64,000 nt of DNA. Source: Geminocystis sp. NIES-3709 (GTDB lineage: Bacteria > Cyanobacteriota > Cyanobacteriia > Cyanobacteriales > Cyanobacteriaceae). The DNA is taken from assembly GCF_001548115.1 (NCBI RefSeq), contig NZ_AP014821.1, positions 1,550,001 to 1,614,000 on the forward strand, in the 5' to 3' direction. The notes under the pieces are model-generated. The model saw nothing but the letters and a program-made list of their open reading frames with translations. It was not told where the DNA came from and searched no databases. The position numbers were made by a program, and so were the translations under genes. Of the stretch, positions 1 to 64,000 are shown piece by piece (within the stretch, counting starts at the first letter, position 1; each line of letters begins with the position of its first letter).

Positions 1-60
1 TTTGATTTGTTTTTAAATTTAATCTAATGGCTTGTTTTTCAGTAATGGGTAATTCCCCAA

Positions 61-279
61 TTATACTTCTGATGTTTCGGGTTCTTCCCGATTGGGTGTT
101 TGTGATGTTTTGGATAAAAAAAATCCTATTTGTGGAGTAATATATTTAAGGGTTTGTTCTCGAATAGTTTCTTCTATAGTAGCCAAATTATGAAGTTGAT
201 TAACATCAGATTGTTGATAAAGAATATTGGCAATAGCTCGAATATGTAGATTCAGTTGTGCTTGTTGTTCAGGGATCAT
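61..279 (-). CDS. Small hypothetical protein, 72 aa (possible transposase N-terminal remnant)
   Basis: A short protein beginning MIPEQQAQLNLH and predicted to be mostly helical, with no membrane segment or signal peptide. The pattern of a helical start followed by IEETIREQTLKYITPQIGFFLSK resembles the N-terminus of some large cyanobacterial transposases (ISKra4-like). I am recalling that by eye and cannot confirm it. It lies downstream of an ISAzo13-type remnant on the same strand, in the debris-rich part of the CAST cargo. It ends naturally with a TAA, so it could instead be a genuine small gene. Confidence 0.35.
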   Translation of the reverse strand: MIPEQQAQLNLHIRAIANILYQQSDVNQLHNLATIEETIREQTLKYITPQIGFFLSKTSQTPNREEPETSEV

Positions 280-310
280 TTTTAAAGAAAATAAGAGAAT
301 TAAGATTAAT

Positions 311-565
311 TTAGTTAACCAAAAACCATTTTAGTTCTTTTGTCAAGTAGTTTTTTTGTTCGGCAAATTTGACCTGCTCCCAACAAATAATACCAGTACG
401 TTCTTCTTCCAAACCAAGTTGAACATTATCTCGCCCCCATCCCCAAATTCTTTCTGCTTGAAATGAGCGGCGAAAAGCACCATACATTTTACTTGCAGCC
501 ATTCGTATATCTTCAATCTGAGATTGTGTTAATTCAATAGCTTGATCCATTAAACGTAACGCCAA
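311..565 (-). pseudogene. ISAzo13-type transposase N-terminal remnant
   Basis: The 84-residue reading frame carries pieces typical of the ISAzo13 transposase N-terminus: MAASKMYGAFRRSFQAE followed by an RIWGWGRDNVQLGL segment and ERTGIIC. In intact members a stretch of roughly a dozen residues (the LKYC region) separates QAE from the GWGR segment. Here the two are joined directly, so there is an internal deletion. The sequence loses similarity after TGIIC. With no DDE catalytic region it cannot be active. It sits just beyond the truncated end of hsdS, so the element or its decay probably caused that truncation. The family assignment rests on motif recall. Confidence 0.55.
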
Positions 566-632
566 TTATCTTTATTGTACAGCTATGATTATCGCAAAAT
601 TTTGATTTTTTGGGTAGATCCTTTTTCAGAAA

Positions 633-971
633 TCACCTAATTACATGAAATTCTGTTGTACCAAGTCCAAAACCATCAATTAAATTAGTTGCGATCGCAT
701 TTTTGCCATTTTCCATACAAGGAGTTATTTTGGCAAATAAGACATCACCTTCTTCAAAATATGTATAACCTCGTTTAACTTCGATATAAGGTTTTACTTC
801 CGCATCTGCAATAATTCCTCGTTTTTCATCTACTGCCGACATTGGCACAAATGTTGTCGGGGTTTTATCCTCTCTTTTTATATCACTTGGGCGACGAGGA
901 TTAATTTCACAAACATCAACTAATTTAACCCATTGCCAACCATCAGGTAACTTCTTATTATCCTTACTCAT
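633..971 (-). pseudogene. hsdS: Type I restriction-modification specificity subunit HsdS, 3'-truncated
   Basis: The 112 residues match the start of an HsdS target-recognition domain: LPDGWQWVKLVDVCEINPR, then a FVPMSAVDE segment and EGDVLFAKITPCMENGK, ending TTEFHVIR. Full HsdS proteins are about 400 aa with two target-recognition domains; this one stops inside the first, so it should not confer specificity. Its start codon overlaps the hsdR stop codon by 4 bp (ATGA), showing an original hsdR-hsdS operon. The sequence just past the stop runs into an ISAzo13 remnant, the probable agent of truncation. No hsdM is visible. Confidence 0.8.
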
Positions 972-3340
972 GCAGCAAATAACCTCATTTTAGTCTCTAA
1001 TAATATCTCTTTAGGATCGCCAAACTCTTTTAAAGCACCAATTCCCCCTGCTTTTTTCACCATTGGCAACTGAAATAATTTAGGGTTTTCTAGCTCTTCC
1101 GTACCATTTTGAGCAAATTGAGCCGTAATGGCTTTTATTGTCGCTACTGTGGCTTCTGGCATCATTTCTAACCATTTTTCTTGCTTATACTCAAAGGCTT
1201 CTGCCCGTTGTTTACGGGTGCGTAACTGAATACCATAACCCAATTCCCCTAAAATATCAAATAAATCATAGTCTTCCAACTCCGACACCGCTCTTAATAC
1301 TAGAGGCGATCGCCCCCCATCAGGTAAAATACTCATTAACTGATTACGACTATTAGGCTTAATCCAAATCTCTCGAAATAGAGCAATATTGGACACCTCC
1401 TCAATTAACCGTTTCCCTAATCTTTCTCGGTATTCCTCCACACTCACAGGAATTGTCTCACCATTTACCATCGTTAAAATGGACTTTTGCCCTGCGGTAA
1501 TGCGTACATCAAAACCTTCCACCGTAATAATTTTTTGAGATTCCACATTATAACTCCCCCCCTTCTCCTTAACTCGATCACTTGTCTTGTCATCCTTACG
1601 GGGAGATAACCTCGTCAAAAACTCCTCCCCAAATAAACGAGTCGCATTGGTATAGTCATAAACCCGAAACATCAACTTACCCGAAGGAGGATGTAACCTT
1701 GTACCCCTACCAATCATCTGATAAAAAGTGAGGGGCGATCGCATATAGCGGAAAAAAACAATATTTTCCAACGGAGGCACATCCACCCCAGTCGTCAACA
1801 AATCCACGGTAGTAGCGATAAAATGACTTCTCGAAGACTCCTTTAAATCTGGTAAATAATCATTACCCGAATTTTTTGCCGTACATTTAAAAGCATAATC
1901 AGACAAAAGTTGACGGTTATTTTGACCACACCAATCAACATAAATATTATTCATAGTAATAGCCACCTCATCAGCGTGTTTATCACTAACACAGAAAATA
2001 ACAGTCTTTTGCTCTGGTTTGCCCCTTTGTACTAAAGCCGAGAATAAATCTTGACACATCACTAAAACCCTATCAGGAAGCTCAATGCGACGCTCATAGC
2101 TAGTACACTCATAACGCTCTCGAATCTCCTCCTCCGTGACGGGTTGCCCTGTAATACTATCCACAGGATTCCGTGCCAAAATCTCCTCAATAGTTATACC
2201 CGTATAATCTAAATTGATGTTACGAGGGTGAATGGAACAAACCGCTAAATAACCATCTTCAATACCCTGACCAATATCATACTCATAAACAGGCTCACCA
2301 AAATAACGTACATTATCCGCCGTAATCTGTAAATCTTCCCTCACTTCGGGAGTGTCTTCGGTAGTCTCTAACTTACGGGGAGTGGCAGTTAAACCGATTT
2401 GCACCGCATCAGGATTACGAGTTAACACTAATGACCATTTACCCCACGCCGATCTATGACACTCATCTATAATGATATGACTGAAGTAATTTTCGGGATA
2501 ATGATTAACTAAGAAATTACCTGTTCCTTCATCGGTATCAACATCTAAAGTTTGATAAGTAGCCACTAAAATCCGTGCATTTTTCTGAGGATTCTTACCC
2601 GACACCACCGCCACATCGTCCCCAAAAATACCCTTTAACGCCGCACTAGCTTGATCCCTTAATTCCGTTCGATCGCAAATAAATAAAGCCCGTCTTAACT
2701 GTCCAGCATCTGCTATACGACATAGAATTTGAGTTGCAATATAGGTTTTACCCGCTCCAGTTGCTAAACTTAATAAAGCCCTTAAAGCCTCATTACTCTC
2801 ATGACAAGAAGCAATCTTCTCGAATACCGCTCGAATTGCCGCATCTTGATAATATCGTCTTGACGCTTCCCCACCACGATAGGGAGTTAATAACGGTTTC
2901 GCTATTTCTGCATTTAACTTAAAACCCTTGTGTTGTTCATATCTAGCTTGTAAATCTTGGGGAGTAGGAAACTGACTCAACGGTTTAGGTTTACTGGTTT
3001 TTCCCGTAAATGCGTCATATTCGACAAATAAATGACCATTGGAACTATAAACAAAAGGCACATTAGACAACTTGCCATAACGCTTTACTTGTTCTAAACC
3101 CTGATTTGGCGGTGCATATTCCGCCTTCGCTTCGATAATTGCCACCGCTAGAGGTTGAGTGGTATCGGACAATCTTAACCTTAAAATATAGTCAACTCTA
3201 CCCTTACCCAATTTACGGGGTCGATCGTCAATAATAACGATACTTCCTGCCGTTTCCTCTCTACGAATATGATTTTCCGTCCATCCCCTTCGATGTAAAC
3301 TCGGATCAATTAACTTAGCTCTAGTTTCTGCTTCATTCAT
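968..3340 (-). CDS. hsdR: Type I restriction enzyme HsdR (endonuclease/translocase subunit)
   Basis: A 790-aa HsdR of the EcoEI type. The N-terminal nuclease domain shows the PD-(D/E)xK pattern (D50, E70-x-K72 in AIIEAKAE). It is followed by the superfamily 2 helicase motor with Walker A ATGAGKT (193-199), motif II DECH (292-295), motif III TATPR (about 318) and a C-terminal helicase lobe with an IGRGTR motif. With HsdM and HsdS it would translocate along and cut unmodified foreign DNA. The gene overlaps cvkR upstream and hsdS downstream by 4 bp each, so all three are probably translated from one mRNA. It is intact, but the truncated hsdS and the missing hsdM suggest the restriction system is not functional from this locus. 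It appears to be cargo of the CAST element. Confidence 0.9.
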   Translation of the reverse strand: MNEAETRAKLIDPSLHRRGWTENHIRREETAGSIVIIDDRPRKLGKGRVDYILRLRLSDTTQPLAVAIIEAKAEYAPPNQGLEQVKRYGKLSNVPFVYSSNGHLFVEYDAFTGKTSKPKPLSQFPTPQDLQARYEQHKGFKLNAEIAKPLLTPYRGGEASRRYYQDAAIRAVFEKIASCHESNEALRALLSLATGAGKTYIATQILCRIADAGQLRRALFICDRTELRDQASAALKGIFGDDVAVVSGKNPQKNARILVATYQTLDVDTDEGTGNFLVNHYPENYFSHIIIDECHRSAWGKWSLVLTRNPDAVQIGLTATPRKLETTEDTPEVREDLQITADNVRYFGEPVYEYDIGQGIEDGYLAVCSIHPRNINLDYTGITIEEILARNPVDSITGQPVTEEEIRERYECTSYERRIELPDRVLVMCQDLFSALVQRGKPEQKTVIFCVSDKHADEVAITMNNIYVDWCGQNNRQLLSDYAFKCTAKNSGNDYLPDLKESSRSHFIATTVDLLTTGVDVPPLENIVFFRYMRSPLTFYQMIGRGTRLHPPSGKLMFRVYDYTNATRLFGEEFLTRLSPRKDDKTSDRVKEKGGSYNVESQKIITVEGFDVRITAGQKSILTMVNGETIPVSVEEYRERLGKRLIEEVSNIALFREIWIKPNSRNQLMSILPDGGRSPLVLRAVSELEDYDLFDILGELGYGIQLRTRKQRAEAFEYKQEKWLEMMPEATVATIKAITAQFAQNGTEELENPKLFQLPMVKKAGGIGALKEFGDPKEILLETKMRLFAA

Positions 3341-3810
3341 TTCCTTGTCAACAAAGGTTTTTTTTTAGGAGTTAAAACGAGGGATAAACCTTCAATCAGC
3401 CTTTGATTAACATTCTCCGTCCATAACAGAAGAACACTCTCACCCCTTGATAAAGCCTGAGTAATTTCAATGGGAGAAAGATGTTTGAGAGTAAAACCCT
3501 TTTCGGGATCTGGACACAGAGTATATTTGAGAGGGGAAAAATCCAGAGGATCTTTCATAAATTCTTCATGACGCTCTTTAAATTCATTTAATATCTGACA
3601 ACAAATTTGAAAGTCCAATCCCATATCTAACAGATAACCCATTAAGGCTAACTGCCATAACTCACACAGAGAATAATAGACATTGTGACCACTACCTTCA
3701 GTGTTAACAGTTGGCACGATAATATCCTTCTTACGCCAGTATTCCACCTGACGATAAGTTAATCCTGCAATGGTTGCCGCTTCTTTGCTAGTAAAAAACT
3801 GTTTATCCAT
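3337..3810 (-). CDS. cvkR: MerR-type CAST regulator, CvkR-like (Cas V-K repressor)
   Basis: 157 aa from the ATG at 3810. An in-frame start 51 nt further upstream is less likely because it would overlap the promoter region. The N-terminus is a MerR winged helix-turn-helix (FTSKEAATIAGLTYRQVEYWRKK), followed by a GHNVYYSLCELWQLALMG segment and an effector/dimerisation region. Position and divergence from cas12k match the published CvkR repressors of V-K CASTs, which repress cas12k and tnsB and are translated from leaderless mRNA. Here a TACAAT -10 box (3823-3818) lies about 7 nt before the ATG, also predicting a leaderless transcript. Its stop overlaps the hsdR start by 4 bp, so restriction cargo is transcribed with the regulator. 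A generic IS607-like MerR protein was considered, but the neighbours argue against it. Confidence 0.85.
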   Translation of the reverse strand: MDKQFFTSKEAATIAGLTYRQVEYWRKKDIIVPTVNTEGSGHNVYYSLCELWQLALMGYLLDMGLDFQICCQILNEFKERHEEFMKDPLDFSPLKYTLCPDPEKGFTLKHLSPIEITQALSRGESVLLLWTENVNQRLIEGLSLVLTPKKKPLLTRK

Positions 3811-3901
3811 AATCATTATTGTACAACTTGAAGACAATATTTTCTCAATCAACTTTATCAAAACCTTGACAATTAGAAAAACAATATGTTATTTTAAAGT
3901 T
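3811..3901. promoter_or_regulatory. Divergent cvkR/cas12k promoter region with CvkR-type operator
   Basis: For cas12k (+): -35 TTGACA at 3866-3871 and -10 TATTTT at 3890-3895 (18-bp spacing), which puts the start site at or next to the ATG at 3902. For cvkR (-): -10 TACAAT at 3823-3818, 7 nt from the ATG. The interval 3878-3892 reads AAAACAATATGTTAT, which fits the reported CvkR consensus AnnACATnATGTnnT with one mismatch. Its AACA/TGTT arms form an inverted repeat. It lies between the cas12k -35 and -10, an ideal position for blocking RNA polymerase. The consensus is recalled from the literature and binding here is inferred. Confidence 0.7.
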
Positions 3902-5725
3902 ATGACAATTAAAACTATTTGTTGCCAGTTAATCGCCCCTGAACAAACCCGCCAAAGGCTCTGGCAATATATGGCGGAACAATATACCCCACTGATGACA
4001 GAATTGATAAGACAAGTGGGGGAGCATCCTGATTTGTCTCAATGGCAGGATAAGGGAAAGATGCCCTCTAATATTGTCAAGGATTTATGTGCTACTCTTA
4101 AACAAATTCGACCCTTCACAGGATTACCAAGTAATTTTTATCAATCAGCTATTAATCAAGTTAATTATATCTTTGCTTCTTGGTTAGCGTCACAACATAA
4201 GCTCAAGCTGAGACTCAATGGTAAACGCTATTATTTTTCTATGCTTTACAGTGACCAAGATTTAGTCAAAAATAGCGGACATACCTTAACTGAAATTCGC
4301 TCTCAAGCTCAGATAATTCTCAACCAAATATCTAATAAAAAGACAGAAGAAAAGCATAAGTATTTATTTCAACACCATCGTGAAAGCAGTAACATTTTAG
4401 GAAAGACGGCTATCACTTATTTAATCAAGCATAACCAGAAGATACCAACTGAACCTGAGCATAGGGATAAATTTGAGAAACTTTACCGTAAGACGCAGAT
4501 ACAAATAGAAAAACTAGAAAAACAGATTGAAGCAAGACTACCGAAAGGAAGAAATTTAAGTGAGCAACAATGGTTAAATACTCTTATCACTGCTTCTCAA
4601 AATGTACCCAAAGATGAAAATGAGGCTAAATTATGGCAGAAGTATATCCTTACAGATAGTAATTCTTTGCCTTATCCAGTCAGTTATGAAACTAATGAGA
4701 ATCTTGTCTGGAGTCTTGACGAGCAAGGGCGTTTGAATCTTCGCTTTAATGGACTAGGCAAATTAACTTTTAAGGTTTATTGCGATAACAGACAGTTACA
4801 TTATTTCCAACAGTTTCTTCAGGATCAAACTATCAAGAAGAGTGGTAAGAATAAGCATTCTAGCGGTTTGTTCCTATTACGTTCGGCTATGTTAGTCTGG
4901 AAACCCAATGAGAGTAAGGGTAAATCATGGAATAAGAATACTTTACACCTTCATTGTGCTATTGATACTCGTTTATTAACCCTTGAAGGTACACAGGAGG
5001 TTCGAGAGGAGAAACTAACTCAAGTTACTAATATTATCCAAAGTATGGAGAAGAAACCTTCTCTCAATGATAATCAAAAGCAGTGCCTTAAACGGAAAAA
5101 GACCAGTCAGAAGAACTTACATGAGTCTTTCCTTCGCCCTAGCAGGGCAAAATATCAAGGAAATCCTAATATTATCGTGGGGGTGGCTTTAGGCTTAAAA
5201 CATCCTGTGACGGTTAGTATTGTTGATATGGCAACCCAGAAGGTTATTGCTTATCGTAGTACTAAACAGTTATTGGGCAAGAATTATAAGTTGCTGAACC
5301 GTTATAAGGTACAAAAGCAACGTCAAGCCCATCAGCGTCATGTGAATCAACGGCAATCTTCATCTGTTTCTTTTGGTGATTCTAATCAGGGAAAATATCT
5401 TAATGATTTATTGGTTGGTGCTGTGATGGATTTAGCCACTCAATATCAAGCAGGAAATATTGTTCTTCCTAAATTAGACCATATCCGAGAGATTGTTGAG
5501 AGTGAAATAAAGGTTAAGGCTGAGAAAAAGATTCCCTTATCGGTCGATCTTCAGAAGAAGTACGCTAAAACCTATCGTATGAGCGTTCATCAATGGGGTT
5601 ATGGTCTTTTCATCGATGGTCTTCAAAATCAAGCCAAGAGACTTTCTATATCCATAGAGGAGAGAAAACAACCTATAAGGGGTAGTCCTCAAGAGCAATC
5701 TAGGGATTTAGTTTTGGGTAAATGA
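3902..5725 (+). CDS. cas12k: Cas12k, RNA-guided target-binding protein of a V-K CAST
   Basis: 607 aa from the ATG at 3902, chosen because MTIKTICCQLIAPEQTRQ aligns with the start of known Cas12k proteins; an in-frame ATG at 3770 would run through the promoter and cvkR. Recognisable Cas12k blocks follow: TPLMTELIRQVGEHPDL, GLPSNFYQSAINQVNYIFASW, a degenerate RuvC-I region (NIIVGVALG, about 421-429), NIVLPKLDHIRE (about 518) and the HQWGYG and KQPIRGSPQE blocks (about 562 and 589). The RuvC acidic residues are absent, as in the family, so it binds but does not cleave DNA and recruits TnsC/TniQ/TnsB for insertion. It ends about ten residues after KQPIRGSPQE, so it is somewhat shorter than the 639-aa Scytonema protein. 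The tracrRNA follows immediately. Confidence 0.93.
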   Translation: MTIKTICCQLIAPEQTRQRLWQYMAEQYTPLMTELIRQVGEHPDLSQWQDKGKMPSNIVKDLCATLKQIRPFTGLPSNFYQSAINQVNYIFASWLASQHKLKLRLNGKRYYFSMLYSDQDLVKNSGHTLTEIRSQAQIILNQISNKKTEEKHKYLFQHHRESSNILGKTAITYLIKHNQKIPTEPEHRDKFEKLYRKTQIQIEKLEKQIEARLPKGRNLSEQQWLNTLITASQNVPKDENEAKLWQKYILTDSNSLPYPVSYETNENLVWSLDEQGRLNLRFNGLGKLTFKVYCDNRQLHYFQQFLQDQTIKKSGKNKHSSGLFLLRSAMLVWKPNESKGKSWNKNTLHLHCAIDTRLLTLEGTQEVREEKLTQVTNIIQSMEKKPSLNDNQKQCLKRKKTSQKNLHESFLRPSRAKYQGNPNIIVGVALGLKHPVTVSIVDMATQKVIAYRSTKQLLGKNYKLLNRYKVQKQRQAHQRHVNQRQSSSVSFGDSNQGKYLNDLLVGAVMDLATQYQAGNIVLPKLDHIREIVESEIKVKAEKKIPLSVDLQKKYAKTYRMSVHQWGYGLFIDGLQNQAKRLSISIEERKQPIRGSPQEQSRDLVLGK

Positions 5726-5779
5726 ATATTATTTCCGTTCTATTTGCTCATTTTTGTACCTTGACAATTTGATTACATA

Positions 5780-5990
5780 ATAGCACCGCAGTTTATGTTC
5801 TTTGAACCTCTGTGCTGTGTGAAATGTGGGTTAGTTTGTCTTCGGACTTGCTTTCTGACCCTAGTAGCTGTCCACCCTGATGCTGTTTATCTCACGATAA
5901 AGAATAAGGTGCGCACCCAGTAATAGGGGTATAGGTTTACTATAGTGGTGGCTACTGAACCACCTCCGACCAAGGAGGAATCCACTTCAG
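5780..5990 (+). ncRNA. tracrRNA of the V-K CAST
   Basis: Sequence blocks match the known Scytonema V-K tracrRNA in order: TAATAGCACCGCAG, GGGTTAGTTTG, CTTGCTTTCTGACCC, TAGCTG, CACCCTGATGCTG, AGGTGCGCACCCAG, GGCTACTGAACCACC, then hairpin CCTCC (5963-5967)/GGAGG (5974-5978), then the anti-repeat AATCCAC at 5979-5985. The 5' stem pairs GCAC with GTGC. A TACATAAT -10-like box precedes it at 5774-5781. The anti-repeat is perfectly complementary to GTGGATT of the delocalized repeat (6443-6449). The 3' end is approximate, and tracr and array may be one transcript. Confidence 0.88.
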
Positions 5991-6061
5991 ATAGTTCTCA
6001 TTTATAATCCCTCGCAAACTGCTTCTAGGATTTAGTCTTAGCAAAGGTTTCAAAAAGGGGG

Positions 6062-6393
6062 GTTGCAGATGAATTTACTTCTCTGTGCGATCGAAAGTTA
6101 GTTTATAATAAGCACCTGCTTGGGTAACTACTCCGTTGCAGATGAATTTACTTCTCTGTGCGATCGAAAGTAGTTATTTCACCATCGGCACGAATAGGGA
6201 ATTGATAAGTTGCAGATGAATTTACTTCTCTGTGCGATCGAAAGCTATTGTTACAACGAAAAAAGACTAAAAAAACTACAGAGTTGCAGATGAATTTACT
6301 TCTCTGTGCGATCGAAAGGAAAGTTCTTTTACTTCCTTTTATATAATGAGTTCCCCAGTTGCAGATGAATTTACTTCTCTGTGCGATCGAAAG
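6062..6393 (+). CRISPR. CRISPR array, 5 repeats and 4 spacers (type V-K)
   Basis: Five identical 36-bp repeats start at 6062, 6135, 6209, 6283 and 6358. Each begins GTTGCAGATG and ends GCGATCGAAAG, the GAAAG terminus typical of V-K repeats. The four spacers are 37, 38, 38 and 39 nt (6098-6134, 6171-6208, 6245-6282, 6319-6357). The array lies about 70 bp beyond the tracrRNA on the same strand. No cas1/cas2 adaptation genes are present, as is usual for V-K loci. None of the spacers has an obvious match elsewhere in this window. Confidence 0.97.
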
Positions 6394-6442
6394 GATCATT
6401 ATAAGACTGCAAAATACAAAAATAGCTATAATAGATATATAT

Positions 6443-6471
6443 GTGGATTGAAAGAGGTCACGAGTTCAATC
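6443..6471 (+). ncRNA. Delocalized homing crRNA with 17-nt spacer against tRNA-Thr
   Basis: A shortened atypical repeat GTGGATTGAAAG (6443-6454) is followed by the spacer AGGTCACGAGTTCAATC (6455-6471). The spacer is identical to 17 nt of the tRNA-Thr gene on the minus strand (6637-6621), where it is preceded by GTG (6640-6638), a GTN PAM as used by Cas12k. The match ends exactly at 6471, where the terminal repeats begin. A TATAAT box at 6427-6432 may give it its own promoter. Short delocalized guides that home V-K CASTs to tRNA genes have been described (Saito and colleagues, 2021). Confidence 0.93.
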
Positions 6472-6477
6472 ATAAAA

Positions 6478-6569
6478 TGACATTTAATTTGTTAACGATG
6501 ATTCAGCGACAGGAATTTGTTAAGACGACAATTAATTCGTTAAGATGACAGATAAAATGTTATTCGACA
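6478..6569 (-). repeat. CAST terminal repeats (TnsB-binding-like) and tRNA-proximal transposon end
   Basis: Read inward from 6569 on the minus strand, TGTC recurs at 6569, 6550, 6530, 6511 and 6482. Units 2 and 3 read TGTCATCTTAACGAATTAAT and TGTCGTCTTAACAAATTCC. About 20-bp units of this form, starting with a terminal TGT, are typical of V-K CAST ends bound by TnsB. The outer end (6569/6570) lies 68 bp from the PAM edge, or about 63 bp if a 5-bp target duplication (6570-6574) is discounted. That fits the roughly 60-66 bp spacing known for the Scytonema system. The TSD cannot be verified because the other end is absent. Confidence 0.8.
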
Positions 6570-6607
6570 ATACCTGTAATTTACCATTGCAAGGACATTC
6601 ACACGAA

Positions 6608-6679
6608 AGCCTTTGACGAGGATTGAACTCGTGACCTCACCCTTACCAAGGGTGTGCTCTACCACTGAGCTACAAAGGC
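6608..6679 (-). tRNA. trnT-GGU: tRNA-Thr (GGT), CAST target site
   Basis: The acceptor stem pairs GCCTTTG (6679-6673) with CAAAGGC (6615-6609). The anticodon loop reads CTTGGTAA with anticodon GGT, the T arm contains GTTCAATC, and no CCA is encoded. It is separated by 2 nt from tRNA-Tyr upstream, so both are probably processed from one transcript. Its T-arm region (6621-6637) is the protospacer of the CAST homing guide. The gene remains intact because insertion occurs past its 3' end. Confidence 0.95.
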
Positions 6680-6681
6680 AG

Positions 6682-6763
6682 TGGGCCGAGCTGGATTTGA
6701 ACCAGCGTAGGCATAGCCAGCGGATTTACAGTCCGCCCCCATTAACCACTCGGGCATCGACCC
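6682..6763 (-). tRNA. trnY-GUA: tRNA-Tyr (GTA)
   Basis: The acceptor stem pairs GGGTCGA (6763-6757) with TCGGCCC (6689-6683), with discriminator A at 6682. The anticodon stem-loop GGACTGTAAATCC has anticodon GTA. A long variable arm of about 13 nt, expected of bacterial tRNA-Tyr, precedes the T arm GGTTCAAATCC. The gene is directly upstream of tRNA-Thr. Confidence 0.95.
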
Positions 6764-6829
6764 ATTTGTTTTCACATTTACTAATTATAGCTCATCTTTT
6801 TTTTTAATGCCAACTTTTTTGTTTAATTT

Positions 6830-7462
6830 TTATCCAGTTTGCCCAATGCGAGGTTCTGTTCCTGCTATAATTCGATCGATATTAGTACGATGACGAACAA
6901 TTACATAAATACCTGCAATAATGGTAAAACTTATATAGGGTATAGTCGGGTTAAATATAACCATTAATATATTAACGGCGATCGCCGCAGAGATCGAACT
7001 CAAAGATACTATTTTGCAAATGCCTAAAATCGTCAGAAAAATAGTAAAAGTACCGAATCCTACCACCGGATTCATTGCCAGTAAAATACCTAAACTAATA
7101 GCGGCGGATTTTCCACCAGAAAAGTTAAGCCAAATGGACTTACTGTGACCAATAACTGCTATTAATGAAGCTATAGCGATTAACCATCCTTGCCACTGAA
7201 TTGGTAATATATCGAAGTAAATATAAGTTAATTTGACTAAATATACTGCTAATACTCCTTTGATCATATCAATTAACAATACAGCGATCGCTGCCCCTTT
7301 CCCTACATTTCTGAGTACGTTTGTCGCACCAGTAGAACCGGAGCCAAATTCTCGAATATCAATACCTTTCAATGCACGAGCTATTATATATCCTGTGGGA
7401 ATAGAGCCGAGTATATAAGCAACAAGAACAAGGCTTACACTAATCAATAAATAAGTAGTCAT
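6830..7462 (-). CDS. plsY: Glycerol-3-phosphate acyltransferase PlsY
   Basis: 210 aa with about five membrane segments. It transfers an acyl group from acyl-phosphate to glycerol-3-phosphate, the first step of phospholipid synthesis, in the plasma membrane. The three cytoplasmic motifs are visible: GSIPTGYIIARALKGIDIR with FGSGSTGATNVLR (about 18-52), SIWLNFSGGKSAAISLG (about 108-124) and RHRTNIDRIIAGTEPRIG at the C-terminus. Length is normal for the family. It lies next to the tRNA pair and is divergent from gmhB, with heptamer repeats in the gap between them. Confidence 0.93.
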   Translation of the reverse strand: MTTYLLISVSLVLVAYILGSIPTGYIIARALKGIDIREFGSGSTGATNVLRNVGKGAAIAVLLIDMIKGVLAVYLVKLTYIYFDILPIQWQGWLIAIASLIAVIGHSKSIWLNFSGGKSAAISLGILLAMNPVVGFGTFTIFLTILGICKIVSLSSISAAIAVNILMVIFNPTIPYISFTIIAGIYVIVRHRTNIDRIIAGTEPRIGQTG

Positions 7463-7544
7463 AAATCAGTGAATAGTGAATAATAATATAGTGAATAGTT
7501 AATCATTTACTATCAACTATCAACTCTTAATTGTCAACTTATAA

Positions 7545-8090
7545 ATGAAAGCATTATTTTTAGATAGGGATGGAGTGGTAATAAAATATATTCCTTATCT
7601 TAGTCAAGCAGAACAAGTACATATTTCTCAAGGGGCAAAAGAAGCCTTAAAAACTTGGCAAACCCAAGGATATAAATTAGTTATCGTGACAAATCAATCG
7701 GGTATTAGCCGAGGTTATTTTAATTATGATGATGTCATTGCTATACATCAAAAAATCTTAGATGAATATGGGCAATTTGGAGTAAAATTCGAGGATATTC
7801 TTCTTTGTCCTCATCAACCTGCTGATAATTGTCCATGTCGCAAACCATCTCCATATCTATTGTTAAATTATAGTCAAAAACACAATATTGATCTATCTCG
7901 ATCGTACTTTATCGGAGATGCGCCCAGTGATATAGAATGTGCTATAAATGCGAATTGTCAGCCTGTATTAGTGTTAACAGGTAGAGGAGAAGAAACCAAA
8001 TCAAAATTGTCGAAATATCCTATTTCTATTCCTATTTTTAATTCTCTCTGTGAAACTGTAGAATTAGCAATCATGGGTAATGAGGAATGA
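7545..8090 (+). CDS. gmhB: HAD-type D-glycero-D-manno-heptose 1,7-bisphosphate phosphatase (GmhB-like)
   Basis: 181 aa. The catalytic DxD motif is LDRDGVV (D7, D9), motif II is VTNQSGISRGYF, and motif IV is IGDAPSDIECA. A zinc-binding loop CPHQPADNCPCRKP with the Cys/His pattern of GmhB separates this protein from histidinol-phosphatase relatives of other HAD classes. It would dephosphorylate heptose bisphosphate for ADP-heptose supply to lipopolysaccharide. The gene starts 82 bp from divergent plsY with no obvious strong Shine-Dalgarno sequence. Confidence 0.88.
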   Translation: MKALFLDRDGVVIKYIPYLSQAEQVHISQGAKEALKTWQTQGYKLVIVTNQSGISRGYFNYDDVIAIHQKILDEYGQFGVKFEDILLCPHQPADNCPCRKPSPYLLLNYSQKHNIDLSRSYFIGDAPSDIECAINANCQPVLVLTGRGEETKSKLSKYPISIPIFNSLCETVELAIMGNEE

Positions 8091-8172
8091 GTAATTTAGT
8101 CCCTAAGAGAGATTTTTACTATTGGTTTCCGTATAATAATAAATTACACAGTGGGTTATTGTGGTTAATTTT

Positions 8173-8270
8173 TAACTCCTAACTCCTAACTCCTAACTCC
8201 TAACTCCTAACTCCTAACTCCTAACTCCTAACTCCTAACTCCTAACTCCTAACTCCTAACTCCTAACTCC
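8173..8270. repeat. Heptamer tandem repeat, 14 copies of TAACTCC
   Basis: Fourteen perfect head-to-tail copies of TAACTCC (98 bp) end 4 bp before the start codon of the serine hydrolase gene at 8275. Short tandemly repeated heptamers (STRR) are known in cyanobacterial intergenic DNA. Perfect copies suggest recent expansion by slippage. Copy number may vary between strains and would change the leader of the downstream gene, which has no Shine-Dalgarno sequence of its own. Confidence 0.97.
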
Positions 8271-8274
8271 TAAA

Positions 8275-9204
8275 ATGGTTTTTTTCTCTACCAACGAAAC
8301 GTTAACAACTCAAGCAGAAAATATTCTTAACGCTACATGGCAAAAATTCCCAACTTTAGCAAAAAATCAGATCGCTTTGACTTGGATTGTCTATGATGAG
8401 CCTGTGATAGTTAATACTGGTGGTGCTTTATCTCCAGAAGAATTTTGGCAATATCCCTTACAGGGTTTTAGTTATAGGGGTGTCGAAACAATTTATCCCG
8501 CTAGTGTTGTTAAATTATTCTATTTGGTTGCTATTTATGAATGGTTACAAGGAAGAATGGTTACAGAATCTTCAGAGTTGAATCGTGGTATAAAAGATAT
8601 GATTGTGGATTCTAGTAATGATGCTACCAGTTTTGTTGTTGATGTATTAAGTGGGACTACTTCTGGTGCTGAATTATCGATCGGACCATTTGAAACATGG
8701 AAGTATCAAAGAAATATCGTAAATCGATATTATCAATCTTTGGGATGGGAAGAATTATCTACCATTAATGTTAACCAAAAAACATGGAGTGATGGCCCTT
8801 ACGGTAGAGAAAGAATGTTTGTAGGAGAAATTTACGATAATCGCAATATGTTAACGACAAATGCTGTAGCGAGATTATTCCATAGTATCATTGGAGGGGT
8901 TGCAGTTTCTTCTATGGCTTCTCAAAAAATGATGGATTTATTAAAAAGAGATGTCGATCGTAAAACTCTAGGAGAAAATGAAGAAGAAAACCAAATTAAT
9001 GGTTTTTTAGGAGAAAGTCTTCCTCATAATAGTAATTTATGGTCAAAAGCAGGATGGACTTCTACAGTACGACATGATTGTGCCTATATTGAAATCCAAG
9101 ACAAAAAACCCTACATTCTGATTGTCTTTACTGAAGGAAAAGAAAACAGTAAAAATCGTAACATCATACCGTTTATTTCCCGTCAGTTTTCGGAAATAGT
9201 CTAA
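8275..9204 (+). CDS. Class A beta-lactamase-like serine hydrolase
   Basis: 309 aa. Penicillin-recognition motifs are visible: SxxK in YPASVVKLF (S77, K80), an SxN-type DSSNDAT (S113, N115) and a KTG equivalent KAGWT near residue 261. The fold is therefore that of a serine beta-lactamase/DD-peptidase. No signal peptide is evident, so the protein may be cytoplasmic or the start may be mis-set. The only upstream DNA before the ATG is the heptamer repeat, and no ribosome-binding site is recognisable. True beta-lactamase activity is not implied; many cyanobacterial members are uncharacterised. Confidence 0.8.
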   Translation: MVFFSTNETLTTQAENILNATWQKFPTLAKNQIALTWIVYDEPVIVNTGGALSPEEFWQYPLQGFSYRGVETIYPASVVKLFYLVAIYEWLQGRMVTESSELNRGIKDMIVDSSNDATSFVVDVLSGTTSGAELSIGPFETWKYQRNIVNRYYQSLGWEELSTINVNQKTWSDGPYGRERMFVGEIYDNRNMLTTNAVARLFHSIIGGVAVSSMASQKMMDLLKRDVDRKTLGENEEENQINGFLGESLPHNSNLWSKAGWTSTVRHDCAYIEIQDKKPYILIVFTEGKENSKNRNIIPFISRQFSEIV

Positions 9205-9422
9205 TTTTAAATTTTAATTTTTTCTTCAACAGAGAATATAGAAAATAAAACAACCTAGTTAAAATGTTTAATTCTTTGTTTAGAAATCATAAAAAAGTTA
9301 ACTTGTCAAATAAAATCTTTTGTCATACTTGGCAAATATTTTTAGAATTAGTGCAATTTATTCTCAATACTGTTAAAATAGCTAAGGAAATTAATGATAA
9401 ATTTTATAGTTAAAGAAATTAA

Positions 9423-10487
9423 ATGAACAAAGTTAGCAGAAGATTATTCTTAGGAGCTGGCGGTGCTTTAGGAGCAGTAGCTTTAGCAGAATTTACCGGC
9501 GTAAAAACTTCTTTTGCCCAAAGGGGACAACAGATTAATTTATATTCATCTCGTCACTACAATACAGATAACAGATTATATACAGATTTTCAAAAACAAA
9601 CAGGAATTAAAGTCAACTTAATTGAAGGAAAAGGAGAGGAGTTATTAGAAAGAATTAAAAGTGAGGGACGTAACTCTCCTGCGGATATTTTTTTGACAGC
9701 AGATGTAGGAAATATTTGGCAAGCACAACAGGCAGGTATTTTTTCTCCAGTTAATTCTTCTACTTTAAATCAAAGGATCCCGGCAAATCTTCGAGATACA
9801 TCCAAAAATCAATGGTTTGGATTTAGTACAAGAGTTCGAGTCATTATGTACAGAAAAGGAAAAGTTAACCCTAGTCAATTATCTACCTATCAAGATTTAG
9901 CTAATCCTAAATGGCGTGGGAAATTGATTATGCGTACTTCTACCAATATCTATAATCAATCTTTAACTGCATGGCTTTTGGGTATTGATGGACAAGCAAA
10001 AACTGAACAATGGGCAAAGGGTATTGTAGCTAATTTCGCCCGTAAACCTCAAGGGGGCGATCGAGATCAGTTTGAAGCTGTAGCAGCTGGTATTGCAGAT
10101 CTAACTGTTGCAAATACATATTATTTAGCCGGTTATGCTAATTCTACCGATGCTAAAAAGAAAGAAATATTTAGTAAAATAGGAGTGTTTTTCCCCAATC
10201 AAGGTAAAGGACAAAGTGGAGCTTTTTCTAATATTAGTGGTGGTGGAGTGTTAAAAAATGCACCGAATAGAGCAGGGGCAATCAAGTTCTTAGAATATTT
10301 AACCAGTCCTAGTGCTCAAAATTATTTTGCCAAAGGAAACTTTGAATATCCTGTAGTCAAAGGTGCACAAATTGATCCTGTATTAAAGAATTTTGGTACA
10401 TTTAGATCTTCTTCTAGTTCTTTAACTGGAGTCGGCCCTAATTTAGCTAATGCAGTTAAAATACTTGATCGAGCAGGTTGGAAGTAA
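9423..10487 (+). CDS. futA: Iron(III) ABC transporter substrate-binding protein, FutA-like
   Basis: 354 aa with a twin-arginine signal (SRRLFLGAGGALGAVALAEF, about 5-24) and a likely cleavage region near SFAQ. The mature part opens INLYSSRHYNTDNRLYTDF, the hallmark of FutA1/FutA2 ferric-binding proteins of Synechocystis, where Tyr residues bind iron. It would bind Fe(III) in the periplasm for FutB/FutC or protect against iron excess. The transporter subunits are not adjacent. The gene is preceded by an AT-rich 218-bp gap and stands alone. Which Fut paralogue it corresponds to is not settled. Confidence 0.9.
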   Translation: MNKVSRRLFLGAGGALGAVALAEFTGVKTSFAQRGQQINLYSSRHYNTDNRLYTDFQKQTGIKVNLIEGKGEELLERIKSEGRNSPADIFLTADVGNIWQAQQAGIFSPVNSSTLNQRIPANLRDTSKNQWFGFSTRVRVIMYRKGKVNPSQLSTYQDLANPKWRGKLIMRTSTNIYNQSLTAWLLGIDGQAKTEQWAKGIVANFARKPQGGDRDQFEAVAAGIADLTVANTYYLAGYANSTDAKKKEIFSKIGVFFPNQGKGQSGAFSNISGGGVLKNAPNRAGAIKFLEYLTSPSAQNYFAKGNFEYPVVKGAQIDPVLKNFGTFRSSSSSLTGVGPNLANAVKILDRAGWK

Positions 10488-10691
10488 ATTTTAGAGTAGG
10501 GGAGAAAATATAAAAATTAAACATTCTTATTCTCTCCTAAGTTCAGACGCATCTGAGTAAAATGTTGAGCATCGGCAATAGGTAAGAGTAAACCGTAAGT
10601 CAATGTTCGGAATTTACTAAAGTTTTTTTTGTCAAGTATTTGCAATATTTCGTTACATTAGAAGAGTAACAAATCAAGAAAAAAATAAACT

Positions 10692-10862
10692 ATGTACACT
10701 ACCATCAACGAAGAAGGAACTCTCAATAATTATGCCCGTGAACCCCAGATGTACTATAGTAATTATCCATCTCCAGAACAGCAACGTAATTATCTCAAAT
10801 GGGGAACTCTTGCATTATTACTATTAACTTCCTTACTGTTAACAACTTTAGCAGTTAGTTAA
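10692..10862 (+). CDS. psb34: Psb34 / Ssl1498-family light-harvesting-like protein
   Basis: A 56-aa protein. The N-terminus MYTTINEEGTLNNYAREP is characteristic of the ssl1498 (Psb34) family, and a single C-terminal membrane helix (about residues 36-55, WGTLALLLLTSLLLTTLAV) follows. In Synechocystis Psb34 associates with photosystem II assembly intermediates and competes with high-light-inducible proteins for CP47. It sits a few hundred bases from psbA, a fitting context. The start is unambiguous. Confidence 0.88.
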   Translation: MYTTINEEGTLNNYAREPQMYYSNYPSPEQQRNYLKWGTLALLLLTSLLLTTLAVS

Positions 10863-11136
10863 AAATAATTACTGATTAAAACGAGAATGAAAAATTTTTG
10901 TAAGGATTGAAAATTAAAGATTTTTCGTTCTCCGTTGACAGTATCAAGCCGACTTAATGGCTAAGTAAACTAAGACGGATTTAACTTTTAAGAAACAGAT
11001 TGGGGAGACGAGGAATTAGAAACAAGGAATAAGTAGATCTCATTTTCGTTATTACACTAGAGTTTCTAAATTTTGATAGTCAATATTTTTTCTCCTACAA
11101 CTATCATGGATTTCTTAAATTTTAACGCAAACACCA
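10863..11136. other. Intergenic region between psb34 and psbA
   Basis: About 270 bp of AT-rich sequence between the convergent genes psb34 and psbA. Apart from the psbA terminator at its right edge I see no reading frame with coding character, no repeat family member and no RNA motif I can name. Confidence 0.5.
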
Positions 11137-11170
11137 AAAAGCACCCCCTAAATTAATAGAGAGTGCTTTT
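11137..11170 (-). terminator. Rho-independent-like terminator of psbA
   Basis: AAAAGCAC (11137-11144) pairs with GTGCTTTT (11163-11170) across an 18-nt loop. On the minus strand the stem ends in a short run of T. It lies 29 bp beyond the psbA stop codon. Confidence 0.75.
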
Positions 11171-11198
11171 CAGTTATTATTTTATTTAATAATCAAAC

Positions 11199-12266
11199 TT
11201 AACCGTTGATTACAGGAGCAGATACAGGCTCTGCACTTGCTAAATCTAAGGGGAAGTTGTGAGCATTACGTTCGTGCATTACTTCGATACCGATGTTTGC
11301 ACGGTTTAATACGTCTGCCCAAGTTCCAATTACATGACCTTGGCTATCTAAGATAGATTGGTTGAAGTTGAAACCGTTTAAGTTGAATGCCATGGTACTT
11401 ACACCCATTGCGGTGAACCAAATACCAATGACAGGCCATGCACCTAAGAAGAAGTGTAACGCACGGCTATTATTGAAGGACGCATATTGGAAGATTAAAC
11501 GACCAAAGTATCCATGAGCCGCTACGATGTTGTAGGTTTCTTCTTCTTGACCGAATTTGTAACCATAGTTTTGAGACTCGGTTTCGGTGGTTTCACGAAC
11601 TAAAGAAGAAGTTACGAGAGAACCGTGCATTGCGGAGAATAAAGAACCACCAAACACACCTGCTACTCCTAACATATGGAAGGGGTGCATTAAAATGTTA
11701 TGCTCTGCTTGGAACACGAACATGAAGTTAAAGGTTCCAGAGATTCCTAAAGGCATACCATCAGAGAAGGAACCTTGACCGATGGGGTAGATTAAGAATA
11801 CTGCGCTTGCAGCAGACACAGGTGCTGAGTAAGCAACACAGATCCAAGGACGCATACCTAAGCGGAAAGATAATTCCCACTGACGGCCCATGTAGCAGAA
11901 GATTCCGATTAAGAAATGGAATACTACTAATTGGTAAGGACCACCGTTGTATAACCACTCATCTAAAGATGCTGCTTCCCAAATGGGGTAGAAGTGTAAA
12001 CCAATAGCGTTGGAAGAAGGAACAACCGCACCAGAGATGATGTTGTTACCGTATAACAAAGATCCAGCTACAGGCTCACGAATACCGTCAATGTCAACGG
12101 GAGGAGCTGCGATAAAGGCGATAATAAAACAAGTGGTAGCAGTTAAGAGGGTAGGGATCATCAAAGTACCGAACCAACCTACATATAAGCGGTTGTTGGT
12201 AGAAGTGATCCACTGACAAAACTGCTCCCAAGTGGAAGACTGTTGTTGTTGTAAAGTGGTAGTCAT
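11199..12266 (-). CDS. psbA: Photosystem II D1 protein, PsbA
   Basis: 355 aa with five membrane helices and the full D1 signature. Highlights are [20 protein letters not shown], the [10 protein letters not shown] region with the YZ tyrosine further on, and the [19 protein letters not shown] iron/QB region. Gln occupies the position equivalent to residue 130 (YMGRQWE), which marks a D1:1-type form. The carboxy end [13 protein letters not shown] precedes a 12-residue extension ([12 protein letters not shown]) that CtpA would remove before assembly of the Mn cluster. The extension is shorter than the usual 16 residues. D1 is the reaction-centre subunit in the thylakoid membrane. No other psbA copy is in the window. 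Confidence 0.99.
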
Positions 12267-12331
12267 CTTTTTATGATTTCTTTATTTGTGTATGATATTT
12301 TCGAGGTACGAATTAAGCGATTTCTCACTAT

Positions 12332-12367
12332 AGTTATTATATTAAAGGATATATAAAGTTTTGTCAA
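12332..12367 (-). promoter_or_regulatory. psbA promoter
   Basis: On the minus strand TTGACA (12367-12362) and TAATAT (12344-12339) are separated by 17 bp, a consensus-type sigma-70 promoter. The start site is expected near 12332. This gives a leader of about 65 nt, rich in A/T, before the ATG at 12266. Spacing and position suit a strong light-driven psbA promoter. The start site is inferred. Confidence 0.7.
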
Positions 12368-12509
12368 GTTTTTTCATAATTTTTTTTGAAATTCTTATTT
12401 AAGTGACAAAAAAGAATCTATAGAAAGGCAAAAGTCTTATCCATAGAGGGTTATATTATCAAAATTAATTTTAATTTAATTTAAACTTTTGTGATTTTTG
12501 AGAAAATTT

Positions 12510-13217
12510 TTAAGTGAAGTTGAGTAGTCTGTGAAATTCTGATTTGACAAATTTATAACATTCACAAGCAGTGGATTCGAGAATAATTCTTTCTAATATG
12601 GTTATATGTCCCCTTGTATAACGGATTATACCGGCTTTTTGAAACTTTTGAGCTACTTCAGTAACGCTCGATCGTCTAACTCCTAACATTTGGGCAATAA
12701 ATTGTTGAGTTAAGGGTAATTCATCTTGATTAACAGAATCATGGGCAAATAATAACCAACAAGCAAATTGTTTGTCAATGGAATGATGACATTTACAGAC
12801 AGCATTTTGAGATATTTGAGTCAGTCGAGCTTGAGTATATAATAATAATATTCGCTGAAGTTCTCCCGATCGATGAGATTCAGTTAAAAATATTTTAGCA
12901 TCCAATTTCATGGCACTATCAGGAATTTGTACGATCGTATCACTGGTGGCATGATTTCCCCCTAAAAATACAGGAAGTCCCACAAATCCTTCATTTCCGA
13001 TTAAACCAATCTCAGTGGTGCTTTTATCCGATAGAATTGACACCAGAGAAATCATAGAATGTAGGGGAAAATAAACATATTCAATTTCCTGATGTAGCTT
13101 ATAAATCACTTGCCCTGATGTTAAAGAAACATTTTCCAGATTGAAAAATAGTATTTTATATTCATCTTGAGATATGGACGCTAGTATTTGATTCTCTAAA
13201 ATTTTATTATTTCTCAC
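12510..13217 (-). CDS. Crp/Fnr-family transcriptional regulator
   Basis: 235 aa. The N-terminal cyclic-nucleotide-binding-like beta-barrel includes VYFPLHSMISLVS and the phrase STTEIGLIGNEGFVGLPVFLGG. The C-terminal winged helix includes LTQQFIAQMLGVRRSSVTEVAQKF as the recognition region. The barrel lacks the canonical RxS cAMP phosphate cassette, so the ligand is unknown. It is a close paralogue of the interrupted regulator at 15011-16866. The two sit on either side of a diguanylate cyclase gene, all on the minus strand, suggesting a local duplication. Confidence 0.85.
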   Translation of the reverse strand: MRNNKILENQILASISQDEYKILFFNLENVSLTSGQVIYKLHQEIEYVYFPLHSMISLVSILSDKSTTEIGLIGNEGFVGLPVFLGGNHATSDTIVQIPDSAMKLDAKIFLTESHRSGELQRILLLYTQARLTQISQNAVCKCHHSIDKQFACWLLFAHDSVNQDELPLTQQFIAQMLGVRRSSVTEVAQKFQKAGIIRYTRGHITILERIILESTACECYKFVKSEFHRLLNFT

Positions 13218-13310
13218 TATAATTTGAAGCTAGTATATTTTATACTAACTGATAAAGATGGGAGACAGAGTTTTTTTACAAAGGATTAGGACTTTTTTGT
13301 TAAACTTTTA

Positions 13311-14804
13311 TTAATAAGGATATATAGAAAAAAGTTCTCCGTTGGATTTTGCTTGATACATCGCCATATCTGCATTAGATAAAAGATTAGATAAATTAGA
13401 GGTTTTTGAATCACCAATGACAATACCAATACTGACATTAATCATGATTTTTTTTTCACTAACATGAAAACAAGTAGATAATGATTTTTGTATGCGATAA
13501 GCACAATCTTTGGCTTCTTGGGAAGAATTAATATGACTTAAAACTATCATAAACTCATCACCACTTAATCGAGCTACATGATCAATATTTCTCACACAAG
13601 TTATTAATCGTTTCGCCAAAGTAATTAAAACTTTATCTCCTATTAAATGACCAAAAGTATCATTAATGTCCTTGAATTTGTCAATATCTAAAAATAAAAC
13701 GGCAAATCTACTACTATGATTTTTTTCTTCTTGATTAAGAATCTTTTGCAAAAACTCTAATAATGAGCGACGATTAGGTAAATCTGTAAGAGAATCATAA
13801 CGGGATTGATGGAAAAGTTCATTTTGAGTTTGTTGTAATTTAGTTACGTCATGAAGGGATAAATGCCATCCAATAATATCATTCTCCAAATTTTTGATGT
13901 TTGATGCTTTAATACTGACGATAATAAAAGACTCATCCGGCAGTGAGAATTTTAGGGAGAAAAAAGATTGTGTTTTGTCTGGATTTATTTCGTTGTTGAA
14001 TGATTGAAGAAAATCTAAAAACTTTGCTAAACTATGAGGGCTAATAAACCAGTTTAAAGATTTATTTATTAATTTTTCTCTGGGAGTTTTAAACAAATTT
14101 ACCGCACTATCATTGATAACTCTAATAATGCCATCTTTATCGAGGATTAAACAGCTATCAGGAGAGAATAAGAATAAATTTTCATAGTATTTTTTCTTAA
14201 CTTCAATATCCCATAAATTTTCCCATATTTGTTGATTTTCTAACCGTAAATCTTCTATATCATTATCAATAGTTAACGAAGGGGGATTTATATATTGAAA
14301 ATCGAAAGTTATACCTTCAGCTTTTTCTTCTATCAAATCTTCAATATAACCACTACAATTTTCTTTGGCTTCCCATAAGTTATCAAAAGAGCCAAAATAA
14401 TAAGTCATATCAGGTTTAATGGTATCAATTCTAATCCACCATGATAGTTGAGCAGTCTTAGCTAAAGCGTTTTCTTTAGGGTGATAGTCGGGGTTATGAG
14501 TAAGATTAAACTGATTATATTCTTCAACAATATGGGATATTTGTTCATTAATTTTTGCTGTAATTAGTAATTTTTCTTCTAGCAAACCAATACAAAAACT
14601 AATATCATCTACAAAACTATGACATTCATCAATGAGAATATGATTATTGGGAATATTATTGAGTACTTTTGCGATTAATTTTTGACGAAAATAGGGAAAA
14701 GATAACGCTTGTCGATAAGGGTGATCGATCGTATAATCTTTTAAAAACTGATCGACTTCTGTTTTGACAATGGATAAAGTAGAATTAAAAACTTGATAAG
14801 ACAT
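13311..14804 (-). CDS. PAS-GGDEF diguanylate cyclase
   Basis: 497 aa from the ATG at 14804, preferred over an upstream ATG at 14855 because a strong Shine-Dalgarno sequence (GGAG) precedes it. The N-terminal 200 residues are helical and unassigned. A PAS domain follows (about 205-320, LFLFSPDSCLILDKDGIIRVIND). The C-terminal GGDEF domain has RYDSLTDLPNRRSLL and the active-site variant SGDEF, so it probably makes cyclic di-GMP. I do not see a clear RxxD inhibitory site. A candidate regulator binding site lies about 175 bp upstream. Confidence 0.87.
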   Translation of the reverse strand: MSYQVFNSTLSIVKTEVDQFLKDYTIDHPYRQALSFPYFRQKLIAKVLNNIPNNHILIDECHSFVDDISFCIGLLEEKLLITAKINEQISHIVEEYNQFNLTHNPDYHPKENALAKTAQLSWWIRIDTIKPDMTYYFGSFDNLWEAKENCSGYIEDLIEEKAEGITFDFQYINPPSLTIDNDIEDLRLENQQIWENLWDIEVKKKYYENLFLFSPDSCLILDKDGIIRVINDSAVNLFKTPREKLINKSLNWFISPHSLAKFLDFLQSFNNEINPDKTQSFFSLKFSLPDESFIIVSIKASNIKNLENDIIGWHLSLHDVTKLQQTQNELFHQSRYDSLTDLPNRRSLLEFLQKILNQEEKNHSSRFAVLFLDIDKFKDINDTFGHLIGDKVLITLAKRLITCVRNIDHVARLSGDEFMIVLSHINSSQEAKDCAYRIQKSLSTCFHVSEKKIMINVSIGIVIGDSKTSNLSNLLSNADMAMYQAKSNGELFSIYPY

Positions 14805-14974
14805 GACTTTTATCTCCTTTATTAGAAAAGCGATCGAAAATTTATTTAATAGCAATTCTCAGACTGAAAAGTTACAAAGTTCTTAGTTTTATATGTTAGG
14901 TAAACTAGAAAGATACACTTCATAAATCTAGGAAATGCTATAACTCGATCGTAGCGATTTTTTCTCAATTCGTC

Positions 14975-14996
14975 GGTACGTTATAGTACATTGTTA
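14975..14996 (-). promoter_or_regulatory. Candidate operator upstream of the GGDEF gene (copy 1 of shared motif)
   Basis: On the minus strand: TAACAATGTAC, a 3-nt core (TAT), then AACGTACC. The GTAC half-sites make an interrupted palindrome. A 22-bp counterpart differing at three positions lies at 16922-16943, upstream of the interrupted Crp-like gene. Its position 171 bp before the GGDEF start makes a regulatory role plausible. Function is inferred. Confidence 0.45.
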
Positions 14997-15010
14997 TATT
15001 TTCTTAATCT

Positions 15011-15701
15011 TTAGCCTCGACGAGATCCAAGTAACCGCATAAATTCATCTTGCACTACTCGATAACATTCACAGGAAGTTTCTTCTAGTTGTTTGTGATC
15101 CAGAATGACTATTCTCCCACGGTTATAACGGATGATACCTCTATTTTGTAAAGTATTGGCGGCAATAGTAACTCCCGCACGACGCACACCTAACATATTA
15201 GAAATAAATTCTTGGGTTAACTCTAATTCATTAGTCAAAACACAATCATATACTGATAATAACCATCGAGCTAATCTTGCTTCAATTTTGTGTTGTCGAT
15301 TACAAGCGGCACTTTGGGCAATTTGTGTTAATCGGGCTTGGGTATGGAGAAGTAATATTTTTTGTAATGCACCACCTTCTTTAAATTCACGAACTAATAT
15401 ACTGGATTTCATTTTTAGGCTTTTTCCCGACATTTGTACGATCGCGCGACTGATAGTAAACTCGCCACCTAAAAATACTGGTAATCCGATCATTCCTTCA
15501 TTCCCGATTAAACCAATTTCTGTAGTTGATCCATTTTCCATGATAGAAACTAAAGAAATCATTGCTGTTAGAGGAAAATAGACTACTTGAATAGGCTCAT
15601 AGGCTTCATGTAAAATTGTGCCGGAAGTTAAGGTAACTTCTTGTAAATGTGGCGCGATTTTTTCAAATTCAGACTCCGATAAAGTGCGAAGTAACTTATC
15701 A
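15011..15701 (-). pseudogene. Crp/Fnr-family regulator interrupted by an IS element (main part)
   Basis: The reading frame continues upstream of the internal ATG at 15562 through LLRTLSESEFEKIAPHLQE and VTLTSGTILHEAYEPIQVVYFPLTAM, to the IS boundary at about 15701. On the far side of the IS the minus strand encodes INKNSISLNRS in a compatible frame (about 16866-16837), probably from a TTG start near 16869. The regulator was therefore split after roughly a dozen codons. The remaining part keeps the barrel and the HTH (LTQEFISNMLGVRRAGVTIAA). Initiation at 15562 would remove much of the sensory domain, so the product is probably non-functional. Confidence 0.8.
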
Positions 15702-16836
15702 GACCTCTTGCAAAATTAAATACGAGATAGGATTAACCAGAATAATCTATAATTTTGGGCGATGGAGGATACCTTAAGTATAAGATTTAATTATGAAACT
15801 TGAGAGAATAAAAAAATTAAAGCCAGAAAAGTTTAAAAGGAGATTTGGAGTAAAAAAAGAAACCTATAATCTTTTAGTAGAAATAGTCAAAAAAGAACAA
15901 AACAATCACAAAAGAGGAAGGAAAAGCAAATTAACAGTGTCCGAGCAGATTTTAGTAACCTTGGAATATTTGAGAGAATATCGAACTTATTTTCACATAT
16001 CAGAGTACTGGAATATCTCAGAATCAACGGTTTGTAGAACAGTTCATAAAATTGAAAAAATCTTGCTCAAATCAGGTTATTTTTCCCTAGGTGGTAAAAA
16101 AGAATTGATAAAAAAAGAGAATGAAATTAAGGCAGTATTAATAGATGTTACTGAAATAGCAATCGAAAGACCAAAAAAAAGACAAAAAATTTACTATAGT
16201 GGCAAAAAGAAGGAACATACATTTAAAGCACAATTAGTAGTTAATAAAGATACCTTGGAAATAATTTGTTATGTAAATGGACGAGGAAGAGAACATGATT
16301 TTAAAATTTTTAAAAACAGTAGATTACCATTAAGTGAAAAAATAAAGTGTTTAGTAGACAAAGGTTATCAAGGTATAGAAAAAATTCATAAATTAAGCGA
16401 AATACCAAAAAAGAAAACAAAAAAAAGAAAGTTAACCCAAGAAGAAAAAAGAAAAAATAGAGAGTTAAATCGACAAAGAATCGTAATTGAACATGTAAAT
16501 AGAAAACTTAAAATATTTAGAATACTATCAGAAAAATATAGAAATAAAAGAAAAAGATTTGGGTTAAGATTCAACTTAATTGCGGGAATTTATAACTATG
16601 AAATAGTGAAAAAAGACATAGCTATTATTTAAGAACTATATTAAAGAATCCAGTAAATTAATTTGTGTATTTTATCGCCAATGGGTATTTACTTTCCTAG
16701 GTTGAGAATTATATAAGCAAGAATTATGATTAACTGTATAAAGGCACTTATTTTCTTTAATTAAATTAAAGGCGATTGCTAATATTTTGTCTTATCCTAT
16801 CATCTTTTTATGTTCATTATAATTTTGCAAGAGATC
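15702..16836 (+). mobile_element. IS5-type insertion sequence
   Basis: 1135 bp bounded by 17-bp inverted repeats, left GACCTCTTGCAAAATTA (15702-15718) and right complement GATCTCTTGCAAAATTA (16836-16820), with one mismatch. It contains one transposase gene. A target duplication is not clear at this resolution. It splits a Crp-like gene, whose frame is recoverable when the element is removed. Confidence 0.85.
15793..16632 (+). CDS. IS5-family transposase (DDE_Tnp_4 type)
   Basis: 279 aa, basic and Lys-rich. The N-terminal helix-turn-helix region (SEQILVTLEYLREYRTYFHIS, then SESTVCRTVHKIE) is followed by an RNase-H-like DDE domain: VLIDVTEIAI (first D), LVDKGYQGIEK (second D) and NRQRIVIEHVNRKLK (E). 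It would catalyse cut-and-paste transposition of the surrounding element. It is intact and unframeshifted, so the element may be active. Its A-rich base use differs from the flanking genes. Confidence 0.88.
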   Translation: MKLERIKKLKPEKFKRRFGVKKETYNLLVEIVKKEQNNHKRGRKSKLTVSEQILVTLEYLREYRTYFHISEYWNISESTVCRTVHKIEKILLKSGYFSLGGKKELIKKENEIKAVLIDVTEIAIERPKKRQKIYYSGKKKEHTFKAQLVVNKDTLEIICYVNGRGREHDFKIFKNSRLPLSEKIKCLVDKGYQGIEKIHKLSEIPKKKTKKRKLTQEEKRKNRELNRQRIVIEHVNRKLKIFRILSEKYRNKRKRFGLRFNLIAGIYNYEIVKKDIAII

Positions 16837-16921
16837 TATTGAGGGAAATTGAATTTTTATTAATCAAAGTGTAAAAAAAAACTTGCTATTAATAACAATT
16901 ATATAAAATTACTTTCTTGTC

Positions 16922-16943
16922 TGTACGTTACCGTACATTGTTA
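16922..16943 (-). promoter_or_regulatory. Candidate operator upstream of the interrupted Crp-like gene (copy 2)
   Basis: The plus-strand core TGTACGTTACCGTACA is a perfect 6-bp-arm palindrome. The 22-bp segment matches 14975-14996 at 19 positions. It lies about 55 bp before the probable start of the split regulator. Crp-family proteins bind such interrupted palindromes, so autoregulation is a reasonable inference. Confidence 0.45.
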
Positions 16944-16949
16944 ATAATT

Positions 16950-18482
16950 TTAAAACATTTTCCACCAACGACGACTACCATCAGGTAAAATAGTATTCCA
17001 ATTTACCTTAGCAGATTTTAATTGTTGTTGATTTACCTTGGCATTTTTTAGATTTGCACCACATAAATTAGCATTAGTTAAATTAGCATTGGTTAAATCT
17101 GCACTTCCTAAATTTGCCCCCTTTAAATCGGCGTTTTCCAAATTGCTTTTAGAAAAATAAGTTTGCACTAAATTAGTATTGGTTAAGTCGGCATTACTTA
17201 AGTCTGCACCATAAAAATTAGCTTGAGATAAACTTGCTTCTGTAAAAATAGCTCCTTGTAACTGAGAATAACGAAAAATACATTTATTTAATTTACCACC
17301 CACTAAGTTTAACCCTTGTAAATTTTGATCACTAAAATCTTTTTTACCGTTGTTAAAAGCTGTGAGAAATTTTTCTGTATCCCATTTAATAGATGCTATC
17401 TTATTGGCATTATTACTCTTTCTGTCTTGAATTGCCTTTTCTAGTCTTGCAGTTGCGGATAAAGTTTGGCTTAACTGACTATTGGTTGCATCAGCCATTG
17501 TCACATCCCCCATGTTGGAATCTTTCACATTATGTTGAGAGGAGGGAGTCTTATTAATATTTTGACTTAAACTTTGTTGAAAGGGTTGGAGATTAAGGGC
17601 TTCAATTAATTCATCGACAGTTTTATAACGTTCTTTGGTATCTTGTGCTAACATTTTGTCAATAACTTTAGTTAACGCTGAACTGATGTTAACATTTTCT
17701 TGCCAGAGTAATTTTCCTGTATCTGGATCGATCGCAAAATTTTTCGGAGATTTACCCGTTACCAAATAAACACAAGTTGCCCCTAAAGCAAAAATATCAC
17801 TAGAATAAATAGGACGCATAGCTAATTGTTCAGGGGGTGCATAACCCATTGTACCGACGGAAAATTTAGTTAAGGCTGTTTGTCCAAAAGTTTTTGCTAA
17901 TTGGGTGTTAACTTGATCTTTTACTGCTCCAAAATCAATTAATACTAACTTTTCATCTTTTTTTTGTCGTAAGATATTCGCTGGTTTAATATCTCTGTGA
18001 ATAACTCTTTCCGAGTGTAGATACTTAAGAATGGGAGTGATGTCTTCTAAAAAGCGTCTTAAAGCTAATTCTCCATAAACTCCTGTGGTTTTGACTTCTC
18101 TTTGTAAATTTTGACCATTAATTAATTCTTGAATTAGATAAAATCGATCGTTATCAACAAAGTAATCCATTAATTTAGGAATTTGAGGATGATTAATTTT
18201 ACCTAAAGTTTTGGCTTCTCTTTCAAACAAACTAATAGCGGTATTTACGGCTTGAGCATCTTCTGCCATAGGTCGTAACTGCTTAATTACACATAGAGGA
18301 TTACCTACCACTGTTAAGTCAACTCCAACAAAAGTCGCTCCAAAACCCCCTTTTCCTAACATTTTAATAGCCCGATAACGATGGTTAAGGATTAAATTAG
18401 AACCACAAGCATTACATTGTTTTAATTTTGGGTGATTTTTGGGTTCACTACAATCAGGATTTACACAGTAGCTAATAATCAT
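16950..18482 (-). CDS. SpkB-like Ser/Thr protein kinase with pentapeptide repeats
   Basis: 510 aa. A zinc-ribbon-like Cys motif opens the protein (C6, C11, C23, C26). The kinase domain runs about 34-300 with GKGGFGATF, the catalytic loop VIHRDIKPANIL, DFG in LIDFGAVKDQ and an APPEQ activation-segment motif. A linker follows, then about 15 pentapeptide repeats of the A(D/N)Lxx type (about 395-490). The layout is that of Synechocystis SpkB, linked to oxidative stress and motility. A paralogue lies immediately upstream in the same direction, separated by a heptamer repeat, so the pair is a tandem duplication. Confidence 0.9.
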   Translation of the reverse strand: MIISYCVNPDCSEPKNHPKLKQCNACGSNLILNHRYRAIKMLGKGGFGATFVGVDLTVVGNPLCVIKQLRPMAEDAQAVNTAISLFEREAKTLGKINHPQIPKLMDYFVDNDRFYLIQELINGQNLQREVKTTGVYGELALRRFLEDITPILKYLHSERVIHRDIKPANILRQKKDEKLVLIDFGAVKDQVNTQLAKTFGQTALTKFSVGTMGYAPPEQLAMRPIYSSDIFALGATCVYLVTGKSPKNFAIDPDTGKLLWQENVNISSALTKVIDKMLAQDTKERYKTVDELIEALNLQPFQQSLSQNINKTPSSQHNVKDSNMGDVTMADATNSQLSQTLSATARLEKAIQDRKSNNANKIASIKWDTEKFLTAFNNGKKDFSDQNLQGLNLVGGKLNKCIFRYSQLQGAIFTEASLSQANFYGADLSNADLTNTNLVQTYFSKSNLENADLKGANLGSADLTNANLTNANLCGANLKNAKVNQQQLKSAKVNWNTILPDGSRRWWKMF

Positions 18483-18492
18483 AGGTTAATCA

Positions 18493-18530
18493 TTGATAAT
18501 TGATAATTGACAATTGATAATTGATAATTG
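18493..18530. repeat. Heptamer tandem repeat, 5 copies of TTGATAA
   Basis: Five copies of TTGATAA (the third is TTGACAA) plus a partial sixth occupy most of the 71-bp gap between the two kinase genes. This is an STRR-type repeat with the same 7-bp period as the one at 8173-8270 but a different sequence. Confidence 0.85.
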
Positions 18531-18553
18531 TTACCTTTTTAATTACTCATTAA

Positions 18554-20092
18554 TTACCACCATTTTCGTTTACCATCAGGCAAAACTGTACGCCAATTAG
18601 TTTTAGCACTTTTTAATTGTTCTTCATCAACTTTTGCTCCTTTTAAGTTCGCTCCTCCTAAATTGGCTTCTCTTAAAATAGCACTGGTTAGATTGGCATT
18701 TGTTAAATCCGCTCCCTGTAAATCAGCGTTTTTAAGGTTAGCTCGATATAATTCCGCCCTCTGCAAATTTGCTTCTTTAAGATTGGCTTGAGCTAAGTTG
18801 GCATTATAAAAATTAGTACGGTAAAGATTGGCTTTTTGTAAATTTACACCGATTAATTTACTTTGGGAAAAACTAGCCCCTGCTAATTTTAATCCTTGTA
18901 AATCTAGTTCGCTTAATATTTGTTGGCTAAAATTACGGTTTCCTTGACGATAATCTTGAACAATCACTTCTGGAGTTAGTTGAACTTTTGCTTGGGAAGG
19001 AGGCAAAACATTTGATGCTTTTGGGGGGGGTGTATTACTTCCTTGTTTTTCTTTTCTTTTTCTAATGGCTTCCGCTAGATTTTGAGAGGTGGAACTGGCG
19101 ATCGTAACTTCATCATCTTCATCTGTAATTGTATCTCTATTAAGAGTATCTTTAGCTGAACTCAAATTTACCATGCCACCAGCTAATTCTTGCTCATAGG
19201 GTACTAAATCCAAAGCCTTAATTACTTCATCAGCCGAAATAAAACGTTTACGGACATCTAATTCCAACATTTTATTTAACACTTTGGCAAAGTTTGCGGT
19301 AACATTGGTGTGTTTTTCCCAAGCCAATTCTCCAGTATTATTATCACATAAATCTTTTGGCGCTTTTCCCGTCAATAAATAGATACAGGTAGCTCCCAAA
19401 GCGTAAACATCACTAGAATAGACTGGACGCATAGCTAATTGTTCGGGAGGTGCAAATCCCATGGTACCTACAGAAATTTTGGTAAAGGCACTTTGAGGAT
19501 TTTGATTCATTAATTGAGTACTAGCTTGTTCTTTTACTGCCCCAAAATCAATTAAGTATAGTTGATTAGTTTGTTTTTCTCGTAATATATTTCCGGGCTT
19601 GATGTCTCGGTGAATAACTTTTTGAGAGTGAATATATTGTAAAACAGGCAACATTTTACGGAGAAACTGTTTAGCTGAACTTTCTTGATAAATACCACCT
19701 TTTTTGATTTCTTTTTCTAAGTCTTTACCTAAAACAAAATCTTGAATCAGATAAAATTGTTCGTTTTCTTCAAAGTAGTCTAATAGTTTGGGTATTTGTT
19801 TATGATCCAATTTTGCTAAAGTTTTCGCTTCTCTGGCAAACAAATCCAAAGCAGTACGATGGGCTTCAGGATTATTCGCTGACAATTCTAACTGCTTAAC
19901 TACACAATATTGATTTTTTTGTGCCATGTCCACAGCCAAATATGTTGTGCCAAAACCACCCCTACCAATTTTTTTGATAGCGACATAACGCTTATGAAGA
20001 ATTAAGTCCGATTGACAACTTCGGCATTTTTTGGTTTTGGTATCATTTTGTGGGTTGTCACAGTGGGGGTTGAGGCAATAAATAACGCTCAT
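18554..20092 (-). CDS. SpkB-like Ser/Thr protein kinase with pentapeptide repeats (paralogue)
   Basis: 512 aa with the same plan as its neighbour: Cys motif C6/C11/C23/C26, kinase domain with GRGGFGTTY, HRDIKPGNIL, LIDFGAVKEQ and a GFAPPEQ segment, an acidic low-complexity linker (about 310-370, TDEDDEV), and pentapeptide repeats from about 395 onward. The order of domains is conserved but the linkers differ, so duplication is not recent. It is divergent from the RsbU/RsbW-like gene at 20275. Phosphorylation partners are unknown. Confidence 0.9.
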   Translation of the reverse strand: MSVIYCLNPHCDNPQNDTKTKKCRSCQSDLILHKRYVAIKKIGRGGFGTTYLAVDMAQKNQYCVVKQLELSANNPEAHRTALDLFAREAKTLAKLDHKQIPKLLDYFEENEQFYLIQDFVLGKDLEKEIKKGGIYQESSAKQFLRKMLPVLQYIHSQKVIHRDIKPGNILREKQTNQLYLIDFGAVKEQASTQLMNQNPQSAFTKISVGTMGFAPPEQLAMRPVYSSDVYALGATCIYLLTGKAPKDLCDNNTGELAWEKHTNVTANFAKVLNKMLELDVRKRFISADEVIKALDLVPYEQELAGGMVNLSSAKDTLNRDTITDEDDEVTIASSTSQNLAEAIRKRKEKQGSNTPPPKASNVLPPSQAKVQLTPEVIVQDYRQGNRNFSQQILSELDLQGLKLAGASFSQSKLIGVNLQKANLYRTNFYNANLAQANLKEANLQRAELYRANLKNADLQGADLTNANLTSAILREANLGGANLKGAKVDEEQLKSAKTNWRTVLPDGKRKWW

Positions 20093-20274
20093 TCACTCTC
20101 CTTTCGACCGTGAGTTAATTTTGATTGTTCATCTCAAGACGTACTATTAGTTTATCGTAATTTTTCAACAGCAAGAATAAAAAATGAGTTCGGAGTTGAG
20201 AATTTAAGAATAAAAATGATATGGTATCGATCGATCATCCAAAAATCACCGAAAAGTATAGGTTAGAGTTCACT

Positions 20275-22581
20275 ATGTTCCCTAAGTTTCAATTTAGAAG
20301 TATAACCCATCGTTTGATCTTTGGTTGTATTGTTGCGGCTTTATTGATTTATAGTTTGTCTTACTCGCAAATGCGTCAGGTTGTACAATCTGGAGTCGTT
20401 ACTTGGATGACTGATGTAGCTCAATCTCGAATTGATTCAGTAGCGGTGGAAATTGAGGGAATATTAGAATCTGTACAGAAGAATAGTGAATTTGTGATTG
20501 ATTCTTTTGGGTCAAGGGAATTTGATCAGGATAGCATATTATCAATACATCGATTAATGGCAGAACAGTCAATCATCAAAACCTTTGCTATTGGTCGTTT
20601 TTCTGAAGTTAATAGAGAGTATGATCAATTATTTGGTTTGCGTCGCAATTTTCAAACTTTAACAGAATTAAAAAGTAATGACTCGATCGATTTACTCAAC
20701 TCCTGTCATAGTAATTCATCTCATGTTTGGTTAACTTCTAAATCTCAAAATTTAATTTATTGCCATCACTTAAATTCAAATCAAACAAAAATACCACAAC
20801 TAAATGTTGCCATAGAGATTAGTTTAGACTGGCTAGAACCCTTAGTCATTCGTAAACTTAATGTAGTCGATAAAATAAATCATTTTCCCATCGGTGAACC
20901 TTTTGTGATTGATTTGTCTAAACACCAATGGTTGGTGAGTCCTTCGAAAAACATACGATCATTATCTTGGTTTTCCCCTGAATATAGCACTGTACCTGAG
21001 TTTAAATCGAAAAAAAATACTTCTCAAATTTTTACAGATTCTCAAGGCACTCTCATTTTCACCATTTTACCGAAAACATTTTGGGCTTTAGGTATTGCTA
21101 TTTCTGAGAAACAAATGACATTATTTCGTCAAAACTATCTTTGGACAATTATCTTATCCATGACAAAGGATATGATTTTAATGTGTTTGGTCATTTTTTT
21201 TATATCTCGACAGACAACCAAATCTTTACGGGCTTTAATTGTTAGTACAGAAAATATTGCTCAAGGTAATCTTAATACTATATTACCTATTACTCGTCAG
21301 CGGGATGAGGTTGGCAGACTCACAAAGGCTTTTCATCATATGCTTTTAGCTTTAAAAACCTATATTCAGGAGTTACAAGAAACCACTGCCGCCAAGCAAA
21401 AAATGGAAAGTGAACTATCCATTGCCGCTCAAATACAACGATCGATGATACCGTCAATTAAAGTAATAGATGGTTCTAATTTAGATTATGAAATATCAGC
21501 ACTATTCCAACCAGCGAGGTTAGTGGGAGGTGATTTATATGATTTCTTTTCTCTCGGAGACGATCGATTATGTATCATTATTGGAGATGTAGCTGATAAA
21601 GGAGTACCTGCCGCATTATTAATGGCACGAACAGTAACTCTTATTCGTACTGTTACAAAAATGACAGATATACCCCAGAAAATTTTACAAGCAGTTAATC
21701 ATGAATTGTGCATCGATAATGAAGAATGCTTATTTGTCACCTTGTTTTGTGCCGTGCTAGATTTAAAAACAGGTATTTTAAACTATGCTAGTGGTGGTCA
21801 TGACACACCTTTACTGTTACGAGAAGGAAAAGTTAATTTTTTAGAATTGGAAACTGGGCCACCTTTAGGAATAGAAGAAGATGCTTTTTATCCAGAGCAT
21901 AGATATTTATTGAAGCCTCATGATTTAATTGTACTTTATACTGATGGTATTACCGAAGCCATGAACATCGAAGGAGAATTTTTTTCTAGTGAGCGACTAA
22001 TAGATCTTCTTAGAAATAATTCATTTTATAATCCTGCACGAGTAATTTATGCCATCGAGTATTATCATCAACAGTTTATCAAAGAAGCCCCCCAATCTGA
22101 TGATTTAACTTTACTGGTGCTTCAGTATCATCCCTCAAACCCCTTTTTTCAGGAGATTAATGTTTTGCAATGGAAAATTACCATTAATAAGGAATTAACC
22201 GAACTCGATCGAGTTAAGCCCCAAATAGGGTATATGCTACAAAAAGAGTTTATCACAGTGGAATCGATCCAAGATACTCAACTTATTGTGGAAGAAATTT
22301 TGGTTAACATCATCAATTATGGAGATAATGAAGATCCCTATGTCATTGATTTAGAATTTGAGATTAGAGACAAAACTTTAACAATAATTTTCCAAGATAG
22401 TGGTAAACCTTTTAATCCTCTGACAGAAATTGATCCCCCTGATTTATCTATGGATGATGAAAGAGAAGAAGGAGGACTTGGTTTTTATCTAGTTAAAGAG
22501 TTGGCACAGGAAATTGATTATATCTATCGTAACGGTAAAAATATATTAACGATCCATCAAAATATTACTAAAAAAATGTAG
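20275..22581 (+). CDS. RsbU-like PP2C phosphatase fused to RsbW-like ATPase domain
   Basis: 768 aa from the ATG at 20275, chosen because it places the first membrane segment (about 14-30) near the N-terminus. An in-frame ATG at 20221 is the alternative. Order: membrane segment, extracytoplasmic sensor of about 250 residues, second membrane segment (about 290-310), HAMP, short coiled coil, SpoIIE-type PP2C phosphatase (FQPARLVGGDLYDFF, IIIGDVADKGVPAALLMA, LYTDGITEA), and a C-terminal HATPase_c anti-sigma-kinase domain (EEILVNIINYGD N-box, GGLGFYLVKELA). Phosphatase and kinase in one chain imply two-way control of a STAS antagonist, and a STAS gene lies downstream. Confidence 0.87.
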   Translation: MFPKFQFRSITHRLIFGCIVAALLIYSLSYSQMRQVVQSGVVTWMTDVAQSRIDSVAVEIEGILESVQKNSEFVIDSFGSREFDQDSILSIHRLMAEQSIIKTFAIGRFSEVNREYDQLFGLRRNFQTLTELKSNDSIDLLNSCHSNSSHVWLTSKSQNLIYCHHLNSNQTKIPQLNVAIEISLDWLEPLVIRKLNVVDKINHFPIGEPFVIDLSKHQWLVSPSKNIRSLSWFSPEYSTVPEFKSKKNTSQIFTDSQGTLIFTILPKTFWALGIAISEKQMTLFRQNYLWTIILSMTKDMILMCLVIFFISRQTTKSLRALIVSTENIAQGNLNTILPITRQRDEVGRLTKAFHHMLLALKTYIQELQETTAAKQKMESELSIAAQIQRSMIPSIKVIDGSNLDYEISALFQPARLVGGDLYDFFSLGDDRLCIIIGDVADKGVPAALLMARTVTLIRTVTKMTDIPQKILQAVNHELCIDNEECLFVTLFCAVLDLKTGILNYASGGHDTPLLLREGKVNFLELETGPPLGIEEDAFYPEHRYLLKPHDLIVLYTDGITEAMNIEGEFFSSERLIDLLRNNSFYNPARVIYAIEYYHQQFIKEAPQSDDLTLLVLQYHPSNPFFQEINVLQWKITINKELTELDRVKPQIGYMLQKEFITVESIQDTQLIVEEILVNIINYGDNEDPYVIDLEFEIRDKTLTIIFQDSGKPFNPLTEIDPPDLSMDDEREEGGLGFYLVKELAQEIDYIYRNGKNILTIHQNITKKM

Positions 22582-22900
22582 ATTATATCAAAGGGTAAAG
22601 AAAAAATTTAACCTGAGTGAGCTATAAAATTTATGAGTGAAGGTAGCAATTAGCTCTTAGGGATTATTTTTTAGCTTTTTTTTCAATTAAAGAATAAGTA
22701 ATCTAATTACTAATGTTGACCAAAAGTTTAACTTAATAATATCTGATAGCTACCCTTTCGACAATATTTTTTAACTTTTTCCTCTTCCCTTTTTCCTCTC
22801 GTCACCGAGAATTTATGATAAAGGTGCAAGATCTAAATATAACAACTTCTATAGTTTAAAACTTCCATTTATTCAAATCAAAATTGTTAGATCAAAAACG
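22582..22900. other. Intergenic region carrying one copy of a dispersed repeat
   Basis: A 319-bp AT-rich gap. A pyrimidine-rich stretch and the block TCACCGAGAATTTATGATA (from 22802) form copy 1 of a dispersed repeat also found at about 24590-24700 and 41727-41840. No coding potential is seen. Confidence 0.65.
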
Positions 22901-23269
22901 ATGACATTAGAAATCCAAAGTAAACTAACTGAACCTACTACTATTTGCATTATTCTTAATGGAGAACTTGATGCCGTCACAACACCTCAACTTGATGAAT
23001 TTATTACAACTAAAGTGAAGACTAATATCAAGAATCTTATTTTTGATCTTCAAACACTAAATTTTGTTTCTAGTGCCGGATTAAGAATTTTTGCAAAAGC
23101 TAGAAAAATGATGAAATCGAGAGAAGGAAAAATTTATTTTATTAATCCTACTCCTCAAGTGAAAAAAGTTTTTGATATTGTGAAAGTTGTACCTATTTCT
23201 GATGTTTTTCAAAGTGTTGAAGAATTAGATTCTTATTTAAGAAAAATACAGAGTAAAACTACGGATTAA
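22901..23269 (+). CDS. STAS-domain anti-sigma factor antagonist (RsbV-like)
   Basis: 122 aa, a single STAS domain with ILNGELDAVTTPQLDEF and the phosphorylation-site loop FVSSAGLRIFAKA, in which one Ser should be the regulatory phosphosite. It is probably switched by the membrane phosphatase/kinase encoded just upstream on the same strand, in a partner-switching pathway like that of Bacillus RsbU/V/W. The 319-bp gap suggests its own promoter. The sigma factor or other downstream target is not in the window. Confidence 0.88.
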   Translation: MTLEIQSKLTEPTTICIILNGELDAVTTPQLDEFITTKVKTNIKNLIFDLQTLNFVSSAGLRIFAKARKMMKSREGKIYFINPTPQVKKVFDIVKVVPISDVFQSVEELDSYLRKIQSKTTD

Positions 23270-23377
23270 AATATACTTTATTTTAAATTAATAATAACAT
23301 TTATTACTGTCTTTTTTATATTTATAAAAGATTTTAACGTCTTTTTTTACTATCAAAACTTAACTCGATCGAAACTT

Positions 23378-24544
23378 ATGACCAATCAAACTAAAGTATC
23401 AGTAATCGTTCCCGATTTATCATCTCAAGGTACAACGAGGGGTTACACGATCGCTCAAGGTTTACAAAAATTAGGTTATCAAGTTAATATTTTTGGTTTT
23501 TTATATGGTGAGCAAATATATCCAGAGCCTCCTTATGCTTTGCCAATTACCTATTTTTATGGGGTTAATTTGCCTAAATTTATAAAAACGGCATTCGATT
23601 TTATGACAGAAATTGATGGAGATATTTTATATGTAATTAAGCCACAATTAAGCAGTTTAGGTATCGGATTAGTTAAGGCATGGCGTAGTAAAAAACCGAT
23701 AATTTTAGATATTGATAATTGGGAAATGGGAAGTTTTGGTGGCGATGATTGGCAATATCAAGGAAATATAATTAATGATATTTTGTCTAGTAATAGTGCA
23801 TTGAAAAAACCGAGCTATCCTTTATATATTAAGTGGTTAGAAAAATCGATCGAAAAAGTAAATGGTATCACCGTTAGCAGTAAATTTTTAGAATATCGTT
23901 ATGGTGGTACTTATCTACCTAATGTGAAAGATACAGATTTATTTGATCCTAGTAAATTCGATCGCACAGCTATTCTTGGTAAATACGGGTTATCCGATTA
24001 TAAAATATTAATGTTTACAGGTACAGCAAAACCAGATCAAGGAATAGAAGACATCCTGAAGGCTTTAGACACTTTGAATCAAGAAGATTTGAAATTAGTA
24101 TTAGTGGGCGGTAACAAAAATCAATCATCCTATGTTGATGATTTACAAAAAAAATGGGGACGTTGGATTGTACAAATATTGCCTCAACCCTTTGATGGAA
24201 TGCCAGAGTTTATCGCCATGAGTCATATTGTCATGGTGACACCAAGAGATAGTTTAACCACCGTTGCAAAATTTCCCTTCGAGTTAATTGAGGGTATGGC
24301 TATGTCAAAACCGATTATAGCAAGCCAGGTAGGAGAAATCCCCAATATTTTATCGAATACAGGATATTTAGTTCCACCTGAATCTCATACCTCGATCGAG
24401 CTACAAATTAAAAATATTTTGAACAACTATAGCGAAGCCCAGAGTAAAGGTAATTTAGCAAGGCAACGTTGTATAGAGAATTATAGCATGGATAATCTAA
24501 CTAAGGGTTTAGCACAAATAATTAGTTTGATTCCGAGAATGTAG
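23378..24544 (+). CDS. Glycosyltransferase family 4 protein
   Basis: 388 aa with a two-lobed GT-B fold. The N-terminal lobe starts KVSVIVPDLSSQGTTRGYTIAQGLQKLGY. The C-terminal lobe has LMFTGTAKPDQGIEDILKAL and the EX7E-type donor-binding region PFELIEGMAMSKPIIASQVGEIPNIL. The sugar donor and acceptor cannot be read from the sequence. It is isolated from the large glycan cluster at 42-61 kb and lies just downstream of the STAS gene. Confidence 0.8.
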   Translation: MTNQTKVSVIVPDLSSQGTTRGYTIAQGLQKLGYQVNIFGFLYGEQIYPEPPYALPITYFYGVNLPKFIKTAFDFMTEIDGDILYVIKPQLSSLGIGLVKAWRSKKPIILDIDNWEMGSFGGDDWQYQGNIINDILSSNSALKKPSYPLYIKWLEKSIEKVNGITVSSKFLEYRYGGTYLPNVKDTDLFDPSKFDRTAILGKYGLSDYKILMFTGTAKPDQGIEDILKALDTLNQEDLKLVLVGGNKNQSSYVDDLQKKWGRWIVQILPQPFDGMPEFIAMSHIVMVTPRDSLTTVAKFPFELIEGMAMSKPIIASQVGEIPNILSNTGYLVPPESHTSIELQIKNILNNYSEAQSKGNLARQRCIENYSMDNLTKGLAQIISLIPRM

Positions 24545-24589
24545 AATTAAGTAGATTGGGTTAAACTCAGATCTTTCATCAGTACAATA

Positions 24590-24700
24590 GTACTAATTAA
24601 ATAAAACACTAAAAATCAATTCTTATCACTTTTCCCTGTTCCCTTTTCCCTCTGATCACCGAGAATTTATGATAGAGGTACAAGATCTAAATTTAAGCTA
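24590..24700 (+). repeat. Dispersed intergenic repeat, copy 2
   Basis: About 105 bp with shared blocks AAAAATCAATTCTTATCAC, a CCCTTTTCCCTCT tract and CACCGAGAATTTATGATAG. The third copy (41727-41840, reverse orientation) matches over the same span; the first (about 22777-22840) matches only the right part. It contains no reading frame. It could be a small non-autonomous element or a conserved RNA-level structure. Confidence 0.75.
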
Positions 24701-24753
24701 ATAATCCTCCGACAAATAAATCAAAGATTCTGTCGGCAGGAGTTCTAATAACA

Positions 24754-24966
24754 TTAAATCTGAGAACGAAGTTGTTCCAACATTTTGTCGATATGTGCTA
24801 TTTCAGGATGTTCTGTTATATTTTTATCTACCGCTTTTTGAGACAACTTAATTTTTTTACCTAACTGTAATATATCATTTACAAGTCTCTCTCGATACTG
24901 TTCTAACTCTGTAATCACTTCTCCAATTTCTTCTTTTGAAGGGGAAAGATTCGCTACTTCTGACAT
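24754..24966 (-). CDS. Small conserved hypothetical protein, 70 aa
   Basis: A 70-aa charged, fully helical protein (SPSKEEIGEVITELEQYRERL, then HPEIAHIDKMLEQLRSQI), probably a short coiled coil, with no membrane segment. Codon use resembles that of neighbouring genes, and an AGAGG ribosome-binding-like sequence precedes the ATG. It is convergent with the glycosyltransferase gene and divergent from the HEAT protein gene. I recognise it only as a cyanobacterial protein of unknown function. Confidence 0.6.
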   Translation of the reverse strand: MSEVANLSPSKEEIGEVITELEQYRERLVNDILQLGKKIKLSQKAVDKNITEHPEIAHIDKMLEQLRSQI

Positions 24967-25067
24967 GGTAAAATACCTCTTTTTATAATAATCATGAATA
25001 TAACTTAATATCTTGCCAAATAAGATAATCTTAAGTAAAGTAAACTTTAAAAAAATTTTTTTTTGAA

Positions 25068-25730
25068 ATGGATATTAGTCAAATAGAAACTAAATTAACC
25101 TCTCAAGATTTTCAAGATAGACTTGATGCTGTTACCGCATTAAAAGATTATTCTGCGGATGTTGCCATTCCATTACTAATAAAACTTAAAAAAGATCAGC
25201 AATTTTTAGTTCGCTCTTTTGTTGCTATGGGTTTAGGAAGGAAGAAAAGTCCAGAATCTTTAGCCACTTTATTAGAAATGCTCAAATTTGATGCCGATAC
25301 AAATGTTCGAGCCGAAGCCTCTAATTCTCTCTCTTTTTTTGGTGAAATTTCTATTCCTCATTTACAACAGGCTTTTCATCAAGATGATAGTTGGTTAGTT
25401 CGTCTTAGTATCTTAGCTGTTTTCATGGATTTTAAATGCCCTGATGAATTATTTGACATTTGTCTATGTGGCATTGCAGGGGATGATTATACGGTAAAGG
25501 AAACGTCTATTAGAGGTTTAGGGGAATTAACGAGTACTTTTAAAGAAGATTCTGCCTTAGTAGAATTATTAAAGATGGTAGATGATTCCTCTTGGCGTAT
25601 TCGGGCTAAAGTTGCTTTAGCATTAGGTAATTTTTCTGATCCTAAAGCTAGAGATGCTTTAAGCAAATTAAAACAAGATCAAGATATTCGAGTTGTTAAA
25701 GCTGTTCTGGATGCCACAATTAATAATTAA
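25068..25730 (+). CDS. HEAT-repeat protein, NblB/CpcE-type
   Basis: 220 aa made of about six HEAT/PBS-lyase repeats (for example SFVAMGLGRKKSPESLATLLEML and IRAKVALALGNFSDPKARDALSK). Such proteins include phycobilin lyase subunits and NblB-like chaperones for phycobilisome breakdown. It begins about 100 bp from the 70-aa gene and converges on the phycobiliprotein-like gene at 26313-25738, so it belongs to the phycoerythrin neighbourhood but is on the opposite strand. Lyase versus NblB-type function cannot be decided by eye. Confidence 0.75.
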   Translation: MDISQIETKLTSQDFQDRLDAVTALKDYSADVAIPLLIKLKKDQQFLVRSFVAMGLGRKKSPESLATLLEMLKFDADTNVRAEASNSLSFFGEISIPHLQQAFHQDDSWLVRLSILAVFMDFKCPDELFDICLCGIAGDDYTVKETSIRGLGELTSTFKEDSALVELLKMVDDSSWRIRAKVALALGNFSDPKARDALSKLKQDQDIRVVKAVLDATINN

Positions 25731-25737
25731 CAATAAA

Positions 25738-26313
25738 TCATCCATTAGTAAATTTTTTAAGTTCGTTAATTAAATGATCAAAATAAGGAGAAATATAATT
25801 TTTTTCTTCCGGTGAAAATTCCGCTAAACTAAAATATTTTAAATTTTCTAAACCTAAAATCATAGCAGGTAATGGAACTTTTAATTCTTGGTATAATAAC
25901 TCCATATTTTCAAGTCCTTCTTGACTGATAAATTCTTTTATTTCACCTCCTATACCATAGCTGATACACCTTAAAAAATGCCAAAAATCTCGCCAACAAG
26001 CTAACGCTCTTTCGGGAGGATATAATTCTCCCCCCGGTTCAATAATAGAAGGGAAAGAAATTAAAACTTTTTCCCTTGCTCTTCCTACTATTCGATCGAC
26101 TTTATCTCTTAATATTTTGCTTTTGGTGAGACTTTTTTCTATATCGGGTAAAAGATTTTGTATTTCTTGAATATTAATATCACTCAAATATTTACCTTCA
26201 TCATCAGCTTTTTGAAAAATATTAATTACCGATTCAGGATAAATACTTTTTACCCTAGCCGTGCTGAAAATTCTCGCTTTAGGAATTAATTGTTTGGCTC
26301 TTTCTGTTAACAT
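25738..26313 (-). CDS. Phycobiliprotein-like protein of the cpeYZ cluster
   Basis: 191 aa of the phycobilisome-protein (globin-like) fold. The stretch LYPPERALACWRDFWHFLRCISYGIGG aligns in pattern with CpeB's chromophore region ([12 protein letters not shown]...[11 protein letters not shown]), keeping the Cys (C106) and the following RD pair. ELYQELKVPL matches the TALGVPL region. The N-terminal half is divergent. It follows cpeY by 18 bp on the same strand and may be translated with it. Its divergence suggests a chaperone or assembly role rather than a main antenna subunit; whether it carries bilin is unknown. Confidence 0.72.
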   Translation of the reverse strand: MLTERAKQLIPKARIFSTARVKSIYPESVINIFQKADDEGKYLSDINIQEIQNLLPDIEKSLTKSKILRDKVDRIVGRAREKVLISFPSIIEPGGELYPPERALACWRDFWHFLRCISYGIGGEIKEFISQEGLENMELLYQELKVPLPAMILGLENLKYFSLAEFSPEEKNYISPYFDHLINELKKFTNG

Positions 26314-26331
26314 AAAATTTTGTGATAATTA

Positions 26332-27591
26332 TTATTTTATTTTTGCCTTGATTAAAAAGTCTGATTCGTTAATTAAAATATCTTGTAGTTCAAAATCTCC
26401 TAATTGATTTAAAGCCATTAAACAAGCATATTTAAGATCAAAAATATTTGTTTTTAAACTCTCTTTTAATAAGGGAATAACATCTTTATTTCCTAAATTT
26501 GCTAATGCGATCGCCGCCGCTCCACGAGACTTTTGAAATTGAGGAGCTTGATTTTGTAATGATTCAACTAACAAATCGTAAGCAGGTTGGTATTTTAACC
26601 ATCCAAATAGTTTCATGACATGATAATGTCCCCCATAATCATTATGAGCTAATTCGTTATAGGTTTTAATCAACGCTTCTGGTAAAACATCAGAGTAATT
26701 TTCTAACAAAGTTTTACTACCAAGATAACATCGTCCAAAATCCGTATGATACAATTCATTAATCAAAAATTCGATATTAGGAGTTTGATCATATTCATGA
26801 ACTAATTTTAAATCAGAAGGATGATCCCTAATAACTTGATCTAAATAAGGCTCGATGTCTGCAAAAGTTTTAAATCCTTTATTGATGGAGTTTTCTCCTA
26901 AAGCACGAATTGCCCGTAAACGAAAAACCAGAGAAACAGGACAACAGGCAATTTCACTAATAGCAGGATAATAATTTAGATCCATTAAATCTTGAATAGA
27001 AGCTCGTCTTACATTAACACTATCGGATTGCAAAAATTCGACAATACGATCGACCTGACTTTGATCTTTTGTTAAAATGGCGATAGCTGATAGTGCAGAA
27101 CTAGCAATACATAGATCATCGGAATCAATAAACTTTTTAATAACTTCAGTAGCTGGTTGATAGTTTAATTTAGCTAAATTTTGAATAATAACCCGATAAT
27201 TTTGATCCGATTTATTTAATAATTCCGTAATTTCCTGCAAAATTTTTTCATCTTTAGTACCAATTTGTCCGATCGACCAAACAGCATTTTCAACGGTATA
27301 ACAGTCATCATCATTTAAACAACGACAAATAACTTCTAAGGCTTGATTTGCTTTGAATTTTCCTAAAGTTTCGATCGCTTTTCTTCTAGTAATGCGATTA
27401 TAAAGTTGATCATCACAGGTTTCGATCGCTTCGATTAAGGCTTGAATACTACGCTCACTTTTAAAATATACTAGATGAGAAGCACCAGCATAGCGATCGC
27501 TAGGATCTTCCAGTTGTTCAAGAGGAGTTTGCAATAATTTAATGGCTTGATCTTCGGTAATTGAAAAAAGACTGCTAAAACGTTTATCCAT
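26332..27591 (-). CDS. cpeY: Phycoerythrobilin lyase subunit CpeY
   Basis: 419 aa of HEAT-like repeats. It starts MDKRFSSLFSITEDQAIKLL with the ASHLVYFKSERSIQALIEAI segment typical of CpeY. With CpeZ it is known to attach phycoerythrobilin to Cys82 of the phycoerythrin alpha subunit. Order cpeZ then cpeY downstream of cpeBA supports the assignment over the related PecE/CpcE lyases. The 54-bp gap from cpeZ contains only short heptamer repeats, so a common transcript is likely. Confidence 0.88.
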   Translation of the reverse strand: MDKRFSSLFSITEDQAIKLLQTPLEQLEDPSDRYAGASHLVYFKSERSIQALIEAIETCDDQLYNRITRRKAIETLGKFKANQALEVICRCLNDDDCYTVENAVWSIGQIGTKDEKILQEITELLNKSDQNYRVIIQNLAKLNYQPATEVIKKFIDSDDLCIASSALSAIAILTKDQSQVDRIVEFLQSDSVNVRRASIQDLMDLNYYPAISEIACCPVSLVFRLRAIRALGENSINKGFKTFADIEPYLDQVIRDHPSDLKLVHEYDQTPNIEFLINELYHTDFGRCYLGSKTLLENYSDVLPEALIKTYNELAHNDYGGHYHVMKLFGWLKYQPAYDLLVESLQNQAPQFQKSRGAAAIALANLGNKDVIPLLKESLKTNIFDLKYACLMALNQLGDFELQDILINESDFLIKAKIK

Positions 27592-27619
27592 CAGAATTAG
27601 TTAATAGTTAATAGTTTTT

Positions 27620-27643
27620 AATTGCTAATTGCTAATTGCTAAT
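27620..27643. repeat. Heptamer tandem repeat AATTGCT, 3 copies
   Basis: Three copies of AATTGCT end next to the cpeZ stop codon, with two GTTAATA units just to the left (about 27602-27615). It is a minor member of the STRR-type repeats seen elsewhere in the window. Confidence 0.7.
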
Positions 27644-27645
27644 TT

Positions 27646-28272
27646 CTATTGATCTTTTTTCCGAGAATACTTAACTGACTTAAACTTAATTACCTGTTCC
27701 AAACGAGATAACGCACTTATCGCCGACTCTTTAATGTAAGGATCTTGAGATTCGTCTTCACTTAAAGTTTTTAATACTTCCATTGCCTTATCTTCGGTAA
27801 TAGAACCCAGTGCATTAACGATCGCCACCGATACAGAGATATTTTCCGTTGTTTGTAACGCTTCGATTAAAATATCCAAAGCTGGGGAACCGATCGCCCC
27901 TAAAGCCATAATTGAAACCAAATTAACCACAGGATTCGGATCATCAACAGTCGTTTTTAATGCCTCCATTCCGACTTCAGGAAAAGGCTCATCAGGATAG
28001 TTAACAGCAATTTGAGCTAAGGCTTTACCACAACTGGCTTTTACTACCACATTATCACTATTCATCAAACAATCAACAATCGGTTGTACCGCAGTAACTC
28101 CAATAACCCCTAAAGTTTTAACTGCCGATCGTCTATAAGTTACATCTTCCTCCCCTAAAAGACTAATCAAACGAGGAATAGTATTTTCATCTTGAAATTC
28201 AGCAATGTCAAGCATCGCCCTTTCTCTTAAATTAGGATTAGGGTGTTTTAATTGTTCAAAAAAAGAATCCAT
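27646..28272 (-). CDS. cpeZ: Phycoerythrobilin lyase/chaperone subunit CpeZ
   Basis: 208 aa of five or so HEAT repeats (MDSFFEQLKHPNPNLRERAM, IPRLISLLGEEDVTYRRSAVKTLG, and so on). CpeZ is the partner of CpeY and also acts as a chaperone-like helper for phycoerythrin beta. Length and position 343 bp downstream of cpeA fit. The long gap means it may be transcribed by readthrough or from its own promoter. Alternative: a generic CpcE-like protein, but the context favours CpeZ. Confidence 0.85.
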   Translation of the reverse strand: MDSFFEQLKHPNPNLRERAMLDIAEFQDENTIPRLISLLGEEDVTYRRSAVKTLGVIGVTAVQPIVDCLMNSDNVVVKASCGKALAQIAVNYPDEPFPEVGMEALKTTVDDPNPVVNLVSIMALGAIGSPALDILIEALQTTENISVSVAIVNALGSITEDKAMEVLKTLSEDESQDPYIKESAISALSRLEQVIKFKSVKYSRKKDQ

Positions 28273-28615
28273 ATATTTATAAATTTAAAGTTAATAAATT
28301 AATTTTTGAAAAAAGTTAGCCATTTTATCTCCTATAGAAATAGGATTTTAGTCCGTATATTTATAGATTGAATTTTTTTATTTAAAAACAGTTTTTATAG
28401 GGGTAAAATTCAGGTTAATTTTTGAGTTGATAAGCCAAAATACAATTTGACCAAAAACTAAAAAACCCTTGTTTTATTAGCTTAACCTATTACGGTAAAC
28501 TATTAAGCCAAGAGTCTTTTAGATATTTAAAGAGTCTTTTATTTTATTAATTTAAAAACTCTGGAATTAACTTTCTTAGGAACTTAATACCAAGAATCGA
28601 TTTACTCTATCAAAA
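28273..28615. other. Intergenic region between cpeA and cpeZ
   Basis: 343 bp, very AT-rich. Two direct copies of AGAGTCTTTTA (28511-28521 and 28531-28541) with a 20-bp period lie in it. I see no clear hairpin terminator and no reading frame. The length suggests a transcript boundary or attenuation point between cpeBA and the lyase genes. Confidence 0.45.
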
Positions 28616-29134
<519 letters not shown>

Positions 29135-29234
29135 TTAAGTGAACTTGAATTTTTATCGTATTGGCAGGTTCAGACATGGAACAAACCAATTAGGTAAATG
29201 AACAACCGTCAAAAGATGGTTATAGATAGACTGA

Positions 29235-29795
<561 letters not shown>

Positions 29796-30780
29796 TCAGC
29801 TCTCCTTCAATATATTTTTTTTTAAACAACGTTTTGGTTCTTTATTGAACCTGTTAAATATAAAGATAAATCATGAGGGATAATTTAAAAAATTCTGAGG
29901 AAAGTAATTAACAATCTGTAACATTTATAACAGAACTCGAAAAAATATATCTTGGAATAAAAGAAAAAAATCAAGAAGAATTAGAATTTTCCTAAATTAC
30001 ATAGCGATACTTACAGCGGTTTTCAAATGAATAAACTACAATGTGCAAACCAACCAAAAATCTCATCTTCTGTTATTTGAGCGATTGCTTCGCTAATATT
30101 ATGGTTTAATTCTTCTTGAGTTCGAGGTTCTCCTTGGCGAAGAAATTCTTTGAATTTTTACCAACATAATTCAATGGGGGATAAATCTACGGAATAACCA
30201 AAAAAGAGAAAAACTATCCTTATCTGTGGAAGAAAAATTTGACAGGAGATACTTTTAATGATCTTTTTTCGGTGAAGGTATTGTTTATGAGTTACATAAA
30301 CATAATATTCCTTTCCCGTTTTTCCTTTTTATATTTAACAGTTATTGATAGGTTACAATCTACATAATCCCCTTTATTTTTTGACATCTTAATAATTAGT
30401 TTTAAGGATCCCAAATGGGTTCTATCGAAAGAATATCCATCTATTCTCGATAGTATTTATCAATACTGAGATCTTGCACTCATAGTGAAAAACATCTCGG
30501 GTTTTAGATTTCAGGTTTTAGGTTAAGAAAAAACAATTAACTTTAAGCTATTCTGCAAAAAAAACTCTTAATTGTTGCCTCAACCTTCAAAATAGTCAAA
30601 AATCATTAAACCTGACACCGACTACCTGCCACCTTTTATTTAGTTTTTATGTATTGGTACAAGATATGAGAATAAACTAAAAAATAGTAATTATGAATTT
30701 GATAGAACTTTGATCGAATAGCTAATAAAATTCATTTCTCCCACTACACTAAAATTAAAATTATTATATAACTACTGTAA
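29796..30780. other. Long intergenic region upstream of cpeB
   Basis: 985 bp. The first 200 bp hold the cpeB leader and presumably its promoter, on the minus strand; I cannot fix the -10/-35 boxes. An IS630 transposase relic follows at 30023-30225. Beyond about 30230 the sequence is AT-rich and non-coding, with short repetitive phrases (AGGTTTTAGGTTAA at about 30520, also near 61868, and a CCTGACACC/CCTGCCACC stretch near 30612). Confidence 0.6.
30023..30225 (-). pseudogene. IS630-type transposase C-terminal relic
   Basis: The minus strand reads YSVDLSPIELCW, a stop codon, then KFKEFLRQGEPRTQEELNHN and a WFAHCSLFI ending. This matches the catalytic-Glu end of IS630 transposases (YSPDxSPIE...RTxEEL...WFxHC). 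The internal stop and missing N-terminus make it dead. It is related to, but diverged from, the IS630 element at 51122-53215. Confidence 0.75.
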
Positions 30781-33531
30781 ATGGCTGCGATCGTAATTTG
30801 TACTGTTAATGCTCGATGTTTACCCGTTTTAATTGCATCTATCACATTTTATCTCCCATCTGATGTAACAATTTATATATCAGGTTCAAATCTCAAATGT
30901 CCTAAACATAAGACGGTTAATTTTTCCAATCAAAGTACTAATTTTGGTGATGCTTATAACTATGCAGTCAAAGAGGCTTTTCAAGATCATCAAGAAGTAG
31001 TTATTGCTAACGATGATATTGTTTTAACTCCTGATAGTTGGCAATATTTGATGGAAGATGTTGAAAAATTACGATCGACATCATTAGGATGGGTTGCCAG
31101 TCGTTCAGACTATGCCAGAGGAAGACAAAATATTCGTTATACCGACAAAATCCTGAATAACTATCTTCGTTATCCTTGGGAAAATGAAGTTATCGAAGAA
31201 TCTGTCATAGCTCCTATTTTTGCATGGATTTCTCGCCGTGCTTGGATTGATTTTCCTCCCATCAACTGGTTTTCAGATGATATTCAGTGTTTAGAAATGC
31301 GATCGAACGGTTTAAAACATTATATCTCCCGTGCCTATGTTCATCATGTAGGCAGTCAAACCTGTGGCATGGATTATCAAAAATGTGTCCAAGAATCTCG
31401 TCTCTGGATCGAAAAACACCGTCCCGATTTAGCTCCCCTTTGGTTTAACAATTCACCAAAAGTTGAAGAAAAAGTCAACATTCTTACCCCCACCGAACGA
31501 GAAAACAAGACTTTGATGGGTGTTGAAGAAAAAATCAACATAAGTTCTAGTACCCCAGAAGATCAAAAAATACCGACTTTGAAAGGGGGAGAACTTTTAG
31601 AAAACAAAACCGCCGAGCAATGGTATCAATTAGGGGTGACAATGGCAAATATTGGACAATCAGATCAAGCTAAAATTGCTTATCAAAAAGCCCTTAATCT
31701 TAATCCTAAATATGCACAGGCTTATAACAGTTTAGGATTGTTAGCCATTGCCGATGAAAATATAGATGAGGCGATCGAGTATTTTAAATCAGCTATTCGA
31801 GTTAATCCTAGTTATGCCTATGGTTATAACAACATCGGTTTAGCCTTACAAATGCAGAATAAACTTCCCGAAGCTCAATTATATCTGCAACAAGCCTTAC
31901 AACAAAATCCTATCTATCACGAAGCCTTAGTTAATCTTGGTAATGTTTTAAGATTACAAGATCATATAGAAGAAGCCATTAAATGTTTTGAACGATCGAT
32001 CGAACTTAAACCAGACTATGCCAAAGCCTATCAGTGTCTAGGTTCTGCCCTATCTCCTCTTTTACATCAAAATAAAATTAGTGTGGAAGAATTAAGAAAT
32101 GTTTATTTAAAACTGCAAAGTTTAGATCCTAATTCCCTAGAGGCTTTTACCCGTTTATTTTGTCTGAGGGAGGGTACTTGTGATTGGACAAATCGAGAGT
32201 CAGATTTAAAAACCCTTTGGCGTGTCAGTCAACAAGAAATAGAGCAAAAGAAAATAACTACTATGCCTGTATTTGAGAGCGTTTATAAACCTTGGACTCG
32301 GCAACAATTAAAGCAAATTGCCATGAGTCACGGACAAGATTTTGAATCCCAATGGCGAAAAAAACGCCTTGAATGCAATTTTCAACACTCTCCCATTCTT
32401 AAGGGTAAACTGCGGATTGGCTATCTATCCCACGATTTTCGAGATCATGCCACCAGTCATTTAATGCAAACCCTTTTTAATCATCACGATCAAACTAATT
32501 TTGAAATTTTTGCCTATTCTAGTGGAGTTAATGATCAGAGTAGCTATCGTCAGCATATCATGGCTTCAGTGGATCAATTTCGAGACATCGCCAAACTAGA
32601 TTATGAAGAAAGCGCTAAATTAATCTATGAAGATGGTATTAATATTTTAGTGGATCTCAACGGCTATACTCATGGTTCTCGTACCGCCATATTAGCACTA
32701 CGTTCAGCCCCTATTCAAGTTAATTATTTAGGCTTTCCCGGTACTATGGGAGCGCCTTTCATGGACTATTTAATTAGCGATCGTATTATAACCCCTCCTG
32801 AATTTGCGGAAGATTTTACGGAAAAATTAGTTTTGCTTCCCCACTGCTATCAAGTTAACGACAATCAACAAGTTATCGCAGATACTCCCATCACCCGTGA
32901 ACAATATAACCTCCCTGAATCGGCTTTTGTGTTTTGTAGTTTCAACAATAAATATAAAATTGAGCCTGTGGTTTTTGATATGTGGATGAACATTCTCAAA
33001 GAGGTAGAAAATAGCGTACTTTGGTTATTAGTTGGGGATAAAACCACTCAAGGCAATTTGCAACGGGAAGCCACCATCAGGGGAGTTGATGCCCAAAGGC
33101 TTATTTTCTGTGGTTATGTACCCAAAGCCGAACATTTAGCTCGTCATCGATTAGCGGATTTATTCATTGATACCCTTTATTGTAATGCTCACACCACAGC
33201 TAGTGATTGTTTATGGGCGGGATTACCCTTAATTACTTGGCAGGGTGAAACCTTTGCTACCCGTGTGGCTTCCAGTCTTTTAACTGCCATTGGTTTACCC
33301 GAATTAATTACCACTAACTTAGAAGACTATCAAAAATTAGCTATTACTTTAGCTCGATCGAGCCGTAAATTACAAGCTATCAAGAAAAAACTTGCTAAAA
33401 ATCGCCTTACTTATCCCCTCTTTGATACCCCTGTTTTCACCCGTCATTTAGAAAAAGCCTATCAAAAAATGTGGGATATTTATGAACAACAAAAACCACC
33501 TGAAATGATAGAAATAGATCGAACATCATAA
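30781..33531 (+). CDS. Glycosyltransferase fusion: GT2-like, TPR and SPINDLY/OGT-type (GT41) domains
   Basis: 916 aa. Residues 1-220 look like a GT2-type domain (IVICTVNARCLPVLIASITF, EVVIANDDIVLTPDSW). A linker and about five TPRs follow (285-450, for example QAKIAYQKALNLNPKYAQAYNSLG). The C-terminal half is an O-GlcNAc-transferase-like catalytic region (KLRIGYLSHDFRDHATSHLMQ, VDLNGYTHGSRTAILALRSAPIQVNYLGFPGT, DTLYCNAHTTASDCLWAGLP). It would glycosylate proteins or peptides, donor unknown. The fusion of an extra N-terminal glycosyltransferase to SPINDLY is notable. No signal peptide. The gene is monocistronic, starting directly after the relic-bearing gap. Confidence 0.83.
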   Translation: MAAIVICTVNARCLPVLIASITFYLPSDVTIYISGSNLKCPKHKTVNFSNQSTNFGDAYNYAVKEAFQDHQEVVIANDDIVLTPDSWQYLMEDVEKLRSTSLGWVASRSDYARGRQNIRYTDKILNNYLRYPWENEVIEESVIAPIFAWISRRAWIDFPPINWFSDDIQCLEMRSNGLKHYISRAYVHHVGSQTCGMDYQKCVQESRLWIEKHRPDLAPLWFNNSPKVEEKVNILTPTERENKTLMGVEEKINISSSTPEDQKIPTLKGGELLENKTAEQWYQLGVTMANIGQSDQAKIAYQKALNLNPKYAQAYNSLGLLAIADENIDEAIEYFKSAIRVNPSYAYGYNNIGLALQMQNKLPEAQLYLQQALQQNPIYHEALVNLGNVLRLQDHIEEAIKCFERSIELKPDYAKAYQCLGSALSPLLHQNKISVEELRNVYLKLQSLDPNSLEAFTRLFCLREGTCDWTNRESDLKTLWRVSQQEIEQKKITTMPVFESVYKPWTRQQLKQIAMSHGQDFESQWRKKRLECNFQHSPILKGKLRIGYLSHDFRDHATSHLMQTLFNHHDQTNFEIFAYSSGVNDQSSYRQHIMASVDQFRDIAKLDYEESAKLIYEDGINILVDLNGYTHGSRTAILALRSAPIQVNYLGFPGTMGAPFMDYLISDRIITPPEFAEDFTEKLVLLPHCYQVNDNQQVIADTPITREQYNLPESAFVFCSFNNKYKIEPVVFDMWMNILKEVENSVLWLLVGDKTTQGNLQREATIRGVDAQRLIFCGYVPKAEHLARHRLADLFIDTLYCNAHTTASDCLWAGLPLITWQGETFATRVASSLLTAIGLPELITTNLEDYQKLAITLARSSRKLQAIKKKLAKNRLTYPLFDTPVFTRHLEKAYQKMWDIYEQQKPPEMIEIDRTS

Positions 33532-33654
33532 CTCGCTTTGCAATAAATTGACAAAGCTAATAGCCTAAATCTGCTGAAGCGATTATCAGAAAATTCCATT
33601 AGTCGCTTTAGCTGACTTGTGCTGTAAGTCATGAAATTTATTTCTTGGCGGGTA
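33528..33654. repeat. Repeat blocks A then B upstream of the RTX gene
   Basis: Block A (about 33533-33580) contains AATAAATTGACAAAGCTAAT and continues AGCCTAAATCTGC. Block B (about 33598-33654) contains TTAGTCGCTTTAGC and GCTGTAAGTCATGAAATTTA. Both recur downstream of the RTX gene in the reversed order B-A but the same orientation (38251-38307 and 38349-38400). Neither codes for protein. The remaining gap to 33826 holds CGATCGATCG-type motifs and nothing else recognisable. Confidence 0.8.
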
Positions 33655-33826
33655 ATGATACCATACCTATAATTATATTAACCTCGATCGATCGCTGCTC
33701 GGCGGCACTAGGCGATCACGAAGTGCCACTTTTAGTGATCGAACATCATAAAATTATATCTGCATCGACGCTGAAAATGATAAACTAGAATAAAACACCT
33801 ATTCGATCGAACTCGAATAACAACTG

Positions 33827-36800
33827 ATGAACGTAAGTATCCTAGAGAACATACTCGCAAATTTCGCTACATCCATTAATTTTTGGACAGATTTTGAGTT
33901 AATCTTTGGTTCACAATTCGATCGAACCACAGCCGAAAATATCAAGGATCAATGGGAAAACCAAGATTTTAGCTCGTTACCTCCCATAGAAACAGTCTCT
34001 CAAAATGTCTTAGGTACTGCCGTAGCAGGTTATGCCCTCAGTAAAAACACTATCTATATTTCAGAGTTGTTTCTTAATAGCTCCACTCAAGAACAAATTA
34101 CCGCAGTATTATTAGAAGAAATCGGTCACTATGTGGATGCCCAAATCAACACCCTTGACACCGAAGGAGACGAAGGAGAGCTATTTTCAGCTATAGTACG
34201 AGGAGTTACCCTGAGTGAGACGCAATTACAGCATATTCGAGAGGAAAACGACACCGCCACCATTATCATTCAAGGGAAAGCCACAGAAATAGAACAGGCA
34301 AACTTTGGTACTGTCACCAATTTTACCGTTGGCAATCAGCCTCGATTCGTTAGAGTGGGAGACTTTAATGGAGATGGAAAACTAGATTTTGCCGTTGCAA
34401 ATCAATCAGATGATAATATCTCTATCTTGTTAGGCAACGGTAATGGAGGGTTCACAAATCATAATACGATAGCCGTTGGTGATAATCCTCAATCCCTTGC
34501 CATAGGAGACTTTAATGGTGATGGCAAACAAGATATTGCAGTTAGTAATCGTAACGCTGGAACTTTATCAATATTATTAGGGAACGGTACAGGTAGTTTC
34601 ACAAATCAAACTACTATAAGTACCCCTTCTAATCCTCGAGTTGTTACCGTAGCAGATTTTAATGGAGATGGAAAACAGGATCTTGCCATTGCTAATAGCG
34701 GAGGGAATAGTATCTCAATACGATTAGGTGACGGTAGTGGTGGTTTTTCAGGCACTACTAATCTTCTCGCTACTAATGCTGTTTTCGTGTCAGTGGGAGA
34801 TTTTAATGGTGATGGTAAACTTGATCTTGTCGGTGGTAGTTACAGTGGCGATCGAATATCCATATTTTTAGGCAATGGTGATGGTAGTTTTGGTTCTCCT
34901 ACCAATATTACCCTTGGGGATGGTACTAGAACTCCAGCAATAGGTGATTTTAACGGAGATGGAATACAAGATTTAGCGGTTGCTAATGATTTAAGTCAAA
35001 ATGTATCAATATTATTAGGTGATGGTAATGGTGGGTTTACTTTTGGTACGACTCTTGGCAGTTTTACTGGTTCTGTACAAGATGTAACCATAGCAGATTT
35101 TAACAAAGATGGAAGACAAGATCTCGCTGTTGCTCAAGGGGGTTCTGTTTCTATCTTATCGGGAAACGGTGATGGTAGTTTTGTTACTGCCCAAAATTTT
35201 ACACCGACAACAATAATTCGTTCTTTGTCAGTGGCAGATTTTAACGGAGATGGCAAACAAGACATCGTCACCGTTAACTATAGTAATTCAAACGCATCTG
35301 TACTTCTTAATACCACTTCCACTGTCACCATGACGGGAGGAACGACTCCCACCCAAGAGGGAAATTCTAGCACCTTTACCATTAACCTCGATCGACCTGC
35401 ACCCTCTGGAGGCATCGTAGTTAACTTCAATGTGACTGGTAGCACTGCAACCATCAATGATGACTTTACCTTGACGGCAGGGGCAGGTATCTCTAATGTC
35501 AATACAACCAATAATACCTTTACCATTGGGGCAGGACAAACCACTGCTACCCTCAACCTCAATGCCTTAACCGATGGAAATACAGAGGGGAATGAAACGG
35601 TACAAATCAACCTTACATCAGGAACGGATTACATCCTCGGTAACAACTCCACCGCCCAATTTAAACCTCAGACTACCTTCGCCGTAGTTAGTGCTCCTCG
35701 ATCGATAACAGTAGGGGATTTTAATGGAGACGGCAACGTTGACTTCGCTATTGTCAATGTCAGTAGTGCTAACGTATCAATACGATTAGGAAACGGTAGT
35801 GGAGGCTTTAGTACCGCCACCACCCTAGCTGTTGGTGCAGGTCCTTACTCGTTAACCGTGGGGGATTTTAATGGAGACGGCAACGTTGACCTCGCTACTG
35901 CCAATCGAGATAGTAATAATGTCTCAATATTATTAGGGGATGGTACAGGAGGCTTTAATACCGCCACCACCCTAGCTGTTGGTAATAGTCCTCGAGGGAT
36001 AACAGTGGGGGATTTTAATGGAGACGGAAAACTTGACCTCGCTGTTGCCAATGCCAATAGTGCTAATACATCAATATTGTTAGGGCTCGGGAATGGAGGC
36101 TTTAGTACCCCCACTACCTTAGCTGTTAGTTTCCAACCTCGATCGTTAACCGTGGGGGACTTTAATGAAGACGGCAAACTTGACCTCGCTGTTGCCAATC
36201 AAAGTGGTCCGGATGGTCTTAGTAGTGTATCAATACGGTTAGGAAATGGTAGTGGAGGCTTTAGTACAGGCACCACCCTAGCTGTTGGTACTACTCCTTT
36301 CTCGATAACAGTAGGGGATTTTAATGAAGACGGCAACGTTGACCTCGCTGTTGCCAATCAAGGTAGCAATGATGTATCAATATTGTTAGGAGATGGTACA
36401 GGAGGCTTTAGTACAGGCACCACCCTAGCTGTTGGTTCAGCGCCTACATCGGTAACAGTAGGGGATTTTAATGGAGACGGCAAACTTGACCTCGCTACCG
36501 CTAATCAGACTGGTGCTAATGTATCGATACGGTTAGGAGATGGTACAGGAAACTTTAGTATAGGCACCACCCTAGCTGTTGGTAATAGTCCTCGAGGGAT
36601 AACAGTGGGGGATTTTAATAGAGACGGCAAAGTTGACCTCGCTACTGGCAATAACAGTAGTAATAATGTATCGGTTATCCTCAATGCAGATCCTAGTGCC
36701 CTAATCACTATCACTAATGCTGCCTCTAATCAATCCCCAGTGATTACCAGTGGTTCAGCTTTCAATTTTGCGGAAAATAATACAGTTACCGTCTTTACCG

Positions 36801-38236
36801 TCACTGCTACCGATGCCAACGGTGGTGATACCTTAACCTATAGCATTACAGGAGGAGCAGATGCTTCCCTGTTTAACATCAATAGCTCTAGTGGATCGGT
36901 TACTTTCATCAATCCCCCGAATTTTGAAAATCCATTGGATGCAGGTACAAATAACATCTATGACATTACTGTCACCGTTAATGATGGTACTGTAAATGTC
37001 AATCAAAATGTCGCAATCACTGTCACAGACGTAAATGAAGCACCTGACATCACTTCTACTAATGTTGCCTCCGTGAATGAGAATATTGCCACGACTACAG
37101 TAGTTTATCAAGCAACGGCTACAGATCCAGACACCACTTCTCCTAACAATACCATTACTTGGAGTTTAGGGGGAACAGATGCTAGTGACTTTACCATTAA
37201 TTCCACTACAGGAGAAGTTCGTTTTATTACGTCTCCCAACTTTGAAACTCAAGACACCTATGACATTAACGTAATTGCCACCGACGGTGGTTCATTATCG
37301 GATACTTTAACCGTGTCGATCGAGATTAATGATGTCAACGATACTCCAGAATTAATTAATCAAATTCCTAATCAAAGTACTTTTGAACAGATTGCCTTTA
37401 ATTTTATTGTTCCCGTTAATACTTTTAGCGATGCCGACGGGGATACTCTTACCTATGGTGCTACTTTAGCCAATGGAAGTAATCTTCCTACTTGGTTAAG
37501 TTTTGATACGAATACTCGTACTTTTAGCGGTACACCCACTAACAGTGACATTGGCACTATTTCCGTGAAGGTGACGACAACGGATACGGGGAGTTTATCG
37601 GCAGAGGATACCTTTGACATCGTGATTCAACAGTTACAAACTGTGGTAGTTAATACCTCTGGTGGTAATGATGTTATTTCTGGAGGCGTCGGATTAAATC
37701 TCATTGACGGTGCCGGTGGTGATGATTCCATCTCTGGCAATGTTTTTGCCGATACCCTGAAGGGAGGTAGTGGTAATGATACTCTCAAAGGCTTTGACGG
37801 TAATGATTTTCTTGATGGTGGTAGCGGTAATGACCTTTTAAAAGGGGACAATGGCAACGATACTCTTTTAGGCGGTAGCGGTAATGATACTCTTGTGGGG
37901 GGTATGGGTAATGATACCTTAACAGGTGGTAGTGGTGTTGACTATTTCCGTTTTAATTCTCCTAGTGAGGGCATCAATAATATTACTGATTTTAAAGTGG
38001 GAGAAGATTCGATCGTCCTTCAGGGTAGTTCTTTTAGTTTACCTTTAGGAGTGTTGAGTTCAAGTCAATTTGTCATCGGTGCAAGTGCCACTACAGGAGA
38101 TCATCATTTAATTTACAATGGAACTACGGGTAATTTATTCTTCGATGATGATGGTGTGGGGGGTAATGCACAGGTACAGATTGCTAGCTTAAAGCCTCGA
38201 TTAGCCTTAACAAATCAATCTTTTATCGTTATCTAA
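33827..38236 (+). CDS. Large FG-GAP/Calx-beta/cadherin-like protein with RTX C-terminus
   Basis: 1469 aa. The N-terminal ~150 residues belong to a domain common in cyanobacterial RTX proteins ([26 protein letters not shown]). Then come more than fifteen FG-GAP/VCBS beta-propeller repeats ([16 protein letters not shown]...[12 protein letters not shown]) in two sets split by a Calx-beta domain (about 500-590), cadherin-like repeats (about 975-1250), nonapeptide Ca-binding RTX repeats (GGSGNDTL, about 1285-1370) and a C-terminal region resembling a type I secretion signal. It is probably secreted through an ABC/TolC path and acts at the cell surface. Its N- and C-terminal families match the broken gene at 61916-63817. 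No secretion genes are nearby. Confidence 0.85.
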
Positions 38237-38568
38237 AACTAAAACTCTTTATTAGTCGCTTTAGCACACTTGCGCTGTAAGTCATGAAATTTATTTTTTT
38301 GGCGGATAGTGATACAACAGCTATAGTGACATAAATTTCTTATCTGAAATCAATAACTCGTCTTGTAATAAATTGACAAAGCTAATAGCCTAAATCTGCG
38401 AAAACGATCTAAAAAAATTCCCTGAGTTACTACTCTTCTTAAATTATTGATAACATTGTTAAGAATTGTAACAAAAATGCCATTAAAATGGGATAACTCC
38501 TTGACAGTAGAAAAAAAAAAAGTTAAATTAATGAATATCGCACTTGGGCATATCAAATAAAAGCGAAT
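38237..38568. other. Intergenic region with repeat blocks B and A
   Basis: Block B is at 38251-38307 and block A at 38349-38400, copies of those at 33598-33654 and 33533-33580. The rest is AT-rich, with a poly-A run at 38511-38521. The promoter of the following ycf46/ycf35-type operon should be here but is not evident. Confidence 0.7.
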
Positions 38569-38913
38569 ATGCAAGAAAAGCAAAAAGTTACTCTTTATCT
38601 TCCACCAACACTGCATCGTCAACTTAAAGTTAAAGCAGCGATCGATACTGATTCTATGTCAGCATTAGTAGAGAAAGCCATCAGCTTTTATCTGAAACAC
38701 CCAGACACAGTAGAGGAAGTAGAAGCGAGTTACGGAAAAACTCATCAAGTCCATGTTTGCCCCGAATGTGATGCCGCAATGGTAATGCGTGACGGAGAGA
38801 TGATTTCTCTAAAAAATCAACCGAGTATAGTGGATGAAGAATTTCCCCTCATTGGTGAATGTAGTGAAATCACAGCAAATAAGGAAGGAAAAGAGGAGTT
38901 AATCCCCTGCTGA
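38569..38913 (+). CDS. Slr0373-like small regulatory protein (RHH-type N-terminus, Cys pair)
   Basis: 114 aa. The first 45 residues look like a ribbon-helix-helix DNA-binding unit (KVTLYLPPTLHRQLKVKAAID, SALVEKAISFYL). A CPECDAAMV motif in the middle provides a Cys pair. The gene precedes a Ycf46-type AAA ATPase, the same order as the stress-responsive slr0373-slr0374-slr0376 cluster of Synechocystis; the match is by context and size. Autoregulation is possible but not shown. Confidence 0.6.
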   Translation: MQEKQKVTLYLPPTLHRQLKVKAAIDTDSMSALVEKAISFYLKHPDTVEEVEASYGKTHQVHVCPECDAAMVMRDGEMISLKNQPSIVDEEFPLIGECSEITANKEGKEELIPC

Positions 38914-38976
38914 TAAAGGTCAACAGACAAATCAGTGATTACCGCCAACCGCAAAATCCAAGAGAGGATCGACCCT

Positions 38977-40497
38977 ATGAAAGAAGAGTTAAACATTCTC
39001 ATTAAAGCTCAATATCCTCTGATTTATTTAGTAACTTCAGAAGAAGATAGAGCGGAAGAATCCATAGCAACTATAGTAAATGAGTCGTCATCTCAAGGAC
39101 ACCGCCGAGTATATCTCTGGACAGTTACTCGTGGAATTGTTGAGTATTGTCAACAAGGTAGTCAGTCTGTACAACATAATACCGTTTCTCCCGAAGCGGC
39201 GATCGAATGGGTAATCAGACAAAAAGAAGCAGGGGTTTACATTTTCAAAGACTTACATCCTTATTTAGAATCGCCTCCTGTAACTCGTTGGTTAAGAGAT
39301 GCGATCGCTACTTTTAAAGGAACAGATAAGATCATTATCTTAATGTCACCCTATCAACAAACACCTTTAGAACTAGAAAAAGATTTAGTGGTGTTGGACT
39401 TTCCCTTACCTCAAGCTCATGAGCTAGATCAAGTATTGGGAAGAGCTTTAAAGCAAAGCAAAAGCAAACAACCATCTCCTGAAGTCAAAGAAAAATTACG
39501 CAGAGCGGCTCTTGGTTTAACCATAGATGAAGCAGAAAAAGTATATCGAAAAGCTCAAATCAAAGCGGGACAATTAAGCGAAAATGAAGTCGAAATCGTC
39601 CTCTCAGAGAAAAAACAACTTATTCGGCGTAACGGTATCCTTGACTATATGGAAGAGGACGAAACTATTAACAGTGTGGGGGGCTTAGAAGAACTCAAAC
39701 ATTGGTTGAAACAGCGTTCCGAAGCCTTCAGCGAAAAAGCGAGAGCCTATGGATTACCACAACCGAAAGGAATGTTGATTTTAGGAGTGCCGGGCTGTGG
39801 AAAATCTCTCATCGCGAAAACCACCTCTAAACTTTGGGGATTACCTCTACTAAGATTAGATATGGGTAGAGTTTACGACGGTTCAACGGTAGGAAAATCC
39901 GAAGCAAATCTTCGCAGCGCCTTAAAAACTGCTGAGTCTATTTCACCAGCAATATTATTTATTGATGAATTAGATAAGGCTTTTGCGGGAGGAGCAGGAT
40001 CGGCAGATTCTGATGGTGGTACATCTAGTCGTATTTTTGGCTCATTTCTAACATGGATGCAAGAAAAAACTTCTCCTGTGTTTGTGATGGCAACAGCGAA
40101 TCGAATCGAAAAGTTACCTAGTGAGTTCTTGCGTAAAGGTCGTTTTGATGAGATCTTTTTCGTGGACTTACCTAGTGTTTCTGAACGTGAAGCTATTTTT
40201 AGGATACATCTTACTAAACGTCGATCAGATACAACCCGTTTTGATACAGAAGAATTAGCTAAGACATCCGAAGGTTTTTCGGGGGCAGAGATTGAACAAG
40301 CAATTATCGCCGCTATGTATGAGGCTTTCGCTCAAGAGCGAGAGTTTAACCAATTCGATATAATTGCCGCAATAAAATCTACATTACCTCTGTCCCGTAC
40401 TATGACTGAGCAGGTAACAGCACTACGAGACTGGGCGAGACAAAGAGCCAGGACTGCTTCAGCGTCCATTGCGGAATATCAACGCATGGAATTTTAA
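38977..40497 (+). CDS. ycf46: Ycf46-like AAA+ ATPase
   Basis: 506 aa from the ATG at 38977, chosen because MKEELNILIKAQYPLIYLV is the conserved start of Ycf46; an in-frame ATG at 38935 is 42 nt upstream. The N-terminal half is a helical, inactive-ATPase-like region. The C-terminal half is an AAA+ domain: Walker A GVPGCGKS, Walker B ILFIDELDKAF, and sensor and Arg-finger regions (RKGRFDEIFFVDLP). Ycf46 is conserved in cyanobacteria and red algal plastids and is linked to CO2 uptake and photosynthetic regulation. It lies 63 bp after the RHH gene and probably in its operon. Confidence 0.88.
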   Translation: MKEELNILIKAQYPLIYLVTSEEDRAEESIATIVNESSSQGHRRVYLWTVTRGIVEYCQQGSQSVQHNTVSPEAAIEWVIRQKEAGVYIFKDLHPYLESPPVTRWLRDAIATFKGTDKIIILMSPYQQTPLELEKDLVVLDFPLPQAHELDQVLGRALKQSKSKQPSPEVKEKLRRAALGLTIDEAEKVYRKAQIKAGQLSENEVEIVLSEKKQLIRRNGILDYMEEDETINSVGGLEELKHWLKQRSEAFSEKARAYGLPQPKGMLILGVPGCGKSLIAKTTSKLWGLPLLRLDMGRVYDGSTVGKSEANLRSALKTAESISPAILFIDELDKAFAGGAGSADSDGGTSSRIFGSFLTWMQEKTSPVFVMATANRIEKLPSEFLRKGRFDEIFFVDLPSVSEREAIFRIHLTKRRSDTTRFDTEELAKTSEGFSGAEIEQAIIAAMYEAFAQEREFNQFDIIAAIKSTLPLSRTMTEQVTALRDWARQRARTASASIAEYQRMEF

Positions 40498-40609
40498 CAG
40501 GCTTTCTCTATATCGGGGAAAGATTAGCTTTAGGGCTAATTAATTTCAAGCACTCTAAGTGCATCTATCTATATATCAATTGTCTTTAATCTCTTAGGAG
40601 GAAATTCCA

Positions 40610-40960
40610 ATGTCTCATTTTAGCACTTTACGCACCAAGATTAATTCCGCCGAAATTTTAACCAATTCCTTACGAGATCTAGGTATCAGTGTCAAAACCG
40701 ATGCAGATGTTCGTGGTTATAATGGTCAACATCTTCGTGCTGATATTGTCGCAGTTTTAGAAGGAGAATACGATCTCGGTTGGTCTCGCAATGCTGATGG
40801 TAGCTTTGACTTAATCGCTGATCTCTGGGGTGTTGCTAAAAAACACAATCAAACCGAATTGATAAATTCCATTAACCAAAAATATGCAGTAAATAAAACT
40901 TTAACTGAAGTAAAACAAAGAGGATTACAAAACGCTAACGTTAAGTTGGTTCTCAAATAA
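40610..40960 (+). CDS. ycf35: Ycf35/DUF1257 family protein
   Basis: 116 aa. It starts MSHFSTLRTKINSAEILTNSL, with VRGYNGQHLRADIVAVLEGEYDLGW in the middle; both are typical of DUF1257/Ycf35. Function is unknown, though the family is conserved in cyanobacteria and plastids. A strong Shine-Dalgarno (AGGAGG) lies 8 nt before the ATG. A terminator follows, so it probably ends the operon begun at 38569. Confidence 0.85.
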   Translation: MSHFSTLRTKINSAEILTNSLRDLGISVKTDADVRGYNGQHLRADIVAVLEGEYDLGWSRNADGSFDLIADLWGVAKKHNQTELINSINQKYAVNKTLTEVKQRGLQNANVKLVLK

Positions 40961-40998
40961 TGGAGTTTATTTACTAAAAGTGTATTTAAAATTATATA

Positions 40999-41034
40999 AG
41001 GGTTAATCAATTAAATTTGGTTAGCCCTTTTTTT
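40999..41034 (+). terminator. Rho-independent terminator after ycf35
   Basis: AGGGTTAATCA (40999-41009) pairs, with two G-T pairs, with TGGTTAGCCCT (41018-41028), followed by a run of seven T. Confidence 0.85.
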
Positions 41035-41070
41035 AATAAAATATACAAGATTAGTGTAATTGAGATTTTG

Positions 41071-41631
41071 TTATATTCGAGCTAATAATTCTTTTTTCTT
41101 GGTCTCAAATTCTTCATCTGACAAAATACCTTGTTGTTTCAATTTGCCTAATTTTTCCAAGGATTCATAGACATTAGCGGCTTCGTCTTTATTCTCTTCC
41201 AAGTCAGAAACATAAGATTTTCCTTTTTTGTATGCTGATTCGTAGGCTTTTTTTGCATTTTCTATATTAAAATCAAGTAGTGACCCTGAATTAGAAAAGA
41301 TGTTAATAGCAACTTGTCCGACTGCATAGGTAGAAGCCCCTGACATTACAGACATAGAAGCTCCTCCCACAACACTCCCAATGCCTGGAATGGCTTTGAG
41401 CATACTTGCTCCTAAACTGGCTAAGGTTGTGCCGGTAAGTGCTGAAACAAAAGTTTTACCGACATTTTGAGAATAATTTACTTCATAAAGATTTGCTAAT
41501 TGTTGTAACATTTCAAGTTGAATTGCTGTAACAGCTGCAAAATCAACTAATGGTAGCGGTATAAGTCCTCCACCCATAGCCCAAAGCACATGGGAGCGGA
41601 TTATTCTTTCTGCGTCAATTTGTTTACTCAT
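41071..41631 (-). CDS. DUF697-like membrane protein with SHOCT-type C-terminus
   Basis: 186 aa. Residues 1-120 resemble DUF697: RIIRSHVLWAMGGGLIPLPLVDFAAVTAIQ, then small-residue-rich helices able to insert in membranes (ALTGTTLASLGASMLKAIPG, VVGGASMSVMSGASTYAVG). The C-terminus EKLGKLKQQGILSDEEFETKKKELLARI is a SHOCT-like motif found in many oligomerising proteins. Function is unknown. It converges on ycf35 across the shared terminator region. Confidence 0.75.
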   Translation of the reverse strand: MSKQIDAERIIRSHVLWAMGGGLIPLPLVDFAAVTAIQLEMLQQLANLYEVNYSQNVGKTFVSALTGTTLASLGASMLKAIPGIGSVVGGASMSVMSGASTYAVGQVAINIFSNSGSLLDFNIENAKKAYESAYKKGKSYVSDLEENKDEAANVYESLEKLGKLKQQGILSDEEFETKKKELLARI

Positions 41632-41967
41632 TTTTTTTTAAATCAATTTACTTCAATTCTATACATAAAAATTATTAATGCCAAAGATTTGATTGATATT
41701 GATAAGAATGAGTTAAAGTTTTAAAATTTGGATTTTGCACTTCTATCATAAATTCTCGGTGACGAGAAGAAAAAGGGAAAAGAGAGAAGACAAAAGTGAG
41801 AAGAATTGATTTTTCTTATTTTATTAGTATAAATGCACCAATAAAAATCTGAGTTAAAAAGAGGAACTTGAGTTTTTTGTATGTACTTCATAAATCTCAA
41901 AAACGCTATATAATATTTTTTTAGAATATAAGTTACAGAAAAACTAAAATAATTAATCTATTTATTT
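41632..41967. repeat. Intergenic region with dispersed repeat copy 3 (41727-41840, reverse)
   Basis: On the minus strand the segment 41840-41727 carries AAAAATCAATTCTTCTCAC, a pyrimidine tract, and CACCGAGAATTTATGATAG, matching copy 2 at 24590-24700 over about 105 bp in the opposite orientation. The remaining 336-bp gap is AT-rich without coding signals. Confidence 0.75.
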
Positions 41968-42612
41968 ATGAAAATTTTAAAAGCATTTATTAATAGGGAA
42001 AAAATAAAATATTTCGATCGAATATCAATGGTTTCGTCTTTTTTCAATTCTACTCTTGGTAATTATAGTCGTATATATTCTTTTTCCAGAGTTACTGATT
42101 CAAAAATCGGCAATTTTACTTATATTTCTCATCAATGTATAATTAATAATTGTGAAATCGGAAATTATTGTTCGATCGCCCGTGGAGTTAAAATTGGTTT
42201 AGGCAAACATCCCACAAATTTTATTTCGACATCTCCTATTTTTTATTCCCTCGTAAATCCATTGAAAAAAATAGTTAGTAAATCACAAAAATTTACTGAG
42301 TTTGAGAGAACATTTATTGGTAGTGATGTGTGGATTGGTGTCAATACTCTTTTAGCCGATGGAGTTACAATCGGTGATGGTGCTATTATTGGTGCTAATG
42401 CTATTGTGACTAAAGATATACCACCTTTTGCGATCGCTGTTGGTTGTCCTGCTAAAGTTATTAAATATCGATTTTCTGAAGAAAATATAGAAAAATTATT
42501 ATCAATTAAATGGTGGGAAAAAGATATTTCAGAATTAGAAAGTTATCTAAATTTATTCCAATATGAAGTAGATGATAATGTGATAAATAATCTTATAAAC
42601 TCTATAAAGTGA
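41968..42612 (+). CDS. Left-handed beta-helix acetyltransferase
   Basis: 214 aa with hexapeptide repeats (IGNFTYISHQCIINNCEIGNYCSIARGVKIGLG) and the xenobiotic/antibiotic acetyltransferase-type signature GSDVWIGVNTLLADGVTIGDGAIIGANAIVTKDIPPFAIAVGCPAKVIKYRF. It probably acetylates a sugar in a surface polysaccharide, using acetyl-CoA, as a trimer in the cytoplasm. It starts a plus-strand glycan gene run and is followed 51 bp later by a GT4 gene. Confidence 0.85.
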   Translation: MKILKAFINREKIKYFDRISMVSSFFNSTLGNYSRIYSFSRVTDSKIGNFTYISHQCIINNCEIGNYCSIARGVKIGLGKHPTNFISTSPIFYSLVNPLKKIVSKSQKFTEFERTFIGSDVWIGVNTLLADGVTIGDGAIIGANAIVTKDIPPFAIAVGCPAKVIKYRFSEENIEKLLSIKWWEKDISELESYLNLFQYEVDDNVINNLINSIK

Positions 42613-42663
42613 TCACTTTTATTTACTGCTTAATTGTTAATTTATTTTTTTATTATTTATAAA

Positions 42664-43836
42664 ATGCTTGTAATTATTTCTCAATATTTTTATCCTAGTC
42701 ACGCTTCCACATCTCAACTTTTAACTGATCTAGCAGATGGATTGTTTCGTGAAAATATCCCTCTAAAAGTTTATACGGGTACACCGTCTAATCACCAAGA
42801 AATAAAACCATTTCAAATAGTTCGATCGCCTGATCCATTTCAGAATAGTAAAAGTATTTTTGGTAAACTTATTAGCTCAGTATTTTTTTTAGTAGGAGCA
42901 TTATTTTATGTAACTTTTAAATTAAATAGAAAAGATGATTTATTAATTGCCTCTAATCCTCCTTATGCTGGAATTATTGGGATGGTATTTAGATTTTTAA
43001 GAAGTGGTAAATATTATTTTTTATTGCAAGATGTTTTTCCAGAATCGGCAATACTTAGTGGTATTATTAAGCCAAAAAGTAAGTTAATTTTTATTTTTAA
43101 TAAGTTGATTTATCTGATCTGTCGATATTCTGAAAAGACGATTATTTTAAGTGAATCAATGAAAAAATTAATGCAGTCTAAATATTTAGATTTAGATAAT
43201 TTAGAAATAATAGAAAATTGGGCGATCGAAAACATACCTCTTTCTGATAAAAAAACAAATCCTTTTGCGATTAAAAATGGATTAAATGAAAAATTTACAG
43301 CACTTTATTCTGGAAATATTGGTCGTCTTCATGATATTGAAACTTTAGCAGAAACCATCAAAATTCTAAATGAAAAACAAGTAAATATTCAATTTGTTTT
43401 TATTGGAGATGGTGCTAAACTTAAATTGTTAGAAAATTATCAAAGTCAATATAACCTTCAAAATCTTTTATTATTACCTTTTCAATCCAGAGAACTTTTA
43501 CCGCAAACTTTAACCGCTTGTGATGTTTCTTTAGTTAGTTTAATCAAAGGTGCAGAATCAGTAGTTGCTCCCTGTAAACTATATGGAATGTTAGCTTCAG
43601 GAAGGGCGATCGTATCTATTTCAGAACAAGGATCTTACATTGAGCAAATGGTGACAACAGAAAAATGTGGTATCAATTCTCTCTGCGGAGATGCACAAAA
43701 ATTAGCAGATATTTTAATCGAATTATCTCATTCTCCTGATGAAGTAAAAAACATGGGAATTAATGCTCATAAACTTTATTTAAAGCGATATACAGTTGAT
43801 CGTGCTTTAAAAGAATATCAAAAGGTTTTATGCTAA
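42664..43836 (+). CDS. WbuB-like glycosyltransferase family 4
   Basis: 390 aa from the ATG at 42664, giving MLVIISQYFYPSHASTSQLL, the usual start for this group; an in-frame ATG at 42634 adds ten residues. The N-lobe has a membrane-associating hydrophobic region (about 80-95). The C-lobe carries FTALYSGNIGRLHDIETLAE and the donor-site region APCKLYGMLASGRAIVSISEQG. It is similar in layout to WbuB, which adds aminosugars to O-antigen. The specific sugar is unknown. Confidence 0.82.
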   Translation: MLVIISQYFYPSHASTSQLLTDLADGLFRENIPLKVYTGTPSNHQEIKPFQIVRSPDPFQNSKSIFGKLISSVFFLVGALFYVTFKLNRKDDLLIASNPPYAGIIGMVFRFLRSGKYYFLLQDVFPESAILSGIIKPKSKLIFIFNKLIYLICRYSEKTIILSESMKKLMQSKYLDLDNLEIIENWAIENIPLSDKKTNPFAIKNGLNEKFTALYSGNIGRLHDIETLAETIKILNEKQVNIQFVFIGDGAKLKLLENYQSQYNLQNLLLLPFQSRELLPQTLTACDVSLVSLIKGAESVVAPCKLYGMLASGRAIVSISEQGSYIEQMVTTEKCGINSLCGDAQKLADILIELSHSPDEVKNMGINAHKLYLKRYTVDRALKEYQKVLC

Positions 43837-43881
43837 TGTGGGTATTATATCGATCGAAATCAAATATTGAATAGAACCTTT

Positions 43882-44427
43882 ATGAAAACCTTAATGAAAT
43901 GGTCGTTAGAGGATTATCATAATCTGATTGACAATGGAGTATTAGCGAATAAAAATGTTGAATTATTAGACGGAGAATTGATAGAGATGCCTCCGGAAAG
44001 TCCATTACATAGCTATGTAGCAATAAATAGTTCAGATTATCTTCGTGACGTTTTGAAGGGATTAGCATTAGTAAGAGAAGCACATCCTATCACCTTTACA
44101 AATTCTGAACCTGAGCCAGACGTTGCTATAGTAAAACTTCCTACCAATCAGTACAAGAATAGACACCCATATTCTCAAGATATTTTCTGGTTAATTGAAG
44201 TCTCGAATAAAACCTTAAATTACGATCTTAATGACAAGAAAAAAATTTATGCTCAAGAAGGTATAAAAGAGTATTGGGTTGCCGATACTAATAGTCGTCA
44301 AGTTCATATTTTTTTGACTCCTGAAAATGGCAATTATCAAATTAAAAAAATTGTTTCTGAAGGCATAATTAAACCTCAATCTTTTCCAGATTTAGAATTA
44401 TCAATTAACCAATTATTTTTATGGTAA
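43882..44427 (+). CDS. Uma2-family (DUF820) putative endonuclease
   Basis: 181 aa from the ATG at 43882; a TTG at 43867 is possible. The Uma2/DUF820 PD-(D/E)xK fold shows VELLDGELIEMPPES, EPEPDVAIV and DIFWLIEVSNKTLNYDLNDKKKIYAQEGIKEYWVAD. The family is massively expanded in cyanobacteria and of uncertain function. It sits inside the glycan cluster but has no clear metabolic link, 45 bp after the GT4 gene. Confidence 0.85.
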   Translation: MKTLMKWSLEDYHNLIDNGVLANKNVELLDGELIEMPPESPLHSYVAINSSDYLRDVLKGLALVREAHPITFTNSEPEPDVAIVKLPTNQYKNRHPYSQDIFWLIEVSNKTLNYDLNDKKKIYAQEGIKEYWVADTNSRQVHIFLTPENGNYQIKKIVSEGIIKPQSFPDLELSINQLFLW

Positions 44428-44450
44428 ATAGCAAAATCAATTAAACTATT

Positions 44451-45404
44451 ATGTCTTCAATTTTGATCACAGGGGCAACGGGATTTATTGGTAAACATCT
44501 CATCTCTCACTTAGAAGAAAAAACAGATCACCAACTGCGTGTAACTTCGAGGGGTACATTGACATCTGATAGTCCGAGATTAAGCTATCAAAGAATTGAA
44601 AGTATTGACGATCGTACTAATTGGCAATGTGCTTTAGAAAATATTGATATAGTAATTCATCTTGCAGCCCGAGCACATATACTTAAAGACACCGCCGAAA
44701 ATCCAGAGGCAGAATTTGACAAAATAAATAATCATGGTACGATAAATCTGGTTCGTCAATGTGTGGAAACAGGGGTTAAACATTTGATTTTCCTAAGTTC
44801 GATCGGTGCTGTCACCACTTTAAGCGATACTGTTATTAATGAATCTTCACCATGTAATCCTGATACACCCTACGGAAAAAGTAAGTTGAAAGCAGAACAA
44901 GGTATAGAAGAAGTTTGTCAAAATAGTGGTATGACATGGACGATTTTACGTCCTACTTTAGTATATGGAGCAAATAATCCGGGTAATATGGAACGATTAC
45001 TTGCTTTAACAGCGAAAGGTTTACCTCTTCCTCTTGGTGCTATTCAAAATAGTCGTAGTCTTGTTTATGTGGGCAATTTAGTAGATGCGATCGTCACTTG
45101 TATTGATCACCCTCAAGCTAAAAATCAAACTTTTATTATTAGTGATGGTGAAGATTTATCAACTCCTGAGTTAATTCGGCGTATTGGTAAGGCAATGGGT
45201 AAATCACCGTTACTTTTACCTTTTCCCCCTAGTTTGTTGAAATTGGGTACTAAAATGATTGGGAAAGGGGATGTAGGCGATCGACTATTAGGTTCATTAC
45301 AAGTGGATAGTAGCAAAATTCGTAAAATGTTAAATTGGAAACCTCCTTATACTGTAGATGAGGGATTAAAAATAACAGCAACTTGGTTTCAAAAAGAAGT
45401 ATAA
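44451..45404 (+). CDS. NAD-dependent sugar epimerase/dehydratase (SDR)
   Basis: 317 aa. Rossmann motif ITGATGFIGKHL (5-16) and the SDR catalytic YxxxK as PYGKSKLKAE, with Ser in FLSSIGAVT. It is closest in layout to UDP-N-acetyl sugar 4-epimerases/reductases of O-antigen clusters (the WbpV/FnlA neighbourhood). It would convert a nucleotide sugar used by the adjacent glycosyltransferases. It follows the Uma2 gene by 23 bp. The following gap (45405-45558) holds only a GCGATCACGAAGT motif also seen near 33711. Confidence 0.82.
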   Translation: MSSILITGATGFIGKHLISHLEEKTDHQLRVTSRGTLTSDSPRLSYQRIESIDDRTNWQCALENIDIVIHLAARAHILKDTAENPEAEFDKINNHGTINLVRQCVETGVKHLIFLSSIGAVTTLSDTVINESSPCNPDTPYGKSKLKAEQGIEEVCQNSGMTWTILRPTLVYGANNPGNMERLLALTAKGLPLPLGAIQNSRSLVYVGNLVDAIVTCIDHPQAKNQTFIISDGEDLSTPELIRRIGKAMGKSPLLLPFPPSLLKLGTKMIGKGDVGDRLLGSLQVDSSKIRKMLNWKPPYTVDEGLKITATWFQKEV

Positions 45405-45558
45405 ATAAATTTGATAATGATTGACTAGCGATCACGAAGTCATAATGTCCATAAAGGCTTTAGTTGTTGCCAAAGTTGCTTTAATACAAAATCTTGTCAA
45501 CACTATTTTGCTAAAATATAATAGTTTTCATAAAATTATTCCACAATTTAATTACTCA

Positions 45559-46689
45559 TTAAGATTTAAGTTTCTTTTGACTAAATACTAATTTTAATAT
45601 TTCAAAAAAGTAACTAATTCTATACTTAATACTTTTTCTTAATTTCAAGTAAAAAACTAGCTGTCTAATCCTTAATTTTACATCCCAAAAAGAGTTTTTT
45701 ATCGGACTAGGTTCATGATCTTCTTTGCTAAATAAATCAGCACAAACTTGATAAGCTAAAGATATAGCAACAGAGTCTCTTTCAACTTCTTGTAGAATTG
45801 GTAAAGGTAAACTGATGTCGAATAAATCTTTTGCTAAAAATAATCCAAAGTGTATAATTCTTTGAGCATCTTGATTTTTACCTTGAGCTAAAACTTGTGA
45901 CCAATCTAAATTAGGATAAGTATAAATTAATTGAGCAATATCGCAAACTTTGGCTAAATATTCAATTTTTTGTCTTCTCTCCCAACAATCTTTAGCAATT
46001 TGAATACAGAGAATAAATAACAAATTTTCTGGGGATAAATTTAAAAAAAATTTTCCATTTATATCAATATTATTTGTATTTTTCCAAAAATAATTAAAGT
46101 CAAATTTTAAAGGAAAATATATGGGTGTTAATTCCCAATGTACATCAATCTCTATCTGATCTTCTTCTCGAAAAAAACTTTCTTCTTGGTCTAATTTTTC
46201 TTTGATATAATATCCTTGAGATAATAATAATTTCTCAGTTTTAATCAGGTCTTTTTTATCAATAATTAAATCTAAGTCATAAACTTGTCTTAAAGATAGT
46301 TTACCATAAATAGAATTAGCTAAAATTGTACCTTTATAGGGAATGGCTTTAATATTTATTTCTTTGAGTTGATTTAAAATTTTGAATAACTCATTGGTTA
46401 AAATTAAATTTCTTTTACTATTTTCTAAAAAACTTTTTCGCAAATATTTGATAATATTTTTAGGAATATTTTGAGAGCAAATATTATTTAAATTACGATA
46501 TAAAAGTGGCATTAATCTGTGTTTTTCAGCAATTATTAGCAAATAATTCCAATCAATTTTTTTAGTCGTTAAGAGAGTAATTCTTATAGTTTTACATTCA
46601 TTTATTTCAGGACAAATACAAAGCAATAGTAGTTCAGTTTCAGGACAAATATTGTTGATTAATTGCGTTTTAAATTGAGAGGATGTCAT
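45559..46689 (-). CDS. Nucleotidyltransferase family protein (NTP_transf_5 type)
   Basis: 376 aa. The core is KEINIKAIPYKGTILANSIYGKLSLRQVYDLDLIIDKKDL, with the DxD pair (DLDLII), and EIDVHWELTPIYF further on, the signature of the NTP_transf_5 family (PF14907). Members co-occur with HPr-kinase-like and PqqD-type genes in exopolysaccharide and RiPP loci. One relative in a lasso-peptide pathway modifies a phosphorylated peptide. Here a likely partner set lies at 53.6-61.7 kb, with a second, degenerate relative at 58567-59541. It is divergent from the TPR-glycosyltransferase run. Confidence 0.82.
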   Translation of the reverse strand: MTSSQFKTQLINNICPETELLLLCICPEINECKTIRITLLTTKKIDWNYLLIIAEKHRLMPLLYRNLNNICSQNIPKNIIKYLRKSFLENSKRNLILTNELFKILNQLKEINIKAIPYKGTILANSIYGKLSLRQVYDLDLIIDKKDLIKTEKLLLSQGYYIKEKLDQEESFFREEDQIEIDVHWELTPIYFPLKFDFNYFWKNTNNIDINGKFFLNLSPENLLFILCIQIAKDCWERRQKIEYLAKVCDIAQLIYTYPNLDWSQVLAQGKNQDAQRIIHFGLFLAKDLFDISLPLPILQEVERDSVAISLAYQVCADLFSKEDHEPSPIKNSFWDVKLRIRQLVFYLKLRKSIKYRISYFFEILKLVFSQKKLKS

Positions 46690-46776
46690 AAAATTGAGAA
46701 TATTTTATTTATCTTTAATTTCCTTGAGTCTATAACCAGATATAATACTTTATGATAAGCTATTATTCTAAAATTA

Positions 46777-48027
46777 ATGATGCCTTTACAATCATCAATA
46801 GAACTTTTATCTAATTCTGGTCAAGCTCAATTAAAATTAGCGAAAATATGGCAGGAAAGAGGGCAAATTGATCGAGCGATCGCTGGTTATCATAAAGCAA
46901 TAGAACTGCGAAAGCATTTGGTATTACCCTATATAGAATTGGGAAAATTATTATTAGCAAAAGGTGACTTATCGGAGGCTTTTTCGACTTCTAATCAAGC
47001 CATTAATATCAACCCTAATTACTCAGAAGTTCATAAAAATTTAGTTAATAGTCTGTTAGCTCAAAATAAGAAAGACCAATTATTAGACTATTATAAACTA
47101 ACTAGAAAAGATGAGTATAAAATTAATATTAATTCAGCAGATATTTTATGTTTTGTGGTTGTGAGAAATGAGTCTTTACGATTACCTTATTTTCTGGCTT
47201 ATTATCGAGAAAAAGGAATCAGGAAGTTTTTTATTATTGATAATAATTCAACGGATGAAACGGCAAATTATTTATTAAAACAACCAGATGTTTATTTATG
47301 GCAGTCAGAGGATTCTTATCAAAGAAGTAATTTTGGAACGGCTTGGATAGAAGTATTACTAAGAATATATGAGATTAATAATTGGTGTTTAATAGTTGAT
47401 GCTGATGAAATTTTTTATTATCCTGATTGTGAACAAAAAACTATTATTGATTTATGTCAACAATTAGATCATCAACAAAAAAAAGCATTTAAAACTATTC
47501 TTTTAGATATGTATTCTGATAAACCGATTCGAGATACTTACTATGAAAAGGGTCAAAATTTTTTAGATGCTTGTCCTTATTTTGATCGAAAATTCTATCA
47601 TAAAACTTGCCAAGAGAATGAAGATCCTTATAATCCATATCATAATCAAAAGGCTTATTTTGGTGGGATGAGACAGAGAGTTTTTGGGGAAAAAGGAGAA
47701 TATTATCTAAGTAAAGTTCCTTTAATTAAATATAACCCTGAAGTAATCATTGGAGGGGGGCAACATTGGACTAATTTTGAATCTCAAGAGATTGCTAATG
47801 ATAGCGGTTGCTTATTACATTTTAAATATTTTCATAGTTTTGGTAATTATGTTCGAGAAGAAGTGGTAAGAAAGCAACACTGTGGAGGAGCAATGCAATA
47901 TCAAGAATATGCAAAAGAAATGGATAAAAATGAGGAATTAATTTTATATAATCCGAAATATTCCGTAAAATTAGAAAATTCTCAACAACTGGTGAATTTA
48001 GGTGTTATGGAAGTAGAAATAAATTAA
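46777..48027 (+). CDS. TPR protein fused to GT2-type glycosyltransferase
   Basis: 416 aa. Two or three TPRs at the N-terminus (about 15-110, QIDRAIAGYHKAIELRKHLVLPYIELGKLL) precede a glycosyltransferase-2-like domain with ILCFVVVRNESLRLPYFLAYYREKGIRKFFIIDNNSTDET and an acidic DADEIFYYP motif that should bind the metal and nucleotide sugar. It is the first of three tandem TPR-glycosyltransferase fusions; the next gene starts 12 bp later, so they form an operon. The target may be a protein or lipid carrier. Confidence 0.82.
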   Translation: MMPLQSSIELLSNSGQAQLKLAKIWQERGQIDRAIAGYHKAIELRKHLVLPYIELGKLLLAKGDLSEAFSTSNQAININPNYSEVHKNLVNSLLAQNKKDQLLDYYKLTRKDEYKININSADILCFVVVRNESLRLPYFLAYYREKGIRKFFIIDNNSTDETANYLLKQPDVYLWQSEDSYQRSNFGTAWIEVLLRIYEINNWCLIVDADEIFYYPDCEQKTIIDLCQQLDHQQKKAFKTILLDMYSDKPIRDTYYEKGQNFLDACPYFDRKFYHKTCQENEDPYNPYHNQKAYFGGMRQRVFGEKGEYYLSKVPLIKYNPEVIIGGGQHWTNFESQEIANDSGCLLHFKYFHSFGNYVREEVVRKQHCGGAMQYQEYAKEMDKNEELILYNPKYSVKLENSQQLVNLGVMEVEIN

Positions 48028-48039
48028 AAAGAAAGATTA

Positions 48040-49512
48040 ATGAATACTCAGTCATTTAATATCGCTAGTCAAAAATTTCGTTTGGGTGAAGTATGGCAGA
48101 TTAAAGGTAAAATTGATCGTGCGATCGCATCTTACCAAGAAGCATTAAACCTTCAACCCGATTATTTCCCAGCTCACTTAAAGATTGCTGACTTAATGTT
48201 ACAACAGGGTAACAAAGAAAAGGCGATCGATCATTACCGCCAAGTATCACTGTTAGATCAGGAAAAAAAAACCTATAGTCATCGAATTTTAGCAAAATTG
48301 ACTAAAAATGAGGTTAAAAATCCAAAAAAGACCTTCAAAATTATGGTTTATACTGATAATCCCTTAGTTTACGGAGCAGAACAAGTAAATCATTCCTTAC
48401 TCTGTGGATTGCAAAAAGCAGGGTACAAAGTTATCTGCGTAACCCATAAAAGCGACACATATTTAGTACAAAAAAGAAAAAAATTAGGCATTGAGCATAT
48501 CTTTTTAGAACCAGATAACATTTATTCTTATAATGTAGGTCTTAGTAGAGTACCAAGTGCCATTAGAGAGCCTTCTGAGCCGGTGGAAATTTTTGCTAGA
48601 AATCAACCAGATTTAATCATTTTTGGCAATAGTTGCCCTATTTCCTGCCTAGCCGCCCGAGAAATAGCAATGCAATTAGAAATTCCTTACATTATCATCG
48701 AAAATTGTGCCGATCCTGACTGGGTAGAGCAATTTACGCCATTGTTAGACAGATTACCTTCCATCTACACTGCATCTCAAGCAACGATCGCCGTTTCAGA
48801 AGATAATCTTAACCTACTCTATCAACTCTTTAAATTACCCTCAAAAATTGGTACGGTTATTTATAACGGCAGAGGGGAACAATTTTTTCTACCCCCAAAT
48901 CCTGAAAATCGCTCACGAATCCGTCAAGATTTGGGTATTCCTCAAGATGTGATCGTATGCTGTACTACTGCTCGTTTAGATCCCGTCAAAGGATACCATT
49001 ATCAACTAAGTGCGATTCAACAGCTAAAAAACAAGAAAATTTGGTCTAAACTTTATTTTATTTGGGCAGGAAGTGGACAATGGGAAAAACAATTAAAAGA
49101 AACCGCAGAAAAATTAGGAGTTAGTGAACAAGTGAAATTTCTTGGTGTACGAGAAGATATACCTAATTTATTAGATGCGTCAGATATATTTATTTTACCT
49201 TCAGAAGTAGAAGGAATGCCTTTAGCGGTGATGGAAGCAATGGCAAAAGGATTACCTGTTATCGCTACGGCTATCAGTGGTACTCCCGAAGAATTAGGAG
49301 ATACGGGGAAACTTATTACTAGCCCCAAAATTGATTCTCAAAAAACCATCCAAGAGTTGGTGGAAACTATTGAGCTTTGGGCAAATAACTCTACTTTACG
49401 TCAAGAAATTGGTTTTGCCTGTAAACAAAGAGCAGAAAAATTATTCCAAGAAAAACAGATGCTCGAAAAATACTTAACCCTCGTTGAAAAAATTTTATTT
49501 AAGGAGAAGTAA
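48040..49512 (+). CDS. TPR protein fused to GT4 glycosyltransferase
   Basis: 490 aa. The N-terminal TPRs (about 10-80, KIDRAIASYQEALNLQPDYFPAHLKIADLM) resemble those of the upstream gene. The rest is a GT4 enzyme: KIMVYTDNPLVYGAEQVNHSLLCGLQKAGY, VTARL-like CCTTARLDPVKGYHYQL, and the donor motif FILPSEVEGMPLAVMEAMAKGLPVIATAISGTPEELG. A different catalytic fold on the same kind of TPR scaffold suggests domain swapping within the cluster. Its stop is 2 bp from the next start. Confidence 0.85.
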   Translation: MNTQSFNIASQKFRLGEVWQIKGKIDRAIASYQEALNLQPDYFPAHLKIADLMLQQGNKEKAIDHYRQVSLLDQEKKTYSHRILAKLTKNEVKNPKKTFKIMVYTDNPLVYGAEQVNHSLLCGLQKAGYKVICVTHKSDTYLVQKRKKLGIEHIFLEPDNIYSYNVGLSRVPSAIREPSEPVEIFARNQPDLIIFGNSCPISCLAAREIAMQLEIPYIIIENCADPDWVEQFTPLLDRLPSIYTASQATIAVSEDNLNLLYQLFKLPSKIGTVIYNGRGEQFFLPPNPENRSRIRQDLGIPQDVIVCCTTARLDPVKGYHYQLSAIQQLKNKKIWSKLYFIWAGSGQWEKQLKETAEKLGVSEQVKFLGVREDIPNLLDASDIFILPSEVEGMPLAVMEAMAKGLPVIATAISGTPEELGDTGKLITSPKIDSQKTIQELVETIELWANNSTLRQEIGFACKQRAEKLFQEKQMLEKYLTLVEKILFKEK

Positions 49513-49514
49513 CT

Positions 49515-50915
49515 ATGAGAATAGAAACGGATTCATTAGAGTTGAAACTAAAAATCGCCACCGCATGGAAACATCGAGGCAGAAAAGAAAGGGCGATGGC
49601 AGGTTATCAAGAAGTATTAGAAATCGATCGCCATAATTTATTAGCTCATCAATATCTAGGAGATTTATTTTTAGAACTAGGGAAACAACAAGAAGCTTTA
49701 GAATATTACGATCGAGCTTTAACAATCAATTTTGATGAAACTGACTTATGGAACTATTATAAAATGTTGGGAATATCCAGTATTCAACGAGAAAAAGAGG
49801 CATCTATTAATACTGTCCATTTACCCTATTTAGATATTAGTAATCTTGCCGATAATCCCCATGGCAAAATTAATTTAGCGAGACAAGGACAATTTCACTG
49901 TCACCGTAGTGGTTGGGATTTCGCAACAAAATCTCTAATACCACTACATAATTCTAATGGTATTTTGTTTGATGGCTTTTTGGAAAAAAATTTTATCTGG
50001 GAATGTCACGATCAAAAAGTGAGAAGTTCCAAAATGTTAGCTAAAATGAAACAAGATGGAGTGTTCCATGAATTAAGCACTTCCAAAGAAAAAGGGATTA
50101 TTCCTTACCAACAACCTTGGGTTGGTTTCCTCCATAATCCACCGAATATACCCCATTGGTTACATTCAAAAGACTCTCCTCAAGTACTTTTTACAACAAC
50201 AACTTGGCAAGATAGTCTAAATAGTTGCATTGGCTTATTTACCCTATCCGAATATTTAGCAAAATGGTTGAGAAAATATACAGGAAAATCCGTGTCTAGT
50301 TTGATTTTTCCCACAGAAATTCCTCAAGTGCAGTTCGATTTTGGGAAATTTATTGCTAATGATCAAAAAAAGATTATTCAAGTAGGTTGGTGGTTGCGTC
50401 AATTATCTGCTATTTATCAATTACCGATCGCAAAAAATAATCATCTTAACTATGAAAAAATTATTTTAGTACCAAAATTTTCAATATATTCTGAAAACAT
50501 TATTGATAATTTAATTACTGAAGAATTAAAACAAGAAAGTATTATCAAAAAAGATATTTATTGGCAAAACACTCATAAATTAAGCCATGTTAGTAACGAG
50601 AGGTATGATCAAATTTTATCAGAAAATATTGTGTTTATGCACTTGTATGATGCTAGTGCCAATAATGCGGTAATTGAGTGTATTGCTAGGGCGACTCCTC
50701 TTTTAGTTAATCCATTACCTGCTGTAGTTGAGTATCTCGGTGAAGATTATCCGATGTACTTTAATAATTTAGCAGAAGCAGGAGAAAAAGCAATGAATAC
50801 TTCTTTAATTTGGGATACTCATAATTATCTCAAAAATTGTCCCACAAGAGCTAAACTTAGTGGGGATTATTTTCTTAAAAGTTTCGAGGAAAGTGCAGTT
50901 TATCAATTAATATAA
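49515..50915 (+). CDS. TPR protein with glycosyltransferase-like C-terminal region
   Basis: 466 aa. It opens with the same TPR arrangement (WKHRGRKERAMAGYQEVLEIDRHNLLAHQYLGDLFLELGKQQEALEYYDRAL). The remainder is not a clear GT2 or GT4, but AVIECIARATPLLVNPLPAVVEYLGEDYPMYF near the end looks like a GT-B donor-binding region, and HNPPNIPHWLH lies in the middle. A glycosyltransferase role is inferred mainly from context. It is third in the TPR run and is followed 8 bp later by the broken sulfotransferase gene. Confidence 0.65.
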   Translation: MRIETDSLELKLKIATAWKHRGRKERAMAGYQEVLEIDRHNLLAHQYLGDLFLELGKQQEALEYYDRALTINFDETDLWNYYKMLGISSIQREKEASINTVHLPYLDISNLADNPHGKINLARQGQFHCHRSGWDFATKSLIPLHNSNGILFDGFLEKNFIWECHDQKVRSSKMLAKMKQDGVFHELSTSKEKGIIPYQQPWVGFLHNPPNIPHWLHSKDSPQVLFTTTTWQDSLNSCIGLFTLSEYLAKWLRKYTGKSVSSLIFPTEIPQVQFDFGKFIANDQKKIIQVGWWLRQLSAIYQLPIAKNNHLNYEKIILVPKFSIYSENIIDNLITEELKQESIIKKDIYWQNTHKLSHVSNERYDQILSENIVFMHLYDASANNAVIECIARATPLLVNPLPAVVEYLGEDYPMYFNNLAEAGEKAMNTSLIWDTHNYLKNCPTRAKLSGDYFLKSFEESAVYQLI

Positions 50916-51190
50916 GAATCAAAATGATCGTATCAGAATCAAAAAAATTTATTTATATCCACATTTTTAAAACAGGGGGATCAACTATTACCGAATTAAT
51001 TTCTCCCTATGTAGAAGAAAAATTTAGGGATAAAATACCTAAAAAAGAAGGTTGGAGATGGCAAAAAACTTGGCATATTAACGAACAACATGAAAAATTA
51101 TCAACATCTTTAATTAAATTATAGCGTTTCTTACAATGATGAGGTACAATTTTGAGATGAAAAAATTTAGACGATATTAACATTAATCTA

Positions 51191-51322
51191 ATGCGTCCCT
51201 ACTCTTTGGATTTAAGACAAAAGATTATTCATGCTCGTGAAAAGCAACAATGCTCCATTCGTCAATTAGCTAAGAATTTTGGTGTGGCAAAAAGTTTTGT
51301 ACAAAAGATAATCAAGCAGTAA
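51191..51322 (+). pseudogene. IS630 element A transposase, N-terminal fragment
   Basis: 43 codons, MRPYSLDLRQKIIHAREKQQ followed by CSIRQLAKNFGVAKSFVQKI: the N-terminal helix-turn-helix of an IS630 transposase. The stop codon is supplied by the end of inserted element B. It binds the inverted repeats in intact relatives but lacks the catalytic part. Confidence 0.85.
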
Positions 51323-51384
51323 GCTAAGACGCATTGATTTGGTATATAATTTAAGTCAGAAAAGATAAAACTTAGGTGTGATTT

Positions 51385-52542
51385 ATGCCTTCTAAAAATT
51401 TTTTGTCAGAGGAAGAAAGAAAGTATCTACAAGATGCTTTAAAAATAGAAAAGAGATCGGAAGTCAGGGAAAGAATTTTAATATTTTTATTAGAGAATGA
51501 TGGTAAAAATTATCAAGAAATAGCAGTTTTTTTGGGTTGTTCCCCCAAAACGGTGGCTTACTGGGCAGTTCATGGTAATCCTAATAATGTAGATTCATTG
51601 CAAGATAAAAGAAGAAAAGGAAACCAAACAAAAGCAACGGATAAATATATTGAAAGATTATTAGAAGTAGTTGATAAAAATCCTGAAGATTTTGGATATG
51701 ATTTTGGTCGATGGACGGGGCAAAGATTATCAGAACATTTGGAAAAAGAAACAGGAATTAAATTAAGCAAATCACAAGTAGTGAGGATATTAAAAAGAAA
51801 AAAGTATAGTTATATTTGGGGAAAATATAGTTTAGAAGACAAACAAAATCAAGAACAAAGAAAAGCATTTAAAGAAAAATTAGAACATTACATAGAAATA
51901 GGTAAAGAGAATCCTGAGTTAGTTCAAGTATGGTTTTGGGATGGGGCGTTTAAAGTGGCGAACTAAATTCGCCACACAGCCCCTCATGAATGTGGTTTTA
52001 GTTTAAGGGTGATAAGAAGAAAAACATGGACGAAAAAAGGAAAAAGAAAAAAGGTGAAGGGAGAAAGAAGAAGAGGAAGAGTAAATATCATGGGAGGAAT
52101 AAGATATTCGGATAAAAAAAGAAGATGTTTTGTAATAAAAAAAGGTGATTCAGAAACGTTTTGTGAACAATTAAAAAAGTTATGGGAAGAAATAAAAAAT
52201 GAATGGGTAAGTAAGGGAAATGATGAAAAAGATTTTAAAGAATGTGGTCCGAAAATAATCATAATATTAGACAACGCAAGTTTCCATAAAAAAAAGGAAA
52301 TAGTAGAAAAAATAGAAAAAAATCTACCGAATATAAGACTAGAATATTTACCGGTATATAGTCCAGATTATAACTTAATAGAATTAGTGTGGCATTCGGC
52401 AAAGGAATATATAGCTTATAGAAACTTTGAAAATAAAGAACAGCTAGAAAAAACAGTAAATTACTTATTAAATGAAGGAGGTTTAGTAATTAATTGGAGT
52501 AAAAAATTTAAGAATAAGGGTGAATTAATCAATGTAAGTTAA
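51385..52542 (+). pseudogene. IS630 element B transposase (copy 1) with in-frame stop inside a palindromic insertion
   Basis: The frame starts MPSKNFLSEEERKYLQDALK with a helix-turn-helix (YQEIAVFLGCSPKTVAYW) and runs to WFWDGAFKVAN, then TAA (51964-51966). It resumes in the same frame with IRHTAPHECGFSLRVIRR and continues to IIILDNASFHKKK (second catalytic Asp) and YSPDYNLIELVWHSAKEYI (catalytic Glu). The lost motif is the first catalytic segment, originally WFWDECGFSL. The 45-bp insertion is a multiple of three, so readthrough of the one stop would restore a full 385-codon frame with 15 extra residues at the active site. Confidence 0.85.
51944..51988. repeat. 45-bp palindromic insertion with a stop codon in the hairpin loop
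   Basis: Inserted after GATG in the codon run for W-D-E-C, ending in a second ATG (3-bp duplication ATG). It contains GTGGCGAA (51955-51962), loop CTAAA, and TTCGCCAC (51968-51975), a perfect 8-bp stem. An outer GGGGC (51943-51947)/GCCCC (51979-51983) pairing encloses it. The TAA stop lies in the loop. The same segment is in copy 2 at 63103-63147. It has the look of a small REP/MITE-type element. Confidence 0.85.
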
Positions 52543-52575
52543 ATGCGTCTTAGCTTATTGACAGAATCAATCGTA

Positions 52576-53206
52576 AATTTGACGATACTGTCAAAAAAAA
52601 ACACTGTATGCCACAGAAAAACATAGTGAGAGAGTTCAACAAAAAAGATCTGAATATTGGGATAAAGTGAGAGAAATTAATGAAGAGGACTTAATTTTTG
52701 TGGACGAATCGGGAAGTAATTTAGCAATGCTTCGCCTTTATGGTAGGGCAAAAAAAGGGTACAGAGTCAGAGGAGAAAAACCCCAGAAAAGAGGGGGTAA
52801 TGTTTCTATAGTGACGGCAATATCCTTAAAGGAAGTAGTAGCATCAAGAAATATTTATGGTTCTGTAGATGGATTAACTTTTGAGGCTTTTGTGATCAGA
52901 GATTTAGTGCCCAAATTATGGGTGGGAGCTTGTGTAGTTATGGATAATGCAAAAATTCATTTAGGAGAAACAATTAGAAAGGAAATAGAGAAAGTGGGGG
53001 CATCATTGGTGTATTTATCACCCTATTCCCCAGATTTTTCACCCATTGAAAATTTTTGGTCGAAAGTCAAAAATCAGATCAGAAAACTAAAACCGAGAAA
53101 TTATCATGATCTAGTAGAGGCGATTGGAAAAGCCATGGAGCAAGTAACACAGTTAGATATGCACAATTGGTTCACCCATTGCTGTTACTGTACCTCATCA
53201 TTCTGA
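52576..53206 (+). pseudogene. IS630 element A transposase, C-terminal fragment
   Basis: After element B the old transposase resumes at RINRKFDDTV, shifts frame once in a poly-A run (about 52591-52599), and from about 52600 reads TLYATEKHSERVQQKRSEYW. It then runs through DLIFVDESGSNLAMLRLYGRA (first Asp), CVVMDNAKIHLGE (second Asp) and YSPDFSPIENFWSKVKNQI (Glu) to WFTHCCYCTSSF. All catalytic residues are kept, but about 50 residues between the two fragments are missing, so a deletion accompanied or followed the nested insertion. Confidence 0.8.
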
Positions 53207-53578
53207 TAAATGCTATAGATGTTTTAGGAATTAATATTAACGATTATTTTTTATTTACTTTTGTCAGAAATCCTTATAGTTGGATTTTATCTGTTTGGAA
53301 TAATTTTTATCGTTATCCCAGAAGATATTATCCTCAAAATATAATTAACAATAGCAAAACAGTAATTAATCAGATTCTGGAATCGATATAGAAATGCCTT
53401 CAATTTTACCTCATCAAATTTTTAATAGTAATAAACCAGAAAGAGAAAATTACTTAAGCTATTACGATCGTGAATCTCTTGAAATTGTTAATAAACTATT
53501 TAGGCGAGATTTTCAAGCCTTTGATTATCAATTAATTAAGCATCTTTGAATCTTTGAAAAATTAAAAAAAATTAGATT

Positions 53579-55216
53579 CTAAAAATTTTTCAATAAACTT
53601 TGATGTAAATAATATTGTTCCCACGGCATATTATGATTAAAAGGATTTTTTACCTGTTTATATCCATGGAAGGTTAATAATTTGTTAAGAATTAATCTAA
53701 ATTGGTAATCACACTCTAAGCTCAAAGCTAAAAAGGTATATTCATCAAAGGGAAAATGCTCTAAAACTTTTAATTCGCTACCTTCAATATCAAAAGCACC
53801 ATAATCAATAACTTTCGGTGCATTATGTTTTCTCAAAAGTGCCTCTAGGGTGGTTGCTTGTTTTTGGACTTTTCGCCCTTTTGCCACTACTTCTGCACCC
53901 TGATACTTAAATTCTTCTAAATTAGCTTGAATGCCACTTAAATAAGCACTAACTGTTTCTATATCCCCTTCAATATATGTCACATTTTCAGTTTTATCTG
54001 CTAAACAAATATTTTCACAGATACTTTGAGGGCGATTAATTTTTAACTGTTGAAAAAAATCGTCATGGGGCTCAACACAAATTCCCTGCCAATTATATTC
54101 TGTTTCCAAAACATAGCAACTACTACCTGTTTTTCCATTTGCGGCACCTGCTTCTAAAAAGTAACCGTTTCTTTTATTAGGAAATACATATTCAGCTATC
54201 CATCGATCGTTTTTAGTTTCGTTATAGTATGGTATTCTTGAACCGATAATATTCGGTTTAATAGTTGTTGCTAATTCGAGGATTCGGCGATACCAAAATC
54301 TAGTTTTTGGATTGTCACCAAGAAAAAACCAAAATTGTCTGAGTTTATCTCTAAGTGTTTGATTATTTGATTGAGGAATTATTTTTGTCTCGTATTCGAG
54401 GGTATTTATCTGAGGTTGAGGAGAATTTAAGTCATATCCTAACTTTTTTGATACATCTGAGCAAATTTCCTCAAATTGCTGATGTAATTCTTCTGTCCAA
54501 TTAGATGATCTCGCTAAAGGATCAAAACCAGTTTTATCGTAAATAGGTTCCCAATGTACATAATCTTTGTCTCCTTTATGGGTGGATGAACCAATTACAG
54601 GTAATGAGTTTAAGGCTTTTTCCGTGACTAAGTTTGGTGGGAGTCCAAGAAAATTAAAAATACGATCGCACTCGATCTTAGTATGATTAACCAGATTTTC
54701 ATATTTAACAATCAGAAAATTATTAGACTTAGATTTCCATTGTTGTTGAAAATCAAGAATTCTTTGTCCACTATCTCTATAGTTTTCCATTGCTTTTTGG
54801 TAATCCCAATTAAAACTTTTGACACGAGACTCTGTCATATCTTTTCCATGGCGAATTAAAATGATTAGTTTGCTATCGGGAAATAACTCAAAGAAATTAT
54901 CTAAACATTGTGTTGAGGGTGTTTTAGTAATATAAAATTTATCTGGATCATCCCCTGTAATGGTATCAAGTAAACCTTTTCCTAAGGAATAAAGTAATTG
55001 ATTTCTTAATTCATTTCTCTTGATTTCTGGCCAATAATTTTCTAAACGAGAGGAGACAGTTTCTGCATAGGAAACTAAAAAAGAACTATCGGCGATTAAC
55101 CAATCTTCGGGAGGAGTTTTACTATATTTAGTGCAATTCGGATGTAAAAGTAGCAAACTTTGAAGGAAATTTGTACCACTACGACCGCCAATACCGATAA
55201 TAAAAACAGTTTTCAT
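53579..55216 (-). CDS. Sulfotransferase-FkbM methyltransferase fusion
   Basis: 545 aa. The N-terminal sulfotransferase has the PAPS loop GIGGRSGTNFLQSLLLLHP (7-25) and the 3'-phosphate site LIILIRHGKDMTESRVKSF (about 117-135). The C-terminal third is FkbM-like: FLEAGAANGKTGSSCYVLE (SAM-binding), ICVEPHDDFFQQL and DIEGSELKVLEHF. It could sulfate and O-methylate the same glycan or peptide. It is the last gene of the minus-strand operon starting at 61701, 62 bp after the HPr-kinase-like gene. Confidence 0.85.
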   Translation of the reverse strand: MKTVFIIGIGGRSGTNFLQSLLLLHPNCTKYSKTPPEDWLIADSSFLVSYAETVSSRLENYWPEIKRNELRNQLLYSLGKGLLDTITGDDPDKFYITKTPSTQCLDNFFELFPDSKLIILIRHGKDMTESRVKSFNWDYQKAMENYRDSGQRILDFQQQWKSKSNNFLIVKYENLVNHTKIECDRIFNFLGLPPNLVTEKALNSLPVIGSSTHKGDKDYVHWEPIYDKTGFDPLARSSNWTEELHQQFEEICSDVSKKLGYDLNSPQPQINTLEYETKIIPQSNNQTLRDKLRQFWFFLGDNPKTRFWYRRILELATTIKPNIIGSRIPYYNETKNDRWIAEYVFPNKRNGYFLEAGAANGKTGSSCYVLETEYNWQGICVEPHDDFFQQLKINRPQSICENICLADKTENVTYIEGDIETVSAYLSGIQANLEEFKYQGAEVVAKGRKVQKQATTLEALLRKHNAPKVIDYGAFDIEGSELKVLEHFPFDEYTFLALSLECDYQFRLILNKLLTFHGYKQVKNPFNHNMPWEQYYLHQSLLKNF

Positions 55217-55278
55217 TTTTGTAATAGTTTTAATTAAAAGTTACAATAATCTGAAAGTATTATATTGTAAAGAAAATA

Positions 55279-56415
55279 TCAAGATAGTAAATCTAAAATA
55301 ACTTTAGGAATTTGAGAAATATCTGTGCCTAGTTCTAATATATAGCAGTCCACTTCTTTGACTAATTCAGACATAGTTTGTAACGCCGTTTTTCCCGTTC
55401 CTGATAGTTGAAAAAGAGTGCTAGGAGCAAGGGCTTTTAAGGCATTCATGGGGGTAGTTGGCTTAATTTTAGTGTCTTTTCCTCCCATAATTTGCGGTGC
55501 TAAAATGGCTTTAATGGGAAAACCTTTAACTATTTTATCTGGGTAATGTTGATGTAAAAAAATCATTGCTTTTTCTTCTTGTGAATAGTTAGGATTAGTA
55601 ATTAAATCCACTAAGTGAGGAAATCTTTGAAAATCATTTGCACCTCTTAATTTAACGGTGTTGTAAAGACTATAAACATAAGGCTCAGGTTTTCGGGCAA
55701 TGAGACAATAATCGTCACTGGCATAAGTTAACTCAGAATTGAGACAGGCAAGGGCGGAGGTTGATTTTCCTGAACCACCTTTCCCCGCAATTAGTACTCC
55801 TCCTTTAGCTGTGCCAACTGCTCCAGCATGGACATATTGACGATGATGATCTTGAGTCCACCAATTAAGAATTGTTTGTAAAGGTGAGCCATGTTCAAAG
55901 TAAGGAATTTGATTGGCGTTTTCTAGCCAATAAACTGCTAAATTTGCTTGTTTATCAAAAAAACTGAGAATATTTGGCCCAATATGATAAGCGGCTAAAA
56001 TACGATCGCTATTAAACTCCTTAATTTCTTTTCTTGTGTCTAAAAATTCTGGCCAATTAACTTGAATTAACTCTGTAAGAAGGTTAACTAAGAAAGACAT
56101 TTTTGTATTTGTTGAAACACTATCCCACAAACAAACGGTAAAATCAGGATTATTGACAGATTGGACTTCTAAATGTGCGATGGCAGAAGTAATTTTTTGT
56201 ATTAAACCTTCACCGGCAAACCGTAAACAGACGATATAGCCTCCAATATCATAAAATCGTTTAATTGAACCTGTAACGGCTTCCGCCGTTTGAAAACTAA
56301 TATAAACAGCTTGAAAAAAGGCAATACGATCGCTTTCTTGTAATGAAGAATTAGAGTCGATTTTTTGCTGATCAATTAAAGACCATAATAAACCATTAAT
56401 TTCTTTAATATTCAT
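55279..56415 (-). CDS. HPr kinase-like (HprK) ATP-binding protein
   Basis: 378 aa. The C-terminal half is an HPr-kinase-type P-loop domain: VHAGAVGTAKGGVLIAGKGGSGKSTSAL with Walker A at 211-219, then LTYASDDYCLIA and NTVKLRG. The N-terminal half is unassigned. Cyanobacteria lack the PTS use of HPr, and homologues of this kind appear beside PqqD-type, nucleotidyltransferase and glycosyltransferase genes; in some RiPP pathways they phosphorylate the peptide C-terminus. It lies 31 bp from the upstream GT2 gene, in one operon. Confidence 0.82.
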   Translation of the reverse strand: MNIKEINGLLWSLIDQQKIDSNSSLQESDRIAFFQAVYISFQTAEAVTGSIKRFYDIGGYIVCLRFAGEGLIQKITSAIAHLEVQSVNNPDFTVCLWDSVSTNTKMSFLVNLLTELIQVNWPEFLDTRKEIKEFNSDRILAAYHIGPNILSFFDKQANLAVYWLENANQIPYFEHGSPLQTILNWWTQDHHRQYVHAGAVGTAKGGVLIAGKGGSGKSTSALACLNSELTYASDDYCLIARKPEPYVYSLYNTVKLRGANDFQRFPHLVDLITNPNYSQEEKAMIFLHQHYPDKIVKGFPIKAILAPQIMGGKDTKIKPTTPMNALKALAPSTLFQLSGTGKTALQTMSELVKEVDCYILELGTDISQIPKVILDLLS

Positions 56416-56446
56416 AATGCTATAAATTTAATATTTGACTTAAAAA

Positions 56447-57490
56447 TTATTTAATCTGAGGTGTTAATTTAACTTTTTTAATCAGAGCTAAATGTTCACG
56501 AACTGAATCACGCAAAATCTCTTTTACTAATTGTTGCCATTGAGGTAAATTTATTAAGTAATCTCGATCGAAATCTTGACCTTCTTCTTTACTGATATAG
56601 TTAAAAGATTTAATCCAAATATGAAAATTTTGAGAGGGCGAATGAGATGATTTATCCATTGCTTTTTGTAAATATTCCACCATTTTCTTAAAATCACCAC
56701 TTTGATAAAAACTCCATGCTAACCAAATATATTTACTTTCATAGATTTCATCTTTTAATGGCAAAAGTTCTGGAGGAAAATTTGATAGACTAAAAAATTT
56801 ATCAAGTCCTTTTAATAAATTCTCTGCTTGTTGTTGAACTTTATTAGTTGTATTTGTGCCATGTTTTCTATATCCTACTGTAACTTTTTTTAACCATTTA
56901 CCTTCACAACCTTCTAATATTAATCTCGCACCAAGATCAAAATCTTCAGATTGACGTAATTCCTCATCAAATCCCCCAATTTTTACTAACCAATTACGTT
57001 TAAATATCATCGCACTAGGGCGTACAGGATTATAGAGTAACCAACTTGCCAGATTAAATTCAGGAACTTGTCGCCAAGGTAATCTTTCTTGTAATTTATT
57101 CCCAAATTCATTGACAATTTGCCAACCACTATGAACAAAACCGAGAGAAGATTGAGCTTCAAAATAAGCTATTTGTTCACTTAATTTTGTCGGTAATAAA
57201 AAAAAGTCATCGGCATCCAGAAATGCAATTAATTCTCCTTTTGCTTTTTCAATTCCGAAATTACGAGCTTTAGAAGCCCCTTGATTATCTTGATAAAAAT
57301 AAGAAATTCGGTTTAAATAGGGTTTGATAATCGTTTTAGTATTATCGATCGAACCATCATCAATAACGATAATTTCTAAGTTACTATAAGTTTGACTAAA
57401 AACACTTTCTATGGCTTCAATAATGTATTTAGAGCAATTATAAGTAGGAATAACAACACTGAGAAAAGGTTGTTCTTTTAGGTTATTCAT
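56447..57490 (-). CDS. GT2 family glycosyltransferase (copy 2 of tandem pair)
   Basis: 347 aa. GT-A fold with FLSVVIPTYNCSKYIIEAIE, IVIDDGSIDNTKTII and the DxD-type motif LIAFLDADDFFLLPTKL. The donor is unknown. It is a tandem paralogue of the next gene upstream (57515-58558): their first ~110 residues are almost the same and they diverge later, with different W-rich acceptor regions. The gap between them is 24 bp. Confidence 0.88.
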   Translation of the reverse strand: MNNLKEQPFLSVVIPTYNCSKYIIEAIESVFSQTYSNLEIIVIDDGSIDNTKTIIKPYLNRISYFYQDNQGASKARNFGIEKAKGELIAFLDADDFFLLPTKLSEQIAYFEAQSSLGFVHSGWQIVNEFGNKLQERLPWRQVPEFNLASWLLYNPVRPSAMIFKRNWLVKIGGFDEELRQSEDFDLGARLILEGCEGKWLKKVTVGYRKHGTNTTNKVQQQAENLLKGLDKFFSLSNFPPELLPLKDEIYESKYIWLAWSFYQSGDFKKMVEYLQKAMDKSSHSPSQNFHIWIKSFNYISKEEGQDFDRDYLINLPQWQQLVKEILRDSVREHLALIKKVKLTPQIK

Positions 57491-57514
57491 GATTGAGTTA
57501 ATTTTATTTTTTAA

Positions 57515-58558
57515 TTAATATTTGGGTGTTATATTTATTTTTTGTTTCTTCGCTAAATATTGACGAGTTTCTTGTTTTAAAAGATTTTTAATTAGCTGTT
57601 GCCATTCTTGGGAAATAATTAAATGTGTTCGGTTAAATTCTTTATTTTCTTCTTTACTGGTAACTTCTAAAAAATTAAGCCAAATACTAATTTTAGATGT
57701 GAGAGAATAATCAGAATTACTTAATGCTTTATTAAAATAATTTCCCATTTGTTCTAAATTACCCACATTATAAAAAGTCCATGCTAACCAAGTATATTTA
57801 TGTTCATAAACCTTATTTTTTAATTGGTGAATTTCTAAAGGAACATCAGGTAAATTAAAAAATTGATCTAACACTTTTTCCACACATTCTGCCCTTTGTT
57901 GAGTTTTAAGAGTTGTGTTATTACTATGTTGTCTATAAGCAAGAGTAACTTTTTTTAACCAAACAGCTTTACATCCTTTTAACATTAATCTTAAAATCAG
58001 ATCGCAGTCTTCAAACTGACGTAAACTATTATCAAATCCTCCTATTTTTAGTAACCAATCACGAGAAAACATCATCCCACTAGGAAGTGCAGGAGGCCCA
58101 TTCAATAACCAAATATCAAGATTCATGTTAGGAAAATCTTGCCAAGGTTTTTTGTCCTTAATCTTATTACCATTTTCATCAACAATTTGCCAACCACTAT
58201 GAACAATACCCAAATAAGGCTCTGTTTCAAAATAGGTAACTTGTTCACTTAATTTTGTAGGTAATAAAAAAAAATCATCAGCATCCAGAAATGCAATTAA
58301 TTCTCCTTTCGCTTTTTCAATTCCAAGATTACGAGCTTTAGAAGCCCCTTGATTCTCTTGATAAAAATAGTAAATTCGGTTTAAATAGGGTTCGATAATG
58401 GTTTTAGTATCATCCGTTGAGCCATCATCAATAACGATAATTTCTAGGTTTTGATAACTTTGACTAAAAACACTTTCTATGGCTTCAATAATGTATTTAG
58501 AACAATTGTACGTAGGAATAATAATACTAACCAAAAATTTTTTACTTAAATAATTCAT
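57515..58558 (-). CDS. GT2 family glycosyltransferase (copy 1 of tandem pair)
   Basis: 347 aa with VSIIIPTYNCSKYIIEAIES, IVIDDGSTDDTKTIIEP and LIAFLDADDFFLLPTKL. Near-identity with the downstream paralogue at the nucleotide-sugar half, plus divergence in the acceptor half, suggests same donor, different acceptor. It begins 8 bp after the degenerate nucleotidyltransferase gene. Confidence 0.88.
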   Translation of the reverse strand: MNYLSKKFLVSIIIPTYNCSKYIIEAIESVFSQSYQNLEIIVIDDGSTDDTKTIIEPYLNRIYYFYQENQGASKARNLGIEKAKGELIAFLDADDFFLLPTKLSEQVTYFETEPYLGIVHSGWQIVDENGNKIKDKKPWQDFPNMNLDIWLLNGPPALPSGMMFSRDWLLKIGGFDNSLRQFEDCDLILRLMLKGCKAVWLKKVTLAYRQHSNNTTLKTQQRAECVEKVLDQFFNLPDVPLEIHQLKNKVYEHKYTWLAWTFYNVGNLEQMGNYFNKALSNSDYSLTSKISIWLNFLEVTSKEENKEFNRTHLIISQEWQQLIKNLLKQETRQYLAKKQKINITPKY

Positions 58559-58566
58559 AGTAAAAT

Positions 58567-59541
58567 TTAATATTTTATCAATAGTTTTCCTATTCTTAAA
58601 AATAGTGATTTAAGTTTAAGTTCACGATGGGAAGCAGGGATACGATAATTGATTAATTCATAATCAGAAATTGGCATTTTAAATAAACTAGATAAAACCC
58701 AATCAGGAATTTTTACTTCTAAAATGTTTGATAAAAAACAGAGCATATTTCTCACTGGAATAATTAGCTCATACCTCTGAGTTTTATTCACTAAATCAAC
58801 CCAATTACAATGATTTTTAATTATCATCATAGCATCAGTTATTTTAGTTGCTGATAGGCGATTATAGTTTTGATTAGCTTTTAAACAACTGATTAAAAAA
58901 CGATCAACTGAATTTAAAATTTTGGTGGGAATTTTAGCAATATTTTGTTCAGTTGTATTAAGCCAGAGTTGCTCATTTATATATTCTTGAGGTTCAACTG
59001 TAAAAATTCTATATTTTAAACAGAGAAGTTGTTGTTGATCATTTTTCCACATTAATTCATTATGTAAAACTTGATTATTCTGAGTTTGCCAACCTAGATT
59101 TAATAAAATTTTATTAGCTTTTTCTAAATTTTTTTCTTTGATTAAAATTCCTATATTTTTAATTATTTTATTACCATAATCTTGATAATCATTACTTACT
59201 AAGGCTAAATCATCAAAACAAATAAAGTCAATTTTGAAGTCTGCAAAAACTTGGGCTATTTTAAAAAAAGAAGATATAAAAAGTTGATTTTTAGTCCAGT
59301 TATAACGATTAATGCCTTTTAATCTTGGCAAATGTTGACTTTCAATTTTATTATCAATTAAATTACGATATAAAAGTCCTAATAAAGAGTTAGATTCAGA
59401 GTCTAAAGTATCAATATCTACTAAATTAATCCATTCTCGATAGGCATTAATGGCTTTTTCACCTTTTAATAGTGATGCTTTTAATAATAATTGTTGTTCA
59501 TGAGTGGGCCAAAATTGATGATTATAAATATTTGCTATCAT
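58567..59541 (-). CDS. Degenerate nucleotidyltransferase-like protein
   Basis: 324 aa. The architecture follows the NTP_transf_5 protein at 45559-46689: an N-terminal helical region, then VFADFKIDFICFDDLALVSNDYQDYGNKIIKNIGILIKEKNLEKANKILLNLGW. Here the usual KG and DxD positions are replaced (ICFDDLAL, NIGILI), so catalysis may be lost. FLISCLKANQNYNRLSATKITDAM matches the later helical domain. It could be a non-catalytic partner. Assignment is by pattern and is tentative. Confidence 0.6.
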   Translation of the reverse strand: MIANIYNHQFWPTHEQQLLLKASLLKGEKAINAYREWINLVDIDTLDSESNSLLGLLYRNLIDNKIESQHLPRLKGINRYNWTKNQLFISSFFKIAQVFADFKIDFICFDDLALVSNDYQDYGNKIIKNIGILIKEKNLEKANKILLNLGWQTQNNQVLHNELMWKNDQQQLLCLKYRIFTVEPQEYINEQLWLNTTEQNIAKIPTKILNSVDRFLISCLKANQNYNRLSATKITDAMMIIKNHCNWVDLVNKTQRYELIIPVRNMLCFLSNILEVKIPDWVLSSLFKMPISDYELINYRIPASHRELKLKSLFLRIGKLLIKY

Positions 59542-59856
59542 TTAATTTTCCTCTAAAAAATGAGCATATTTAGTTTGACTAATAGCATTATAAATTTCTT
59601 CATAATTTTCGATCGAATCGGAGAGATTATCTGTTGATATACGAGTTAATTTTGCCGTTACGGGAAAACATTTAACTCCTAGATATTCAAAAATTATATT
59701 TAAAGTTTCCTGATGGTGTTCTGTGGGTAATAAATGATCTTCATAGGTAATTTCTAAATGAGGAATTTCTTGTAAAAGCTCTTTTTCTTTTTGTAAACTA
59801 TTTTCCAGATTTTGTATTTCTTCGATCTTTTTGGAGAGTAAAAGATTATTCATCAT
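59542..59856 (-). CDS. Stand-alone sulfotransferase C-terminal-like protein
   Basis: 104 aa from the ATG at 59856 (MNNLLLSKKIEEIQNLENSL). An earlier in-frame ATG at 59973 would overlap the upstream gene by 128 bp. The chosen start overlaps it by 11 bp, typical of operon coupling. HLEITYEDHL and FEYLGVKCFPVTAKLTRISTDNLSDSIENYEEI resemble the C-terminal third of Stf0/NodH-type sulfotransferases, but the PAPS loop is absent. It may be a decayed remnant or a partner protein. It abuts the next start codon with no gap. Confidence 0.55.
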   Translation of the reverse strand: MMNNLLLSKKIEEIQNLENSLQKEKELLQEIPHLEITYEDHLLPTEHHQETLNIIFEYLGVKCFPVTAKLTRISTDNLSDSIENYEEIYNAISQTKYAHFLEEN

Positions 59857-60550
59857 TTTGTTTTTGATTTCTACGTCGATCGAGGGATGTTTTAATTGCT
59901 CTAGCAAAATCTTTCCGTGATTCTTTTTCTCTAATTCCCATATTATTTTTATGAATTCTCCTTTTAGTGACAATTTCAGTGAGCATAGATGTTTTCAGAT
60001 TTTTGTCTTTTAATTTTAAGTACCAATCAATAAAATCTGCTACTTTTAAAGAGGTATTAAATAAACCGACATAATTAAATACTTCACGTTTAACTAGCAT
60101 TGTTCCTTTAAAATAACCCGGTATTATTTCGACTCTTATTTTAAGACTTTTTTTCTCTGCTTCGTCTAATTCAGGACTAATAAATTGTTGAACATTACCA
60201 AATACTACATCTATTTCTGATTCAGTGTTAAATACTTCCATTTGAAGGTTTAATTTTTCAGGTATCCATAAATCATCGGCATCTAGGAAAGCAATAAAAT
60301 CTCCTTGACTAAGATTTATTCCATAATTAAGAGTTGCACTAATACCATCATGGGTTTTATAGAAATATTTAATTTGGGGTAAAAAACTTTGAGCAATTTC
60401 GGCAGTGCGATCTGTTGAACCATCATCAACGATAATGATTTCAATGGGTTGATAAGTTTGAGCTAAAATACTTTCTATGGTTTCGGCTAAGTACCGATCA
60501 CCATTATAAACACCGATAATGACGCTGATTAAAGGATTAATTTTGGTCAT
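59846..60550 (-). CDS. GT2 family glycosyltransferase
   Basis: 234 aa, a minimal GT-A enzyme: LISVIIGVYNGDRYLAETIESIL, IIIVDDGSTDRTAEIA and FIAFLDADDLWIPEKLNLQ. It overlaps the upstream GT2 stop by 14 bp and the downstream small gene by 11 bp, so translation is coupled. It is related to the preceding gene (60537-61241), but less closely than the pair at 56.4-58.6 kb. Confidence 0.87.
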   Translation of the reverse strand: MTKINPLISVIIGVYNGDRYLAETIESILAQTYQPIEIIIVDDGSTDRTAEIAQSFLPQIKYFYKTHDGISATLNYGINLSQGDFIAFLDADDLWIPEKLNLQMEVFNTESEIDVVFGNVQQFISPELDEAEKKSLKIRVEIIPGYFKGTMLVKREVFNYVGLFNTSLKVADFIDWYLKLKDKNLKTSMLTEIVTKRRIHKNNMGIREKESRKDFARAIKTSLDRRRNQKQNDE

Positions 60551-61241
60551 AGATTTTGTTCTGAATACGTTTACGAGCGATCGATGCTCTGATAATCTGA
60601 AATAATTCTTGCTTCATCTCTTTAGTTTGGTAAGATAAATTACTGGAATGTATTCGACGACGGAAAAGAATATCAGGTATTATGTTCATCTTTATTCCTA
60701 AATGATTTGCCCGAAAAAACCAATCAGAATCATTCCCATGTTTATACTTAGTGTCAAAGTAACCGACTTCCTCCATTACGGTTTTACGAACTACCAAAGC
60801 ACTGGTAATATAAGCAGGAATTTTTGAATCTTGACTACTTGTAATTATTGCCCACGAAGGAAATTTATCTACTCCATCTTGAAAATTAACCATGTGACAG
60901 ATTGTGTAACCTACTTTCGGATTATTCTCTAAATAAGTAACCTGTTGAAATAATTTATCGGGCATCCAAATATCATCAGCATCTAAAAAAGCGAGATATT
61001 CTCCTTTTGCTTGATGAATACCAGTATTTTTGGCTTCACCATGCCCTTGATTGATTTGGTAGAAATACCGTACTTGTGGATAAGATTGTGCGATCGTACT
61101 TGTCTTATCTGTTGAACCATCGTCAATGACAATAATTTCAAAAGGTTTATAGCTTTGTCTTAATACACTTTCGATGGCTTCTGCTAAATATTTTTCGCCA
61201 TTATAAACAGGGATAATGGCACTTACCAAATTTTTAATCAT
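60537..61241 (-). CDS. GT2 family glycosyltransferase
   Basis: 234 aa with LVSAIIPVYNGEKYLAEAIE, IIVIDDGSTDKTSTIAQS and YLAFLDADDIWMPDKLFQQV. RRRIHSSNLSYQTKEMKQEL near the end is shared in form with the downstream paralogue. It begins 4 bp after the PqqD-type gene ends, so it is in the same transcript. Confidence 0.87.
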   Translation of the reverse strand: MIKNLVSAIIPVYNGEKYLAEAIESVLRQSYKPFEIIVIDDGSTDKTSTIAQSYPQVRYFYQINQGHGEAKNTGIHQAKGEYLAFLDADDIWMPDKLFQQVTYLENNPKVGYTICHMVNFQDGVDKFPSWAIITSSQDSKIPAYITSALVVRKTVMEEVGYFDTKYKHGNDSDWFFRANHLGIKMNIIPDILFRRRIHSSNLSYQTKEMKQELFQIIRASIARKRIQNKIYDQN

Positions 61242-61245
61242 TATT

Positions 61246-61701
61246 TTAATTTTCTACGGGTTGATTTTCCGTTTTAATATTAGGCCATCCTGCCTCTTCG
61301 TCAACTTCATGAATAGGATCTAATAATAGTAATTCTTCCATGTCCGTATATTTTTCTAAAGTAGGCAAATCAAAACTTACTTTTTCTATATTTTCGGTTA
61401 TTAATTCCTCATTTTGATTAACCGTTTCTCGATCGAAATTAACTAAGATTAATCCTTCATTTTTTAAAATATCAATAAATCCTGTCACTGCCCTAGCAAT
61501 AGTTTCGGTGTCTCCATCATACTGTGCCAAAATTTCTGCTAGAATTTTCTCCGCCGAAAGTTCTCTTTCTACTGCATTCCAAATTTTTGCTCCGGACTTA
61601 ACGACACTATAATAATCTCCTTTTTCTAAATTGACGATTACAACCTCACCATCGATAGTTTCAGCTACAACTTTAGAGCTATTTACTTGATAACTTTCCA
61701 T
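61246..61701 (-). CDS. PqqD/RRE-type protein with a conserved C-terminal extension
   Basis: 151 aa. Residues 1-92 form a PqqD-like RiPP recognition element (KVVAETIDGEVVIVNLEKGDYYSVVKSGAKIWNAVE, then a winged-helix). Residues 93-151 are an acidic extension with LPTLEKYTDMEELLLLDPIH and EVDEEAGWP. I recall similar DPIHEVDE-G-W-P tails in other PqqD-type proteins of glycan loci. Stand-alone RREs are about 90 aa, so the tail is the unusual part and could be a substrate-like or docking segment. It is the first gene of the nine-gene minus-strand operon; no lasso protease or asparagine-synthetase gene is present. Confidence 0.78.
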   Translation of the reverse strand: MESYQVNSSKVVAETIDGEVVIVNLEKGDYYSVVKSGAKIWNAVERELSAEKILAEILAQYDGDTETIARAVTGFIDILKNEGLILVNFDRETVNQNEELITENIEKVSFDLPTLEKYTDMEELLLLDPIHEVDEEAGWPNIKTENQPVEN

Positions 61702-61915
61702 TCTTTAATTTTTCTCCTTAGACTTTTCTCAAACTTGAAAAATTATAAATTACTTCGGTTGAGATTGTTAAATAGATAGATAGTTATTCCGGAAGCATCC
61801 AATTTTTGCACTAAGCACAAATACTTAGGGTTTGCTGAAAAAGTCTTTTGATGAGGGAAGGTGTTAGGTTTTAGGTTAAATAATGACAAGCTCTAAGCCC
61901 ATTATCTAATAACGA
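61702..61915. other. Intergenic region between the PqqD operon and the RTX fragment
   Basis: 214 bp. It should contain the promoter of the minus-strand operon; a GGAGAAA ribosome-binding site lies before the ATG at 61701. TTAGGTTTTAGGTTAA at about 61866 resembles a phrase near 30520. No hairpin is obvious. Confidence 0.4.
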
Positions 61916-62479
61916 TTAAACTACAACAATATCTTGATTTGTCATCCCCAATCCAGTATTTAAAGTAGCGATTTGTATTGCCCCCGTTGCACCATTTCCA
62001 TCGGAATCGAAGAAAAATGCACCATTACTAGAGTTATAGATGAAACGTTGAGAAGATGTGGTTGCCGATGAACCGACACGGAATTGATTTACTGGTAAAG
62101 TACCCAAGGATAAACCACCGCTAAAACCATTATGACGAACCAAAATAGTATCATCACTAACGCTAAAGTCTGTAATAGTATCAATTTCCTCATTAACGGA
62201 ATTAAAACAGAAATAATCACCCCCAGTACCTCCCATAAGACTATCATTTCCTAATTCACCAGTGAGAGTGTCATTACCACCACGGCCATTGAGAGTATCA
62301 TTTCCTTCTCCACCAGTTAGAAGGTTATTGAAATTATTGCTCGTAAGACTATTATTGAGAGTGTTTCCCGTACCGTTAATATTTGTTGTGCCTTCTAACA
62401 CCAAATTTTCGACATTTGCTCCTAAAGTATAGGTGATAGTCGATCGAACCGTATCATTACCCTCATTTAACAACTCTAC
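61916..62479 (-). pseudogene. RTX (hemolysin-type Ca-binding) protein, C-terminal fragment
   Basis: The frame enters from the inserted IS element; its apparent ATG (62494) belongs to the IS end, so there is no native start. Genuine sequence begins VELLNEGNDTVRSTITYTLG. It holds RTX nonapeptides (LTGGEGNDTLNGRGGNDTLT, then GELGNDSLMGG) and a C-terminal region (FIYNSSNGAFFFDSDGNGATGAIQIATL) like that of the 1469-aa protein. The N-terminal piece of such a gene lies on the other side of the IS at 63717-63817, in a different frame. Confidence 0.82.
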
Positions 62480-62544
62480 TAAGCTAAGACGCATTGATTT
62501 GGTATATAATTTAAGTCAGAAAAGATAAAACTTAGGTGTGATTT

Positions 62545-63701
62545 ATGCCTTCTAAAAATTTTTTGTCAGAGGAAGAAAGAAAGTATCTACAAGATGCTTT
62601 AAAAATAGAAAAGAGATCGGAAGTCAGGGAAAGAATTTTAATATTTTTATTAGAGAATGATGGTAAAAATTATCAAGAAATAGCAGTTTTTTTGGGTTGT
62701 TCCCCCAAAACGGTGGCTTACTGGGCAGTTATGGTAATCCTAATAATGTAGATTCATTGCAAGATAAAAGAAGAAAAGGAAACCAAACAAAAGCAACGGA
62801 TAAATATATTGAAAGATTATTAGAAGTAGTTGATAAAAATCCTGAAGATTTTGGATATGATTTTGGTCGATGGACGGGGCAAAGATTATCAGAACATTTG
62901 GAAAAAGAAACAGGAATTAAATTAAGCAAATCACAAGTAGTGAGGATATTAAAAAGAAAAAAGTATAGTTATATTTGGGGAAAATATAGTTTAGAAGACA
63001 AACAAAATCAAGAACAAAGAAAAGCATTTAAAGAAAAATTAGAACATTACATAGAAATAGGTAAAGAGAATCCTGAGTTAGTTCAAGTATGGTTTTGGGA
63101 TGGGGCGTTTAAAGTGGCGAACTAAATTCGCCACACAGCCCCTCATGAATGTGGTTTTAGTTTAAGGGTGATAAGAAGAAAAACATGGACGAAAAAAGGA
63201 AAAAGAAAAAAGGTGAAGGGAGAAAGAAGAAGAGGAAGAGTAAATATCATGGGAGGAATAAGATATTCGGATAAAAAAAGAAGATGTTTTGTAATAAAAA
63301 AAGGTGATTCAGAAACGTTTTGTGAACAATTAAAAAAGTTATGGGAAGAAATAAAAAATGAATGGGTAAGTAAGGGAAATGATGAAAAAGATTTTAAAGA
63401 ATGTGGTCCGAAAATAATCATAATATTAGACAACGCAAGTTTCCATAAAAAAAAGGAAATAGTAGAAAAAATAGAAAAAAATCTACCGAATATAAGACTA
63501 GAATATTTACCGGTATATAGTCCAGATTATAACTTAATAGAATTAGTGTGGCATTCGGCAAAGGAATATATAGCTTATAGAAACTTTGAAAATAAAGAAC
63601 AGCTAGAAAAAACAGTAAATTACTTATTAAATGAAGGAGGTTTAGTAATTAATTGGAGTAAAAAATTTAAGAATAAGGGTGAATTAATCAATGTAAGTTA
63701 A
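62545..63701 (+). pseudogene. IS630 element B transposase (copy 2), frameshifted and stop-interrupted
   Basis: Same protein as at 51385-52542 but with a 1-nt deletion at about 62731 (CAGTTATGG instead of CAGTTCATGG), so the first frame ends at 62751. It also carries the same 45-bp palindrome with its TAA (63103-63147). Copy 2 is therefore doubly disabled and would need copy 1 or another relative for mobility. Confidence 0.88.
63103..63147. repeat. 45-bp palindromic insertion, second copy
   Basis: Identical to 51944-51988: GTGGCGAA, loop CTAAA, TTCGCCAC, enclosed by GGGGC/GCCCC. Its presence in both copies shows it was acquired before element B duplicated. Confidence 0.85.
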
Positions 63702-63716
63702 ATGCGTCTTAGCTTA

Positions 63717-63817
63717 TGTCCAAAAGCGGTAGTTAAGTTTGTATTGAGACTGGGATTGAGAGAGGCTTTCAGCAGGAGTGCTTCAGCTTGGGCGATAGCT
63801 TGACTTAATTGAGTCAT
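63717..63817 (-). pseudogene. N-terminal fragment of an RTX/FG-GAP family protein
   Basis: From the ATG at 63817 it reads MTQLSQAIAQAEALLLKASL, then NPSLNTNLTTAFG, before running into the IS630 copy. The pattern matches the first residues of the 1469-aa RTX protein ([24 protein letters not shown]). Joining it to the C-terminal fragment across the IS gives a different frame, so extra DNA was lost. Confidence 0.65.
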
Positions 63818-64000
63818 AATTTAGTTATTACAGTAACTCAAGATCTATAATTACAACCCTAACACTTTTTTCAGAAATGTAATAAACTATTTGTCCCTCA
63901 GATCACGAAATTGTAATAATTTTTTTAATTTGTTCACATTGATTTCCCTCAGCATTGATTTTGGGCGTTTTGATTATTGGGGATTGCTTTGTAACCCCAT
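63818..64000. other. Upstream region at the window edge
   Basis: AT-rich sequence upstream of the broken RTX gene's start. It presumably includes its promoter; no other feature is recognisable. Confidence 0.35.

Follow-up and report, generated by a model that had tools for sequence, protein, structure and literature searches.

A degenerate type V-K CAST at a tRNA-Thr gene, and probable natural single-guide RNAs for homing in several V-K CAST lineages

We analysed a 64,000-nucleotide stretch of DNA from Geminocystis sp. NIES-3709 (hereafter the window) and the V-K CASTs related to an element within it. The second V-K CAST of the same genome (element 2) is the more interesting of the two, as its homing spacer is joined via a hairpin to a complete second copy of the tracrRNA. 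Judged from its sequence, element 2 appears to aim itself with a natural single-guide RNA, a design that is usually regarded as man-made. We consider it probable that a natural single-guide RNA serving homing alone has evolved in several V-K CAST lineages, element 2 included, such that one Cas12k works with two guide RNAs and the array can be deleted by recombination. Positions 3337-6569 of the window itself contain the CRISPR half of an RNA-guided transposon, a type V-K CAST (cvkR, cas12k, tracrRNA, array, homing crRNA and right end). On its own, this element represents a known kind in a state of decay. It is very likely a degenerate V-K CAST that homed to a tRNA-Thr gene by its own delocalised crRNA and is now non-autonomous, with a Cas12k placed, at moderate support, as sister to a clade in which most members have fused guides.

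Results

A tracrRNA copy fused to the homing spacer recurs among V-K loci

We counted a guide as fused when a tracrRNA scaffold is joined to a spacer no more than 50 nt from its conserved core. In many first-pass loci, a partial second match proved to belong to a single tracrRNA hit in pieces, and the pieces were joined. Of 147 distinct V-K loci in which a tracrRNA was located, 13 show the fused layout, element 2 included; nine of the 13 carry both tracrRNA copies and four carry the fused copy only. L059, in which the distance is 81 nt, was not counted, and neither was L163, in which the tracrRNA runs straight into the first array repeat. Five other loci (L020, L055, L070, L071 and L169) were not counted as fused guides either, as a short TGAAAG follows the core and the homing spacer lies at least 342 nt away or, in the case of L071, was not found. 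In the part of the V-K literature that we covered, the homing guide is given as a short repeat plus spacer only.

The fused loci belong to three lineages, and their fused scaffolds cluster together, apart from the tracrRNAs of the same loci. All five second tracrRNA copies of group A are preceded by TATAAT at a constant offset, and the exact motif was found before none of the other four second copies. The fused spacer matches an adjacent target with a GTN PAM in 11 of the 13 loci, and the junction hairpin beats its shuffles in 11 as well (at most 9 of 200 shuffles were as stable); element 2 is included in both counts.

It could be argued that the second tracrRNA copy is a duplicate in decay whose position next to the homing spacer is accidental, and that homing still proceeds via the first tracrRNA. 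The state of cas12k lends itself to this argument: taking a frame of 580 codons or more as unbroken, just 7 of the 13 fused loci have an unbroken gene (element 2 is one of them; the gene is broken in L042, L045, L130, L132, L155 and L186), compared with 63 of 71 ordinary homing loci. The seven, however, span all three lineages. Second copies also score under first copies in five of five group A pairs, no adjacent protospacer for the fused spacer was found beside L033 or L045, and the junctions of L057 and L186 fold no better than shuffles. An accident is nevertheless hard to square with a junction that recurs in 13 loci and with scaffolds that are conserved across three lineages despite spacers that follow different tRNAs. 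The homing repeat of the nine two-copy loci, moreover, pairs weakly with the ordinary tracrRNA (median -2.3 kcal/mol, versus -14.1 kcal/mol in 71 ordinary loci), and four loci keep the fused copy alone. On balance, we regard an accidental duplicate as very unlikely.

If the fused RNAs are instead natural single guides, as we favour, a duplicated tracrRNA would have become joined to the homing crRNA, probably on three occasions, and the repeat of the fused guide would afterwards have lost its good pairing with the ordinary tracrRNA. Homing and jumping guided by the array would use two separate guide RNAs and one shared Cas12k, with the first tracrRNA, where retained, serving the array. Recombination between the two tracrRNA copies may delete the array, which would leave elements able only to home.

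Placement of the window Cas12k

In a midpoint-rooted tree, the window Cas12k forms the sister branch of a clade that includes element 2 (FastTree support 0.845), a predicted placement to which we assign moderate support. The nearest Cas12k by branch length is that of L133, which lies outside this clade. Most members of the clade have a tracrRNA copy fused to the homing spacer; one member, L131, gave no tracrRNA match.

The CRISPR half of the window element

The original prediction was of another V-K CAST member, with cas12k, a divergent MerR-type repressor, a V-K tracrRNA, a five-repeat array, a delocalised crRNA with a tRNA target, and TnsB-type end repeats. Its identity, its parts and its tRNA target were all recovered, but the element is not in a complete state. 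The cas12k gene (3902-5725, forward strand) is an unbroken frame of 607 aa that matches the NCBIfam family V_Cas12k (NF038191) at 814 bits, where the cut-off is 150, and solved Cas12k chains (7n3o and others) at E about 1e-178. In these comparisons the protein falls in the Cas12k family and does not group with TnpB. Divergent from it lies cvkR (3337-3810, reverse strand), which encodes a MerR-type repressor of 157 aa with matches to MerR_1 (PF13411, 35.5 bits) and to the CvkR structure 7xn2 (Alr3614; E 4.4e-24), and which is 34% identical to the CvkR of element 2. The cas12k promoter contains a sequence at 3878-3892 (forward strand) with one mismatch to the CvkR-site motif AnnACATnATGTnnT, as given in PMC9938897; with a chance expectation of 0.62, this site is weak alone. 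A perfect copy of the motif precedes tnsB in L003 (11807-11821; chance expectation 0.04).

The tracrRNA, taken up to its conserved 3' core, occupies 5775-5983 (forward strand), with the antirepeat AATCCAC next at its 3' edge. An Rfam scan at gathering scores returned two tRNAs only and no V-K tracrRNA family over threshold, and we therefore built our own profile from 94 tracrRNAs of other loci, excluding the window and all fused-guide loci. The comparison of 5780-5990 with V-K tracrRNA models thus succeeded with this profile and not with Rfam. The window tracrRNA scores 182.9 bits (E 1.6e-54) against 6.4 bits for the best of 20 shuffled windows, in a test that is not wholly independent because the 94 training sequences were first located by profiles seeded with the window and element 2. 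Single-RNA folding gave moderate z-scores only (-1.70 and -1.77).

Downstream lies the CRISPR array (6062-6393, forward strand), in which five identical 36-nt repeats starting at 6062, 6135, 6209, 6283 and 6358 are accompanied by four spacers between them and one after. The array had no match among 72,556 plasmid and 50,697 phage records. Because its repeat pairs weakly with the element's own antirepeat (-5.2 kcal/mol, the fifth weakest of 91), the array may be out of use.

The homing unit begins with a truncated repeat R* (GTGGATT-GAAAG, GTGGATTGAAAG; 6443-6454, forward strand), which has a pairing energy of -9.0 kcal/mol with the tracrRNA antirepeat; roughly nine-tenths of ordinary homing repeats pair more strongly (median -14.1 kcal/mol, n=71). 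The 17-nt homing (anchor) spacer that follows (6455-6471, forward strand) matches tRNA-Thr at 17 of 17 positions. This protospacer (6621-6637) and its GTG PAM (6638-6640) lie on the reverse strand (6621-6640) inside the tRNA-Thr(GGT) gene that is the attachment site (6608-6679, reverse strand), 68 bp from the right end. As a control, the homing-guide search fired in none of 115 block-shuffled loci. We read a TATAAT at 6427-6432 (forward strand) from the sequence as a possible -10 box for this unit; an exact TATAAT 12-45 nt before the spacer is a minority feature, present in 7 of 98 ordinary homing units and in no control stretch. A promoter scan called no promoter for the homing unit; it gave 13 hits, where shuffles averaged 10.4.

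Ends, cargo and transposition genes

The right inverted repeat (6547-6569, reverse strand) is identical over 23 bp to the left end, which lies at C1:1525568, 24.4 kb beyond the left edge of the window; the adjoining ATACC (6570-6574, forward strand) also precedes the left end. The full element is 31,002 bp long, its inverted ends measuring 23 bp and its target-site duplication 5 bp. Its cargo includes a type I restriction subunit R (968-3340, reverse strand), which scores 456.9 bits with NF046051, under the model's cut-off of 550, and 295.9 bits with PADLOC REase_I. An empty-site proof was sought in 10 relatives, all of which have the tRNA-Thr/Tyr pair, plsY and psbO. It was dropped: in all six relatives with both hits on one contig, a long distance separates the tRNA pair from psbO (in G185, for example, about 550 kb), and the 520 bp that lead up to the left end gave only short-piece matches. 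The insertion of the window element consequently rests on its inverted repeats and duplication. The flanks of element 2 gave no matching duplication (AATCT on the left, TCAAT on the right).

Extending leftward as far as the left end uncovered what is left of tnsB and tnsC, in their usual order, which shows descent from a V-K CAST and is why we call the element degenerate and not complete. The tnsB gene is split by an IS630-type element, on whose two sides residues 17-108 and 103-565 of the element 2 TnsB align. The IS gene has nine full-length matches in the genome, eight at 100% identity, one of those eight with a stop. The tnsC gene matches the TnsC of element 2 over residues 2-200 of 275 only, and its last quarter is gone. 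Searching the element with the TniQ of element 2 gave no significant match (best E 0.57), and the single PF06527 (TniQ) match in the whole genome is in element 2. With tnsB split, tnsC shortened and tniQ not found, the element is non-autonomous.

How it arrived may be reconstructed from what is reported for the family. An RNA of short repeat and 17-nt spacer would pair with the element's own tracrRNA and load Cas12k, which would open the tRNA-Thr gene. TniQ, TnsC and TnsB would then integrate the element 68 bp from the protospacer.

Could the element still move, carried in trans by the TnsB, TnsC and TniQ of element 2? The frames of all three genes are open, and identity between the two elements is 43% and 55% over the two aligned parts of TnsB and 64% for TnsC. 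We think this unlikely, given that the inverted repeats of the two elements differ, that their Cas12k proteins are just 43% identical, and that a search of the genome turned up no further copy of the window Cas12k. Another idea is that the guide half was retained after transposition was lost, as a DNA-binding device that blocks re-insertion or damps the tRNA-Thr gene. Such a role would suit an element that keeps an intact Cas12k, tracrRNA, R* and spacer, in which each of the three transposition genes is broken or missing, and whose protospacer is still present in the tRNA gene. The breakage is possibly recent, though, as two other IS copies score exactly as the one in tnsB, and no close Cas12k relative was found for testing selection on cas12k; we hold this idea to be highly improbable. 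A degenerate, formerly homing V-K CAST is the reading that we retain.

Discussion

The delocalised crRNA, or anchor spacer, of AnCAST and ShCAST and a PAM-to-end distance of 46-82 nt are described in PMC9938897 and PMC11406308. Like these systems, the window element has Cas12k, a divergent CvkR, a tracrRNA after cas12k and an array, as well as an R* of about 12 nt, a 17-nt spacer, a GTN PAM, a tRNA target and a PAM-to-end distance within the published range. Unlike them, it has no working tnsB, tnsC or tniQ, and the pairing between its array repeat and its tracrRNA is poor. Element 2 differs in another respect: in place of the bare R*, a full tracrRNA is fused to the homing spacer.

The engineered ShCAST guide joins tracrRNA and crRNA in one RNA. 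The fused loci resemble it in that both would be contained in one predicted RNA, but in these loci the fusion occurs naturally and is reserved for a homing target. In Cas9 systems, tracr-L, reportedly described by Workman in 2021, is said to be a natural single-guide RNA that represses the cas promoter. The fused V-K guide is similarly a natural tracrRNA carrying its own spacer; in contrast to tracr-L, it would point a transposon at a tRNA gene. That a fused guide works with Cas12k in vitro is shown by the engineered ShCAST single-guide RNA used in reconstituted transposition (PMC9876797).

The ordinary, two-copy and fused-only loci, some of which share one genome, make up a series for testing guide evolution. 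Within it the window element, whose R* is ordinary and whose Cas12k is placed on the sister branch, may represent the state before the guide was fused. The fused guides would also put natural single guides on offer for V-K genome engineering. If our reading is true, the homing guide in the fused lineages looks private and self-contained, probably independent of the array's tracrRNA, and this would be a partial answer to how one Cas12k serves two pathways.

A degenerate V-K CAST whose guide half is intact

The original prediction described a V-K CAST with all of its RNA-guidance parts in one place, and every claimed part was found at its stated position. The protein encoded at 3902-5725, called as Cas12k, matches the NCBIfam V_Cas12k model with 814 bits and also solved Cas12k chains, and the divergent MerR-type repressor (3337-3810) matches MerR_1 and the solved Alr3614, which identifies it as a CvkR homologue. 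The tracrRNA was recovered at 5775-5983 (E 1.6e-54) by a V-K tracrRNA profile derived from 94 further loci, from which the window and all fused-guide loci had been left out; the best of 20 shuffled windows reached 6.4 bits. Downstream lie the five identical repeats of the proposed array, followed by the expected delocalised crRNA, here a 12-nt truncated repeat (R*) and a 17-nt spacer that matches the tRNA target, identified as tRNA-Thr, at 17/17 positions with a GTG PAM. This PAM is 68 bp from the right end of the element, and the range published in PMC9938897 is 46-82 nt, with one exception. The element has the ordinary V-K layout, in which R* pairs with the antirepeat of its own tracrRNA, and at -9.0 kcal/mol this pairing is on the weak side of ordinary loci. 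The array repeat pairs with the same antirepeat at only -5.2 kcal/mol, the fifth weakest of 91 with the same script, and one of the four weaker repeats reflects a misplaced core (L054). By eye, the seven-base unit ctaactc runs head-to-tail between two genes at ~8170-8273.

The predicted end repeats held up on leftward extension: the left end was located 24.4 kb beyond the left edge of the window, the same 23 bases occur at both ends, and ATACC flanks each side of an element of 31,002 bp. There is a perfect CvkR site upstream of tnsB. The leftward look for tnsB, tnsC, and tniQ did not yield a full set, as the transposition genes are broken. When proteins of the second V-K CAST in this genome (element 2) were used as queries, TnsB aligned in two pieces (residues 17-108 and 103-565) on either side of an IS630-family gene, TnsC aligned as residues 2-200 of 275 only, and TniQ had no significant match in the window element; the single PF06527 match in the whole genome is located in element 2. 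The IS630-family element inside tnsB (12273-13268 of L003, the region with the split gene) has further copies elsewhere in the genome. Its gene has 19 matches, nine of them full length; eight of the nine are shown as 100% identical, and one of these eight carries a stop. Two other copies score exactly like the tnsB-resident one, so the break in tnsB appears to be recent. The cargo, which is related to restriction, is also partly broken. In one open frame (13136-14455, minus strand, of extracted region L004), part of a type I specificity subunit is joined to a C-terminal piece of DNA polymerase I, probably a rearrangement scar. Given the broken transposition genes and partly broken cargo, we call the window element a degenerate V-K CAST in which the guide half is intact; by itself, it is another, decaying member of an already known type.

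Element 2 carries a putative fused homing guide

Element 2 (G000:C1:689556-699164, minus strand; 9557-19165 of locus L006) is compact, lies beside a tRNA-Arg gene, and has open tnsB, tnsC, tniQ, and cvkR frames. Its Cas12k is 43% identical to that of the window element. Comparison of its ends revealed no matching 5-bp duplication. One cargo gene resembles an alkylsulfatase by eye. By eye, its array has five repeats. Past the array, the tracrRNA occurs a second time at full length, and this copy runs uninterrupted into a hairpin (AATTCTC-TTT-GAGAATT), GAAAG, and a spacer that matches tRNA-Arg at 17/17 positions with a GTT PAM. The fused tracrRNA and spacer together occupy L006 9651-9903 (minus strand). 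Judged from its sequence, this second tracrRNA and spacer have the layout of a single-guide RNA.

The fused-guide layout recurs among Cas12k loci

Cas12k loci were gathered from overlapping sets of 386 phylum, 15 family, and 388 order genomes (100 regions in all, taken from among the matches listed) and from the best 80 of 123 loci in a genome contig collection. The resulting non-random sample of 182 loci, both of Geminocystis sp. NIES-3709 included, was reduced to 154 by removing 23 with an identical 600-nt stretch past cas12k and five with short ends. A tracrRNA match was found in 147 of the 154, and 110 of these 147 have a homing guide with an adjacent protospacer and GTN PAM; a slightly wider search of 115 block-shuffled loci found none. 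The distance from conserved tracrRNA core to homing spacer was measurable in 83 loci, of which 11 have 18-50 nt, one has 81 nt, and 71 have at least 212 nt. The 81-nt case is L059, where the spacer precedes the array; L059 and L115 also have weak, partial second tracrRNA matches.

Altogether, 13 of the 147 loci encode a fused guide: the 11 close-spaced loci plus L033 and L045, whose junctions are identical in kind, with no adjoining protospacer found. A separate tracrRNA is kept in nine (L006, L014, L033, L042, L056, L057, L130, L132, and L155), while four show the fused tracrRNA only (L021, L032, L045, and L186). A fourteenth case from outside the survey loci, L209, lies at tRNA-Leu(TAG) in G056, a genome with three related CAST guide loci. 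The others are L032, which is fused-only at tRNA-Leu(GAG), and L033, which has both tracrRNAs and, by eye, a transposase-like gene within the array, and beside which no tRNA was found. In L163, 3' of cas12k, the ordinary tracrRNA continues directly into what appears to be the first repeat of the array, whose spacer is not a homing one; this may be a fused guide aimed at an array-type target.

The fused guides could be products of decay or working RNAs. Decay is commoner among fused loci than ordinary ones, since cas12k is unbroken, with 580 or more codons in frame, in 7/13 fused versus 63/71 ordinary homing loci. Among the transposition genes compared, TnsB is interrupted in the element of L130 (L213) and partial in that of L132 (L214); in those of L032 and L033 (L210 and L211), its residues 1-47 are in another frame and a 536-codon open frame remains. 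The TniQ match in the element of L042 (L212) is limited to residues 14-142. In group A, one of three groups of fused scaffolds, the second tracrRNA copy scores below the first in all five pairs, and no tracrRNA match was found in L131, which falls in the group A Cas12k clade. The unbroken cas12k genes (L006, L014, L021, L032, L033, L056, and L057) represent all three groups.

When 34 selected scaffolds were analysed with IQ-TREE, the fused ones fell into three groups. One comprises seven loci, all belonging to the window's family (UFboot 100); another comprises four, among them Prochloraceae MO_167.B51 and Xenococcus MO_188.B8 (UFboot 99); and the third comprises two (UFboot 94). The grouping tentatively suggests three separate origins. 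Because fused scaffolds do not pair in this tree with the ordinary tracrRNA of the element they belong to, each duplication seems to predate its present carriers. Scaffolds are conserved within a group, whereas the spacers track different tRNA genes. In group A these are Arg(TCT), Leu(GAG), and Arg(ACG), in group B Ser, Val, Asn, and Arg, and in group C Thr and Phe. Pairing of the homing repeat with the ordinary tracrRNA is weak in the nine two-copy loci, with a median of -2.3 kcal/mol and a range of -6.5 to -1.1. The corresponding median is -14.1 kcal/mol in 71 ordinary loci, and two of these pair less strongly than -6.5 (nominal p of 2e-6, with kinship leaving about three independent cases). 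The junction hairpin is better than shuffles in 11/13 loci, and no better in L057 and L186. TATAAT stands at a constant offset before all five group A second copies, and the exact motif is absent before the other four. L032 and L045 are chimeric, with the 5' end of an ordinary tracrRNA and the remainder of a fused copy, as would be expected if recombination between copies deleted the array. An engineered ShCAST guide (PMC9876797) shows that Cas12k can work with a fused guide. We therefore think that the fused RNA is probably functional, and that it would be expressed and bind Cas12k for transposition.

The window element and the fused-guide lineages

In a midpoint-rooted FastTree phylogeny, the window Cas12k branches, with a support of 0.845, as the sister of the group A clade, although its nearest neighbour by branch length is L133. 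L014, from group C, has 15/17 spacer letters in common with the window element and is directed at the identical tRNA-Thr site, but uses a fused guide where the window element uses an ordinary R*.

The homing guide is described as a truncated repeat plus spacer in the CvkR paper (PMC9938897), the Hsieh and Peters review (PMC11406308), PMC8730458, and PMC11656645. In a full-text literature search with preprints outside its scope, no paper joined Cas12k with a second, duplicated, or fused tracrRNA, and titles on natural single-guide RNAs included no V-K CAST among the matches listed. What appears to be new here, within the known V-K CAST type, is element 2 and its relatives, with a fused homing guide whose RNA would be expressed, bind Cas12k, and serve in transposition.
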